64,000 nt of DNA from Setophaga petechia (Eukaryota > Chordata > Aves > Passeriformes > Parulidae), in contig JANCRA010000019.1 of assembly GCA_024362935.1 (NCBI GenBank), positions 2,448,001 to 2,512,000 of the forward strand, in the 5' to 3' direction. A program made the translations under genes and the position numbers. Shown here one piece after another: positions 1 to 64,000 of the stretch. The notes under the pieces are model-generated. The model saw only the letters and a program-made list of their open reading frames with translations, was not told the origin of the DNA and made no database searches. Within the stretch, counting starts at the first letter, position 1, and each line of letters opens with the position of its first letter.

Positions 1-36
1 TTTTCAAAAAGTTACCACATTCAGGAAAAAACCTAC

Positions 37-105
37 CTTCTGAGTTTTTGCATCTCACTGCTTTAAAACACAACTTTGCTCGCTCTCTGCTAGCCAGTTT
101 AGTAT
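37..105 (-). CDS. TRAPPC8: TRAPPC8 coding exon 23 (last one in window)
   Basis: Residues 1139-1161, starting [19 protein letters not shown] and ending KNSE plus one base. The acceptor is CTTTCAG and the donor GTAGGT at 36-31. The gene continues beyond base 1. Confidence 0.92.
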
Positions 106-3100
106 CTGAAAGAAAAAGGTGGCAAGATTTTTTTATTCATTCTCAGCATAATCAGAGTCCCTTAGACAAAAGTCTTGAACATTCACAAACACAAAACACA
201 TAGATGACCCTCAACAAGCACAGCTAATCAGGCATAGCAATGGCACACAACACAATCATGTTTCTTGTGAGGAAAGTTATCAGCCACCCCACACGTGGAT
301 TTCTCTACATCACAGAAATAGTTTACCCGTAAATTAAGCTTGTTTTTAAAATTCATTAAGTCTGAATAAGTTACCTGTAAATATACATTTCATGAAATAT
401 AACAAAAGATGGGCTTCAATATTTTTGGAATGGACAAAGCTATTACAAACTAATTACTCTAAAAGCCAAATTCAGCTCCTTGTAAGATTCTTTTAATTGT
501 TTTTATCAGCCAGAAGCTAGACTTGCCATCATTTCGGTGATAAAGATACACACCTTTGTCTCCAGAGATGTTAACAGATTTTTGAAGCTTCCAGTGCTTG
601 CTATTGCTTGAAACTTGCACTATATGAAATTCCTTAACACCCGTCTCACTCTACAAAACAGACAAAAGTTATGTCAAAGAAAACCAATCACAACTGTGAT
701 GTGCTACATTGCACAGTAAGTGTTTACTGCAAGGTGGCACTGTTAGAATCTTAATTTAACTCATTGTTCACACCACTCATAACACACAGTACTTAGAGAC
801 AAGGAGAGATGTAAGACCCATTGTAAAGTAAAGCAACAGTCCCAGATCACAGCAACTTCCAATTCCAGTAAACAAAGCCACACGATGAGGAAATAAGGAT
901 CCCTCAGAAAAAGACTCACAAGCTAGTATTTTAGATTAAGAACAACTTTAACAAAAACTAGGCTTTTTAACTCCAATGCAGAACACTGTCCACAAGGCTG
1001 CTTAGTTTTTAGGATTACTTTAGGAGCATTGCTATATCATAAATCCTAGAAACTCGAGATCTATTTTGGGTTTACATATATATCCAATAAAATGTAGCTT
1101 TTGGAGTTGGCTTCCTTTTTTGTTAAGAGTGAGGCAGTGGTAGAAAAATAAGCCTCACACTGTTAACTTGGTAAGTCCTTTATAAAAACATTTTGTCCTC
1201 CTTAAAGGAGTGGACAATATTCAGTAAATGAAGAAAAAAACCAGAGTGTACACACCTTTAAAAGAAAACGACAAATCAGCTCAGTGGTTCCATTACCAAC
1301 TAAGTGTCTATGAATTCTATGAACAGACAATTCAGTTACCTTGCTTTGTGATTGAAAAAATGGGAGCAGCTTTGCCAAAAAAATGAGTAAATTTAAATTA
1401 GCATGCTTGAAAAACTGAGTATTTTAATCTGCTTTAGTAAGTAAACAGACATATCTATATTTGGATTATATTAGTAAAAATGTCTTTATAGTTTGGTGAT
1501 AAATGTAAACAGAAAAACTTCCTTCAAATTGGAGCCTAAATTGTGACTTTGACATTACCACTAATTCTAACAGTGTTTCCACTGAAAGGGGACACAGTTC
1601 TGAATAAGACAAGCTTGGATGCTGAAACCAAGAACACTCATCAATTTTGAATAAATCTTCCTAAAAACACTATGAACTATAGCCTTGCAATATGATTAAT
1701 ATAGGAGACTTCCAGAGAGTTAGGATATAACTTCACATTAATACACCTTCCAACAGTAAATGAATGATCAAATATGCAAGGTTTTGTGGGTTTTTTGTTT
1801 GCAAAGTTACTGTAGAAAAACTTGAGTCCTGGTTCGTATCTGCCGCGCTTCAGGACAGTACTATTTATTATTAATACAAATAAGAACTTACAGTATTGAT
1901 ATTTTCTACATCCACAAAGAGCAACATGTTGTCCCCTCTGCCTTCTTCATCCCCAAGTGCATTACTTCTGCAGACAGTAGCCCGAATGTGCAGAGACCGA
2001 CTGGTACAAATAACTGCAGTGTGCCTTAATACTCTGTGACTAGGAAAGGGAGGAGAGGAAAGAAAAGAAAAAAAAAAGACAACATTTTGAACAACCAGGA
2101 CAGCCCAGAACATGACATCAAGAATTCTAGAGTTCATGTTCGTCAATATTAAGGCCATTAGAAAATTTGTTCATTCCAAGTACCAAAGATACCCTATCAA
2201 ACCTACTTTATTTTTAACCATCTTGATGCATGGGTAGGGTGCTCTTTAAACACGCAGTATAAGGGTGAAACACTGGAGAAAAAGGTTCAGGTGTTACCAT
2301 GAGGAAAAACACTTCAGAAATGTTTCAGATGTAAGACAACTGGCAGAGTGAAAGCAAACACACATGTATTGGCACACAGATATCATTAAGCTATTTAATG
2401 CCACCAAATGCTCCGGAAAACAGTTTCTAAGTAAATAAGTGAGAGAAAGATCACTACTTTGTCACATCTCTTGGCATAAATATTTACTAAAAAGCAGTTA
2501 GAATACCACTGCATTCAATAAATTCTCCTGAAAAGAGAATTAAAAAAGATAATCAAACCGCAGCTACCCTGCCTATTTCCAGGTATGCTCAACCTCCAGG
2601 ACAGCTGTCCCTTTGTGAAAGTTATCTTCCTGTTTTTCTAAGGATGAATTAATCTTTACAATTCCATTTGTAGACACCATCAAAACACTTAAGCTTTTCC
2701 AATGTAGAAGCTTTTAGCTACCATAACTTCCACTTGGAAACATTTTAGAGGCATGTAGAAGTTTGATACGCATTACCTACTGAATATGTTAAAACATAAT
2801 GTGACATTTGGTTTTGGGAGGGAAAAATCAGTGGTTTCCTAAACTTTACTTCACAATGTCACAATTACAGAATAAACTTTTAAGTTTTGCAGTTAATGTT
2901 CAGATATACAGACACCTGTATAGCTTTCAAATGGTACAAATTATATAATTTTTTCAACACTTAAAAGCTATGCTCCATCTACAAAGCGCACTCTTAAACC
3001 AGAGCAGCTCCCTTAAGTTCCCCTCAAAACTTCAGTACAGTAAGGAACAAGTACATTACACAAACAACCCTCTTCCATCTCTCAAGCACCTGCATTTCTG

Positions 3101-6100
3101 AATCCTATGAGCTGTAAGGGGACAAATTCCCTATTCCTACAGACTAGCTTAAAGCCAAATGAAATAGTAACTTTGATATTTCAGAAGCTACAGAAAAATC
3201 TAAACCAAGGGTGTGTTTACATGACTTCAGTTTTGAGAATATGCTGCCAATCCACTCTCTCAACCATCTTGAACTTACTCTGTTTGATTTGCACCCCAAA
3301 CTAGTCTCACAGTATGATGAACTTTGTTTCTCTCTTGGAACTGGCCTAGAAAACAAGCTTCAGCCACAAGAAGACATTCAGTCCATCTCACTAGAGTTTA
3401 TCTGAAGTAACCCTGGTACAGACACCAAGTGCACAGGTTTAGGCTGGGATGGTTCATTTTCTTCACAGTAGTCAGTAAGTGGCCATGTTTTGGGTTTGTG
3501 CTAGAAACAGTGTTGATACAGGAATGTTTCTGCTATTGCTAAGAAGGGCTTGCACAGTATCAAGGCCTTTTCTCTCCTCATCCCACCCGACCAGCAAGCA
3601 GGCTAGGGCTGCATAGAAGGCTGGGAGTGGACACACTAGGATGGCTGACCCCAGCTGACCAACAGGATATTCCATATCATATGGTGCTACGCTCAGCAAC
3701 AAAAATAGGGAGAAAGAGAAAGCAGGGCCTGATGATATGTCTTCCCAAGTAATCATTAAACATGATGGGACCCCTCTTTTCTGAAAATCTGCCTGCCCAC
3801 AGGAAGTGGTGAATTAATTTCTTGGGGCTGTTTTAGCTTCTTGTGTCAAACTTGACTGTGGAGTCTCTTGAAAGATGGTCCAAAAAAAAACTATACAACA
3901 GTGGGCTAGTCAAACTTGGTATTTAACCCCTCCAGAGAGAATATCCTTCATCACAATACAATTACTAACCAAATTTTAACTAAGAACAAAATCTTTCATT
4001 CAATGAATGATAAGACAAGATTTTGTCTTATAAGATGTAGAAACAAATTAGGTTATGATTTTTCCTGCTAAACCTCAGAATAATGTAGTTCCAGGGGAAC
4101 TAAATACAAACAAAGGTTGTTTTAACAATTCCATTAACCCTCCTTCTATTAATTTATTGTACTAATTTAGTATTTACTACTTCAATAAAAGCAGCATAGG
4201 CTACACAATTTCCTATGGAAATTAGATCATATGGTAGAAAAAACATTGCTTAGAATAGATAACAGGCCATTTTCACATCATCACAGCAACTGAGAGAAAT
4301 CGAGTAATATTTACTTCTACCATTACAATCACAGAATCACAGAATCTAATGTGTCTAATAATTATGACAGAGAAGATAGATTAGAAGAACTTACCACATT
4401 TTTGAGTGCTTTTTAATACTTTCATAGTAAAACAAGAAGTTAATTTCATGAACGCCTTCTTCATCTGGTCCTCGTAACCACATTGGCAGCTGCACTGAAG
4501 CCCCAGGAAGAAGAACAGCATCAGGAAGTGGAACCTGTATTACTTCAGGTGAACCTCCCGTGCCAACCCCAAAGTCTGCAGAAGAAGCTGAAGACAGCAG
4601 TGCTGTTCGCACAGAGGTAGGATCTGTCACAACAGTCTTGTAAGCACTACAGTTCTCAGAGGCTGAAGGACTTAGTGGTGTTAAAGCAGCAGTATTTCCA
4701 CCAAAAGTGAAAAATTCTGGATGCTTGGACACAACCTTCAGTGCAGTAAGAGGACACTTGCTTACGTTCACAAATTCTACATATGCTTTTCTGATTTCTC
4801 CACAGAGAAGCCCTGTAGGAAAATTTATAAAGAACACCTGTATGGGAGAGAAAAAGAAAAAATAAAACCCTCAACATTGAGCCAAGTTAGGAATGCCCCA
4901 GCTGAAAACAACCATTAACACAAACTCTACTGCTGCCAAGAGCTTCCTGAGGGGAAGTGAAGATCTCTTCACCCTGAAATCTAGTGATCAGACATGTGAG
5001 AACGGCTCAAAGTTGCACCAGGGGATGGATGTTTAGACTGGACATTAAGATGTATTTCCTCGTGGAGAGGGTGGTCAAACAGTGGAATAGCTTCCTAGAA
5101 AGGTGGTCGATGCCCCAAGGGTCAGCCACACTGTTCAGGAGGCATTTAGACAAAGTCATTAACATACTTTAACTTGGTCAGGTAGCTGGACTGGATGATC
5201 ACTCTAGTCCCTTCTAGCTGATCCATCCTACTCTATAGGCCCCTGCCATTAGCCAGTTACCCAGACCATTTTGATAACCCTAGAAAGGAAAAGTACTGTA
5301 TTTTAATTAATTAAGCTGCTTAATTTTCTAGATGAGTGGCAAGCAAACAGAAAAAGCTTTTTCCCTGTTGCTCATTTATCTTAAAATCTGGGTACCAAAG
5401 CTGTTGCCAATAAAAATTCTAAAGGGAATATAGCAATTTCAGAAGGATATTAATTTTGAGGCTTCAAGTTTCAATTAAAAAAAACCTACACAAGTTTGTC
5501 ACTAACAGATCAGAAACTACCTGGGAAGATTTAGGCATTAACAAAAGCCCAAGCCGCCATTGTTAGGATTACATTTATAAATTGCATTTAGCTATTTTCT
5601 CAAAACTGCCAACAGGAAGTAGCTACATACCTCTAACAAAGGCATTTCTTCTGTAATAATGGGATCTAAACGTCGATCGGGTCCATATTTAATCGATGTT
5701 TTTTCCTCTTTTGTGTTATTAAGCCGAGGTCCTTGGATTTCTAAATCTTGTCTTCCTCGTACAGATAATCCATTGGAAACAAACTTTCCTGAAAAAGGGG
5801 TTTTTAAACTTTTGTTCAGTTGGGTTTTTTTAAGCAATTCCTGACTTTGTCTCTAAGAAATGATCCAAAGCTCCCAATCCAATCTCAAAAGTTTATTTTT
5901 GCCATGCAATGCAGTTTTCATTGATTAAGCAGCATCACCAACAAAGAACTATTCAAAGCTTACAGCCACATAACACGTGGCTGGCTCAAGTTCCAACAGC
6001 CACTTATCCATGGCTGAGGGCTTACTCGGCCCTTCCATAGTTTGACAACAACTGGAAGGAAAGCAGTAGACAGTGCATGAAGCTGATGGCATTTATTTCC

Positions 6101-9100
6101 TTTCCCAATTTCTGCCAGGCTGGAAAAGCCACTTAGAGGATTATTTCCTTTAAAGACAGCTACCACTTTCTAAATGGTTTTTATTCAAAAGGTTTCCAGC
6201 CTCTAAACAAGCTTCTATTTCTTTCAGACACATTTTAATTTCCATTTCATCTAACAACTAAATTCACCACGTGAGAGACAATTTCAGATGAATGATTCAA
6301 CAAAACAGATCAAGTAGCATACAATTAATTGTCAATTTATACAGTAATGTAAAGGAAAGAGAAATCAAGATGCTAAAAAAAAAAGCTAAAAAAAGTTATC
6401 AGCCAAATTTAAATTTAGGAATCTATAAAAAGGACTTCAGTGCAACATTTAGACAAAAAGTTGAAAGTTAAGAATGCAAAAAGATGCAGAAGAAAAATTA
6501 ACAGCAAGAGAGTAAATGGAAGTTGTTATAGATTCAACGCAGCATAGATGGAATATTTACATTTTGATTTTTTTACATTCAAAAGTTTCAAAAATTTAGC
6601 AAATTTAAAAGGAGAAGTAAAGTATGGATCTGGCATCCTTCCTTGTGGATTCCTACAAGAGCCAATTTCCATTTCAGTTGTTTCTCTTATTTCTACATCC
6701 CTACCTGACAGAAGGCCTTGTATCATGATAGTTAAACACTAGACACTAGAATTTAGCTCTACTGTGCAGAAGCCATGCCTCCTCCTTCCAGAAACACACA
6801 ATTTAAACTAATAATACACTTACCTGTCTGTAATCCAATAGAAGGATCTATCCCATCTAATGACACAGCACCTTGAACACTGCCAAGATTATAAACGACT
6901 CCCAGAATATGTAGCTCCCCTGTTTGATGGGGAAAGAGCTTTAGTCTTGCCTGTGGAGATACGTTAAATTTTTGTTGTTGTTGCTACTAGAAAGAAGTAT
7001 TACAGTTAAATGTCCAATTGCTAAACACACTCATGGCTACATTTACTTTATAGCTGTGTCAGCTATAACTGCAACAGTAAATACAAATCATTTACTAGAT
7101 TGAAAATTTCATATACACAGAATTTACCAAACCACTTCAGAGCTGAGAAATGCTCATTACATTACAAAAAATCCCTTAAAGTTAACTTTCACTGTGATTA
7201 ACAGTATCACAGAATGACTGAAGCTGGAATGGACTTCTGGAGGTCATCGTGCCCAACTTGCCTGCTCAAGCGGGGCCATCTAGAGCCAGCTGCCAAGGAC
7301 CACATCCAAAGGGCCCTGAACATTTCCAAAGATGGATACTCCACATTCTCTCTTGGCAGCCTGTGCCAAGTGCTCAAGCACCACCACGTTTACAAAATAA
7401 GTAAGTGTTATAAATGAAGTTATAAACATTTCCTCATGTTCAGGAGCAGCCTCTTGTGCCCACTGTCTCTGGTCCTATCACATTTATACAAAGTGATAAG
7501 ATACATGAGGAACTGGAATTTCTGATTCAGTCATGTGTTCTGTCAGTTTAGTGTTAAGTTCAGATCATAACAAGTGTGAAACGCATACTAAAGTTCAATG
7601 CTGAAAAGATTTTTTTAAAACAAAGTGTAATACTTACCACTTTTGTCTCCTCACTATTAATTAAAAATTCTGCTATTGCTTCAGTTCCTACCATATCTTC
7701 ATCACATGTACCCTGGAAAAGAAGAAACAGCTCTTTAGATACCATTACTTCTAGGCAGAGAAACTGCCATTAATAATATTTCCAATACCCTTCCCCTTCC
7801 TCAAGGGAAAAAAAATCATACAAATTTCCAAACAGTTTGGAAAAGCAAGTGCTACATGCTCAGCTTCTCAGCATTTACGAATTAAAAAAGCAGCTTGAGA
7901 GCTCAGTAAACATTTATTTAAGAGAAATTTAAGATTTAGCACTATAAATTGGAACCATTCCCAGTCTGTTTCACGGATATTCACAGAAGTATTTATCACA
8001 TCATTAAAGTAGCAGTTCAGATCAGAACAGAAGGGAAAGTGTGTGGTAAGCCTTGAGACTTAAACTAAGCAGAACCATGTTTATAACTCTGGTAAATACT
8101 TACAGAACCTTTAGAGATCACTGTGTTCTCAAACTTTTGTCCAGGAAAACAAATTATTTAGGAATTTACTGTACTACTCAGAATATATGAAAACCTTTAA
8201 AACCTGGATATGACAACAGTCCATCAGAGCTTCTGGCAGCATTAGTTGAAGCATTAAGTCAAACAGTAGCACAACAGCTCATCTAAAGTATTCAAAACAT
8301 TAATTTTTAGTACAATAAGTTTTCATTTCTCTTCTAATCAAGATACTAAGATATTTCTATGTTATATGAGCACAGTTTTTCAGAACACACATTTCACTAC
8401 GTACAACTACTCAAATAAGAAAAAGGTATTTTATAATCTACCTACTGACACTCATATTTGCAAATCAAGGCTACTATGACTCAAAACAGACGTGGTACAT
8501 ATATAATGAAATCTTAGAGGTATTTTGTTTTGTATTCACCTTTACAATGCACATTAGAATTTTTTGCTAACTTGGCTGCTTTGTGCCCTACAGATCTAGG
8601 AAAATCCAGATAATATGAAAATTGTTTAAGTAGCTACTGTTTTTCTTCCCTTTTTTTTTTAGTTTACACTTAAACTTTCATGTTTAATGCTTGTGCTTAA
8701 ATGTTTTCATACTCCGGAATTTTGAATACTCAATATATACTCCATACCTGCAGCTGTTAGGGTTGGAAAAGGATTAAGCTTTCTTTACCTGCTCTTTTGT
8801 TTCTCCATCATGCTTTGCACTGAAGTCTTTAGGTTGAAACTTCCACAGCAATGAAAGGTCAGTCAAAAGAAGCGGAACTTTCAGAGGGTTTCGGAAGGAC
8901 ACTTCTACAGTTATTGGTTCTATCAAAAAAGTGCAAGAAAATAACGACAACAGGCTTTCCCCATCACAATCTGAAGGCTATCTCAGAGTATTCACATACA
9001 AACAACTTGCACAAGAATGTTGGCTCAAATCTCTAATAAGACAGGAAATATCCATACAAATTTATCTAACTCAGTTTATTTCTGAAGTGTAAAAATCTTA

Positions 9101-12100
9101 ACTTTACCTTCTATCACAGCAAGTGGAAATTTAGAGTTATCCGAGTAGCGATTTAAACAGAACTGCGTTGGTTGAAAGTTTGAAGGTATTGTTCCTTTAT
9201 TTATCACAGACACAACCTGCTCCTCGAGCTCCTTCCACTGTTGGGATGATTCCGAGTCATACTCCTGATCCAGGCTTACGTGCGTAGCTGCCTGCTTCTC
9301 ACCTACAGAGAGAAAGGCGGTCTTAAAGGTGAGAACAGTGATGTGCAACAGCTGCATCAGAGGGCTGCACTGGCAGTTTGGTAACTATCCTTAAAATATT
9401 TAATGCCAGGTAACTAAAATTCTTATACTACAAGTGATTTTAAAAAGTGAATTGCAGGGCAGTTTGAAATGCACACATGGAAGACAACGCTGAGATTGAA
9501 TATAGTTCAATTTGGATACCACAGCATTCCAAGATTTTAGCATGCTACATAGTATACCCAGGCTAGAGATCATTTCTACTTTAAAATGGACTACAACTTC
9601 ACAGTACAGACCTGGAGTATATAAGAATTTCCACTCAGCTTTCTTTACACTCAGGAATCAGAGTGTTTCAAATATTTCATCCTAGAGGAAGTTAACAGTA
9701 AAGCTAATTTGTAGCATTGCCACTAGTGTCCAGTATTTGCTACAGCAATAATAACCCCTTCATGAAGTCCATTAAAGACTTGCATTGAAGCTTTCCAGGT
9801 GTGAACAACAGTGACAGTGCGCACATCCACACACACAGATTTCATGTTTACACAGAAAGTCTGAAAACATCCAGCCAGTAGATATTAAGCTCAAGTTTTT
9901 CTTTTGAAATATTTTTAAGATACCTAGTCACTTTAGTTTTACATAATGACAGACTTCTTTTAAATGGCATCAACTCTTGGACATATTTTGGTTCTTTTAA
10001 AAAGGGACTTGAAACTGTTAACTTAAAATTTTCTAACCTTCTGCTGGTCGTCGATCATGGCCAAAGAAAACACGAGTTGCTGAGCTGTTAATATATGGTA
10101 AAGGAAGTTGTGGTAAGGGACCATCAGGCGACAGCTGGGTTGCATTCTGGAGCAAAGGAGCAAGAAAACAGAGCCAATGGTTGGATTATAAGGAAGCCAA
10201 GTTAAAAACACTCAATGTTTGAACAGGGAGTACTTTTAAGATGGAATAAATAATTTCAATTAACTGTTTGACATTGGTTTTTTTTTTCTGTAGTAAGTGT
10301 TTCAAGTTTGTGAAATCCTTATGGGAAAAAGAGAATAATTATTTTAACCCTGAAATCTAATCACTACCATGGTTGCATTGCTGTTATGAGCTTTATTTGA
10401 AGCAAAGTTTGACTCTCTAACTCAGAATTTGATGAACTATATTTACTATCCCACCACCATTAAACAAGACTCTCACCAAGCTAAGCTGTGGATTCAACTA
10501 CTACCTTTGAGTAAGGTCTGCCATAACTTAAACACCACAGAAATTCTGTTCATAAGCTTTAAAAGACAGCATCTACATGGTTGCATATTGTGCGGCAATA
10601 TCAGCACTACACACCCCATGATGTATATAGTACACTGCAACCCAGAATCACCCACGAACTTAAACACAACTCAATGAGTCACTTGATCCAACAAATTCTA
10701 CCCCTAATAAAGAATTAAATTCACTATATGGATGATGACAGTTATCTAGTCTTTATTAAACATGTATTATCAAAAGCCCTCAAAATCATTATAAATTGAT
10801 AAAAACAGAACAGACCCATTTCCTCTAAAAGACTGTGAAACTGATCATAACTACAATCCAGCTATGACCCTCAAAAAGAAGACTTTATTGTAATAAAAAC
10901 ACATACGTTACTGTCATAATAATCCATACTTATACCCATCTGTGAAAGCACTACACACATGAAATGCAGCATGTGCAGGTTTTTTGAAGTCTGAAGTAAA
11001 AAACTGAACACATCAACTAGATTAAAAAAACCAAAAAACTCTGGAACAAAGCAGATAAGACAGAAAATCATTTAATGATTTAATAGAGAATTGGTGGCAA
11101 CAAAATTACTTATTACTTAAGAAACAGAGACAAGGAAGTAATTTACCTTATAGACATAAAGATATTCTCTTAAAAAAGCTCCTTGCTGAGCTGGAGGTTG
11201 TTTACTGTCATTGATCAAAATATGTCTGAAGGCAGACACAGCGTTGTCCAGCTGACGAAGCGTAAAGGACTGACGACCGATGGTGAAGTTAATGTGGTCT
11301 TCTGCAAGAGACCAGCCCTTCCCTTTGTAAACCTGCATGGCTTGACAGTAGCAACGTAAGGCATGTTTCTTCTGCAAGAAAAAAGGTCATTTGTCAAATT
11401 TTCCTGTTATCCACTGACTGAAATTTAACATTAGGAAGACTGAACAGTAAGTCAGAAAAGTATTTTTTACCACATCCCTGCCACTATGCAAACTGTAACG
11501 TTTCAGAACTGTGCCTCACAGAATCTGGTCAATACTAATCTAAGCACCGAAGTGCTTGCTCCTACAGTACAGAGCCTGGCCTCCAGATTAAGTTCACATT
11601 TTCAAAGACTATAGTAACAGGCAGTAAGTTAGAAAAGCAAATAAGAAAAGATTACTTTTTAAACAGTGTTTGAAGTTCCTTTAGGACTGACTGCTAAAGT
11701 CTACAGAGCTCTATTGCCAAGCCTCAGGACATAAGGTAGATTTAATAAATTTCATTCCACCCAAACTGAACTTTCAGTGTGATACTTTCAGCCAACTGCT
11801 GTTCAGTATACCTATCTGGGACAAAAATCCACGCCAAGAAAACCAACAAAACACAGCCCTACATACAAGAAAAATTACCAATCATCAGATCAGCCAGGGA
11901 GATAGATGGACTGATCCCAGTAAGCTACATAGTTCCTTTCCTGCACATACCTCAGGACCCAGGCACTCAATCCCAAGTCTAGGTGTTGAACAGCTGTATA
12001 GACATTCACTGTACAGCTAAGTCTCAGCTTCTAAAAAATGGCAACAGCATTTCTTTACTTACAGCACTAATGGGGAAAAAATCTAATACACGCTTACACT

Positions 12101-15100
12101 GATATGGTGATGACAGCAGAGTACAAGCAGTAAATCCTTAACATCCACATGTACACTTTAAAATATGGTATTATGGTCTGCAGCTAACAGCCTAGCTGAT
12201 TTCTCTTAAGTGCCATTTTATAGTTTCGTACCTCTAAGGAAAAATAAAACAGCTACATTTCCCGTAACACTGAAAAAGTACTTCTTGGAAACTAGAATCC
12301 CTACAAATATAAGACACAAACAGCGAAGAGAGCTGTTACACAAAGTCAAAACTTTACAAAATGCATTCACTCTCCCAGACAAAGGAACAGGATATAAAAG
12401 AATGAAAACATGAAAAACTGATCAATAGCTTCCTGCCATTACTGTTCTGTTGTAACGACAGGAAAACTGTTGCATGAAGAAAACCAAGGAGGGCATGAAG
12501 TACTCCACTATGCCTTACATCACAGAGGCCAACAATGCAAAAATACCTTTTCTAGTCCTTACCAGGACAGTGAGACTGAGATTAGGTAGCATGGGAGAAA
12601 ATCCCCAACCAAGACCATAGGGTTTTGTTTAAAACAGAAATTTGGCACCTTGATTCTCCTGTATTATTGTCTTGCAATAAGAACCCCAGCAGGTATCAAG
12701 CACAAGCTATCTTTACGGAATATATCCCACAACTAACGCAGAAAAAAAAGTACAAAAGTTCTATCCAAAGAAGTTCATCTACCACTGTTAGAACTGCCTG
12801 CAAAGTAGTGTGAATAGGAGTAAAAACAATCTGATCTGTATTGCTTTAACTGTCACTTAAGTGTAACAGCCACAGAGATGCTTTGGTTTGTTGTGAGTAA
12901 CTGTTCGCACACCTGCATCTCCAATACGGAACATGTATTTAAGTCACCAGGAAAAACAAATACCTCAATTTTGCTACTATTCTAATAAGCTGAGTTTAAC
13001 AAATAATTATCTCCCGCAATTCACTCTTATCTCAGGAGTAAAAATATTCCTTTGCCCAAAAAAGCAAAATTACTGTGTATAAAACGAGACCCAGAAATGA
13101 AAACACACATCACTTAAGCTTCAAGTGAGCGACCTTCAGCATTCCTTCAAAAACAGAAGTAAAAGGCTAGGGGGTGATCAATCCAGAAATCATTTTCAGA
13201 AGATTACAAAACAGAATATTGCATACTAGCACATTAGTGTCAGAAGCTAAGCATCTTTTTCCAGACTAATGACACACAAAGTATCTAATACCAGGCATAT
13301 TTTCCATATTTAAGATAATACTTACCTGGCCTGCTTTACTAAATCTGTGGCCAGCCAATATCATATGAAATGCAAACTTTCTAACCATGGGACTTTTCAT
13401 GTTTATAAAACAATGGGCTGCCTGCTCCAACAGGAGTGCACTGCGAAGATCTGAATCCTGTTTAAAAGGAAAACAGAAGACTTAGCCTGAGCTGAATAAA
13501 ACCATAAAGGTAACAGTGGCCTTGTTTTAATGCTAAGAGGGACAGTAAGTTGTAAGAGTTCTGTGAAGCTGAAGATTCTTTTATATGCAAACATAATATA
13601 CATATGTGAGTACATAAAATAAGACTAGAAGTATTTTTCAATATTATTCAATGCCATCATGTTCTTACTTATTCTAGCAAAGCATATATAAACCTGTTTC
13701 AGTATGAGTAACAAAAGAAGTATATTCTGCTTTTTCAGTTACTCGGGCTACAGTTTCAAACCCTTACCATTACCTCTGAAGAACTTTCCCACCTTTTACC
13801 CTCTCCTTCCCCTGCAGATATTAGGGCTAAAACCAAAAACTAAGACCTCTACCAGGATGACTGAAAAATACAGGAAGCAATGAAACTTGGTGAATTTTTA
13901 CCACATGAACCTTTTGAACATATTGATTTCTTAATTTCTTACTATCATATCCTCTTCTGCCAAGACACAGCTACATTACTTTAACCAATCAGAACAGAAT
14001 CTACTTGATTTAACCACAGCTGAACTCCATGCTATCAGTGATGCTCAAGTCTGTATCTTGACTACAAATATACTCTGGGACACCAATATAGTATCCAGTG
14101 AAGATCTTCCTTGCAACCACCAAAATGCTCCGCAGGCATACTATAGGCAATTTTAAGCTGTAAAATGACCATGCAGAGCTAACAGGATTTAAATTCCTTG
14201 CTTTAATAACTTAGTCTGCTCTTGTAAACACTGATAGCAAGCTTAAGTTGAAAGGGAAAGAAAAAAAGCTACAGAGACACTTAAGAAAATTACAGAACTA
14301 AACAGATTTATTCCGTGCTTAAGCAGTCCAAGGAAGGTCTCAGAAGCATCACATTTGGTGCAGCTGGCCATGAAATCAGAACTACTAGTTAAACTTCCCT
14401 CCAAGCTTTAAAGGAGATGCTACACCATTACTGGAATAACATTTTTCTTCATTCCTTTTAAAGCAAGACAGTTCCTGGGTTAGAAGCTGATCCATGCTAA
14501 TTTCCACCAATTAATATCACAGAAGTGTAGGGTTTCACTTACACAGCAAGGTTCTAATGATTCATACCAGCTGAGCTACAGTAATCTCTTAGTTGCCTAA
14601 ACTATAGAGAACTTCTGATTATATATGGGATAGTGTCCACTATGGCTTTAGCAAGCCATGCTAATACTTTTAACACATGAGTTTGTAAGCTACACCATCC
14701 AAGAGATAGGCAGATGTCAAAGAAAATTAGTCACAAAGCCAAAGATAACATATTTAGCATGGTTAAGAAAGTCAAGCAAGTCATTTGACTAGAAAAAGAG
14801 TAACTGTACTAGTTCCTTCACTTACAGTGTACACAGTACTCTTCACTTCATGCTCTATACCTGTTCATTTCCTACCTTTGGCTAGAAAATATTGTAGCAC
14901 AAGAATCAGAAGGCAACCTAGAAGTGTTTGAGTAAGAAAACAAATAGTGAGAGGGCAGAAATGGAAAAAGCTACTAAGTTTTACCTCACTGGTCAAACGA
15001 ATCAGAAGAGCAGCTGCCTCTGAATATTTGCTTTGACTTTTTAAGATTTCAGCACTAAGCAGTACACAGCGTTCAGCCAGAACCATGTTCCTGAAGTAAA

Positions 15101-18100
15101 AACATGCATGTATTAATAAATATTTATCAAAATAAACCTCAGAGAACTTTTTTATCTTGAATCTTACTAATTTGCTAGACATGACATCAGACTGAGGTTC
15201 TGTAGCTTATTCTTCTTAAAGTAAAATATATGACAATTCACTCCCCACAAAACAACCACACACAGATTGACACGTTAAGTGTCCAATTCTACTACAACAG
15301 GAGCTTTATGAAAGTCAAAGCTAGAGAGCATTTTTTAGAACATTTTGTTTGTAAGAGTACCAAATAAAATCATCTGATAAACAAGAACAACAGCTAGAGG
15401 CAGGTTGTACTGGCGAAGTTGTACCCATGTACCAGGCGCCCACCAAGCTGCTCTGTCACACCCCCTACTCAGCAACACAGGGGAAGAAGATCAGACTAAA
15501 AAGCTCATGTGGCAAGAAAGGGACAGGGAGACCACTCACCATTTAGTCCTGGGCAAAACAGACTTGTTTTGGGGAAGATTAAATTAATTTATTGGCAATT
15601 AATAACTGAATAGCACAGTGGTAAATAAAACAGAAATAAAACACCTTCTCCTGACTAATCCTTCTTCCCAGGTTCAAGTTCACTCCAAATTCTTCTACCT
15701 CCTCCTCCCCACAAGCAAGGCAGAGGAACAGGGAGAAGAAGCTGTGGTCTTTTAACATTAACTTATAACATTTCTCCTTTGCTGTTTCTTCCTCCAAATC
15801 CTCCTCCCCTTTTTCAGTATGGCGGCCCTCCCACAGATGCAGCTCTTCAAGAATTGCTCCAGCATGTATTGTTTTTGCAGTGTAGGGTCCTTCAGGAACT
15901 GTTTCAGTGCAGTTTCCCCACAGGTCACAGCTCCTGACAGCCACCTGCTGTGGCATAGGCTCTGTACAGACTACAGCCACCTTCAAGGTACATCTGCCTG
16001 CTCTGGCATTGGGACAGGCTACAGGGTAGGTCCCTGCTTGCCCATGCACCTCCATGGGCCACAAGGGAAAATCTGATTCAGCATGGTCTTCACCACAGGC
16101 TGCTCCTGCCTTCTCCTGACCTTGGTATCAGCAGGGCAGTTTCTATCATTTTCTCACTCCTTTCTCCCAGCTGCTGCACAGCTATTTTTACCCTTTCTTA
16201 AATGTGTTATCACAGAGGTAACAGCAGCACTACCAGCTTGGAACAGCAGCAGGCTCATTTTGGAGATGAATGAAAACTGATTCTGCCACAGGCAGCTCCT
16301 GCTGTCTTCTCACAGAAACCTTCCTTGCAGCCATCCCACTACCTAAAAATCTACCATGTGAATTCAATACACAAGTTCAATGAGCACTCTGTTAAGAGCA
16401 GCCCAGGTCTCCTTTCATGCTATCCTAGATATGTTAGTTTATCTTACTCCTTAAAATGTTACCATCATTCTATGATCATCTGGCACTATTACTGTGCAGG
16501 GCAAGAAAGTTAAGCCACCAGATCTTTCAACTTTCACCGTACAAAGATCAGCACAAAAGTAAACAACCTACTTGCAGATATCTCGGTAGGTCTGAATTGC
16601 TGTCTCCATATAATGAGCAGGATACGGCCTAGGAGCTCCAGGCTGAAGAAAAGCTGATACTGCTGCCATTTCCTACAAGAGAAACCCAGTAAAGTCAATG
16701 TAGGCCTTTCAACAAATCATAAACCTCAAAATACTGAGGAACATGTTTCAATAGCTATTAGATTCAAGACCTTCATCTAATCAGTTACTGGCATATAAAA
16801 GTATCCAATACACTGTAACTGATAAAAGGTTTAATACAACAGCCTATTTATGGTTCTACTTGTAACTAGCCAGAGAGTTACACACAGAAGTGTTCGCAGC
16901 TGACAGTACACCCAACATTGTGCAGAAGCATTGATTCAGTGCAGCTTTACAAATCCAAAAGAACTTCCTATTATCAGGAAGATTGCTCCTGCAAAGTAGC
17001 ACTAACATGTATTTTAAAATGAGGTCTGTTTTTCTGAGTTTTGCTTAAATGAAATTACATTATCAGCTTCCAAGGAAACTCTAGTGAACACACAGTCTGA
17101 AATTTTACTGCTTTTCTCACAGATTGAAAATATTATAGCAAATATTTTCTGCAGAAAGTAAACATTAAGACTAGTAAATTGCAACAAATTCATGATTAAG
17201 ACTGCTTCCATTCATTTGGAAATTAAGATTTCTTAATATTATTCTGCTTATTCATACTATCCAAATGCAGAGCAACTTTCTGAACTGTAAAAACAGATAT
17301 TTAAGTAAAAGTTTTAATCAAGATACAAAGGTGTACAATAATGCTTCCATGGGTTTATGAAGCAGAGTTTTGAATTTTAGCAAGTTAAGCAGACTAAAGT
17401 TTAAAATATGTATCTTCTAAAAATTGATAGAACTACTAATTTTCCCCCAGTACTCCCATCCATTTTGTTTAAAATTATTTTATTCATAAACACCATCATT
17501 CTTAGGAGGAAATTATGAATGAGTATATGTTTAGAGTGAAATTCAGTAGTGACAAAGTGTAGCCCTCAAGTTTTAAGTCACCCGAAAACATGTACAACAC
17601 CATATTTATAGTGACAGAGTCTTGAATTTCTGGCAAATAAGTATTTTTCTTAAGCCTAAAAGAGATACTCTACAGCTATTTTATGTCTGGCTTTGAGTTG
17701 TCAGTTTAAAGATCAATTTTTCTGGAGGTTGCATTCTAGTTTTGCTCCTTTCCACATTTTAAGAATTAACTCTCCAGTTCTTATTCATACCTTTATTCCC
17801 TTCATATAACAGCAGAAAACAGATTTTACAACACCTTAAGAGTTTCCTAAAGATAGGCAGCAGATTTGAGGAGACCTTTACAAATATGGAGGTGGAGGAG
17901 AGATTGCATTTTGTTACCTTCAGACAAATATTAGAGACTATTAGAAAAAGTTCACAGAATGTTCATGTTACATGAAGTACCAACCAGTGCTCCAGCTGCA
18001 TAAAGCATTGCCTGATCATTTAAGAAGTCCTTCTTTGCTGTATGGTAACAGCTATATGCAAGTTCATAGTGTTGCACCAAAAAGCACAAGTCTGCCATCT

Positions 18101-21100
18101 TCCGGATTTGAAGTTCTGGCGCTTCTGGTGGATACCTATAAATACAAATATTGAAATTCAAAGTTGTCCTCGCTCAGCCTTGCCCCAAAATGGCCAAGAA
18201 AAGTGAATCTCTTTCCTTGCTTCCACACGTAACTTGGCTTCACATCCTACTTTTTTACTAGCAAGACTGACTGTTTCAGTAACACTGAAAGCACACACTC
18301 CTCTTAACCAAGAAATACTGAATGGAGTTTATAACTACCACTCAAACTGCTCAGTCAGATTAACCATCAGAGCTAAGCAGAACTGTATGAGAAGGAAAAA
18401 AAATAAGAGTTTGACTGTTCACTTGGCTTCAAGTTATTTCTCCACATTTCTCCTGAAATAAGTCCACTAACAACTATGCTTCATGCCAAAACACTGCAAG
18501 TTCCTGTCCTCTGCAAGCATCAATCTAATTTTTTGTTAATCCAATATATATGAGTCACTTCAGCGATAATCAAATACATTCTCACAAACACTTGTGTGTC
18601 AGATGCTGTAGGAAGGGAACTACACTTACAAGTTCAAAATACAAAACTGGAATTAGCAACATTTTCATTATGAATCCAAAGACGCACAACACAGACATTT
18701 GAAGTTGTATGTGCATGTCAAGGACATTAACCTTGACTAGACAATGACCAAAATTATTTAGACTTCTGTGGTAAAGACAATTGTTTTTCAAGATTATACA
18801 TCCTAATTCACAGAGTGAATTACCAAATCATACAGAATGTGCATTTTGCTAACACTTAAAACCTGGTTTCAGTGCATACTAAGACATGGGTACACTAAGT
18901 ATGAAATTCCCTTCAGTTTAGCTCTTGAACACATTGTAAAAGCAATATACTGAATACTCTGCTGGAACAAACTGCATAGTTACATAAGCAAAAACACCTA
19001 TACATGGAGTTTGGCTGTAATGACATGTGGGAAAGCTTGTACAAATTCTTGACAAATTCCCCATGACAAAACATAGCTTCTTTTTATGACTAATACTCTT
19101 AAAATCATGTGTTCATAAAAACTTAGAAAGCTTCATTGTAAATAGAGCAGGCAGATGACTCTGCAGTCTATTTTACCCCTTCTTCTTTAAGTTCTGCTAC
19201 TCCTTTATTGTACATATTCAGGCACAGTACTTTTCATGATTTTTCTAATTGAAATGATTCACAACACAGCTGGCTTAGTGCACTTTGCAGAACACCATCA
19301 AACAAACACATGCTTTCCCTCCCGCCCCTAAAAAAGTCTACATTTGCAGTTTAGAACTAAAGATAAGAACTGAGATTACTTACAGCAAACCAGAAGTATT
19401 CTTGAGTTCATTTATACTTTTCTCTGGAACCTTGCTGCCACTAAACCATTTTTTAGTAGCAGAAAACAGTGATCGGCTCAAGCCTTTCCTGGATATTAAC
19501 TGAAGGAAGACATTGAATTAGAGAATTAGAGCACTATATTGCAAGAGACGTAAGTTAAACTAATATAAAAAGTCAAACTTCACTTGTAAATTGATTTTTC
19601 TTCCATAAACCAGAAATAATTAAAGGAGTAAAATAACTAAGATCCCTCTTTCTTAGAATTAATCTGACATTGAGACAGAAGTTCTTATATTTATTTTTAT
19701 ATATTCATATATTGATAGTTCCTATGTTCATTTTATCTCAGACAGTTGAGGTTTACAGTTGAGGTTTTTTTATTCTTTCTGTAAAACAGACATCTTAAGA
19801 ACTTGAACATTTGCTACATCTGTTTGAAAACTAAATTCTACATAATTAGAATATATAATTTTGGGTAGTAGTCCAACCTAAAATCTAGACTAAGTGCATA
19901 CTACAAGAAAGAACCTTCTCTCTCATCCGCATAAAGCATTATCACACCACGAACATCAATTTCAAGTGTCAAAGGTATGAGGCAAGCAACATGACACAAC
20001 TTCATTCTTTTAGATAAGTTCCACTTAGAAGGAAACTTCTGCAGGGAATTATCACTCCCGTCCTATAAGGCAAACTATAATCACTCTTTAAAGATAATTT
20101 TAAAAAGCAGAACATCTCTCTTTTCTTATCAGAACTAGGAATATATCACTGCCTTCCTGTTTGCTACACTTTACGTAACCACTTCTTTTTAATGCTTCTC
20201 CATAAAACTTACTAAATGTAAATATGGTCAGCACGCATCAACTCCCAAAAGTCAATTCAGGGAGTGAGCATTCCTAACACAACATAACCCTTCATATGGA
20301 AAGCCCTCATACTTAAAACTACAACTTGAATAGACAATCCAGTCAAAATAAAATCAGAACTCAGACAACTGACTGATATTTGGGTCCAAAACTTAATGTG
20401 AATACAGTAATTTGATTGTACTAATGTAAGTCAATCCATCTCTTTAGCCGCTTAAGCCCATGTAAGAGTGAAACACTTGTAAAATAAAGGACTTCACTGT
20501 GATGCAAGTAACTTTAATGCATGACCATGACTGAACATGGACATGATATTAATCTCACTTCAAAAAAATGCTAGTTTGAGAGAAGCATATTCAGCTGCAA
20601 AAACTGCTGAAATCAACAGAATTACACAATTCAGGGTGTCCCTGCATTTCTTCCATGTCAAGTAGCAACTGAGGGGGACAGCTTTTTTTGCAGACAACTA
20701 CTGATTAAATAAATTTCTTAAATTTAGTTGTGCATTCTGAAGTTGAAACACAAAGTCTATTTTGCTCCCCATGCCAGATTAATCCAAAAGCACAGAATAT
20801 TAAGGTACAACAGATTTCCCTGGAAACAAGTCACACAAGTTTTCACCAAGAAGCCACCTTGCACTGGAGTTGTTGCTATGAATTAGTTCTTCTTTTTATA
20901 AAAGACAATTAAGTAACAATGAGAAAACTTCAGTTATTTCTCTTAAATCTACTAACAGTTTTCAGCAAGACTGTTGAATCATTAGATGCAGAAGGAAGTA
21001 ATACTGTCAAAACAGATTTCTGAATAACTGGATTTATATCCAAACCATTTTTCCTTATTATAGCACAATGTGTTTTTAAGGGTAAACTGACCTGATCATT

Positions 21101-24100
21101 GAGCTGTCGAATTGTTTTCTCTATGTGTGGCAAAAGTCCCCGAAATGTGAATTCCTGTATGAACTGCCTAATTCGATCATGGTCTGTGAGAGTTAAACAA
21201 GCACCATGAGGTGTCCCAGAATTTGTCTTCTTTGAGTCTTGAAGTGATGTAGAAGCCTTCACGTAATCAGTGCTATCCAAGCTGCCACTGGGATGATCCA
21301 GTTGAAGGGGGTGAGTCTTAAAGTTATTTGACAAGCCATCTGTTGAAAGATTGAAATAGAAGTTCCAGTAAGTATAAAGCTACTTAAATATTTTGGGTTT
21401 TAAAGGTCATTTTTACTAACCTACTTCAAAGCTTCCCTTACTCAGAACTCTGGAAAGCAAAGCAATTCACCAACTGTTCTGCACTAGAGATCAATGCTGA
21501 GCAGGCAGCAGCTGAGCACTGAGTACTGTATCATTCCTGCAATTCTCAGAAAGTTCAGGCAATCGCAAAAATTACAACATGACTAAATATGTACGGTTTT
21601 GGTCCTCAACTACAGTGCAAAAAAAAATCTTCCAGTATGCTGACTAATATTAACAGCTTTGAAGGAAAACTGTGGAAACATTAAAATCAAAATAAAGCAT
21701 TCATCAAAGTTGGGATTGTAGCAATTACTCCAATGGTTCCATTGAGTCCATTATCTTTTTTTCTGCTTGTGTTTTAAGGTTAAAAAAAACCCAAAACCAA
21801 CAAAACAAACCTAATTTTCCATGTTGTTCCAAGCAATCATGATGTAAAACAATTTCCTCCAAAGTCCTCTTTGTTCAATGAGAGGGACTGCTGATCACTA
21901 TTGCATTTAGCTCTCTGAAATAGACTGAGACACTGCTTCACTCTAAGACTTAAGCAGTTCTCTTATTTATATGAAAATCAGCTTGCTCTATGTGGCACCA
22001 AGCAAAGTTGAGCTGTGAAAGCAAATCCTCAGTGGATATTACTCATGAAATCTAATCCTGAGTTTTTAAAGTTCAATTGGTAGCTCCCAGATTACATCTG
22101 GGCTGCAAGGCCTTACAAAGATGGCAACTGTAGCGTCTCCTACACATGCTAGGTCTCCACAAGCCTTTCAGGTGAGATATGAAGGAACTGGGCTGAGGCA
22201 GGCCAGGCAATGCAGGGTACCTCACTTTTTCCCTATTTGGTGATGCCTCTCATCTGAATCTAACATAGCTATCTTAATTGTGCTTAAGGGTGCAATAATT
22301 TGCACTCAATTTCATTTACTATCCTCTCCCATCCACAAGCCAAGTTCCAAAGCAAATGCTTCCAATCAACTTGGAAACTAACCACTTCCCTAACATTTAC
22401 AGATGTAATATCAAAACCAAGGACAAACTCCAAAACCTCAGCTTCCAAGTTACAGCAAAGTATACAAACCAAAACTTTAATTATTATGAAAACTGGCCAT
22501 TTAAACCTATGCCATTTTCAATAATTACCAGAGTTAGCAGACAATATGCTTAGACTTACAAAATATGAGCCTAATACATCATTAACCACCTCATTAAGGA
22601 GATGTCACCAATCCAGTAGGTCAGTACCACAGCATTTTTCTTTGAGGACACTTAGAGCATTTAAAAAACCATTACTCTGAGGTGCCTAACAGACCATCTA
22701 ATTAAATACCGTCCAAGACAAAAGACAGTTGTGTAAATGCTGTAAGATCAAGGTTTTCATAAAGCTACAAAAATACCTTTAATTTCACTGTCTATGCCAT
22801 CTGATATCAAGTGATCAGTATTCTTGTTTGAAACAGCAGTATAATCTTCATAGGAATCCTGCCAGAAAAGAGAGGAGAAAAAAGTGAGAACTTTAAGACT
22901 ACTCACCCACATACAAAAGTCATTAAGCAATAGTTGTCAGTTTCAATAAGTTAACCGAATTACTACAGCAGCGTGTTTGTTCATATGTATTAACTTCTCT
23001 AAGTAGTTTCTGAGGTTTTAATAAACTGTCTTAATTTAAAGATGAAAGTTATATTCACCAAATGAATCAAGTACCTTCTAACTTGCTCAACTGGCTTCCC
23101 TGTCAATCAAAGTAACTCCAACTCTTGCACAGCAATGCCTACAGCAGCAAAAACATATTCCCTAAAGAAGTTCCTGAATAAGCTCACACACACAAAGATC
23201 TATATTGCACAGCTCACACAAGACAGAAAAAAAGAAAAATATCTGAAAAATCTGAAAAATCTGAAAAATATCAGAAAAATAGTTTATGGTGGACTGTAAC
23301 TCACTGGTCCTCTCAGCTTATAGAATATGGAATGTTTTGACATTTCAGTGGTAGCTGATGCCAAGAATGGCAACCTAGAACAGACAGCTACATTTAGTAA
23401 AGAAATATGATTCCAGAAGCCTTTTAATCATAAGGAGTTAGTTAAAGTCAGTCAAAAGCAAACTCAAAAGAAGAGTATTTTTGGTTCTAAAGCAAAAAAT
23501 ACAGATATTTATGGCAAACTCAAAACCCACTATCCCTTGCAATCTTAGCAGATGACAGACCAGACTAGACCCACAAGAAGTTATCACAAAAACCACACAC
23601 ACTCCCACAAAACAACACACCCAGACTATTTAGTGAAGTACAGAAGACCCAGGGAAAAAATTCAAGACTGAGGAAGACAAATAAAAATGAAGGTAGAAAT
23701 TTGCTAAGAACATGACACTTCTGAGGTTACTTCCTCTTACAACTCTTATTATTTCTTATTTATTGTCTATTATTTCTGTGTTCCTGTCAATGTATTTCAG
23801 ACAGTGCAGTATTTCAGTGCTCCTTACTGTCAACTTAAGTAGCATAGAGGACAGTTCCTACTGAGGACTCATCTTATGCCCTCACAAAAAGCCACAGCTG
23901 TGTCAGAAGTGTCTGGACTGCCTACTCATTCTGTAGAAACACATAACACCGAGGTGAAACTTAATGCAACTACAATGGACTTTCATAAGCATGGTAAGAT
24001 CTGTTTTTAGAATACTGTAATACCTGGTTCTGGATAGTGTTTTTCTGAAGGTACTGACTCCAAGGATCTGGTATCTGTTCGTCTGCTCCTCTGTTAGACA

Positions 24101-27100
24101 CCCGAGAATTTATTTTCAGCAAATAGCAACCCTGAGTTCCGTATCTCTGTTTCATCTCTTCATAAATGGAGTCAGCTCTGAAAGAGTAAAACAACATTTA
24201 TCCTGTCTTGATATCAAACTAACTTTAGAGCATGTACTGCAACAAACTATTTTAGACTATTATCTATAGTGCTTAAAAGGAAAATTCTCCTATTTTCAAA
24301 ACAATCTATTATGCAAGAGTAAACTGAAAATCTTTTGAGAATTAGTTCAGAAAGCTACCAAAGAAAGCACCTACCCCAAAAGCTGGGACTGATTAATTTC
24401 ATTTTACATGAACACAAGAAGATCATTAAAAATAATACTTTCAAATATCTGTCTTGATAATAGCATACTGGCTAATGGATCCTGTTGCATGTCTAATCTC
24501 AACAGAATTTATCAACACAAACATTTTGGTCAAAGAGCTCATCTGTAATCTCACTGAAGGCAGATGACCCACCTTTGCTCTTCTCCTGTGCTTACATCAT
24601 GCAGTAGCACATAATATTTGAGCGTGTTTGGTATAAACCACTTGGGATATGAGTATTCACTACTGTGCTGAATCCGATGCTGTTCTTGGGACAGCTTCAG
24701 GAACTGCTCCACAGGGTCAGGTTCACTAGAAGAAACTACCAGCATACCTGAATTCATTAAGGACATATATCCAAAGAACACAGGGACACCACTGATCATA
24801 GAATAAAACAGGAAGTGCATAAAATAGAATAGATGATACAATACTTAGGAATGTAAAACATGCTGCCACAAAAGTATGTACAATCAGAATTTGGCCTTAC
24901 TCTCAATAAGAAACAATCAGTTAACTAACATCTGTAAAATGAGATGCAACGGGAGTTTGCTCCAATTCTGACAGTGAATCTAAGTTTAAGCTGCTACATG
25001 ATAGCCAATTTAAGATTTTAGATAGAAACCAGATGTTCACACAGCAAACATGTAGCTGAAATTCATCCCCACTGTATTTTAGCTTTCAACCTCCAAGGAG
25101 AGTTGGGGCTTTAAGCTATCACCTGAACAACAGTAATCACCAGAAGTGGTCAGATTTTTACCTCAACTACACAATCATTAATAAGGAACATCCCACCCTG
25201 CTACATCTACTCACCAAATCAAAAAACATTACTTCAGAGAAGCCAGAAAGCAAAGCTGTAATTTAAATGTTATTAAAATTCAGAAACCAGAATCAGTATT
25301 TTGCAAAGTTAATTCTGCACAGGTGTGGCCATTGTAACACCTTTCCACTATACTGAAATTATAATGTTCAGTACAGAATTAGGAACGGAGTGTCATAAAA
25401 TCTGCAGTATCATAATTACTGTAAAGCTTAACACCAGCTACATCATGAAACAGTGATTATTCTCAATTTCCCTGTAGACAAGCAAATTAGGCCTAAGTTT
25501 TGGTAAAAAAAAAAAAAAGTGAAAGCATTCAGGCATCTTTCCAGACTTCTTTTTATCCAGCATAGTTCAAAGTTCACCAAATTTCCAAAACATCATCTCC
25601 CCAACCTCCACCACTCCATCTGCTTACAAAAAGCTATTAAAAAGCAGCAGATGCATCCCAAATACACATTCCTCTGTTGTAGATAAGGGAAGGACAAGAG
25701 ATACTTAAAGAGCTACAGCAGAAAGTGTCTGAGGATGATGGAGTTTCATTTACAGGTATTGTCTTTGAGCTCACTTTGACACAAAAAGAGTGTGTGGAGA
25801 AGGGGAAAAAACCCAATAGGAACACTATAAAAAAACTCAGGCCAGACAGTCACAAAGAAAACCCCAACGCCCTTATGAAATCAGTCTGTGTAGTCAGACA
25901 TAGAAGAAAAATATATAGGCTTCAAATCATAATTGTGGAAGAGTTACTGAAAATTTTCAGTGTCTTCTACATTACATTTTGTAACAGCCTTCCCTGGAGC
26001 AGTCTGCAACATTTAAAGGATACATGCAACATAGTGGTTTAAGAATTCGTGATCAGACGCAGGCATGGACTGAAGAAAGCACTCTCTGTAAGACTCAAAC
26101 CAAGGAGTAGTAGCTGAAATACACAATAAAACAGGACAAATTAGACTATTCAGTGAAACTTGTTTACCCATTAATGAAAAGGGAGTATGAAAGACTACAC
26201 CTGAAAGTGAAGCCGGCAAACTCTGACAAGGTTTGCATGGCCGGGGGAAGGAGGAGGAACAGTCCAAGGAGAAAGTATTTTAGATGCAACACAAGTAGGA
26301 GAAACAGTAACACTTGAATCAAATCCTGTGAAACTGAATAGCACCTTAAGCACCACATTCCTCACCACTTTAGGCTCACATGTATTGAGTCCTTGTTAAA
26401 CCACTACTCCTTACCATCCCTATTTAAACACTCGGCAAAGAAAGAAATAAATTCTTCTAACAGTCAGTGAATTTCTGGGCCGGGGATGTAAGAATTGCCC
26501 AAGAAACAAAATTCATTTTTGAGTATGTGGAGGAGCTAAGGATTACCAAAACCCTTTGCTGCCTGTTTCCTACAAGTGCTGACTTGGCTTGACAGCAGTC
26601 CCCTTCCCATGCCTTGCTAAAACAAACGGTTCAGCTGGCAAAGATCCAAGAAGATAAAACCTCAGATCTAAGTTGTGCCATTAATGCCTAATAATTTTAA
26701 CCTGCCAAGTTCAATGCCCTTTCACAACAGGAATTTCATTTTCCTAAGAGTAACAAATCAAAGGAAACCAAGGATGTCTGGGACATCAAAAAAAACGTGA
26801 ACCTAATATTGCCCATTTCTTTCCACTCCAGCTATAGGTCAAACAGTGAACTATTATTTTTTCCTTTAAGCCTGTTCTATTATATCTTTATTCTCCAACT
26901 CCTTTCCCTTGAGTGGGAAACAGATTCCAGAGCAAAATCAATCCACTTTCAATAACCTGATTTCACACTGAAGTAACTGGAATCCACTGTCATCTCACCT
27001 GCAAATGAGAAAACAGTAACTAACAGGGAAAAAAATTTGTGAAGAAAATCTGAAGATATTTTCTTTATATGACTCTTAAAAACCCACATTGCTAGACTTT

Positions 27101-30100
27101 AGTAAATAAAAATAAAAGTAAATAAAAATATCTAATGCTTTGTAAAGCTCTCATGCACCTCCTCATAAAAACGAAGTCAAACCACCACTTTGATTTCTTA
27201 AGCTGATTTTAGAAACAGGTTCACTTTTATGTTGGCACTATCTTGTATGGCATTCATTTAATGCATTTTCTTTAATCCTACATTGTCAAGCCATCTTAGA
27301 TTGGCTTCAGACACACAGAAGTTGGACACAGCCACACTTGAATTCAGTCTAGCAGGGAGCACATGTCACATTAAAAAATGCCAAACAGGAGACAAACTTC
27401 CAGCTTTTGGTTACAGCCTTTCCAGAAACTGTTCTCTGAGTACTCATCTAGGATATAAAAAGCTCTTGGCTTTACTGAGTCCTAGATACAAACATGCCAA
27501 CTATTTAAATTAAGGAAAACACAGCTTGTTATTATTAAAAGTAAGGCATAAGAAAGTGACTCATATGCATTTTTCACAAGTATAACAAGCCATGCAGTAA
27601 CTGGTTCAAAGTAAACACTGTTAAACAACCTAAGGCAAAAAATTTTCACTTCTGTTTTACAGCTGAATCACAGCAAAATAAAAAAAATCACGTGTTTTTA
27701 AAAATCTGACAGTTACAAACAGGGAAGCACTACTTTGTTTTGTAGATTGTTTCCCTTGCCCTCTTTTTTCATTAGGCCTATTTAAAAACCTTGGAAGCAG
27801 TCTCAAAGGCAACTGGGATTTCCTCTACACAGCAACATCAACAGGATTCACTTGAGCCTTTTACAGGGCTGTAATCACTTATTGTAGATACTTGATAAAC
27901 ACACACCATACTCAAAACAAAAGCAGCATTTGAAAAAAATTTCACAACTGTAACACCTCGTAACACGTTACAGCAGTGTAAACCAGCACTGCCATTCAGG
28001 TACCCAGATCTATACACTTTGCATTTTTCCAGTATGCTGGAACAGAACTGAAGTTTTGGCACACTTGTTAACACATTCAGAACTTATTAAGAATAAATAA
28101 AAGTAGTATTTCTACATAACAGCGTAATAATGGAAAGTCTACTTAATGAAGTTTTGTACCCTTTGGGCATTTAGCAGGATCTGAACAGATACTACTGAAA
28201 GGATGAATGGATATTATTCACCAAAGGCATAAACCATATTAATATATAAAAAAGAAAAACATCAAAATCTGGCTCTTATAGACCACAATGAAGAGCCTTG
28301 AGAGGTCAATAACCAATGTTATTTGGTGGCAATAAGTCTCATAAACTACATAAAAATGTGTTAGAGAGCTTTTTCTTTTTTTGAGGATCATACTCCAGAA
28401 AGAATGTCAATATAGCAGAGACATATGTGCCCTAAGTACAGTCAGCAGTTGAGTTCCAACTTAAAAAGTGTTACTGTCCCCTGAGAAAGACGTTCCCCAG
28501 AGAAGGAGAAAGTACACTTGAAAAACAGCACAGTGACAGTATACAGTTCCATAGGATCAAACAATCCAGTGTTTTTAACACCATCAGGCAATTTACCACC
28601 ACCACCCTTACTGATTGTATGGAAAGACCAAATGATTTTGATTAACAGGAGTAGAAATGTGATTAAAAGAAAAATTAAAACAACCACCACCAACGATTTT
28701 TCAGTTAGGGGGAAAAAATGGAGGAACACACATCTACGTCTGGAAAAGTGCTGAACAGTTGTAGCAGATGGTAAGGAAAGGTGGATGGGGCACATGGAAA
28801 AGGAGTAAAGGGCAATTTGGCAAATCAGCACCAACCACAAAAAATACCTGAATAAAACGTGGATGTGTTCAGTTCCATCAGTGTCTCTTTCCAATTACTG
28901 TACCAAGGAACACTAGCCTTAACTGAGCGATCTGATAGAAAAAACATGATATTATTATACTAAAAAGGGTCAGATGCAAACACACTCTTGGCTGTTACAC
29001 TCTGGTAGCCTGAAGTAGAAAAAAATCTACACCATGCAGGTCCATGAGGGGCATGGAGGAGATTTGACTCCAGCTAATGAAATGAATATTTCAAGCTTCT
29101 CAACATTTGACAGAGTACTTTAATGGAAATCAATATTAATTTCTAGCTCAGCCCCAATTCTAGGCTCAAACAAAAATGGAAATTCTATCAAGTAGCAAAG
29201 ATTTAAGTTGTATCTACACTTTATTTCTATTTTACCAGATGAAAGACAGTCTAAATCTAAGGCACGAACTTGTGAGATTTCCAAGCCTATAGTACTAGTT
29301 AAAAGTACCCGAATACAGTAGCTGCTGAAAGTGGATGCCCCAACATTCTCATCTCAAACATATTCCTCCAATGCCTCATGCCAGCATTTATAGCATGCAG
29401 CCTTGAACAAACATAGCCAGGGAACTGATCTAGTAGAAAAAAGTCTTTCCTTCTTTCAAATAATTTAGCTCTTTAATGGGATAATTTTTCTTTACTTTCT
29501 ACATGCACCAGTACATGGGAGAAGCAGGCATGGCTGAACACGAGCAACTTTTCAGCAACCAAAGGAGTCTCCCAGCACTAGATTATGGAACTATAAAAAT
29601 ATTAAATAAAACTGTAAAAAAGAAGGATTACAAACAATTAAATCAATACAATACACCAGCTCCAAAACCGTTATCAAAAAAAGAGCAGGATTATGACCCC
29701 AGTGCCAGAAACATAACTCAGCTTCTTAAACAGTGTTTATCTTTCTTCAAAACAGACTGCACTTGATCACCATTAAAATTAAGGAATTATCTTTTAATAT
29801 CATTATCCTAGAAAACTAATTCACTCCCAAAAAAAGAACAAATTAAGAACTGATGAGAACGTTTCCCATTTGCAATGCCAAATGACTACGTTCTGTTGTC
29901 AGGAATGAATGCATCCCTTGGTTTGAATAAAATGCTCTAAGAAAGTTGAAAATAAAATACCCTAAATGTCTTAGTAAATACTCATATCCATCTAAGCATA
30001 AAGAAACCCTACTTGGTACTTCTTCATATTCTCTTACACTGTAATGGGATACAAACTCCTCCATCAACAGCACTGTCAGTGTTTTGTGACACAGAGCTCC

Positions 30101-33100
30101 ACTGAATAACAAAGTTACTACATGAATTTGTCCTTCTTTGTGATCTTAAACAGCTTATACACCTCTCCTCCTGTCAAATAAGCATACAGCCAGTGTGAAT
30201 GGAAATAGGAACCTAATCACTGAGAGATAAAAGATAGTCAAACATGGTAATTTGTACATCTGAGGCTCCAGCAGCAAATATGGAAAACAAAAGGAGAGAT
30301 ATTTGCTTCTGTAACTACAAAGCATTGCTTAATATAGCCACTATTTTTCTTCCCTTCTTTCAACATCTAAACTAAGGTCATTAAAAACCTCATGGAAAAG
30401 TCTCCTCACTGATATCATTCTGCTTTCTTAGGGTCTTTCCATCTCTAAAATTGAAGCAAACTTTCCATCAAAAAAAAATTCATAGCAAAATGGCAATTCA
30501 CCAATGTGATCTATAAAGAAGGGCACAGAAATTCTAAAAAATGTGGGATTTTCCACACATCTCAAAACCAAGAAATTTCCAGGCTCAGGTCTTTTGCTTT
30601 ATAACCAACACGGGACATCAAGCTGAAGACATATCTTGTAAATTAGGTATCCAAGACATGAGATTATGCCATTTTTCCATTATCAACATTTTAAAAAAAT
30701 TTACTACAGCAACATCAGTCACTAATTCTCACAAAGTTTTATCAGTCTATTGCTATAGCAGAGCTAAACTCCTCACTGCAGGGTGAGCTTTAAATACAAT
30801 AAATTACGCATGTTTAAATAGGGCAGTGCACACATGCTTTGAACTAAGTACATGCTCAGAGGCTTTAATGGATTAGGGTCTTAATTGGGAGGAGCTCAAT
30901 CTTCTCAGCTCCCAAGATCAAGTCTCATTTAGCATTATTCACAATACCTCATCACTTGGAGACCTGAGAAAAAACATTTTTAGAATACTCTAGTCATTTT
31001 GACAGTGAAATATGAAGCACAAGTTCCACAGAGGGAAAAAAATAAAAAGACACAGAATCAAAGGAGTCACACACCTTTCCTCACAGTCCTTTTTCCTTAA
31101 ACTTTTTATGACTTTATCATAAAAAATAAAAGAAGCTAGGATAACTAAGACAACTAACTTCAAGATAAAGCCGTACATTAGTACCAACACCAAGTTCTGA
31201 CATTTATTCAGCCAAGTGCAACAAGTCACTGTATCAGTTTTGTAACAAGAAAATTACACAACCAAAGCATCGCTAATGGCTACATTAAAATAATGATTTC
31301 ACAGAAGTAGAGAAGAAGTACAATACCAGGAAAATTAAAATTATTAATTCAGTTCAACCACTCTTTCAGCATTACATAAAGCCAAAACTATTCAATAAAT
31401 CCAAGGTTTCAGTAAAAGCAATGTCTCAAAACTGCAACTCTGAATAATTTTAGTACATGCCACAAACGTGAAATGAAGGCTAGAAATCTCTCAGCCAATT
31501 CCAGTTGACATTATGAAAAATACAAGAGCATTACATACCACTGATGTTGAGATCATAATCTCCAGCTGTGATCACATTAGCTACCAGTCCTTCAGCAGGC
31601 TGACTGACAGACACAACATCATGCAAAAGTTTCCGAATAGCACCGGGCTGAGGTGGGTGAGTAATGATGTTGTTGACAGCGATCTTCAAATTTTTAATGA
31701 TGTGAAGCTGATTATTAGGATCTCTCATGTGAACTAAAAAGGAGAAAGAAGAGGATTTGTTGAGGAGTATGACAGAGTTCAAATAAGTGTCATAAATTAG
31801 TCTTTTTCCAACACATTTTCTCTTTAAAGATTGCTCCACTAAACTTCTCCATCATCAATTTTAGATCATAGTCCATAATACTTGACTACCAAAAACAGAG
31901 GGGGGGAAGGTGGTAACAAAAAAATTACTTGATGTTCAACATTAGGCTCATCTAGGCAGACTGATTAATGAATAGCATGGGATCTTAGTTGGTAAGAATA
32001 TCCACTCCATCTAACATAGTACATGCACATCCTACACTGATACACTCCCTTCTGTGTAGAACATATCAACTTTCATGGAAAAGCCATAGGAACCATGTAT
32101 GGATTTCACACAACACATCGTGTTTCAAGGAATAAGAAGTTTCCAAGAAATCCGCACACACAAATAAATAGCATATAAGAAACTTGACAGGGATAACATA
32201 GTATTCATTAATCCAAAATTAACATATCCTAAAAGACAAGCTGAGAGAGTTGGGGTTGCTCATCCTGGAGAAGGGGGGAGACCTTAGAGCAGCCTTCCAG
32301 TACCTACAGGGGCTTTCAAGAGAGCTGGAGAGGTACAAGGGCATGTAGTGACAAGACAAGGGGGAATGGTTTAAAACTGAAAGAAGAAAGCAGATTTAGA
32401 TCAGATATTGGGAAGAAATTCTTTACCATGAGAATGGTGAGGCATTGGAACAGGTTGCCCAAAAAGCTGTGATGCCCTAACACTGGAACAGTTCAAGGCC
32501 TGGCTGGACAGGGATGTGAGCAACCTGGTCTAATGGAAAGTAACTCTAACCACAGCAGGGTGAACTTAGAACTAGATGTTCTTGAAGGTCCCTTTAAACC
32601 TAAACCATTCTATGATTTTTAGCTATAGCTTCCTTTGTAGAATCTTCATGAAAATTGCTTCCTAAAGCCATCTGGTTTTAAAAAACTGTTGGCAACATTT
32701 TCAACACTCGTTACAATTCTGGGCCTGCTGGATTTTTCATGTAATTTCACCCTATTTCAAACTACAACCCCACCAAGCAAGCCAGACTGTGAGTGCAGGC
32801 AGGACACACTGACTACAGCTGCCTAAGCCACCTGGTGCTACCATGTGCCACGCAGCACAGCCCGACTCCTCTGCATGTTTTTCCACAAATTCCTGTATAG
32901 CATAGAAAAGGTAGCACAAAGGAAAATTCCTAGTGTTTTCTTCATCTTTCAACTAACTACAGGATTCACACCATAAAGGTCTGAAACTGAGTATTCAATC
33001 TGCTCCAGCCTGGAAAGCACTCCACACCTTCTCCACAAGCCTCTTCTGAAGTACAAAGTACACAGCTAAAGTCAGATCACACTAGATGTGTTCACAATCC

Positions 33101-36100
33101 ATTTTGAATGTTAAAACAGATTTCTAATGTCATTCAAATCTTGACTCATGTAGTTCTACGTTCCTCAAGCACATATTCACTCCCAAGCTTTACCAGCACT
33201 CAAGCTTATGGGAAAACACAGTAAAGCAGGCTAGAAAACTCATCCTGCCAAAAACAACCTAAAATTGAGTGGGTTTTTACAGCTATAAGTTTCAGATTGA
33301 ACTCGTATATCATAAGGCTTTACCAACACCAGAAAAGGCAGTTGTGCTGGCTAAACTTTACTTAGTTCAGCATTTCTATCAGAAAGCTGAAGCAGTTGTT
33401 TTGGATGCAGCTTCTTTCATCTTATCACATTGGTAAATTATCAACCCTATTTTGAAATTATCAGATGTAAAGGAAGTGGCAAACAACTAGGAAACTAGTT
33501 TGCCTTCACCAGCACAGCTGTAACACTACAACTCATCCCTGCTGTCTGTCCTAAACATAACAGCCATAATAACGAAGAGCAAGCACATTTCCATACAGAT
33601 CACAGATGACATCTCTGGCATATGCTTAATGACAAGGACTGAAATAACAGACATACTTGGAACCCCAAAAAGTTTTAATACAAAAAAAAAAAAGACATGT
33701 CTTGTGTTATACATTTTCTTAAAATGTTTATAAGATAATTTCAAAAAGAACTTTGTCAAAACTGGCAGCAGTATCATGTATTAGAACAGTATCTTTCTCA
33801 TCAAAAGTTGAAGATGCTAGGATACACAAGGAACTCCTAACATCACACTAAGCTTGAATAAGCACAGTGTTCCCATTATACTTCTATACATCTTGCACAT
33901 ATTTAAGGCTTAGAATCACATTAAGTTATCAGAAGCTCTCTTTTTTTGTCTTAAGGTCAAATACTTTGATTTAAGAGTAACCAATGCTATCTTAAAGTGA
34001 TACTTGCTAATTGACATATGTACCATAATCCTCCCTCCCACAAAGACAGTATTAGTTCATAAGCATTTTTAAAGAGTCTTAAAAACAGGATCCTATTTTA
34101 AAGAAAACCTACCTATATACACAATTAATACAATGCATACACATGTTAAATCAGGCATCAGTTGTTACTAACAAACAAAACAGAAGTTAAGAAAGCCACT
34201 TTGAGAATAAATACAAAGGTATAAAATCCTCAGTTTTGGTTTCCTTATTAAAGGAACTTGAAAATTTGGGGAAGCTGTCCTTTCACTTTTTTAAACATTT
34301 CTCCTTCACTAACAGGAGGTGACTTTCTTACAGAAGTCAAGAGGCTAAAATTTACAGGACAGAGCAACCTGAATCTGTGCTTAGCACACTCTACCATCAC
34401 AGTTTGCTGAGTATTGCAAGGGTATTTTTGGCCACACCAATATTAGCAAGCCACTGATAGGCCAAAGTTGATGAGTAGATTAAATACTGACTTGTGCAAA
34501 GGGTGCTCCCATTGTGTCTACATTACATATCTTTGTGGGGTTCTACTTGAAATTAGATAGAATCTGGCCTCCTTAAATTAAGCAACATCAACAGTGTGTG
34601 GTTTTACTCTACCTGAAGGATTACATGGTGTTCTGGTCCTTCACATCTGTTAGCACGTGAAGGATGACTGACACGTGCACAGTAGAGAGCTCAGTTCAGT
34701 TCCTGTTTATCAGAATTGTTCTGCACATACATCAGTAGATTAATTTCCTACCTGCACTGCTTCTCTAAGCAAGAAGGCTGATGAACACACAGCCTTCAGC
34801 TGGTTCATAAGCTACATAATTCCTAATTTCAGATAAAAACATGCATTTTAACAGGACTCTAAAAATGCAGTAGCACATCCATGACTGAGCTTTTCAAGTT
34901 ATAGAAGAATTCAAGAAGCTATTCATGTACTTTGAACTTCGGCATAAGCAGGGGACAGCTTATTTCTAAAGGGATGAAATACTAATCAATCCAATTTTCT
35001 GTTACAAATTCAATGGAATAGCAACTAAGTAAGGAAAGACGGATTAATTTAAAATGGACAGCATTTCACACCCCCTTAAGAAAAACTGTGCTTAGAAAGG
35101 AAGATATCAAAACAGAATTAAAGAATCACAGAACTGTTATAGTTGCAAGGGATCACTAGAGATCATCTACTCCAACCTCCCTGCCAAGCCAGGATCACCT
35201 CGAGCAGGTAAACAGGAACTGCCTGGGTGTGTTTGGAATGTCTCCAGAGAGGGAAACTCCACAACCTCCCTAGGCAGCCTGTTCCAGTGCTCTGCCACTC
35301 ACAACGGAAAGAAGTTTTGCCTCATGTTGAAGTAAAACTTTTTGTATTTTAGCTTATGGCCACTGCTCCTCACAGAATCCCAGAATAGTTATCACCACAA
35401 TACCATAACCATACATAATATGAGAATAACAATAACATTATAACCAGAAGCAGTAAATCATAGAGCATGCCATGTGCACACATTCTGCTGTACCACCATC
35501 AGATCATTTAATCATGCCTGTCTTCCTCTCTGTCCTTACCCTCACACATGCTGCTTCTAACACAAGAACTGAGAGTCAGCATGCAGTAACATTTTTTCCA
35601 GGCAGGAAGAGGAAGTCACTCTTGGAGTGAGGAACTGGAGTCAGGCTTGTGGCCTGCTGGGTCAGAATAGACACAAAGTAGTGCAACAACAAAACCCCTG
35701 TGCCAACTTTTACGCAGGGAACACTGAGGATAATTCAGGTTTGCAAGTTCCTTAACTGTCACAATAACTGGACCAAAATAGTTGCAACTAAGTGAATTAA
35801 TTAACCTTCCAAGTGAATGCTTCATTTCCAATACTCTGCCTGGTTTTGTTTACTAGATGCATTTTGAGAGCTTTTCACTAAAAGAAAGAGATAATTAACT
35901 CCAGGACTCTAAAGATGTGGGCATCCGCATTTATTATTTTTATCTCTGCTGCATTCTCACATAGTTCATAAGCATTGTTAAATAAAACGAAAAACATTTA
36001 TGAACAAGTTACAATTGATAAGTTACTATGACTCACCTAAAAATTAAGGCAGATTTTTAACACAAAGTAGCTTTTAAGCTGTTGCTATTTTTTGAGAAAT

Positions 36101-37229
36101 GCAAAAATCTAACAAGAATGACAGTACAAGCTTCATTTTCTTGCACTCTTTCCTCAGCACATGACACGCAGGGGCTGCAGTCTGAGCTACATGTCTGTCA
36201 GAAACCAAATCTGACAAATGTCATTGCAGCACTATTCTGACAAGCAGTTCTCTGCAAACTGCTGTCCTGCACACTACTGTAATGAGCAGCAGCTTGAAAT
36301 GCATAGCTTATCTAAATTAAAAACAAACAAATTCCGGATAATAAGTTAAAGCATCACAGCTAAAAAACTCTGTTGTTTCTCGTAAATGGTCAATCTCCAG
36401 TTTTCCTGCTGCTTCACGTGGTCATTTTGCCACATAAGCAGCTCGATTCCCACTCCTTCTTTGCACAGGTCTTACTCACAGAAACAACAACAACAAAAAA
36501 ATAAAAAGAAAAAGAAAAAAGAAAAAAAGCATAAAGGATAAAGCTACAGGCAAGAGAAAGGAAAGCCCTGCAACTGAAACCACGATTCATGTTTCTGAAA
36601 GACTGGCCGTACTTTCAACGCCTGGCTACGGCAAGTGTGAAACCCAGTAGAGACTACAGCAAGAGTCAGGCACGAGTACTAGGGAGGTAACAGCAAAGTG
36701 GTTTTAATGGAAGACAAAAATCCGTCTGGAAGAGCTGAATTTACAGACACCTTCCTCTTCAGCCGTGGAATGCCTCCAGCAGAAACCTAACTTCCCCGGT
36801 TCCGCAGACTGAATGAAACTAAGCTAACTTAACAGCTGTCACCTGCGACAACCCCGGCAAACGCGTGTCTCCGCCAAGCCCGTCACGGCTCCCGGTGACA
36901 CCCGCCCGGGCGGCCGCTGCCCCGGCGCCGGGAAGGGGCGTCGGGCCCGTCCCGCAGGCACAGCCCCGGCGGCCGCAGCCGTGCGGGACCCCCGGAGGCC
37001 GCGGGCGGAAGGGAGCGGCGGCGCCGCCTCCCCCGCCCCGGGTAAACAACGCGCTCCGCTCCCGGCACCGACCTTCCGAGGTGAGGCGGCAGAAGGGCCT
37101 GACGAGCTCGGCGAAGCTGAGGTTGTTCTTGCGGGTGAGCCGCTCCGCCTCCTCGCTGCACAGCGCGGCCACCAAGGGCACGAACGAGTCCTGGATGAAC
37201 TCCTGCACCGACTGCACGCACTGGGCCAT
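37..37229 (-). CDS. TRAPPC8: TRAPPC8, trafficking protein particle complex subunit 8 (23 coding exons, 3' end off window)
   Basis: Trs85-type subunit that defines the TRAPPIII complex, a Rab1 exchange factor and tether acting in ER-to-Golgi traffic and autophagy. Joining 23 exons gives one open frame of 1161 codons with every GT/AG junction in phase; lengths from exon 1 are 157, 195, 90, 175, 154, 82, 248, 116, 151, 101, 106, 132, 225, 109, 195, 131, 75, 127, 158, 443, 148, 97 and 69 nt. The product follows human TRAPPC8 (about 1435 aa) throughout, from [11 protein letters not shown] through the conserved [20 protein letters not shown] block to the Ig-like C-terminal half, so roughly the last 275 residues lie to the left. 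The start is the ATG at 37229, conserved with human; an in-frame ATG 36 codons upstream is noted separately. No stop or frameshift was found. Introns 1 and 2 are about 5.3 and 5.4 kb, the rest 0.2-2.4 kb. The gene is divergent from RNF138. Confidence 0.97.
554..650 (-). CDS. TRAPPC8: TRAPPC8 coding exon 22
   Basis: Residues 1107-1138, [20 protein letters not shown] then [12 protein letters not shown] plus one base. The donor is GTGTGT, chosen because it keeps phase with exon 23. Confidence 0.93.
1892..2039 (-). CDS. TRAPPC8: TRAPPC8 coding exon 21
   Basis: Residues 1057-1106, [20 protein letters not shown] to [11 protein letters not shown]. The acceptor is TTCCTAG and the donor GTAAGT. Phase 0 end. 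Confidence 0.95.
3434..3870 (+). mobile_element. Solo LTR of an avian endogenous retrovirus, degraded
   Basis: Lies in TRAPPC8 intron 20. The stretch from AGGTTTAGGCTGGGATGG through the ATTCCATATCATATG block and CTTCCCAAGTAATC resembles a common avian ERV LTR that I recognise from memory. No internal gag or pol sequence lies next to it, so it is a solo copy. Ends are approximate. The 94-residue minus-strand frame inside it is not a gene. Confidence 0.65.
4322..4345. repeat. Short CR1-tail-like repeat
   Basis: Two tandem copies of the ATCACAGA motif typical of the CR1 3' terminal repeat seen in reverse orientation. There is little CR1 body next to it, so it may be a remnant or chance. Confidence 0.4.
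4395..4837 (-). CDS. TRAPPC8: TRAPPC8 coding exon 20 (largest)
   Basis: Residues 910-1056 plus two bases, from [20 protein letters not shown] to [15 protein letters not shown]. At 443 nt this is the largest exon here. It holds Ig-like beta segments with [20 protein letters not shown] conserved. The acceptor is CATACAG and the donor GTAAGT. Confidence 0.97.
4950..5237 (+). mobile_element. CR1 LINE 3' fragment
   Basis: Lies in TRAPPC8 intron 19. Carries the end of the CR1 3' region, with GTGGAATAGCTTCC, the AGGCATTTAGACAA segment and the near-terminal TGGACTGGATGATC. Truncated at the 5' end, as is usual for CR1. Confidence 0.8.
5631..5788 (-). CDS. TRAPPC8: TRAPPC8 coding exon 19
   Basis: Residues 857-909, [20 protein letters not shown] to [15 protein letters not shown]. 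The block around [20 protein letters not shown] is strongly conserved. The donor is GTATGT. Confidence 0.96.
6824..6950 (-). CDS. TRAPPC8: TRAPPC8 coding exon 18
   Basis: Residues 815-856, [20 protein letters not shown] then [20 protein letters not shown] and QT plus one base. The acceptor is CTCCACAG and the donor GTAAGT. Confidence 0.94.
7206..7482 (-). mobile_element. CR1 LINE fragment (reverse orientation)
   Basis: Lies in TRAPPC8 intron 17. Starts with the reversed 3' end ATCACAGAATGACTGAAGC, then CTGGAGGTCATCGTGCCC, and continues to CAGCCTCTTGTGCCCAC further into the element. The plus-strand 67-codon frame here is part of the repeat. Confidence 0.85.
7638..7712 (-). CDS. TRAPPC8: TRAPPC8 coding exon 17
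   Basis: Residues 790-814, [20 protein letters not shown] then EETKV. The N-terminal few residues differ from human, the rest matches. In phase at both ends, with TTTCCAG and GTAAGT. Confidence 0.92.
8789..8919 (-). CDS. TRAPPC8: TRAPPC8 coding exon 16
   Basis: Residues 746-789, [20 protein letters not shown] then [20 protein letters not shown] and TKEQ. This is the first Ig-like beta segment of the C-terminal half. The acceptor is TTGATAG and the donor GTAAAG. Confidence 0.94.
9108..9302 (-). CDS. TRAPPC8: TRAPPC8 coding exon 15
   Basis: Residues 681-745, [20 protein letters not shown] to [12 protein letters not shown] plus one base. Phase continues into the EPITVEV start of exon 16. The donor is GTAAAG. 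Confidence 0.96.
10038..10146 (-). CDS. TRAPPC8: TRAPPC8 coding exon 14
   Basis: Residues 645-680, [20 protein letters not shown] then [16 protein letters not shown] plus one base. A proline-rich linker between the helical N-terminal and beta-rich C-terminal halves. The donor is GTTAGA. Confidence 0.95.
11147..11371 (-). CDS. TRAPPC8: TRAPPC8 coding exon 13
   Basis: Residues 570-644, [20 protein letters not shown] to [14 protein letters not shown]. Very high identity to human. TPR-like helical repeats. The donor is GTAAAT. Confidence 0.96.
13326..13457 (-). CDS. TRAPPC8: TRAPPC8 coding exon 12
   Basis: Residues 526-569, [20 protein letters not shown] then [20 protein letters not shown] and KAGQ. 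Phase 0 at both ends. The donor is GTAAGT. Confidence 0.95.
14985..15090 (-). CDS. TRAPPC8: TRAPPC8 coding exon 11
   Basis: Residues 490-525, [20 protein letters not shown] then [15 protein letters not shown]. Part of a TPR-like helical stretch. The acceptor is ACTTCAG and the donor GTAAAA. Confidence 0.96.
15406..16371. mobile_element. Solo LTR of an avian endogenous retrovirus, about 966 bp
   Basis: Lies in TRAPPC8 intron 10. Begins TGTACTGG and ends CAATACA, the TG...CA form of LTRs. The flanking pentamers CAGGT and CAAGT differ by one base and look like a decayed target-site duplication. The body resembles a widespread avian ERV LTR I know from other birds, including AATTTATTGGCAATTAATA and repeated TGCTCCAGCATG-like blocks. 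There is no internal viral sequence, so this is a product of LTR-LTR recombination. The 161-codon minus frame and 85-codon plus frame inside are repeat shadows. Confidence 0.75.
16572..16672 (-). CDS. TRAPPC8: TRAPPC8 coding exon 10
   Basis: Residues 457-489, [20 protein letters not shown] then [13 protein letters not shown] plus two bases. The acceptor is CTTGTAG and the donor GTAGGT. Confidence 0.95.
17985..18135 (-). CDS. TRAPPC8: TRAPPC8 coding exon 9
   Basis: Residues 406-456, [20 protein letters not shown] to [13 protein letters not shown]. Helical repeat region. The donor is the poorly matching GTTGGT, but phase and the next exon agree with it. Confidence 0.95.
19384..19499 (-). CDS. 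TRAPPC8: TRAPPC8 coding exon 8
   Basis: Residues 368-405, [20 protein letters not shown] then [18 protein letters not shown]. Almost identical to human. Bounded by CTTCAG and GTAAGT. No long ATG-initiated frame covers it, so simple ORF finding would miss it. Confidence 0.95.
21092..21339 (-). CDS. TRAPPC8: TRAPPC8 coding exon 7
   Basis: Residues 285-367. The first half is a variable linker. The second half is the strongly conserved [20 protein letters not shown] and [17 protein letters not shown] of the Trs85 family. The donor is GTCAGT. Confidence 0.96.
22777..22858 (-). CDS. TRAPPC8: TRAPPC8 coding exon 6
   Basis: Residues 258-284, [15 protein letters not shown] followed by [12 protein letters not shown]. 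This low-conservation linker is slightly shorter than the matching human stretch. It is too short to give a long open frame, but is supported by TGGCAG acceptor and GTATTT donor and by phase. Confidence 0.9.
23239..23279. repeat. Short tandem repeat, 9-bp unit TCTGAAAAA
   Basis: Lies in TRAPPC8 intron 5. Three near-perfect copies of TCTGAAAAA, plus a final variant copy with TATC in place of TCT. No function is apparent. Confidence 0.7.
24024..24177 (-). CDS. TRAPPC8: TRAPPC8 coding exon 5
   Basis: Residues 206-257. Contains [20 protein letters not shown] and [20 protein letters not shown]. The acceptor is CTTTCAG and the donor GTATTA. Ends in phase 0. Confidence 0.96.
24573..24747 (-). CDS. 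TRAPPC8: TRAPPC8 coding exon 4
   Basis: Residues 148-205 plus two bases. Contains [20 protein letters not shown] and [20 protein letters not shown], nearly identical to human TRAPPC8. The donor is GTGGGT. Confidence 0.96.
26024..26113 (-). CDS. TRAPPC8: TRAPPC8 coding exon 3
   Basis: Residues 118-147: [20 protein letters not shown] and onward to HYVA plus one base. The acceptor is ATTTCAG and the donor GTATCC. Phase joins cleanly to the Cys-Met-Leu start of exon 4. Confidence 0.95.
26114..31538 (-). other. TRAPPC8: TRAPPC8 intron 2
   Basis: 5.4 kb. AT-rich. I see no CR1 body, RNA gene or conserved coding block. It contains a 150-codon minus-strand open frame at 28442-28894 that I do not recognise and judge to be chance. 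Confidence 0.8.
31539..31733 (-). CDS. TRAPPC8: TRAPPC8 coding exon 2
   Basis: Residues 53-117. Begins with the rest of a Val codon, then [20 protein letters not shown], and ends GDYDLNIS plus one base. The acceptor is TTTTTAG and the donor GTATGT. Confidence 0.96.
32236..32622 (+). mobile_element. CR1 LINE 3' fragment
   Basis: Contains the typical CR1 order: TTGGGGTTGCTCATCCTGG, AGCAGCCTTCCAGTACCT, GGAACAGGTTGCCCA, TTCAAGGCCTGGCTGGACAG, AACCTGGTCTAATGGAA and AACCATTCTATGATTTT at the 3' end. About 390 bp, the most complete plus-strand copy in the window. Confidence 0.93.
35124..35372 (-). mobile_element. CR1 LINE fragment (reverse orientation)
   Basis: Reversed 3' end AATCACAGAACTGTTATAG, then GATCATCTACTCCAACC, CCTAGGCAGCCTGTTCCAG and a final TATGGCCACTGCTCCTC. 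Lies in TRAPPC8 intron 1. Confidence 0.9.
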
Positions 37230-37640
37230 GGCCGCCGCTCGGGGCCGCCCGAGACGGCCCCGCCACCTTTCTCCGCAATTCTCCGGATTATTCCCTCCCT
37301 CCCTCCTTCCTTCCTTCCCTGGCCGCTGCCTGTACACGGCTCCCGCCCGGGCCCCGCTCAGCGCCCGCCGAGCGCCGCCATGTTGCGCCTCAGCCGAGCC
37401 CCTCGGGGAGCGCCCGCTCCCGGCGGCCCCCGCGCCCGCTCATGTGATTGGACAAAGGGGCGGTGCCGGGCCGGGAGGGGGAGGCGACGGTGGCCGGCCG
37501 GAGGGGGGGAAGAGAGGGAGCACACAACGCAACACTCCCCCGCCCCGGAGCGGGCAGTTGGTGCGGTCCGGGCGGCGCGGGGCCGTGGGATGGTCCCGCG
37601 GGATCCTGGAGCTGGGAAGCGGGTTTGGCCAAGGAACGGG
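36850..37640 (-). promoter_or_regulatory. TRAPPC8: CpG island and promoter of TRAPPC8
   Basis: Very GC- and CpG-rich block surrounding exon 1, in sharp contrast to AT-rich flanks. No TATA box is obvious. The transcription start probably lies between the ATG (37229) and about 37400. On the plus strand the region includes a CCTCCCTCC/TTCCTTCC pyrimidine run at about 37287-37320, within the likely 5' leader. Several overlapping long frames on both strands here are GC-driven shadows. Confidence 0.85.
37073..37229 (-). CDS. TRAPPC8: TRAPPC8 coding exon 1
   Basis: Residues 1-52, starting [11 protein letters not shown] and ending CRLTSE plus one base. The donor is GTCGGT at 37072-37067. It lies in the CpG island. 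The upstream strand carries a pyrimidine- and G-rich leader. Confidence 0.96.
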
Positions 37641-37650
37641 ATAAACAATG

Positions 37651-38215
37651 CTGTCGGGTTTATTAAAAACAGACAAGCAACAAAACAAACAAAAAGCCCA
37701 AAAATAACAACCAAAAGTGGCAAAATTACCCCAAAGAAAGAAAAATAGAGGGGGGGAAACGCGCCCCGAAACAACAAAAACAGCGCCAAAATAACTGCGA
37801 AACAAATCAAAACAATAAAATTGGGAAGTAAAAAAGCAACAAACCCTCAAAGCAAAACAAAGCAAAAACATTTAAAACAAAAATAAAACCAAATAACACC
37901 AAAACAAACAAACAAAAAAAAAAAAAGCAAATATGACTCCAAAACAAAACTAAGGAGGGGAAAGTTAAAAAAAAAAAAAAGATAAAAATCCAAACCAAAA
38001 CAAAAAAAATACCCAAAGCAACAACCATAAAAACCCTAAAATAACTCCAAAGCAAAGCAAGAAAATTACACAAAACAGCAACAAAAAAGCAAAACAATTA
38101 TACCCTCTCCCCCCCCCCCCCCCAAAACAAATGGGGGGGAGGGAGGGACAGAAATAAAAAACAGCCACCAAAAAGGGGAAAGCAGCCCACCAAAAGAAAA
38201 ACCCCACACATGAAT
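37651..38215. repeat. A-rich, T-poor low-complexity tract upstream of TRAPPC8
   Basis: More than 550 bp made mostly of A with C and G, rich in CAAAACAAAA-like units and A runs, and containing a C run at about 38109-38123. Adenine is strongly concentrated on one strand, so the TRAPPC8 sense strand is T-rich. The phenylalanine- and leucine-rich minus frames here are artefacts of that bias. Confidence 0.85.
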
Positions 38216-38270
38216 AAAGCTATACACATCAAACCCATGAATGGTTAGCCATAAATTAAAACACAAGTTC

Positions 38271-38486
38271 CGCTTCAACATGAGGAAGAAGTGCTTTCCA
38301 TTGAGAGTGGCAGAGCACTGAAACAGGTGCCCAGGGAAGACATAGAGTTTCCCTTTCTGGAGATATTGAAAACCCACCTGGACACATTCCAATGTCACCT
38401 GCTCCAGATAACACTGCATTGGCAGGGGGGATGGATTAGATGACCTCCATTGGCCCCTTCCACCCCTAATAATTCTGAGGTTCTGT
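38271..38486 (+). mobile_element. CR1 LINE 3' fragment, first duplicated copy
   Basis: AACATGAGGAAGAAGTGCTT, then GAGTGGCAGAGCACTG, GAGATATTGAAAACCCACC and the end ATGGATTAGATGACCTCC with AATTCTGAGGTTCTGTT. Well-preserved CR1 3' end. Confidence 0.88.
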
Positions 38487-38880
38487 TAAAAAGTAAAGAG
38501 TTGCTGGGGTGTTCTCTGGCAGATCTGTCAGTGTATGCAAGACATTCAAACTGGGAAAAATAGCTTCATTTTTAAAGTTTTGCCCATTAAAGCATGATAT
38601 TAAACAAAATCCTTGTGCACAGCGGGGTGGGCAGCTGTCCTGGGGGATTTTCTGGCACCAGGAAGCTGGTTTGTGGTGAGACAAGTGCTGGGATTTGGCC
38701 CCAAAAATCTCCTCCAAAGGAAAGCACTTCTGTCAGTTTTATTAAAAAAAAAAAAAAAAAGAAACAAAACCCCCACAACAACAACCACCCCAACAAAGCA
38801 ACAATAATAAAAGCAGAAAAAAGATCCCAAATAAAACCACCAAAATACCACACAAAACCCCCCAGAATAGTTAACTTATG

Positions 38881-39102
38881 CACAGGAGGCTCCACTGGAA
38901 CATGAGGAAGAACTTCTTGACAGTGTGGGTGAATCTGCTGTGATTTTCTAGAGACACTTGCAGTCTCCTTCACCGGAGATACTCAAGAACTGTGTGGATG
39001 CAATCCTGTGCCATGTGCTCCGGGCTGACCCTGCTTGAGCCGGGATGTTGGACCAGATATAACCACTGCAGTCCCTTCCAGCCTGAGCTCGGTGACTCCG
39101 TT
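38881..39102 (+). mobile_element. CR1 LINE 3' fragment, second duplicated copy
   Basis: AACATGAGGAAGAACTTCTT, GAGATACTCAAGAACTGTG, GGATGTTGGACCAGATATA and CCCTTCCAGCCTGAGC. More diverged internally than its neighbour, but occupying the same place in the duplicated unit. Confidence 0.83.
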
Positions 39103-39259
39103 AAAAATTAAGGAGTTTTTGGGTGCTCTCTGGCAGACCTGTCACTGCTCAGTTGTTTGCATGAAATTCAAATGGGATGAAATAGCTCCTTTTCCTTTTT
39201 TTTTGAGATTTGCATGTTAAAGCAGGATTATCACCCAAAGTCCTTTTGCATTTGTCACC

Positions 39260-40205
39260 TGAGGAAGGAAGTCATTTGGAAGACAACAGTGATAATCCAT
39301 GGTGAAGTAATTGATTTTGAACATGTTATTTACAAAAAAGTAGTATTGTAGTAGGGCTGATTTTTAACACCCTGCCAGGGACAGGGCTTGTAAACATCAC
39401 AAAAAAACCCATCCTCTGTGAATGAAAAAGTAGTTTTTCATGTAGACAGTAAGAAAAAAAATCTAATAGGCCATACAAGTTGCTGTTGTTCAGGATTGGG
39501 TCCTGGGAATGTTATCTAAAAGCTACTAAATATTGCAGAAAAAAAGGTGGTTTTTTGCTTTGATAGATTATTAGAGCAAGAGGAAAGCAGACTTCCACAG
39601 TATTTATGGCTTATCCACATTTGGAAATTCCCCAGAGCTATTGAAAAATCATGTTTTCACAGATACTTAAAACTAGGACCTCCACACGGACAATTTGAGA
39701 AAATGGTGCTTGTCTCCCATTCCTCTTGATTTATTACTTCTGAATACTGCATGAGTTACATCTAGTAGAGTGAAGTGGATCAGAACTCCTGATCCTGTGC
39801 ACACATGACTTATGGTTAAAAATTATTTTAAAATTCTGACCATCATCACATCCTTCTGGCAGAGATTCAAATTTTTATTTAATTTTCTGGCAGAGATTCA
39901 GATTTCATGTGGCTATTACCAATCTTCAGTAGCCATCACAGAACGACAAATCATTCATTTAGTTGTAATTGTGTTGGAGGATTTGTTTATTATAGCAGCT
40001 CTAAACTTATATTTTTGTGCTCAGAATTTATTCTCTGTGAATGCAAACATGTTGTACAAATTTTCTTTTTACCCAGTATTAATTTTTTTTTAATTTTTAG
40101 AATGTCTCTGTCTTTGGATGATCTCTCCCAGTAGGACACTGCCTACAGGACCAGTTTTGTCACACTAGTTTAATGCTGCTCTGCCATCTCATGGACTGCT
40201 CTCCT
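39260..40205. other. Intergenic, no gene seen
   Basis: AT-rich sequence between the duplicated block and the next CR1. Only short, unrecognised frames on either strand. Confidence 0.8.
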
Positions 40206-40211
40206 AAGACA

Positions 40212-40410
40212 AGGTAACAGAATCACAGAATCAATTATGTTGGAAAAGACCCCTGAGATCATCGAGTCCAGTCTTTGACAGAACAACACCTTGTCAATTA
40301 AACCACAGCACCAAGTGCCATGTCCAGCCATTTCTTGAACACCTCTGGAGGTGGTGACTGAGAACCTTTTGATGCAGCCTGGGACTTGCCTGGAGTACTG
40401 TGGAGGGATG
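40212..40410 (-). mobile_element. CR1 LINE fragment (reverse orientation)
   Basis: AGAATCACAGAATCAATTAT, TTGGAAAAGACCCCTGAGAT, GTGCCATGTCCAGCC and TTTCTTGAACACCTC. Same subfamily as the copy at 60.3 kb, truncated earlier. Confidence 0.88.
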
Positions 40411-43400
40411 AACAACCCCATCTTCAATGAACACAGCAGCTCAGGGTGTTGTACCCCAGATCTGTTACTAAAAATTGGGGCAGTCAATTAGGATTCAAAT
40501 ACCATCCTTTACAAGGCAGAAGATTCATTAGAAGGAATATAATAGGTGACTTGTAGCACCCTAAGTCTGGCAATGTGTGCTCAACATTTTGCTTTCAGAT
40601 TCTGACAGTGTACAAATTGATAGGAAAGGCAGTGGACAGAAATACAAAGGGATAATACAATGTCACAAATCCATGTTTTAACCATCTGAATTATTTAACT
40701 GAAAACCAGTTTCTCTGGTTATTGCAGAGAAAGCAATGGATCAAAGGAAATGGTATCTGAACAGAAGTCTGAGAGTATAGGATGGAAAGTGACAGGGCAG
40801 ACCTAATCAAGGAATAGAAAAAAGAACAAATAGTAAGAAAGTCATTAATAGATGACAGCATGTCCACTGCTTCAACTGTAAGAATAACCAGAACATGACT
40901 GTAAAATTTGGAGCTGAAATTGCTTAGCCTCTACCCTTTGCTGTTTCTTGGCTGCTGCTTTTGTACTCCTTTGGTCTGGAAGCTTACTGAACTTGTAAGT
41001 TTTGCAATTCTTGTATGCAGCTAGATCTTTCTGCTGAACTCAGCTACTGCTGAGGAAGTTCATTTGAAAGGGTTTTTGCATCTGTTAATAAAATATTTGT
41101 ATTACCGTGTGGGTTTAAAACAGAGGAAAAAGAATATAGAATTGCAAGAGCTGCAATCTCAGGTTGAATCCAATACTTTCATTTGTAGTCATTTAAATAT
41201 GGGATGTAGCTGTTTCCCTGTGGTAGTTACAGGTTAAACTAGGTCCTTGGAAGTTTACAACATGGATTCCCAGCTCCTTGCAAACTTCAACTTCACATTT
41301 GAATTTACGGTCTGTTCAAATTTCTGAGTTACAGAATTAGTGTTTTTCATAGCAATCCTCTGCAGCAAAACTTGAACTGAAAAATTTAAAATTTAGCTAA
41401 AATCACACAAGAAGTTATCTATTGGAGGGGTGGAATTGGTTGGTTGAGGGTTTTTTTTAATAAACCACAGCAATATAAATAATTTCAAGTTTGATACCAA
41501 CATGGATTTACAACCATAGATTTTAGCTGTTGTGTGGTAACTCCTCAAGGTTAATCTGGGACCCTGATTTTTCAACTTTTGGATTTGGTCATGACCTTCA
41601 CAAACTTGAACAATGTGGTCATCTGTGTCAGCAGACAGTGGTATGGAAGACGAATTGCTGCCAGAGCAAAGCTGTGGTTCCTGCATCTGCCATGCATCAG
41701 CAGCCCACTAAATTTCACTGTCTTCCACAAATCAAGAAGAGCTCATGAAATGCCTTTTTGCAGCTTGCAAGACAAAGGAAAAACAACACATGCACAGAAG
41801 AAAGAGGAACTCCTCCTAAGCTGAATCAACACAGCTTGTCCTTTCCCAAAAGACAAGGACAAAACCCAGTTCTGAAGGAAGATTTTAGACAGCAAAGCAG
41901 TAAGAACTGCTCCAGGGGCCTCAAGTGTGTATGAAGGCCAGGGTGGCTGGGACATGGTCCAGGTGATCCTCTGGACAGTCTATTGGCTGAAACAGAAGGT
42001 CAGATCTGAAGCTACAAGAATTAATGGGAAAGGTTTGCCCAGCCATGCTTCAAGGTGGTAGCAGGGATCAATCTCCTGCTCTCCTAAATCAATGGGACAC
42101 TGTCCCTGACTACTGGGGATCCCAAAGCCCTTGATGGGCACGGGATGGGAATCGGTGATCATGCAGTTCTCCTTCCAGGCATGATAATACAGCTCTTGAT
42201 AATACAGTGAACAGCTCTGGGTACTCAGAGAGAGCTAGGAGTAGCTCCTGGTGATCCTGCTCTAGCTGGGAATTCCAAAGTAATCGTTCTCTATAACCTC
42301 TCTTTTGTTCCCCAGCACCAGCCATGTACCACCCCCCTGAATCAGCCCAGGATTAGCAGTAATCTTCTATTCTTTGCTGGTAACAAAAGAGAGAGACAAG
42401 TAGAAAAGAAGAAGAAATTAAGTAAAACAAGTGTATCAAAACTCAGCAACACAGTCTTTGGATCCATTCACCACAAAACTTTGGACATTTATAAATATTA
42501 CCACTCTCCTTGTAAGAAAAAGTGAAGTTCTCATGTGCACTCTCTCACACACTCATATTTCTTTTTTCATAATTATCTCAGATATTTCTACCTAAAGTCT
42601 GTCATCCTAGCTGCTTATTTCTTTTATACTGTAGTCAGATGATCTTCTGGGGGTCCCTTTGTGAGGGAAACTCCTGGGGTTGTTGCCTACCACTACCTGA
42701 AACTGAGTCGCTAAACTAACAAAGGACTAACAAACTTGGTTCTTCATTTGTAGCCAACATTTGTACAATTTCTCCAAAGCTGTTCCATTTTTGCAGTCCT
42801 AGTCACATGCAAAAGCCATACATGTAATGTGTCCCTATAACAAAGTGCCTACTGCAGTATTTATGACTTAGTGTGTGTGTATAGTGTGCAGCTTTGATTT
42901 TAGGTGATCTGTAGCAAGCAGGTGTATTTTAGTAGATGGGAGGCAAGCGCTGGTTACAGTGTGCATACATAAATGTAAACAAATAACTGAAAGTATGAAT
43001 TAAAACTGATTAATTAAATCTGCTTCCTCAGACTCCACTCTGCTTTTACTGAGCGTAGCTATCAGAGTGATGTTAAATTTAGGCAATATAAAGATAAGGG
43101 CAAAAAACCATCACTGGAGCAATAATTAGAGAAATGACAGCTGGGAATGTGGAAATGCAAGTGGATATGTGATTTCATGAATAAACTATATCTGTTCACC
43201 TGAGGTGAATCCTTTTTTTTTTTTTTTTAAGTCAAATGGCAATGTGCTTTATGCAGAGGAATTTACCAAGGCATCTTAATACTACATTTTTTTTCTCATC
43301 TTTTTTCCTTAAAAGAGAGTTGTACCACATTATTGTTGTATCCAACCAGATTTTCTCTTCTATGTTCAACATATTTAAGTAAATACTCTTGGAGACAGAA

Positions 43401-46400
43401 GATTAAAATTAACCAAACAGTAGATTCTTACCTAGAAATCAATATTTTCCTGGTTCACAGAATATATTTTCTGATGTTTTTCGATACATAAATACAGTGC
43501 TATGTAGTGCAAAGTCATAAAATAATAATAAAATGCTGTGAGGTGATAATATCAGTATTCCATTGTTCACCAGACATTACTCCAGGAAATACAATCAATT
43601 TGAGATTTCCTGTCTTTCCTAGGATTAGAATCACCTTTCTATCCTTCCACAAACATACTTTTACTACATTTAAGAGATCAACAAATAAAAAAGTCTAAAC
43701 AATCTTTTCCTTGTCATTTAAAGAAATTTCGTCTTTGAATCAGCAGTTCAGATTTTCAGTGCAAAATATATTTCAATGTATTGGAAACAACAGGTAGGCA
43801 TAGAAGGGCCATTTTGAGCTTGACAGAGTTTACCAGTTGCAATAGTCAAGTAGATGTGATTCATCTGTCCCATCACAGGGCAAATGAATTTACAGAAATT
43901 TTTAAAACTGTCTTAATTGTATGCTTAAAGATGTGAGAAGTAGTGTTTCCAAACGAAAAATTTTTTATTTGGGTTCGAGTTAATAGAATTCACTGTATTC
44001 CTAGAAAGTGCCTTGTTTAGACTCTCTGTCACTGTAATTTTTTTTTTTTTTTGACAAAAAAAGTCATTGAAGCGGAAGAGAAAAGCAAATGAGAAATGCT
44101 ACTCAAGAGATTTATTATTTTTTTACTAATGACATTATCAAAAATGCTCTTGGGAAACGTGATAGTTACATATTCCTTTTATTCTCTCTGCCTAGAAAGT
44201 TTAGTGAAATATGAAACTGTCCAAATAGCCTCTAAAATCTATAAGGTTTCCTCATTTTAATATATCTTTCAATCATAGTGCTTGTTGAATAAGATCAGCA
44301 TTAAAAATAAATACTATGTTTTAGGAGCCATCATGCATATTTTTGTCTATGATATTATTCAACATCTTAATTGCTGCATTATAATTTGAAGAACAAAGGA
44401 ATGAATTCTGATTTGTATTATATCAGAAGCCACTGGATTTAGTGTGCAAGACATGATTGCTCCTATATTTTTGTAAGGATATAGGCCTCAGCTTGGGAAG
44501 AGATGGGGTCAAATTGGATAAAAAAATCAGAGCACTCCACTCCAGCAGCTTCCAACAATGCATAATGCAAACACATGAGAGAACCATCCTCGCTCCTGAG
44601 AACTAGAATTGAATACATAATTATTATTTTACTGTTTGGAAAGGAAGGGAAATGGAGGAAGGAAAGGAGTGCAATAGATTCAGCATGAGAATACTGGTTC
44701 CCAAATTAGAAAGCCCTGACCAGAGGATATAATCACTTTTTCTTCCATGTCTTGTGTCCTGTACCAGACATGGCAAGGTAACATCCAAACTTTCGAACCA
44801 CTTCTAAACAGCCTGCTTAAATTTTTGCATTTACTAATTCTGTTTAATTCAGAAAGGTATTTCACATTCCTGACTTTTTCTACCCTCAAAATGCCAGCTG
44901 GTAGGAGATTTCAAAATTTCAACTCTTGTTCCAGTTTAAGGGGAAAAAATTAATGAGGTCATTTCTTGAGGAACAGGATTTAACTGTTAGTTCTACACCT
45001 ACTATACTTCATCAAAGTCATCTTATGCTCCTGAGCTGAGCCTGGCAAAGAGGTGTAATGTCACTAATCTGAGTGTGGTCGCTGTGGCTATGCCCTTCTA
45101 AGGCAATTTGAAGTTTTTGGAATAGCTTGCTTGCCCTTTCCCTCCTATTCATGATTCCCCAGGGCCTTTTTTCACTCACTTGGTTCATTTTCCAAAAGCC
45201 CAGCCTGGTGAATCAATCAAACTATCCAGATTCCTCAGCTAGGCACCAGGTCAGGTCTGCTGGTTCTTTCCCAGGAAAAGTTCCTGCAGGGGAAATTGCA
45301 GGGAAGATACACAGAAAAATTGAACATTTGGACAAACACGCATTCTTGCATGGAGGAAAATAATTTACTCATTGCAAATAATTTCTACTTCAAATTGATC
45401 AGGAAAGCAGTGTGTGCTTTCACTCACTGGTCAGGCAATAAATACTGCATGGCAAAACAATAGACAAATCTAGAAAACTAAGCCAGCAGACACGGGCAAC
45501 TAACTTGTAAAGAAACACAGGATGGAGAAAAAGCCACACAGATGAAGAAAGTTGGACTTGGAAGGACAACACTGCAAGGAAAAAGCATTGGACTCAAATC
45601 TCAGTTAGATGAGGATGACAGGGCAATACTCTGCGGGTAAGTGAAGGACAGGCAGGAGGGAAGGTTCTCCTGACTGAAGTGGGGTGGTCAGTGAATCTGT
45701 GTGGAAGCCACAGCAACAGATAGGATCAGAGCTTGATGCAAATATGAGGAATGGGGAAATCAAAATACCGAAGGAAGTTTCAAAAGTTTTCCGAAATGTT
45801 GATACCAAAACGTAAATTTTGGGCACTGTATTGCCACTTTGCCATGAAAGAAGTGATTTCTTAAATTAACAAAAGGATTTAAAACCTTCTCTTAAAATCC
45901 TAGCCATTAAAGATATCAGTACTTACATGGCTTATCTTTTCAGCCATCTTTTCTTATTCACAATGGTTTTCCCTGGGGGAACTATAGTTTCTCAAGGTAC
46001 AAGCAGAAGCTAGAAATTATACCATGATTTTATAAAACCAGATTCATGTCAACACATGCTTTCACCAGGCACCATGTGTCTACTTCAATTGACCTTACCC
46101 AATTACTTAATTGTATGACTCACTCTAACAAAGGTTAAGACATTAAGGTTTTAGAAAGTTACACCAAATAACATACTTGTCACAGATTACTTTCTCATAT
46201 AATAGTGTCATTAAAATCAGGTAAATAGATGAAGGGTCATGATGTAAATAAGTTTGCTGAAATTAAAATTCACATTTCAAGGCAACAGCACTGCTGCTGC
46301 TACCTGACATACGTGCATGGTGTAATGTCTCCTTTTTGGGAGTAGGAAATCCTTGCCTCTTTCTGACTTGCATAAATGACAGGAAACTCATATGAGGAAA

Positions 46401-48205
46401 TCCTCTACAATCTTAGCATTTTCAACTAGGACAAGGGAACAAAGAGGAAAGGCAACTTGATGTGCTCTTTTCAGGTCAATCAACAAACATCCCTTGCTGT
46501 GCTTCAACATGTATTCTCAACTGTAAAACCACAGCTTCTGTGTGGGTGGGAAAATGCCCTGTGGTTTAACAGCAGTGTTCATTATATGCATGCTCAGGTT
46601 ACACCAGAAGAATGTATCCCTGATCCTGTGCTTGGGAACTCATCCCCTCCCATTATGCCCTTGTCCTTGTGCAGATTGTTTGTGGGCACAGGTTATCTGA
46701 TGTATGTTATGCCCTGGATAAGAAAAAAAATTGGTCAAGTTGCACTAGCAGAGTTTCTTTCACTTGCTCTGCATTTAAGAGCAGTGAATCCAATGCAATA
46801 AATATCCTACTTTTCAGTTTACACTGTTGTTTTTCTCATCAGAAGTCATTTGGCTTCTTTGATAGCAGAGCTTCCAGGGAAGTGCAAGCTGCCTCTCCAA
46901 CCTACTGCCAGGTTGTGTTCAGCCACTAGTTAAACTTCCAGAAATACAGCACACATTTTTTCTTCCCCTGGATATATGAGATTGCACTTGACATTTTAGG
47001 ATTTGCTTTCTCTGAATGGGTCCAATTTATCCTGGAATGCAGATTGTGCTGTGCAATCTACATTTCCATCATGATTTATCTCTTCATCTCTGCTTCCAGC
47101 ATCTGCAAATACAGTCACTTGGTGGTTGTGTATTTGTTTCTACAATGCCCATAAACATATTACCTATGGTAAGGTCAAGTATGTATGTTTCTGATGCTTC
47201 TTTGTAAGATCTGCCATACAGCATTTATTGTTTCCCAAGTATCTAATTTATATTATATAATCTTATTTTATATTAGTTTGAAGGCCATGAAAGACTAAGT
47301 TAAATACCCTATAGAAGTGCATTACATCAGCACAGTTACAAAACCCAATTATAATTGAAGTTCATCAGAGTACAGCCTGAATTGAGGTTGCCAAGTCCTG
47401 TTTCTAAAACCAAAATAGTGAGCATCAATATATTTCTATTGATGGTGCTTCATGTTTTACATTTTATAACTGATGGGGTCAAACATGTTGTTTGAGTCCA
47501 GCATTGGAGGACTTCCATTGCATGCTCAGAATTATTAACAATGATTAACAGCAAGACAGAAAACTCTTCAGCTAGTTCATCTGGGGTTATTTCTCTCCCT
47601 TCCTTTTAGAATATTTTTTTAAAGAATTTTTATTAATGCAGTTTAAAACTTACATTTGCATTTTGGCCTAGCAAATTATCCACGATCCTGATCAGATGTA
47701 AATACATCCTTTCACTCCTTACCAGATATGTAGCTTAGCTAACATTAGCACTCTCCTATTGTTCTAGCACCAAATCTTGCCTGCAGTTTTGCCTTCTCTT
47801 GCTTCTACTCTAGATTTCCTTCTGATGTCCGTCATTTTACTAGGTTTGAATTTTCTCTGGATTTGTGTGGTAATTTTTATTGACAAATTTATGCTTGCTA
47901 CCTACTTCTAACTATTCTTTTTCCTTCCTTTTCCAGAAAAGGTTTTAAATAAAATTGTTCATTTTAAAATTTCAAATACTGCTTAACACCATGAAATGAA
48001 ATTTTCTGATACACATCCTACGTTCATTAATACTGTTAATTTTCTCATCTAATACATTCTCCATTTTCCTTATTTCTTAACTAATTTTTTTCTAGGAAAC
48101 TTAAAACCAGGCACATGTAGAATTTATTTGTATATGTGTATCCACATTACATGCAAACACTCTGCAAATGCCTACTCAGCCATAAACACATGCACATGTA
48201 ACAGA
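40411..48205. other. Intergenic, no gene seen
   Basis: 7.8 kb, AT-rich. I found no CpG island, splice-bounded conserved exon, RNA gene or clear transposon. T runs occur at about 43211-43229 and 44039-44053, and a short GT run near 42872. Confidence 0.7.
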
Positions 48206-48210
48206 GCTTG

Positions 48211-48270
48211 GCTGAGCCTGTTCTCCCTGTGACCACATTTGATGTAATTGGTTGTGAACATTGTGTCTGT
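48211..48270 (+). pseudogene. RNF125: Possible RNF125 exon 1 remnant
   Basis: The frame reads AEPVLPVTTFD and, six residues later, CVCLQTI. Human RNF125 has a DPELPVTSFD stretch immediately before CAVCLEVL at the start of its RING finger. Seven of ten residues match before the break (P, L, P, V, T, F, D), and the following C-V-C-L order is retained after an apparent 18-nt insertion and a one-codon loss. There is no CpG island, no start-codon context like that of RNF125, and no recognisable CGHV end or donor. Position and strand fit the human gene order. Taken alone this could be chance. Confidence 0.45.
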
Positions 48271-48274
48271 CTTC

Positions 48275-51200
48275 AGACCATCACAACCTTCCATCCTGGT
48301 GCTCATTCCAGCCCTTCCCACCACAGTCAGGTTTCTGTGTGTGCCATCTATAGAGTACTGGAAAAATATCATCAGCAATCTCTGAAATCTCTAATGCAAT
48401 CTTACCAATGTCTTCATGAGATTTCCATTCTTCACATCAGCAATAACAATGCCATTTCTGTTTTCACATATTATTGACAGGCACTTAAGGGCTTATTTGC
48501 TGGGTATTTTAATGTTGGTTTGTTGGTCTGCTTTTTTTTTTTAATCCTCTTTACTTTTAACCTTCCTGATTTAATGCTTTCCATATATTATTCATTCTTA
48601 CATTAAGTCAGATTTTAAATGCGTGTGTGATTTACCAGAAGAAAAACCCTACAGATTTAGTCCCTGATTGATTTTTTTAATAATCCTAGCACTTAATTAT
48701 CTTAGAGTGGCTAATGACCTTTTATCACATTAGATTATTAATGCAGTCATATGCAAAGAAATTGAATTTGGGTGTAATTCAGATCTAAATCTTAACCAAG
48801 TGACACCAAATGTAATGCACTAATAGACAAAATTAGAGTCCAGCCGGTAGCATGGTATTACTGTTTTCCTCCTGATTTATTGGATACTAAAAGAAACCAG
48901 TAGCTGTCAGAAGAAATTTATTGATTTGATTCTGACTGACAAGATTGCACATGTGCTGGAACATACTTTGTTGCAGTTTCTATAACAATGCATGCTGCTA
49001 TCCTGGTTTTTGTGGGTTTTACCTAAGATGACATACAATTCTTAGATCTGCTTTTATTATTCATCAGGGGATAGCAATGGAGTGAATAGCAAGGACAGGA
49101 TTTCCTGTCCTTCTGCTGTCATTACATGTTTGATTTAGCAAGTTAATAACATGACTGTAAAGGCTGTTTATATGAGACAATAATCACTGCAGAGTTTGGG
49201 CCCAGAAAATGCTGATAACTTCTCCAAAACCAAATGTGTGATGGAAACTTCCAAGAAAATCACTTTGACAGGAGATTACTAGTTTTACTGCAGGCCAGAT
49301 GCAAACTGAAAGATAACTGAATGTGTTGATGCTTTCATCTTGGAGGTGCCAAGTCTACTGCATTTCCCATTTTATTTCTTACTCAAAAGTGGGTCATACT
49401 TGACTTTGCTTCTGTAAAAATACCAAGCTGTGGAAAATACATTGGATAGTAGAAAATATATTCATAAATTAACAGATATTAGGTTTTAGGATTCTATATT
49501 CAAATTTTCCCAATAGTAAAGAAAAAATAATATTCTGTCATGACAAAAAAGACACTGCCCAAAAGATATTGCAACCTTTTCCAACTGTATTTAATAGGGC
49601 AGATGCAACTTTTAGCCAAATGAGAAGAACCTAGACAGATCCCAAAACATTTAAATGCATTACTGAATGTATCATATATATCCCAGTGCCTGAAGAAATA
49701 AGTGGAACATTACTTTGTTCCTGGAGTGTTCACATGCCTGAGGACACCTAGAAGGAATCTGCCTTTTTTTTTGCTTCATTACAGGCAAAACCAACCCAAC
49801 ACTTGCTTTGGTAGATTGCTTTGACAGCTGCATTAAGGTCACTGTGTGATGTTTGTACATCTTCAACTCCTTCTATGATTTTTGCTTGGCTTCAGCACTC
49901 ATTTCCACTGTTGGCAGAGAAGCTTCATGCACAGGGATGAATGATGTGAGAGAATATGACAAGAAAAATCACAGCTTTTTTTCCACAGCCCAGCACTCCT
50001 TGAGCACCTTAACTTCCTGCTAAAATTAACCTACATTTGTGTCTGTCAGCCAACACAAGGATATGTCTCATATCTTTTGTTGCCCTATCTTGTCATTTGC
50101 CACAGACATCCCCATCACAGCCATCATAAGAGTACTGGGTAAAGAAATAACAGGCTGAAAACAGATAAAAATTAGAATCCTTCATAACTTTTATAAATAG
50201 AGCAAAATAAATTTCTCTGAAATATCTGTGGTCATTGTTTTTAACATTTAGCCATTAAGCCTTTCCCTATTTTCTTTGACAGAGGTAGCTGATGGTCCAT
50301 CATGCTGGCACAAGGAATATGGGCCTCAGCTGCCCACACCCAAGGAAATGCCTTCTCCAGTGCTAATGGAAGTGTATTTTTAAAAGTAATCGATGACTGA
50401 ATCATCAGCTTTGAGATGACCTACCTCTGCCTACCACTATTTAAATGCCTTGTCAGTTACATCTGTGCTCAACAGTTGCTCCCTTTCCCAGCCTGGCACT
50501 TGGCACAGGCCTCCTTCTGCTGCTTATGGCAGGCAGAAGTGTCACTTAAGCAAGTGTTCAGGAGTTATTCCAGGGGGGAAAAAATGAGAAAAAAGGATGA
50601 AAGGTTTCCTTGCATGTTTCTGAGCTCCCTTGTTTCCAGGATCACTCGCTGGCCTCAGAAGCTAAGTCAGCTTTGCAGTGTTCCTTCCCAACAGTGATCC
50701 AGCTAAGCAGTTGGGCCTTTTCCGCTATTCATCCGGCACGGCTTTTCACTATTTATGCCAGGTCACAGATTATGGAAAATTAGGTGCTCCTGAGCTGAAA
50801 CACACTAATATATGCATGCATGTCTAAAAGTGCAACTGTTTGGATCAGCCTCAATATCTCCTAGATGAAGTAACTCATTAGCTTTTGTGGGATTTGGGAG
50901 GTGTTAGGCAGCCCCTGGCTAGAGACTCATGGCAATTGTTTGGAGGCTAGGCAGGAAGGGGAAAATGTAGGGCTTTAGCAGTGTTCAGAGTCAATATCCT
51001 GAGGTACTTACGTGTTATTTAATCTATCTGCACCATGTTAAGTTTTGTTTGTTTGTTTTATGTGTTTAGGTGCAGTCTGAGCAAAGAAAGAGATAAATTG
51101 AGTTAAGGGTGGCGGGGTTTTTGTGGCTGAACCTGAATTTTTTGAAAATTGCTTTTATAGTCAAGGTAAGAAATCACTGGTTAACAGCATAAGACCATTT

Positions 51201-52545
51201 GCATGTAATGCATGAGTGCAGTTGTTCTTCACCAACCCTTTATATCAACTTTTTTCCTACTACTGACAGTTTTAGAGTGAGGGTGAACAAACTGGCAAAG
51301 GGTAATCTGATTTTATATTCTGTTACATTAAAAGGGGAAAGCTCTCAGACAGCATTTGTGAACCTTGTACAGGGTTATTTATAGAAGATTCATCTGTTCC
51401 TCAGGGAAACAAAGAAACCTTTTCAACCCTGTCTAAAGTACAGGAATGATCTAACTTAAAACCTGCCTGCGGGCAAACAGTGTGTAACAATTCAGTTTAT
51501 CCTTGGACAAGGGAGCATGTCGGGTCTCTGCTGGACCCTATTTGCACCTTGCGCAATCATTTATACTTCTGTGAAATAACTGCAAAATACCACCTTTTGT
51601 CTGACTTGGACTTTGATTGTATTTTATATGGCTCCGTGGAGCTATAGATGATGGTAGCTTCCAAAGAAGAGATTACATCTGAAATCCTCCTGTAGATCGA
51701 TCTCAGGCTGTTAAGTATGTTAGAAATGCTGCTGGAGAGTGCTCTGGCAAGCTTGGCAGGTTGTTTTACGGTGGTTTGAGGTTTTGTCTCATTATCCAGC
51801 CCCACTCCCTGCCGGAGCTGCCTTCTACATTGCAGAGCTGGTGGGAGCAAGGTGGACTCTTGCCTTACCACTTTGGTGCAAAGATTAGCATTTTAGCAAC
51901 GGGGAAAACAGGTGGATTCGCTCTAAAATGGCCAACTGAGTAGAAGTATCTGAGGAAAAGTCTGTGATACACTGAAGGTTGCAGTCTGGTACAACAGCTC
52001 CTTCTAGCTCCTCCAAAGCCGGAGGGGCTGTCAGTCAGTCAGTGTGCATCCTTTCCTTTGTCCTTCCATGCAGCCCCAGGCTGTTATTTTGAGCTTCAGA
52101 TCCCTATCGCAACATGATAGAAAGCAGTAAGCAAGTGTAAAGGAAGGCCTTTTCCTCTCCCATTAGCACCAGGAGTTTTCAATAGTGCACATGGCAGTAA
52201 TGTTTTTTTCTACATCTCTGCAAGAAAATTCACCAAAGCTTATCCATCATATCTGACAAATTTGACAAAAGCTGAAAAAAAGCTTTCAAAAGCAGCTGCA
52301 GTGACCACTAATTCAATCTGTTGTAATTCCTAAAACCAGAGACCTAGTTAAAATACTCCCAAAGGTAGGTATCCCTTTCCACAAGCCCAACCCCAAGATG
52401 GTTAAATCAAGGAACCACTTGCCACACAACAGCCCAAAGTTTCCCCTTCAATTGCTGCCTAAAACCGCAAACGTAACTCTCCATCTCCTGACTTCATCAT
52501 GTGCTGGAGAAATTGCCTTGTCTCAACGACCTGGATAGTTTGTAG
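48275..52545. other. Intergenic, no gene seen
   Basis: AT-rich, without recognised repeats or coding blocks. If RNF125 is decayed here, this would be its former first intron. Confidence 0.65.
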
Positions 52546-52550
52546 CTTAT

Positions 52551-52632
52551 ATCATAGAATATCCTGAGTTTAAAGGGACCCACAGGATCATGGAGTCTAG
52601 CTCCTGGCTCTGCACAGGACAGCCCCAAAATG
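52551..52632 (-). mobile_element. Short CR1 LINE fragment (reverse orientation)
   Basis: ATCATAGAATATCCTGAG, AAAGGGACCCACAGGATCAT, CTCCTGGCTCTGCACAGGAC and GCCCC. This is a well-known avian CR1 3' end, cut after about 80 bp. Confidence 0.85.
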
Positions 52633-53084
52633 GTTGTCTGTTACAGAAGCAGCATGAAGTATTCTGTTGGTTCTGGGCTCAGGAGGACTTTAAGTAAGCT
52701 GTTAATGAGCATATTTGTGACATTGTCCAGCAGCAACACTAAAAAAATGAAATCATCTTTGCTGTGATGTCAGGTTTTCAATCACTGACTGGAGGCTTTG
52801 CCTGGCCCATGGGGAATGAGTTCCTCACTTCTGCTCTCAGTGAATCCTCACACTCATTGTGTATTTTGGTGCTATCAGGAGGCTCAGCTTGTCTGTTTTC
52901 AGCTCTCTGCTTGATGCAAGCAGGACCAATTTGCACAATCTTAATAACACATTCTAAGAAGAACAAATATCCTGCACGTTACACCAGGGATGTCATGTGG
53001 TCCAAAATGTTTATTGTTTTTTATATGCCCTCCCTTATGGAAAGCCTATTTTAAAGCATTTGGTTTTGTTTCTTCTATGTATAG

Positions 53085-53240
53085 ATTTTGTCATTTCTAT
53101 ATTTCTGCAGATTTAAATAATATGGCATAGCTCTGTCCTTACTGTTACACTTATCTTTCTTCTGCAGGAATTCCAGCCACTGATATGGCCAAGACAGAAA
53201 AATACATACAGAAACTGAACAGAATGCAAAATATGAGTTT
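53085..53240 (+). pseudogene. RNF125: RNF125 exon 2 remnant, disrupted
   Basis: RNF125 is a RING E3 ligase that targets RIG-I, MDA5 and MAVS. After a good acceptor (pyrimidine tract and TATAG ending at 53084), the frame from 53086 reads FCHFYISADLNNMA, then TAG at 53128-53130, then LCPYCYTYLSSAGIPATDMA and K. Aligned without gaps to human RNF125 from FCRSC to the GVPATDVAK block, I count 19 identities in 36 positions, including CPYC and PATD. Defects: the stop replaces the Trp before CPYC; the second Cys of FCRSC is Tyr, removing a zinc ligand; and after the lysine at 53193 a 27-nt unmatched stretch and a probable frameshift precede AGAATG. The exon begins at the same codon split after the RING His-Val as in RNF138. 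Location and strand match human RNF125 between TRAPPC8 and RNF138. Confidence 0.75.
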
Positions 53241-53244
53241 GCAG

Positions 53245-55005
53245 CCTTGAACACTAACTGCTAAATAATTCCAGAGATGTGTCCATGCCTGAGAACTAAC
53301 AGTATTGAAATCCCTTTTTAATGACAGGTATAAACAGAAATTCCACCAGCATAATGATGGAAGAATACGTTTTTGGAATTCATCAAGCTGATATCTAAAA
53401 GAGCTCTAAAACATTCTGCCAGTGCCATTGTAAGTCTTAATCTCAGACCTAAACCTACAGGAGCTGAATCTTCTTGATCCACTACATTGGCTTTGACCAG
53501 ATAAAGGACACAAAAAATACCTCATGATTGTGCTTCATCAGAAGTACAGTACTTCACTGTTATATGGAGGTTCTGAGTTCATGGAAATCAGATAGCCAGT
53601 AGCAGCAGCAATATCAAACCCCAATTATCCCTAATGAATCTGCAAGAAAGTTTGGCTGAAGACTACATTGAGGTCTGAATCAGGCCCTCACATTGGAATA
53701 TTTTTTGCTTTTAGTGCAGTTGGTGTAGATTTTCATCACAAAAAACAAGCCAGATGTGATCTGGAAGGGTCCCTCTCCCCAAACTAATTTTTTTTCCCTT
53801 TTGCCTTCCAGATTTAACTCAAAAATATTAAGAGCAAATATAATGGACAAATAAATTCACCACAAACTAATAATCATTTCACCCAAATGGACCTTACTTT
53901 TACAAGGTGAATATTATTATTATATAACATATTAGTGCAATACTGACCCAGTAATAAATAGCTTGAGGAACTGAGCCCATAGTCAAAGGAGAGCCTTCCC
54001 TAGGTATAGCCACAATGTTGTAATAAGGTTTGAACTAGAATATATTGAGTAACGATTTAGCATGAATGGGTCATGGTATAAACCATAACAAGCTGCTGTT
54101 TCTCACTGCTTAGGTATATCTGAGTAAAATAAAACCTCATTTAAGAACTTAGGAAAAATATGTAGAAAAATACAGACCTATACAGAAGCTTGGACTTGCT
54201 GTAATAAAGTAGACCTTAGTGTTGAAGAATTTTTAAAAGCACTTTTAAATTTGTTATCCCAGCATAGTGAATTCAATTTGGTAGAAAAACTCTTTGTTGA
54301 TTTTCTTATGTTTTGTTTTGTTTTAGTTGGACTTGTTTCTGTTTCATGTAGTTCGACATTAATCCTTGATTAATATTTTTCAATTATAATACTGGAATAG
54401 TACTTCAGATGCATGCTATTTTTTGTGTACAACTACAATACATTTTACTAGCATTTAGTAGTTTGATAGACTTAGCTCCACATAACCTGCTTTCTAGAAA
54501 CAGTCATATTTTGAAAAGTCAGCAGTTTTTGCTGTTTTTCTTGGGGGAGAATTATGTTTACTTTCAAATAAAACTACTTGAAAATGTTGAATAAGACTGA
54601 TCATAATCTGAATGTAATTGACCATCTCCTAAGAATTTATTCCTCAGAAATAGTTTTGAATTATGAAGATTGGCAGCTCTTCTTATTAATATATAGTATA
54701 TAGAAAGAATATATGTATTTTTAAAATATATGCGTGTTGTATGTCAAAAGTTCAAATTCTATGTTCCTTTCATTCTCTTTCAGAGCAGAACATGTTAGCG
54801 AATTTGATTAAATGTGTAGCCATTCTAAAATTACTCAGGTCTTGAAATTCAATGGCCTTTAGTTTTGTTCATTAATGATAAGAAGCAATTTTGGTATCAT
54901 TATTGAAATGTTTTTATTTATGAATTTAAAGTGCCTATACTCTGCTGTGTAAATTCCTAAACTACATACTATTGAGGTTGCTGAAGACAGACTCATCTCC
55001 TTTTC
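53245..55005. other. Intergenic, no gene seen
   Basis: AT-rich. No repeat or coding block recognised. Confidence 0.7.
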
Positions 55006-55007
55006 AG

Positions 55008-55061
55008 TTACTGTTCTGATTCTCAGAAAAACTTGAGCATTTGTCCACATACATTTGAAAG
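55008..55061 (+). pseudogene. RNF125: Possible RNF125 exon 3 remnant
   Basis: After a strong acceptor (CTCCTTTTCAG ending at 55007) the phase-0 frame has SEKLEHLST at 55023-55049 and then YI*K. Human RNF125 exon 3 has S-E-x3-H-I-x-T, then CQK and YIDK. Seven positions match if a three-codon loss is allowed, and two stops (55017 and 55056) interrupt the frame. The order fits between the exon 2 and exon 4 matches, but the similarity is weak. Confidence 0.3.
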
Positions 55062-55461
55062 CTGCACTGACCTGAAAAATTGTCTCCACCATGCAAAAGG
55101 ACCATGCTCTGTACTGAAAAATGAGTAGAAGTCCTCTGCTAAGGGGTGTCAATACTCAATGAGCACTCCTGAGAATTGATAGTTTGGTCACGCCTGCTCC
55201 AAGAATATCACAGCAATTAAATTATGCTTTTAGAAAATGCCTGTAGTGGTAGTGATCAGTATTTTCATCTGTTCTTCAATAAGGTCATGGATAACCATAA
55301 CATAAATTGAGTGCTTTTCTGGATCGATATCCTGACATGTTGGCACAGGGAACTGTGCAGCATCCATTAGCAAGGCTGACCTCTTGCCAGCATAGCATAC
55401 ATCAGGTGCCTGCTACACACTCATGCTGCAGTCTGGCATGGCAAAAGAAGGATCCTTATGA

Positions 55462-55502
55462 TGTCTGGCCAAGGAAACTTCAATAGTTTCCTTGGCCAGA
55501 CA
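55462..55502. repeat. Perfect 18-bp inverted repeat with 5-nt loop
   Basis: The left arm TGTCTGGCCAAGGAAACT (55462-55479) and right arm AGTTTCCTTGGCCAGACA (55485-55502) are exact reverse complements around TCAAT. This would form a stable hairpin in DNA or RNA. The right arm runs into an ATATATAT stretch. It lies between the exon 3 and exon 4 remnants of RNF125. Confidence 0.95.
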
Positions 55503-55609
55503 ATATATATATTCCAAATATATAAACTTCTTTTATAGTTTGTAGTAACAAAAATGTATCAGTATCCACTAAAAACATACAACTTATTCACAGATCCTCT
55601 TTTCCTTAT

Positions 55610-55671
55610 TGCCCATGCAAAGTAGATGAGGGTGAGCTAATGGGCCATGCCTCATGCACTACAGATCAGAA
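55610..55671 (+). pseudogene. RNF125: RNF125 exon 4 remnant, frameshifted
   Basis: The frame from 55610 reads CPCKVDEGELMGH to 55648. Shifting by one base, 55648-55671 reads CLMHYRSE. Human RNF125 exon 4 has CPFC and then LLDHCITHHRSE, a zinc-finger segment. Matches are C-P-x-C (one residue lost), L, H, C, H, R, S and E, with conservative I/L and H/Y changes. A single missing base between the His and Cys codons explains the frameshift, and about three codons are missing between CPC and ELMGH. It is downstream of the exon 2 remnant on the same strand, as expected. Confidence 0.6.
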
Positions 55672-55679
55672 GGGACAGC

Positions 55680-58600
55680 AGCAGTAATGTACATAAGCAT
55701 ATTATTTTACTGAATTTGCAGATTAAACGGATTAATTCTAGCAACCATTGCTGATAGGAAATAATCGAGAAAGTGTATTAATTGTTCAATTGATTTTGAC
55801 AGCAGAGGACAAATGTACCTATATTCCCCCCCCCCCATCTCTCTTAGAAAAGCAGGTATGCACATAATATTTAAAATTGTAGCAATCCTATCATTCTAAG
55901 TGCTGCCTGAACCACTGAAAATGTGCAATAACTCTTATTAGGGTTACAACAAACAGTTGCTTACAGCCAGATCAAAGAGCACAGTTCAGCGACTCGCCTG
56001 ATTTTAAATCCAGCATGTGCTATTTCTACTGCCCTAAATCAGATTTGTGTAGCATTCCTTCTGTATTCTTATCTGGGTTTTGTAGTCATAATTTGAAAAC
56101 TGCTTATGTGGTCTAATATAGGAGTCTGTCATAGCGGGAGGGTTAACTTTTTTCCCCTAAGTTTTGATAACTTCACATAAATGACTCCATTCTGAAGGTC
56201 CATGGAGGCTGCAAGGTCTTACTGTGACTCCATTTGTAGGTTTGAGGTCAACAGGGTGTAGACTTGGATCTTGATAAATGTAATTTACTTCTCTGATCAT
56301 TATTTGCCATGGCATTTTAGACTGTGACTCTCACATCTCACAGAAGAGGTCTTTTAGAGAGGTTACAGACTCAAGGACCTGTAGACAAATTAACCAGCAC
56401 TCCCATTTCTCACAGTGAGTGGGATGGGGGAACACACTCTGTTCCCTTTAACACTGCAGCTTTATTTTCACCACTTTAATCATGATCATATAAGAGACAG
56501 AAACCCAAGTAAATTAAAGGAATTCACACAGAGTCTATACAGTCTGCACTTTTATATGAGTTAATGCTTTTATGTGTACAGTATACAGGCACACTGGCTT
56601 TTACAGCAGCCTCTCCTATTTGTCTGCAGCTCCATTCCAGGAGCAGGCCAGTCTTGTGTTGTGTACTGAGGATGGCAATGCAATGCTGGAGGTAGATGAC
56701 AAACAGCAGCATTGGAGATGCAACAGGACCAAACAAACTGGAACAAATTCCGCCCTCCTCGCCCCCAACGGTACTGGGTGTACTACCTACTGCCAAGAGC
56801 TGCACGTAAGTTTCCATTTACAGTGCAAGATGAGACTTAAAATAAGCAAAGTTGGTTAAATTAAAGCTGTTTTGAAAGGATAGCAAGAAGCAAATATTCT
56901 ACTTATAGTAAGAAAAAATTGAACCCTGTTCAAGAGAATAGACTCTTATAACTAACCTCTGTTCTTACGGTGTAAGTTTATAAAAAAGCATGTCCATTTT
57001 TTTTGCATGCACAGTATAACACAGTATCTTTCAAAGATGCACTTGAACTGTAAAAAATTAAAATTCGTGTTCATTCATTGAAGCATATACAGTGATTAAA
57101 GTGGCTTTACTCACATGGTAACATATTAACAAGGAAACTGGCCTCTACACTTAAAATTTTGGAATCAGAAAGCGGATCCTTTTTGGGAAGAGAAAGGCTC
57201 AGTGTTTCACATGCCTAGGAAAGTTGCTTTCCTTTTCTTTGAGAACTGCCCTCGCAAAAGAAAACTCCTCAGTCAGAAAGATGGACAGTATTGCTCCAAA
57301 GGTGTTGCAGTGTTGCTTGATATGGTGGGATGACCTGTGTAACTAAAAAAACATCTAGTCTGCCAGAGCAAAGTAGCCTAAAACATAGGGGAAAAGATAT
57401 TTGATTTACGGCTTCCTGGACATCCAAAAAACTTTTTACATGTATGAAATAAGCTGTAGGAGTGCTGTCCTTAGTTTTGTCTGTGGCTGCCAGTGTTTGC
57501 AGATACATCTGGCAAGAGCAAAAGAGACGTCCTTCCCCTTGCACATGACACCTTTTGACCTCTCTGCAGTTACACAGCTTTGTCTCTTTCCCCTTCTTCT
57601 CACATCCATCTTTGACTGTTCCCACAGAACAAATCTCTGCATTTTTCCTATTGGCAAGTAGATGCACTGTTCTTGCACCAGCATTGTCAAGAAGGCAACA
57701 GAATAATAGTTGTACAAAAATATTCCTACAAAGTTGTACAATAGTTGTGCAAAGGTGATCTAAAATGTACTTTTGGAGTGGCAATTTACCCCTGCAAACA
57801 GTAGTTTACAAGCAGTTCTAAAAGTTTTTACTGATGAGATTTCATTTCACAAACACATTTTATCACAAGGAATAAAAAGTTGGAAGGGCCATTGGTTTCA
57901 TTTCATCTAAAAAGTCTGATTTAAAATGCTCTCCTTCAAATAAATGTGTTTCATAAACTTCAGCTGCCTGATTTCTCTTTACATGTTGTTTATGTGAATG
58001 GCAAAAACTACGAAGGATTTACAAGGCTTGTGCCATGCTCTATATTGCTCCACGGTGCACCAGTTGTCAGCTCCAAGGTCACAGCTTTATTAAAGGATCA
58101 AGATTTACAATAATGTTAACAAGAGCATGAATGCCTTCACAGACACCTTCCTGTAGTTTACTTCCCTGAAGTCACCTGCACAATTTCTCCCCCTGCCAAA
58201 GCTACTAATCAATAAATACTGCAGTCTCCTGAAGAAAGTTCAAGTGGTTCTATCATGTTGCTTTAGTAATAAATCTTTGCTTTTGTTTAACACCTGCCTT
58301 CAAAAGACATAACCTTCTTTACCTGCAGTAATTAAACTTCCTAACAGCCTTATTTGGTGATTAAAACCTCCTCCCTTCTTAAAGATTGAGAAACTGATGC
58401 ATAAGACCATGAAGTCATAAAAGAAGAGTAAAAGACCTGGAAACCCATCTCTGCTGGCCTCCCATGTGCTGAGGCTGAAGGCCACGCTGCCTGTACCCAA
58501 ATGGCAGTTGTGTAGCATCTCAACTGTGGCTTCTGTAATTTTTCCTTTTCATATACTGTCACAGGCTGTCTAGGTTGCCTCTGAAGGTGTGGTGTCATCC

Positions 58601-59645
58601 TCACTGACACAAGCATGTACAAGAAGCTTATGTCTGCAGGCTACTTAGCACTTAAGGTGTAGCTCTGTGTCTTCTTCTGGCTGTCCCTGCAGTGCTGATG
58701 AGGTTACTGCCACCAACTGCTGCTAGTCACCCACTCAGATTGACTGGTGTGGCTGCCTGCTCCATTCCATGGAAGATAATCAATCACTTTAAATAGTAGG
58801 GGATTTGCCAGCCTATGAGCAGCCCAGATAACCCTTATCAGCAGGGTTGAGAGCAGGATAGCAGTAACCTCCTGAGCTAGCACAGCCATGGTTACCAGAG
58901 GACAACTTACCACAGCATCTCAAATCCCAGGCATGTCTTCCCTGGGAGATCCCTGCCCAAGGAGTTCTGCCTTTTCCGTCAGATTTTCTCCCAGCCTGAA
59001 GTATGAGCAGCAAATATCCCAGCCCAGGCAACTTATTTCACTATGGGCCAAAGGCTTTGGAAGTGCTTTCCTTGAGAGTTTCAGAACTCTTGGTACTTAG
59101 AGGCATGCATTTTTTTTTCCGTGTGGTCTAATAAGAAGGTATTCAGGTAGTGATTGGCTTTTGTTGTGCTGTCTCTGCTCTTCCTTAGGAAGATACTAAC
59201 ATTAATAGCCAATAGTCATTGTGACAGATACTGAACAAGAACATCCTTCACAGAATCACAGGATGGTTCATCTCTCTCATCTTCACCTAAAGAGAGACCT
59301 CAGCTTCAGCTTCATTCCCTGCAGGTCCCTCTCCCCTCCAAACCAAGAGCCCCGATGTGTCATGGGCATTGCCTCTTGCTGCTGACCACTAGCAGCTACA
59401 AGAACCAACTCTGATGGATGTCTAAAGCATTTAGGTTTTATTTGGTTTTGAAATGCTGGAGTCTGAAAGCATATGTGAATCACAGCTCCTAATGTTTTGC
59501 ACTCTCTCTTTCCCGAAAATCTAACTCCAGGGCCGAGAGAGAGGGGGATCTCCCCACCCAGAGATCTCCTCTGAACATCTGACTATGGTACAGACAGCTG
59601 TAGTCAAGGACACAGAGGAATCAAGATGAAGGATCCATTTTCTCT
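55680..59645. other. Intergenic, no gene seen
   Basis: Mostly AT-rich. A 171-codon minus frame (57269-57784) is open but unrecognised. A run of nine or ten C lies near 55827. I could not find an RNF125 exon 5 remnant, which should lie here or further right. Confidence 0.65.
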
Positions 59646-59654
59646 CAGTCCTGG

Positions 59655-59818
59655 CACTGGAACAGGTTGCCCAGAGGAGTCATGGAAGTGTTCAAGTCCA
59701 GGTTTGGATGGAGTTCTGAGCAACCTGGACTAGTGAAAGGTGTCCCTGCTCAGGGCAGAGCAGATGGAACTAAATTATCTTTGAAGTCCCTTCCAATCCA
59801 AACCATTTTATAATCTCT
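59655..59818 (+). mobile_element. CR1 LINE 3' fragment
   Basis: GGAACAGGTTGCCCAGAGGA, GTTCAAGTCCAGGTTTGGAT, AACCTGGACTAGTGAAAGG and CCCTTCCAATCCAAACCATT. Plus orientation, truncated at the 5' end. Confidence 0.9.
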
Positions 59819-60107
59819 GAGCAAAAAAGACCAGGCCTAGTCTGAATCTTAGATTTATTATGATTACAACCTTCAGAAATTAATATTGTTGATATAGTCT
59901 CTTCAAATCTGTTTCTTTTTAAAGCATTTTTAACATTTTAGTTTTTGCTTATATGCCAAGAGTTATTTCCAGATGAGGTCAGTACTAGATGTGCTTAATA
60001 GGTCCAAAGTCTTCTCTACCTGGAGAAGTCTTTTGGCATCAGTATAGAGCAGATATTCTTTAAAGTTCTTATTCTGGTAGAAAAACACAGTCATACCACT
60101 GAATTAA

Positions 60108-60184
60108 GGTTTGGGGTTTGGTTTTTTCTGGGTTTTTTTGGTTGGTTTTTTTTTTTTGTTGGTTTTTTTTTTTTTTTTTTTGGT
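60108..60184. repeat. T/G-rich low-complexity tract
   Basis: GGTTTGG-like units merging into T runs of up to about 20. It precedes the CR1 element and resembles a decayed simple repeat. Confidence 0.85.
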
Positions 60185-60262
60185 TCAGGATCATTCAGAA
60201 GGTCTGCCCCAACTCTCAGTAATGCCACTAAAACTACTCCTTAAAATCACCACTAGTGCCAG

Positions 60263-60783
60263 CCACAGAATTCCAGCATCAGTTGGGTTGGAGAAGACCT
60301 CTGAGATCATCAAATCCAACCTATGACCGAACACCACCAAATCAGCTATAGCACAGCACTAAGTGCCACATCTTTTCTTAAACATCTCCAGGAATGCTGA
60401 TGCCATCACCTCCCTGGGAAGCCCATTCCAATGTTTAATCACCCTGAAGAAATTCCTCCTGACGTCCAACCTAAACCTCCTCTGGCACAGCTTGAGGCTA
60501 ATTCCTCTTGTCTCGTCACTCGTTAATCGGGAGAAGAGGCCGATCCTCACCTGGCTACACCCTCCTTTCCGACGGAGAGCGATAAGGAGCCTCTTTTTCT
60601 ACAGGATAAACAACCCCAGCTCCCTCAGCCGCTCCTCACTGGTGCTCCAGACCCGTCACCACCTCTGCTGCCCTTCTCTGGACTCGCTCCAGCACCCCAG
60701 TGTCCTTCCTAGATTAAGGCCCCAGAACTGAACACAGATTCAAGGCGCGGCCTGACGGGTGCCCAGTAGAGGGGACTGGACGA
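60263..60783 (-). mobile_element. CR1 LINE fragment reaching the RNF138 CpG island
   Basis: About 520 bp of CR1 in reverse orientation: TTGGAGAAGACCTCTGAGAT, AAGTGCCACATCTTTTCTTA, AGCCCATTCCAATGTTTAAT, AGAAATTCCTCCTGACGTCC, CAGCTCCCTCAGCCGCTCCT and CAAGGCGCGGCCTGACGGGT. The longest CR1 copy in the window. It ends where the CpG-rich promoter begins. Confidence 0.93.
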
Positions 60784-61690
60784 TTCCATCCAGAAACACC
60801 CCGGAGCCTGAGCGCTGCCACCGGGCAGGCTAGCGAGCGCCGCTGCTGCGCGGAAGGGCTGCGGGGCGGGCGCAGCGCGGGGGCGGAGCGGAGCGGGGAA
60901 GCCTCACGGACAGGGCGGAGCGGGGGCCGTGTCGTCGCGGCCCCGCCGGGCCGGGAGGCGATCGCCATGGAAACGCCGGCCCCGCCCCTGCCCCCCCGAG
61001 TGCCGCCGGGAGCGCGGCCGGAGCTGCCGGGTCCCTCCTCCCCGGGCAGGGCCAGGTAGAGCGCGGGGCGGGGGCTGCCGGGGCCGGGCGGGCGGAGCCG
61101 CGAAGGGCGGCGGGCGGAGCGCAGGCCGGGCTCGTTCCGCTGCCCCGCCGCAGCTCGGCCCGGATCCCACCCGGCGCCGGTGCCCCCAGCCATCCGCTCT
61201 CGTACCCCCGGCCGCGCCTCCCGGGAGCGAAGCGGGGCCGGGCTCTCCTCGGCCCGCCAGGGCGGGGCTTGTTCGTCGTCCCCGATCCTGGCGGAGAGGC
61301 CCGTACGTGTTGCCATGGCCGAGGGGGCCGCGGCGGCCCCGGCGTGCTTCAACGAGGATGATTTTTACTGCCCGGTGTGCCAGGAGGTGTTCAAAACGCC
61401 CGTGAGGACCGCCAACTGCCAGCACGTGTGGGTATCCCGACCCCCCGCCCCTTCCCAAGCCTTTTCCTCGATTCCTCCTGCTCTCCGCCTTGTGCTCCTC
61501 GGCTCCCCCCGCTCCCGGCGCACGGACCCTCGGCCTGGAGACGCTGGCGGTGAGGATGCGAGCCCGGTGCTGCTCCAGCCTCCCCTCGCCTCTTTCTTTT
61601 GTAGCCGACGAGGACCGGTGGTTTAGGAGGAGCCCCCCCACCTCCCCGGGTGTCTGCTCGGCGGTGGGGGAGTTTTGCTGTGCTCTCTGA
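60780..61690 (+). promoter_or_regulatory. RNF138: CpG island and promoter of RNF138
   Basis: Dense GC and CpG sequence from the CR1 boundary through exon 1 into intron 1, with several GGGGCGGGG/GGCGGG boxes of Sp1 type. No TATA box is obvious. The start of transcription probably lies within a few hundred bases upstream of the ATG at 61315. Long minus-strand frames (60714-61641) are GC-driven shadows. Confidence 0.85.
61315..61427 (+). CDS. RNF138: RNF138 coding exon 1
   Basis: Residues 1-37 plus two bases, ending TANCQH and a split Val codon. The donor is GTGGGT at 61428. Carries the first four RING zinc ligands. Confidence 0.96.
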
Positions 61691-64000
61691 GCTGACTCGC
61701 GGTTTTTAACTTCATGGTTTTCCCCGTTCCTTTTCGAACAAGGACGGTAGTGTGAGTTGTTCTCTCTTTTCAGTTCATCTATTCAGCATTTTTTTCCAGA
61801 GGGACGTTTGATTACAACGTGCTACTTTGTAGAAAAGCAAAATAGCTTTGGCAGCTGGTGCGTAAGGAAGGAGGGCTGCAAAAGCTGGTGACCTGAGGTC
61901 TCTGGAAACGCGTGGTGAATGAAGCTTTGCAGTGGTTTTTGGCTCCGCTTAAGGACAATAAACAGGAGTTACGCTGATAAGATTGTCTAAAATCACGTGT
62001 TTGCTGCACCATTTAATACCTCATTAGTGATCAATCTGGTATGCAGCTCGGTAATGCCAGTCAATAAATAAGAAGAGTTTTATCTAGAGTGCATTGCCCA
62101 GCTCCTCTGACTTCTATATACTTCATCGTAAGCGCCATTGTTTATTTTAAATGTCAGATTTGTATCTGGTAAACTATTACTCTGATACTTCTCTTTTTTT
62201 TTTTTCCTGACAATCGTCCAGCTCTCTTCAAGGACAAAGTATCCAACTCTGTATATTTTGCTAACCTGTGTTTGTGGTAACTTTTCAATTTAGGTTTTGC
62301 AGGAAGTGCTTCTTGACAGCTATAAGAGAAAGTGGAACACATTGTCCTCTCTGCCGGGGGAGCGTGACTAAAAAAGAAAGAACGTATCCCAAAAGGGCTC
62401 TAGATGTTGAAAACAGTATGAAGAAAGCTTCTGGGGGCTGTAGATGCTGTGAGAAGCAGGTAGAGTAAAACTAAAAAAAGTTGAATAAATTGTTTGTGGT
62501 TTTGTCCAGACACGCCTTTACTATGTGTCATTCTCATGTTGGAGCTGAAGAGCCTATAGCAATTTGAACTTAGCTTTGTATGGCTTATGCAAATACTGGG
62601 CATGCAGTGCCTGCTAGCTGTAGCTAACAGGTGTAAACTGAAAGAGCATCTTGACTTGTCAATAAAGGCATTTTAAGTGGAGTGCCAGTTTTTCCCTGAA
62701 AAGATGGAAAAATTTGATATAGCTATAAAACTGGCAAAAGGAAAGTTAAGAAGCTGAACGTGAAAATTGCAGATATATGGAAAACCTCAGAAACTCTCAG
62801 TATGGAAATCCAACTGCTTTGAGCTGCTATAAAATTTAATTTAAAACTGAAATAGGTGAGTTGATTAGTTGCAGTGTCCACATGATCAATCATATGTAAT
62901 TTCCTCCTTCCCCATCAGTCCTTTTACATTCCTTTCATTTCCTTTCTAAAGGGATCATTATTTTTGGAATGCTGGGTGAAATCTTGACCCTCATTGAAAC
63001 CAAGAGTTATGTCTCTTTTAATATAAACAGATGCAGGATTGCTGCCATACTTTTTGTTTATAACAAAATGCATCAAGTCCAGGTAGTCTTTGTTGGTTTC
63101 ATTTCACTTGGGACTTCTGCCAATGTGAAGATCAGCACTAATGGAACCCTCAGCTGCTTGCATTGTTCCACATGATTCATTGGGATGAAAAGTGGGGGAA
63201 AAGAAACTGATTGCAAGTTGGTAAACTGAACAGAAGAACCAAACAGAATAATTTTAATGGAATTTAGGCACAGGCATGTGAGATACGATCTTGTTCAGCC
63301 TCTAGACCTGTGAGCACCTTCTGACAGTGCTGTTGGACCTGAAATTCAGGGGCATGTCCAACACAGCTGTCTTCTGGCAAGTGTAAGCAACTCGTTCTCT
63401 TAATTTGAATTAAAGGTCAATAGGCAGCCTTAAGTTGGTGACCATTCACCTATTTGTTTCCCTCCCCTGCCAATGAGTAAACGAACACACCTAATGCAAA
63501 AAGAAAATGTTCCTTGCATGAGGTAACAGGAGGCCAGAGAAGACTGAAGGAGCAGTGGTGCTTATGCCATCCCCACAGCCACTCTCTGTTCTAGCTCATC
63601 ACCTATTCATCCTTGATCTGGGAAGTGTAGTTCCAGTGACTTTGTTTCAGTTAAATGGTGTTTTCTTGCATCTTTTATCCCTGAGAGAACTCTCAGATGT
63701 CCTGCAGTTTGAGTGGCAATGTTCTCCAGTCTCACAGAGTGACACTGGCTCTCAGGAGAGAGGAATTGGAGATGTCCTGTTGGTGAAGAAAGTGTTCATG
63801 CTCAGAAGGGAGACACAAGTTCTGGTTTCTGCTGCACATGAGGTCTAAATAATTCCTGCATGCATTGCTTTCTGTTGGCAGAACTATCTCTTCCTTCTAT
63901 CTACCCCTGGATTGTTTAGTATGATTTCAGTAATTTGGCATTTTATTTTCAGGTTAGATTTTCATGGATGAGACAGCATTATAAAACGTGTAAGAAGTAT
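61315..64000 (+). CDS. RNF138: RNF138, RING finger E3 ubiquitin ligase (first three coding exons, 3' end off window)
   Basis: RING-type E3 ligase of about 245 aa in human, recruited to DNA double-strand break ends where it promotes resection through Ku80 and CtIP ubiquitination, and also described as a Nemo-like-kinase-associated ligase. Joining three exons gives 109 codons in frame, starting MAEGAAAAPACFNEDDFYCP. The RING is complete: Cys19, Cys22, Cys35, His37, Cys40, Cys43, Cys55 and Cys58. A C2HC finger follows with Cys87, Cys90, His102 and Cys106, split by intron 2. Later zinc fingers and the ubiquitin-interacting C-terminus lie to the right. The ATG at 61315 sits in a good Kozak context (GCCATGG) and matches the human start. 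Against human the N-terminal leader is alanine-rich, and the RING is nearly identical. This is RNF138 rather than RNF125 because of VCQEVFKTPVRTANCQH and the CPLCRGSVTKKER continuation. Confidence 0.97.
61428..62293 (+). other. RNF138: RNF138 intron 1
   Basis: 866 bp. The first part is CpG island, then ordinary AT-rich sequence. Ends with CAATTTAG. No other feature seen. Confidence 0.9.
62294..62459 (+). CDS. RNF138: RNF138 coding exon 2
   Basis: Completes Val38, then FCRKCFLTAIRESGTHCPLC and RGSVTKKERTYPKRALDVEN up to GGCRCCEKQ (residue 93). The donor is GTAGAG at 62460. Carries the rest of the RING and the first Cys pair of the next finger. Confidence 0.96.
62460..63952 (+). other. RNF138: RNF138 intron 2
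   Basis: 1.49 kb. No recognised repeat or coding block. A 97-codon plus frame at 63555-63848 is unrecognised and probably chance. Ends with a good acceptor, TTTTATTTTCAG. Confidence 0.85.
63953..64000 (+). CDS. RNF138: RNF138 coding exon 3 (partial, cut by window end)
   Basis: Sixteen codons reading VRFSWMRQHYKTCKKY, matching human IKFYRMRHHYKSCKKY. Supplies His102 and Cys106 of the C2HC finger. Too short for simple ORF finding, but bounded by a clear acceptor and in phase. Confidence 0.92.

Follow-up and report, generated by a model that had tools for sequence, protein, structure and literature searches.

Positions 53085-55683 of a 64,000-nucleotide stretch of the wood-warbler Setophaga petechia (hereafter the window) are, with very little doubt, the residue of the original RNF125 gene, dead in place. 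The mitochondrial ND2 sequence of the same genome likewise indicates Parulidae, and probably Setophaga. Exons 2, 3 and 4 persist collinearly on the plus strand, flanked by TRAPPC8 on the minus strand and RNF138 on the plus strand, and the codons read in them contain four in-frame stops and two frameshifts (Table 1). The copy is supported as a unitary pseudogene by its location and orientation, by the order of its exons and the introns it has kept, by its stops and frameshifts, and by the lack of a better match in the assembly. The original prediction had proposed such a pseudogene, and synteny, introns, lesions and the genome search agree with it; its span of 48211-55671, however, gives way to the one above.

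Table 1. Features of the RNF125 remnant, its introns and its neighbours (positions in the window)
Feature	Position	Strand	Basis
TRAPPC8 exon-bearing stretch (left neighbour)	1..37439	-	open frames matching TRAPPC8 domains
Intron 1 piece common to golden eagle RNF125 locus	52710..52840	+	65-71% to residues 2-45, Aquila model P0097
RNF125 pseudo-exon 2 (RING end and C2HC finger start)	53085..53236	+	tblastn, penguin RNF125, E 8e-11
RNF125 pseudo-exon 3, full length	54114..54208	+	tblastn, E 4e-7, 59% identity over 32 residues
Intron 3 piece common to kestrel and sandgrouse RNF125 loci	54985..55077	+	P0129 69%, E 7e-9; P0117 62%
RNF125 pseudo-exon 4	55594..55683	+	tblastn, 62% over 21 residues, E 4e-4
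Intron 4 piece common to golden eagle RNF125 locus	56290..56492	+	57-58% to P0097 residues 168-223, E 6e-14
Intron 4 piece common to potoo RNF125 locus	56632..56757	+	64% to P0089 residues 205-245, E 2e-9
RNF138 exon 1 (intact neighbour, control)	61315..61431	+	stop-free segment
RNF138 exon 2	62295..62465	+	stop-free segment
RNF138 exon 3	63950..64066	+	stop-free segment

Both flanking genes were identified as predicted. TRAPPC8 domains are present in three of the four minus-strand frames tested (Ig_TPPC8_3rd, E 2e-56; TRAPPC-Trs85, E 3e-14 and 7e-6), one of the three slightly below Pfam's cut-off, and RNF138 is recovered as six segments without stops, the last three past the window end, with residues 131-151 of the human query unmatched. 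In its exon order, residues and TRAPPC8/RNF138 neighbours the locus resembles vertebrate RNF125, an E3 ligase with a RING and zinc fingers, RNF125 likewise lying between TRAPPC8 and RNF138 in human; the warbler copy differs in its stops, frameshifts and missing exons, and could not encode the ligase.

The aligned part of pseudo-exon 2, 53086-53193, is identical to penguin RNF125 at 24 of 36 residues by tblastn, which bears out the remnant predicted at 53085-53193, although the exon in fact continues further. It has lost a net two bases, contains a TAG at 53128-53130 and TGAs at 53216-53218 and 53234-53236, and runs on in the shifted frame to 53236. Pseudo-exon 3, previously called weak, proved stronger, being full length with a single stop, a TAG at 54150-54152 that replaces a conserved cysteine. 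Pseudo-exon 4, predicted at 55610-55671, was likewise recovered with wider limits and has a frameshift from a net loss of one base near 55646-55648. A disabling change in each exon, as predicted, is therefore found in exons 2, 3 and 4, but exon 1 itself is unsupported. Gaps of 877 bases (exons 2 to 3) and 1385 bases (exons 3 to 4) separate the three pseudo-exons, each of which retains its acceptor AG and donor GT. Conserved cysteines in exons 2-4, which serve as zinc ligands, are changed at four sites, to Tyr, stop, stop and Phe, and the half of the RING encoded by exon 1 is undetected, so that the RING/C2HC ligand set of a functional RNF125 ligase is not intact.

As RNF138 adjoins the remnant and has the same RING/C2HC layout, the matches might be put down to chance or to similarity with the paralogues RNF138 and RNF114. 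This has a negligible probability: for each of the three exons, none of 200 shuffled sequences scores as high as the real one, so the similarity is far better than random. With penguin RNF125 the pseudo-exons score 125, 99 and 93, whereas no RNF114 or RNF138 protein in the comparison gives more than 54. The paralogue panel comprised two fish-type RNF114 proteins, human RNF138 and the warbler RNF138. A paralogue origin was rejected on these scores, and the introns are anchored collinearly with the RNF125 models of other birds, as described below. The pseudo-exons are clean orthologues of RNF125, nearer to it than to RNF114 or RNF138.

Intron pieces between 52.7 and 56.8 kb are collinear with the RNF125 gene models of an eagle, a kestrel, a sandgrouse and a potoo (genera Aquila, Falco, Pterocles and Nyctibius), which indicates that this is the original RNF125 locus; a retrocopy was ruled out, the introns having been kept. 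The match in intron 1 suggests that residues 2-45 of the Aquila model P0097 are intron mistaken for exon. The four anchor stretches have no second match within the window, and a 501-base stretch of intron 4 (56280-56780) matches a single place in the whole assembly, by which a dispersed repeat was discounted for the two intron 4 anchors.

The remainder of the gene left no recognisable trace. The exon 1 proposed near 48211 was dismissed as chance, since it consists of a 14-residue match at E 1.3 to human RNF125; penguin exon 1 finds its best placement away from 48211, and in the window its score is at chance, with 77 of 200 shuffles as good and the reverse strand better. Within 37.9-60.2 kb, neither exon 5 nor exon 6 rises above chance (180 and 137 of 200 shuffles as good, respectively). 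That exons 1, 5 and 6 are lost is deduced from this lack of a detectable match, which for exons 5 and 6 refers to 37.9-60.2 kb. Bird RNF125 exon 1 is likely to be GC-rich, and such sequence is often absent from assemblies, but a missed exon 1 cannot account for stop codons within exons 2 and 3. When 500-base windows were scanned from 36 to 63 kb, CpG observed/expected values above 0.6 or GC above 0.55 were confined to 36.5-38.0 kb, on the TRAPPC8 side, and 60.5-62.0 kb, at RNF138. The claim that a third gene has no CpG-island promoter here is thus upheld, no 500-base window between 38.0 and 60.5 kb qualifying.

A search of the assembled 1.22 Gb for an intact RNF125 placed the dead exon 2 at the top of 62 matches, no other place equalling it in identity or score, and found no working copy elsewhere. 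The PF18574 profile hits three places in the genome at E up to 0.001, namely RNF138 (C19:2516230) and two further loci, on C33 and C14. Some of the genome-wide matches to the part encoded by exons 5-6 fall at these three loci, and a weak one falls on C4. A working duplicate might nevertheless sit elsewhere or in an unassembled GC-rich stretch, in which case the window copy would be a dead duplicate and the loss not unitary. GC-rich genes are known to be missed in bird assemblies, and some gaps are likely among the 687 contigs of this one; yet the dead copy sits at the ancestral locus and has introns of its own, the genome search yielded nothing above the dead exon, and the named RNF125 representatives include no passerine, which makes a surviving duplicate highly improbable. 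As the remnant is broken and no working copy is present elsewhere in the assembly, RNF125 E3 ligase is most likely not made in the warbler.

The retention of all six splice dinucleotides at pseudo-exons 2-4 would fit a transcribed pseudogene, in which the old exons 2-4 are spliced into a non-coding RNA with some regulatory role, and by a rough estimate six of six would be kept under neutrality about one time in ten at 0.2 substitutions per site. Such a transcript is unlikely, because a promoter-like CpG island is absent and the exons are free of coding constraint, only 67 of their 111 codons agreeing with the reference amino acid, in addition to the four stops. A decay simulation, with neutral rate and ancestral sequence both assumed, would place the end of selection on RNF125 some 0.2-0.25 substitutions per site ago, suggesting an old loss that is probably common to many or all passerines, a group that makes up more than half of bird species.

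Several other birds, and reptiles, have open RNF125 models. Judged by openness of sequence, full-length models are open in Spheniscus (penguin), Theristicus (ibis), Pelecanus (pelican) and the reptile Caretta; that of Galbula (jacamar) is open and nearly full length, and those of a second penguin, Apteryx (kiwi) and the reptile Alligator are open over exons 2-6. A loss across all birds was therefore ruled out, and the loss predicted for "this lineage" holds for the wood-warbler, but the lineage must be narrowed. RNF125 models come from 26 named bird species, a biased sample in which 11 are tagged 'LOW QUALITY' and which contains no galliform or anseriform and, as above, no passerine; chicken, duck and pigeon had no model in view. 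There is about an even chance that RNF125 died early in passerines, leaving RIG-I and MDA5 unbraked, and has been decaying separately in numerous other avian orders.

Under the proposed explanation, the RNF125 promoter would have been deleted or have diverged past recognition, together with exon 1, which encodes the first half of the RING, and exons 5-6, which encode the C-terminal part of the protein, leaving exons 2-4 collinear with their stops, frameshifts and lost cysteines. RNF125 also acts on MDA5 and MAVS. In mammals it negatively regulates RIG-I, according to a 2019 review (PMC6466002). The K48-ubiquitin turnover of RIG-I, MDA5 and MAVS by RNF125 would then be missing in the warbler, and may have been taken over by other ligases or reduced; any immune effect of the loss is inferred. 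Warbler RIG-I is open from CARD1 through the C-terminal domain, with two stretches uncovered. With most of the RIG-I gene reading open, RIG-I was retained while RNF125 was lost, and a loss of RNF125 coupled to that of RIG-I is unsupported in this species.

None of the titles and abstracts examined in literature searches describes a loss of avian RNF125. The 2019 review states that, to its authors' knowledge, no duck or chicken RNF125 studies had been published, and RNF125 is mentioned solely in the discussion of PMC9039741 and solely in the references of PMC6663980. RIG-I and RIPLET/RNF135 have repeatedly been lost in birds, as reported by Krchlikova et al. 2022 (PMC9861763), a paper whose main text does not contain RNF125. 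As described there, RIG-I-pathway genes likewise decay in place, scattered over several orders, but RIG-I is lost jointly with its activator RIPLET, whereas in the warbler an inhibitor-type ligase is dead and RIG-I mostly open. Passerine TLR5 pseudogenes, cited in the same paper, offer another innate immune gene inactivated in passerines, although the gene is different.

If RNF125 did die early in passerines and decay separately in other orders, release of the RIG-I brake would be an event distinct from the joint RIG-I and RIPLET losses already described. The loss in the warbler also cautions against carrying mammalian models of RIG-I turnover over to songbirds. Many RNA viruses have birds as their natural hosts, and RIG-I status varies sharply among birds; a lineage with RIG-I but without RNF125 provides a natural experiment on the dispensability of the RNF125 brake.

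The window corresponds to C19:2448001-2512000, on one of the 687 contigs of the 1.22-Gb warbler assembly. Among the 120 best of 7504 matches to the ND2 protein of its mitochondrial contig, the top 16 are all Parulidae at 97-99%; Setophaga pensylvanica, S. ruticilla and S. petechia stand at 99%, and Basileuterus melanogenys, at 98%, has the lowest E-value. Icterids follow with 95-98%, and Emberiza and Peucaea with 94-95%, so that the bird is most likely a wood-warbler and probably a Setophaga. To the left of 32 kb, four open frames of the minus strand were tested: three matched TRAPPC8 domains in Pfam (table), and the fourth gave no domain match. A human RNF138 query recovered six stop-free RNF138 segments across the window and the flank to its right, with residues 131-151 of the query unmatched. 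CpG-rich 500-base windows lie only at 36.5-38.0 kb and 60.5-62.0 kb, with none in the interval between TRAPPC8 and RNF138, which agrees with the original prediction that no CpG-island promoter serves a third gene there. A 79-codon open frame at 60359-60598 on the minus strand had no match in Pfam; we take it to resemble the terminal part of a CR1-type retroposon reverse transcriptase.

A tblastn search with human RNF125 (232 residues, identical to PDB 5dka_A) gave three collinear plus-strand matches. Queries with ten bird and reptile RNF125 proteins placed exons 2 and 3 identically, at E-values below those of the human query, and every one of the ten also recovered exon 4 near 55586-55684 (E-values from 4e-4 to 0.14). 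Penguin RNF125 matched exons 2, 3 and 4 at 67% over 36 residues, 59% over 32 and 62% over 21, respectively. When ungapped scores were computed exon by exon over 37.9-60.2 kb and compared with 200 dinucleotide shuffles, no shuffle was as good for exon 2 (123 against a shuffle maximum of 56), exon 3 (96 against 48) or exon 4 (72 against 44), and translated similarity to RNF125 is thus above random for all three. Exons 5 and 6 scored at chance level in this interval (180 and 137 of 200 shuffles), as did exon 1 (77 of 200; 197 for the RING core alone). The predicted exons 2 to 4 therefore stand, whereas the exon 1 proposed near 48211 is a 14-residue match with an E-value of 1.3 and is rejected. 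Derivation from a paralogue was considered for RNF114 and RNF138, which score at most 54 and 38 on the pseudo-exons, far below the 125, 99 and 93 of penguin RNF125 for pseudo-exons 2, 3 and 4, and was also rejected.

Features of the RNF125 locus and of the RIG-I family in the warbler assembly
Feature	Position	Strand	Detail
TRAPPC8 frame	left of 32 kb	-	Ig_TPPC8_3rd, E 1.6e-56
TRAPPC8 frame	left of 32 kb	-	TRAPPC-Trs85, E 2.7e-14
TRAPPC8 frame	left of 32 kb	-	TRAPPC-Trs85, E 6.5e-6, slightly short of curated cut-off
Human RNF125 match	53086-53202	+	tblastn, 51%, E 4e-8
Human RNF125 match	53192-53251	+	tblastn
Human RNF125 match	54114-54191	+	tblastn, 50%, E 1e-4
Pseudo-exon 2	53085-53236	+	2 bases short; TAG 53128-53130, TGA 53216-53218, TGA 53234-53236
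Pseudo-exon 3	54114-54208	+	full length; TAG 54150-54152
Pseudo-exon 4	55594-55683	+	1 base short
Intron anchor	52710-52840	+	Aquila RNF125 model
Intron anchor	54985-55077	+	Falco RNF125 model
Intron anchor	54994-55077	+	Pterocles RNF125 model
Intron anchor	56290-56492	+	Aquila RNF125 model
Intron anchor	56632-56757	+	Nyctibius RNF125 model
RIG-I locus	C124		best match duck RIG-I 4a2v, E 1e-52
MDA5 locus	C5		best match MDA5 5jc3, E 2e-31
LGP2-like locus	C44		judged by eye

Each pseudo-exon carries stops, base losses or both, as had been predicted, and four conserved cysteines are altered (to Tyr, stop, stop and Phe). All six flanking splice dinucleotides (53085-55683) are retained as AG or GT, a mild oddity that may reflect chance or a leftover spliced non-coding transcript.

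Sixteen bird RNF125 models were aligned to the window; apart from the anchor models, they aligned to the exons alone or showed no clear match elsewhere. The non-exon stretches of the anchor models are read as intron mis-annotated as exon. Four anchor stretches compared with the window each matched it once, and 56280-56780 matches only itself across the assembly. The intron pieces run from intron 1 to intron 4, collinear with the other birds' models, and so the pseudogene is neither a processed nor a transposed copy; the remnant is at the original RNF125 locus.

A search of the whole assembly with penguin RNF125 gave 62 matches (E up to 1), the best of which is the dead exon 2 (61%, one stop); pseudo-exon 3 is among them at 54%, pseudo-exon 4 is absent, and the remaining 60 show 28-58% identity. 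The second-best match (contig C3, 41%) resembles TRAF6 to the eye. Six RNF125 models of other birds, open or partial, match at about 85-99%, which is the level expected of a functional bird copy. No working copy was found in the assembled 1.22 Gb; one could possibly lie in unassembled sequence. The zf_C2HC_14 family occurs at three places, one being RNF138 and the other two, by elimination, probably RNF114 and RNF166.

The pseudogene matches a penguin-like reference at 67 of 111 comparable codons; four models from other birds match it at 98, 102, 103 and 106. Under neutral simulation, this requires about 0.2-0.25 substitutions per site. At an assumed passerine neutral rate of roughly 3e-9 per site per year, with an assumed ancestor and no earlier functional divergence, the loss would fall at roughly 60-80 million years ago. 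The loss would therefore be early, and its lesions are predicted to be common to most or all passerines.

Among named cluster representatives from 26 bird species, with further unnamed matches outside the count, 11 RNF125 models carry the NCBI 'LOW QUALITY PROTEIN' tag: Phoenicopterus (flamingo), Pluvialis (plover), Alca (auk), Morphnus (eagle), Nyctibius (potoo), Chlamydotis (bustard), Aegotheles (owlet-nightjar), Rhynochetos (kagu), Pterocles (sandgrouse), Phaethornis (hummingbird) and Amazona (parrot). The tags suggest decay in these birds. Ten further models (Calypte, Dryobates, Apaloderma, Bubo, Falco, Aquila, Guaruba, Rhea, Dromaius and Apteryx) are partial, have no exon 1 or include odd stretches. 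The fullest open models are from Spheniscus, Theristicus and Pelecanus; that of Galbula is nearly full and that of Pygoscelis is open over exons 2-6. No passerine, galliform or anseriform is among the 26, a biased sample, since members of 90% clusters do not show in it and a decayed sequence is more likely to found a cluster of its own. Repeated erosion of RNF125 in birds is a lead rather than a result.

RNF125 adds K48-linked ubiquitin to RIG-I, leading to its degradation, according to PMC6466002, whose authors state that they are aware of no duck or chicken RNF125 study. Loss of RNF125 might alter antiviral signalling, as originally proposed; other ligases may do its work, or it may have been of little importance in the passerine ancestor. 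No report of RNF125 loss in birds was found among the matches listed from titles and abstracts of the open-licence literature. A profile search of the assembly gave five matches to the RIG-I C-terminal family at three loci. Open exon pieces at C124:687-708 kb align with residues 5-195, 236-463 and 551-928 of duck RIG-I 4a2w, in a query stop-free by construction, as only open pieces were chosen and joined by eye, with residues 196-235 and 464-550 uncovered. Warbler RIG-I, within C124:684001-714000, thus reads as open over most of its length, even though the RNF125 of the same bird is dead. Krchlikova et al. (PMC9861763), whose main text does not mention RNF125, report that RIG-I was lost 16 times independently across 148 species, nearly always together with RIPLET; in the warbler, by contrast, it is an inhibitor-type ligase that has been lost while RIG-I reads as largely open.

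The assembly also contains a mitochondrial contig of 16,809 bases (C687), and 27 ND1 matches outside it, some adjoining, are nuclear pieces of mitochondrial DNA.
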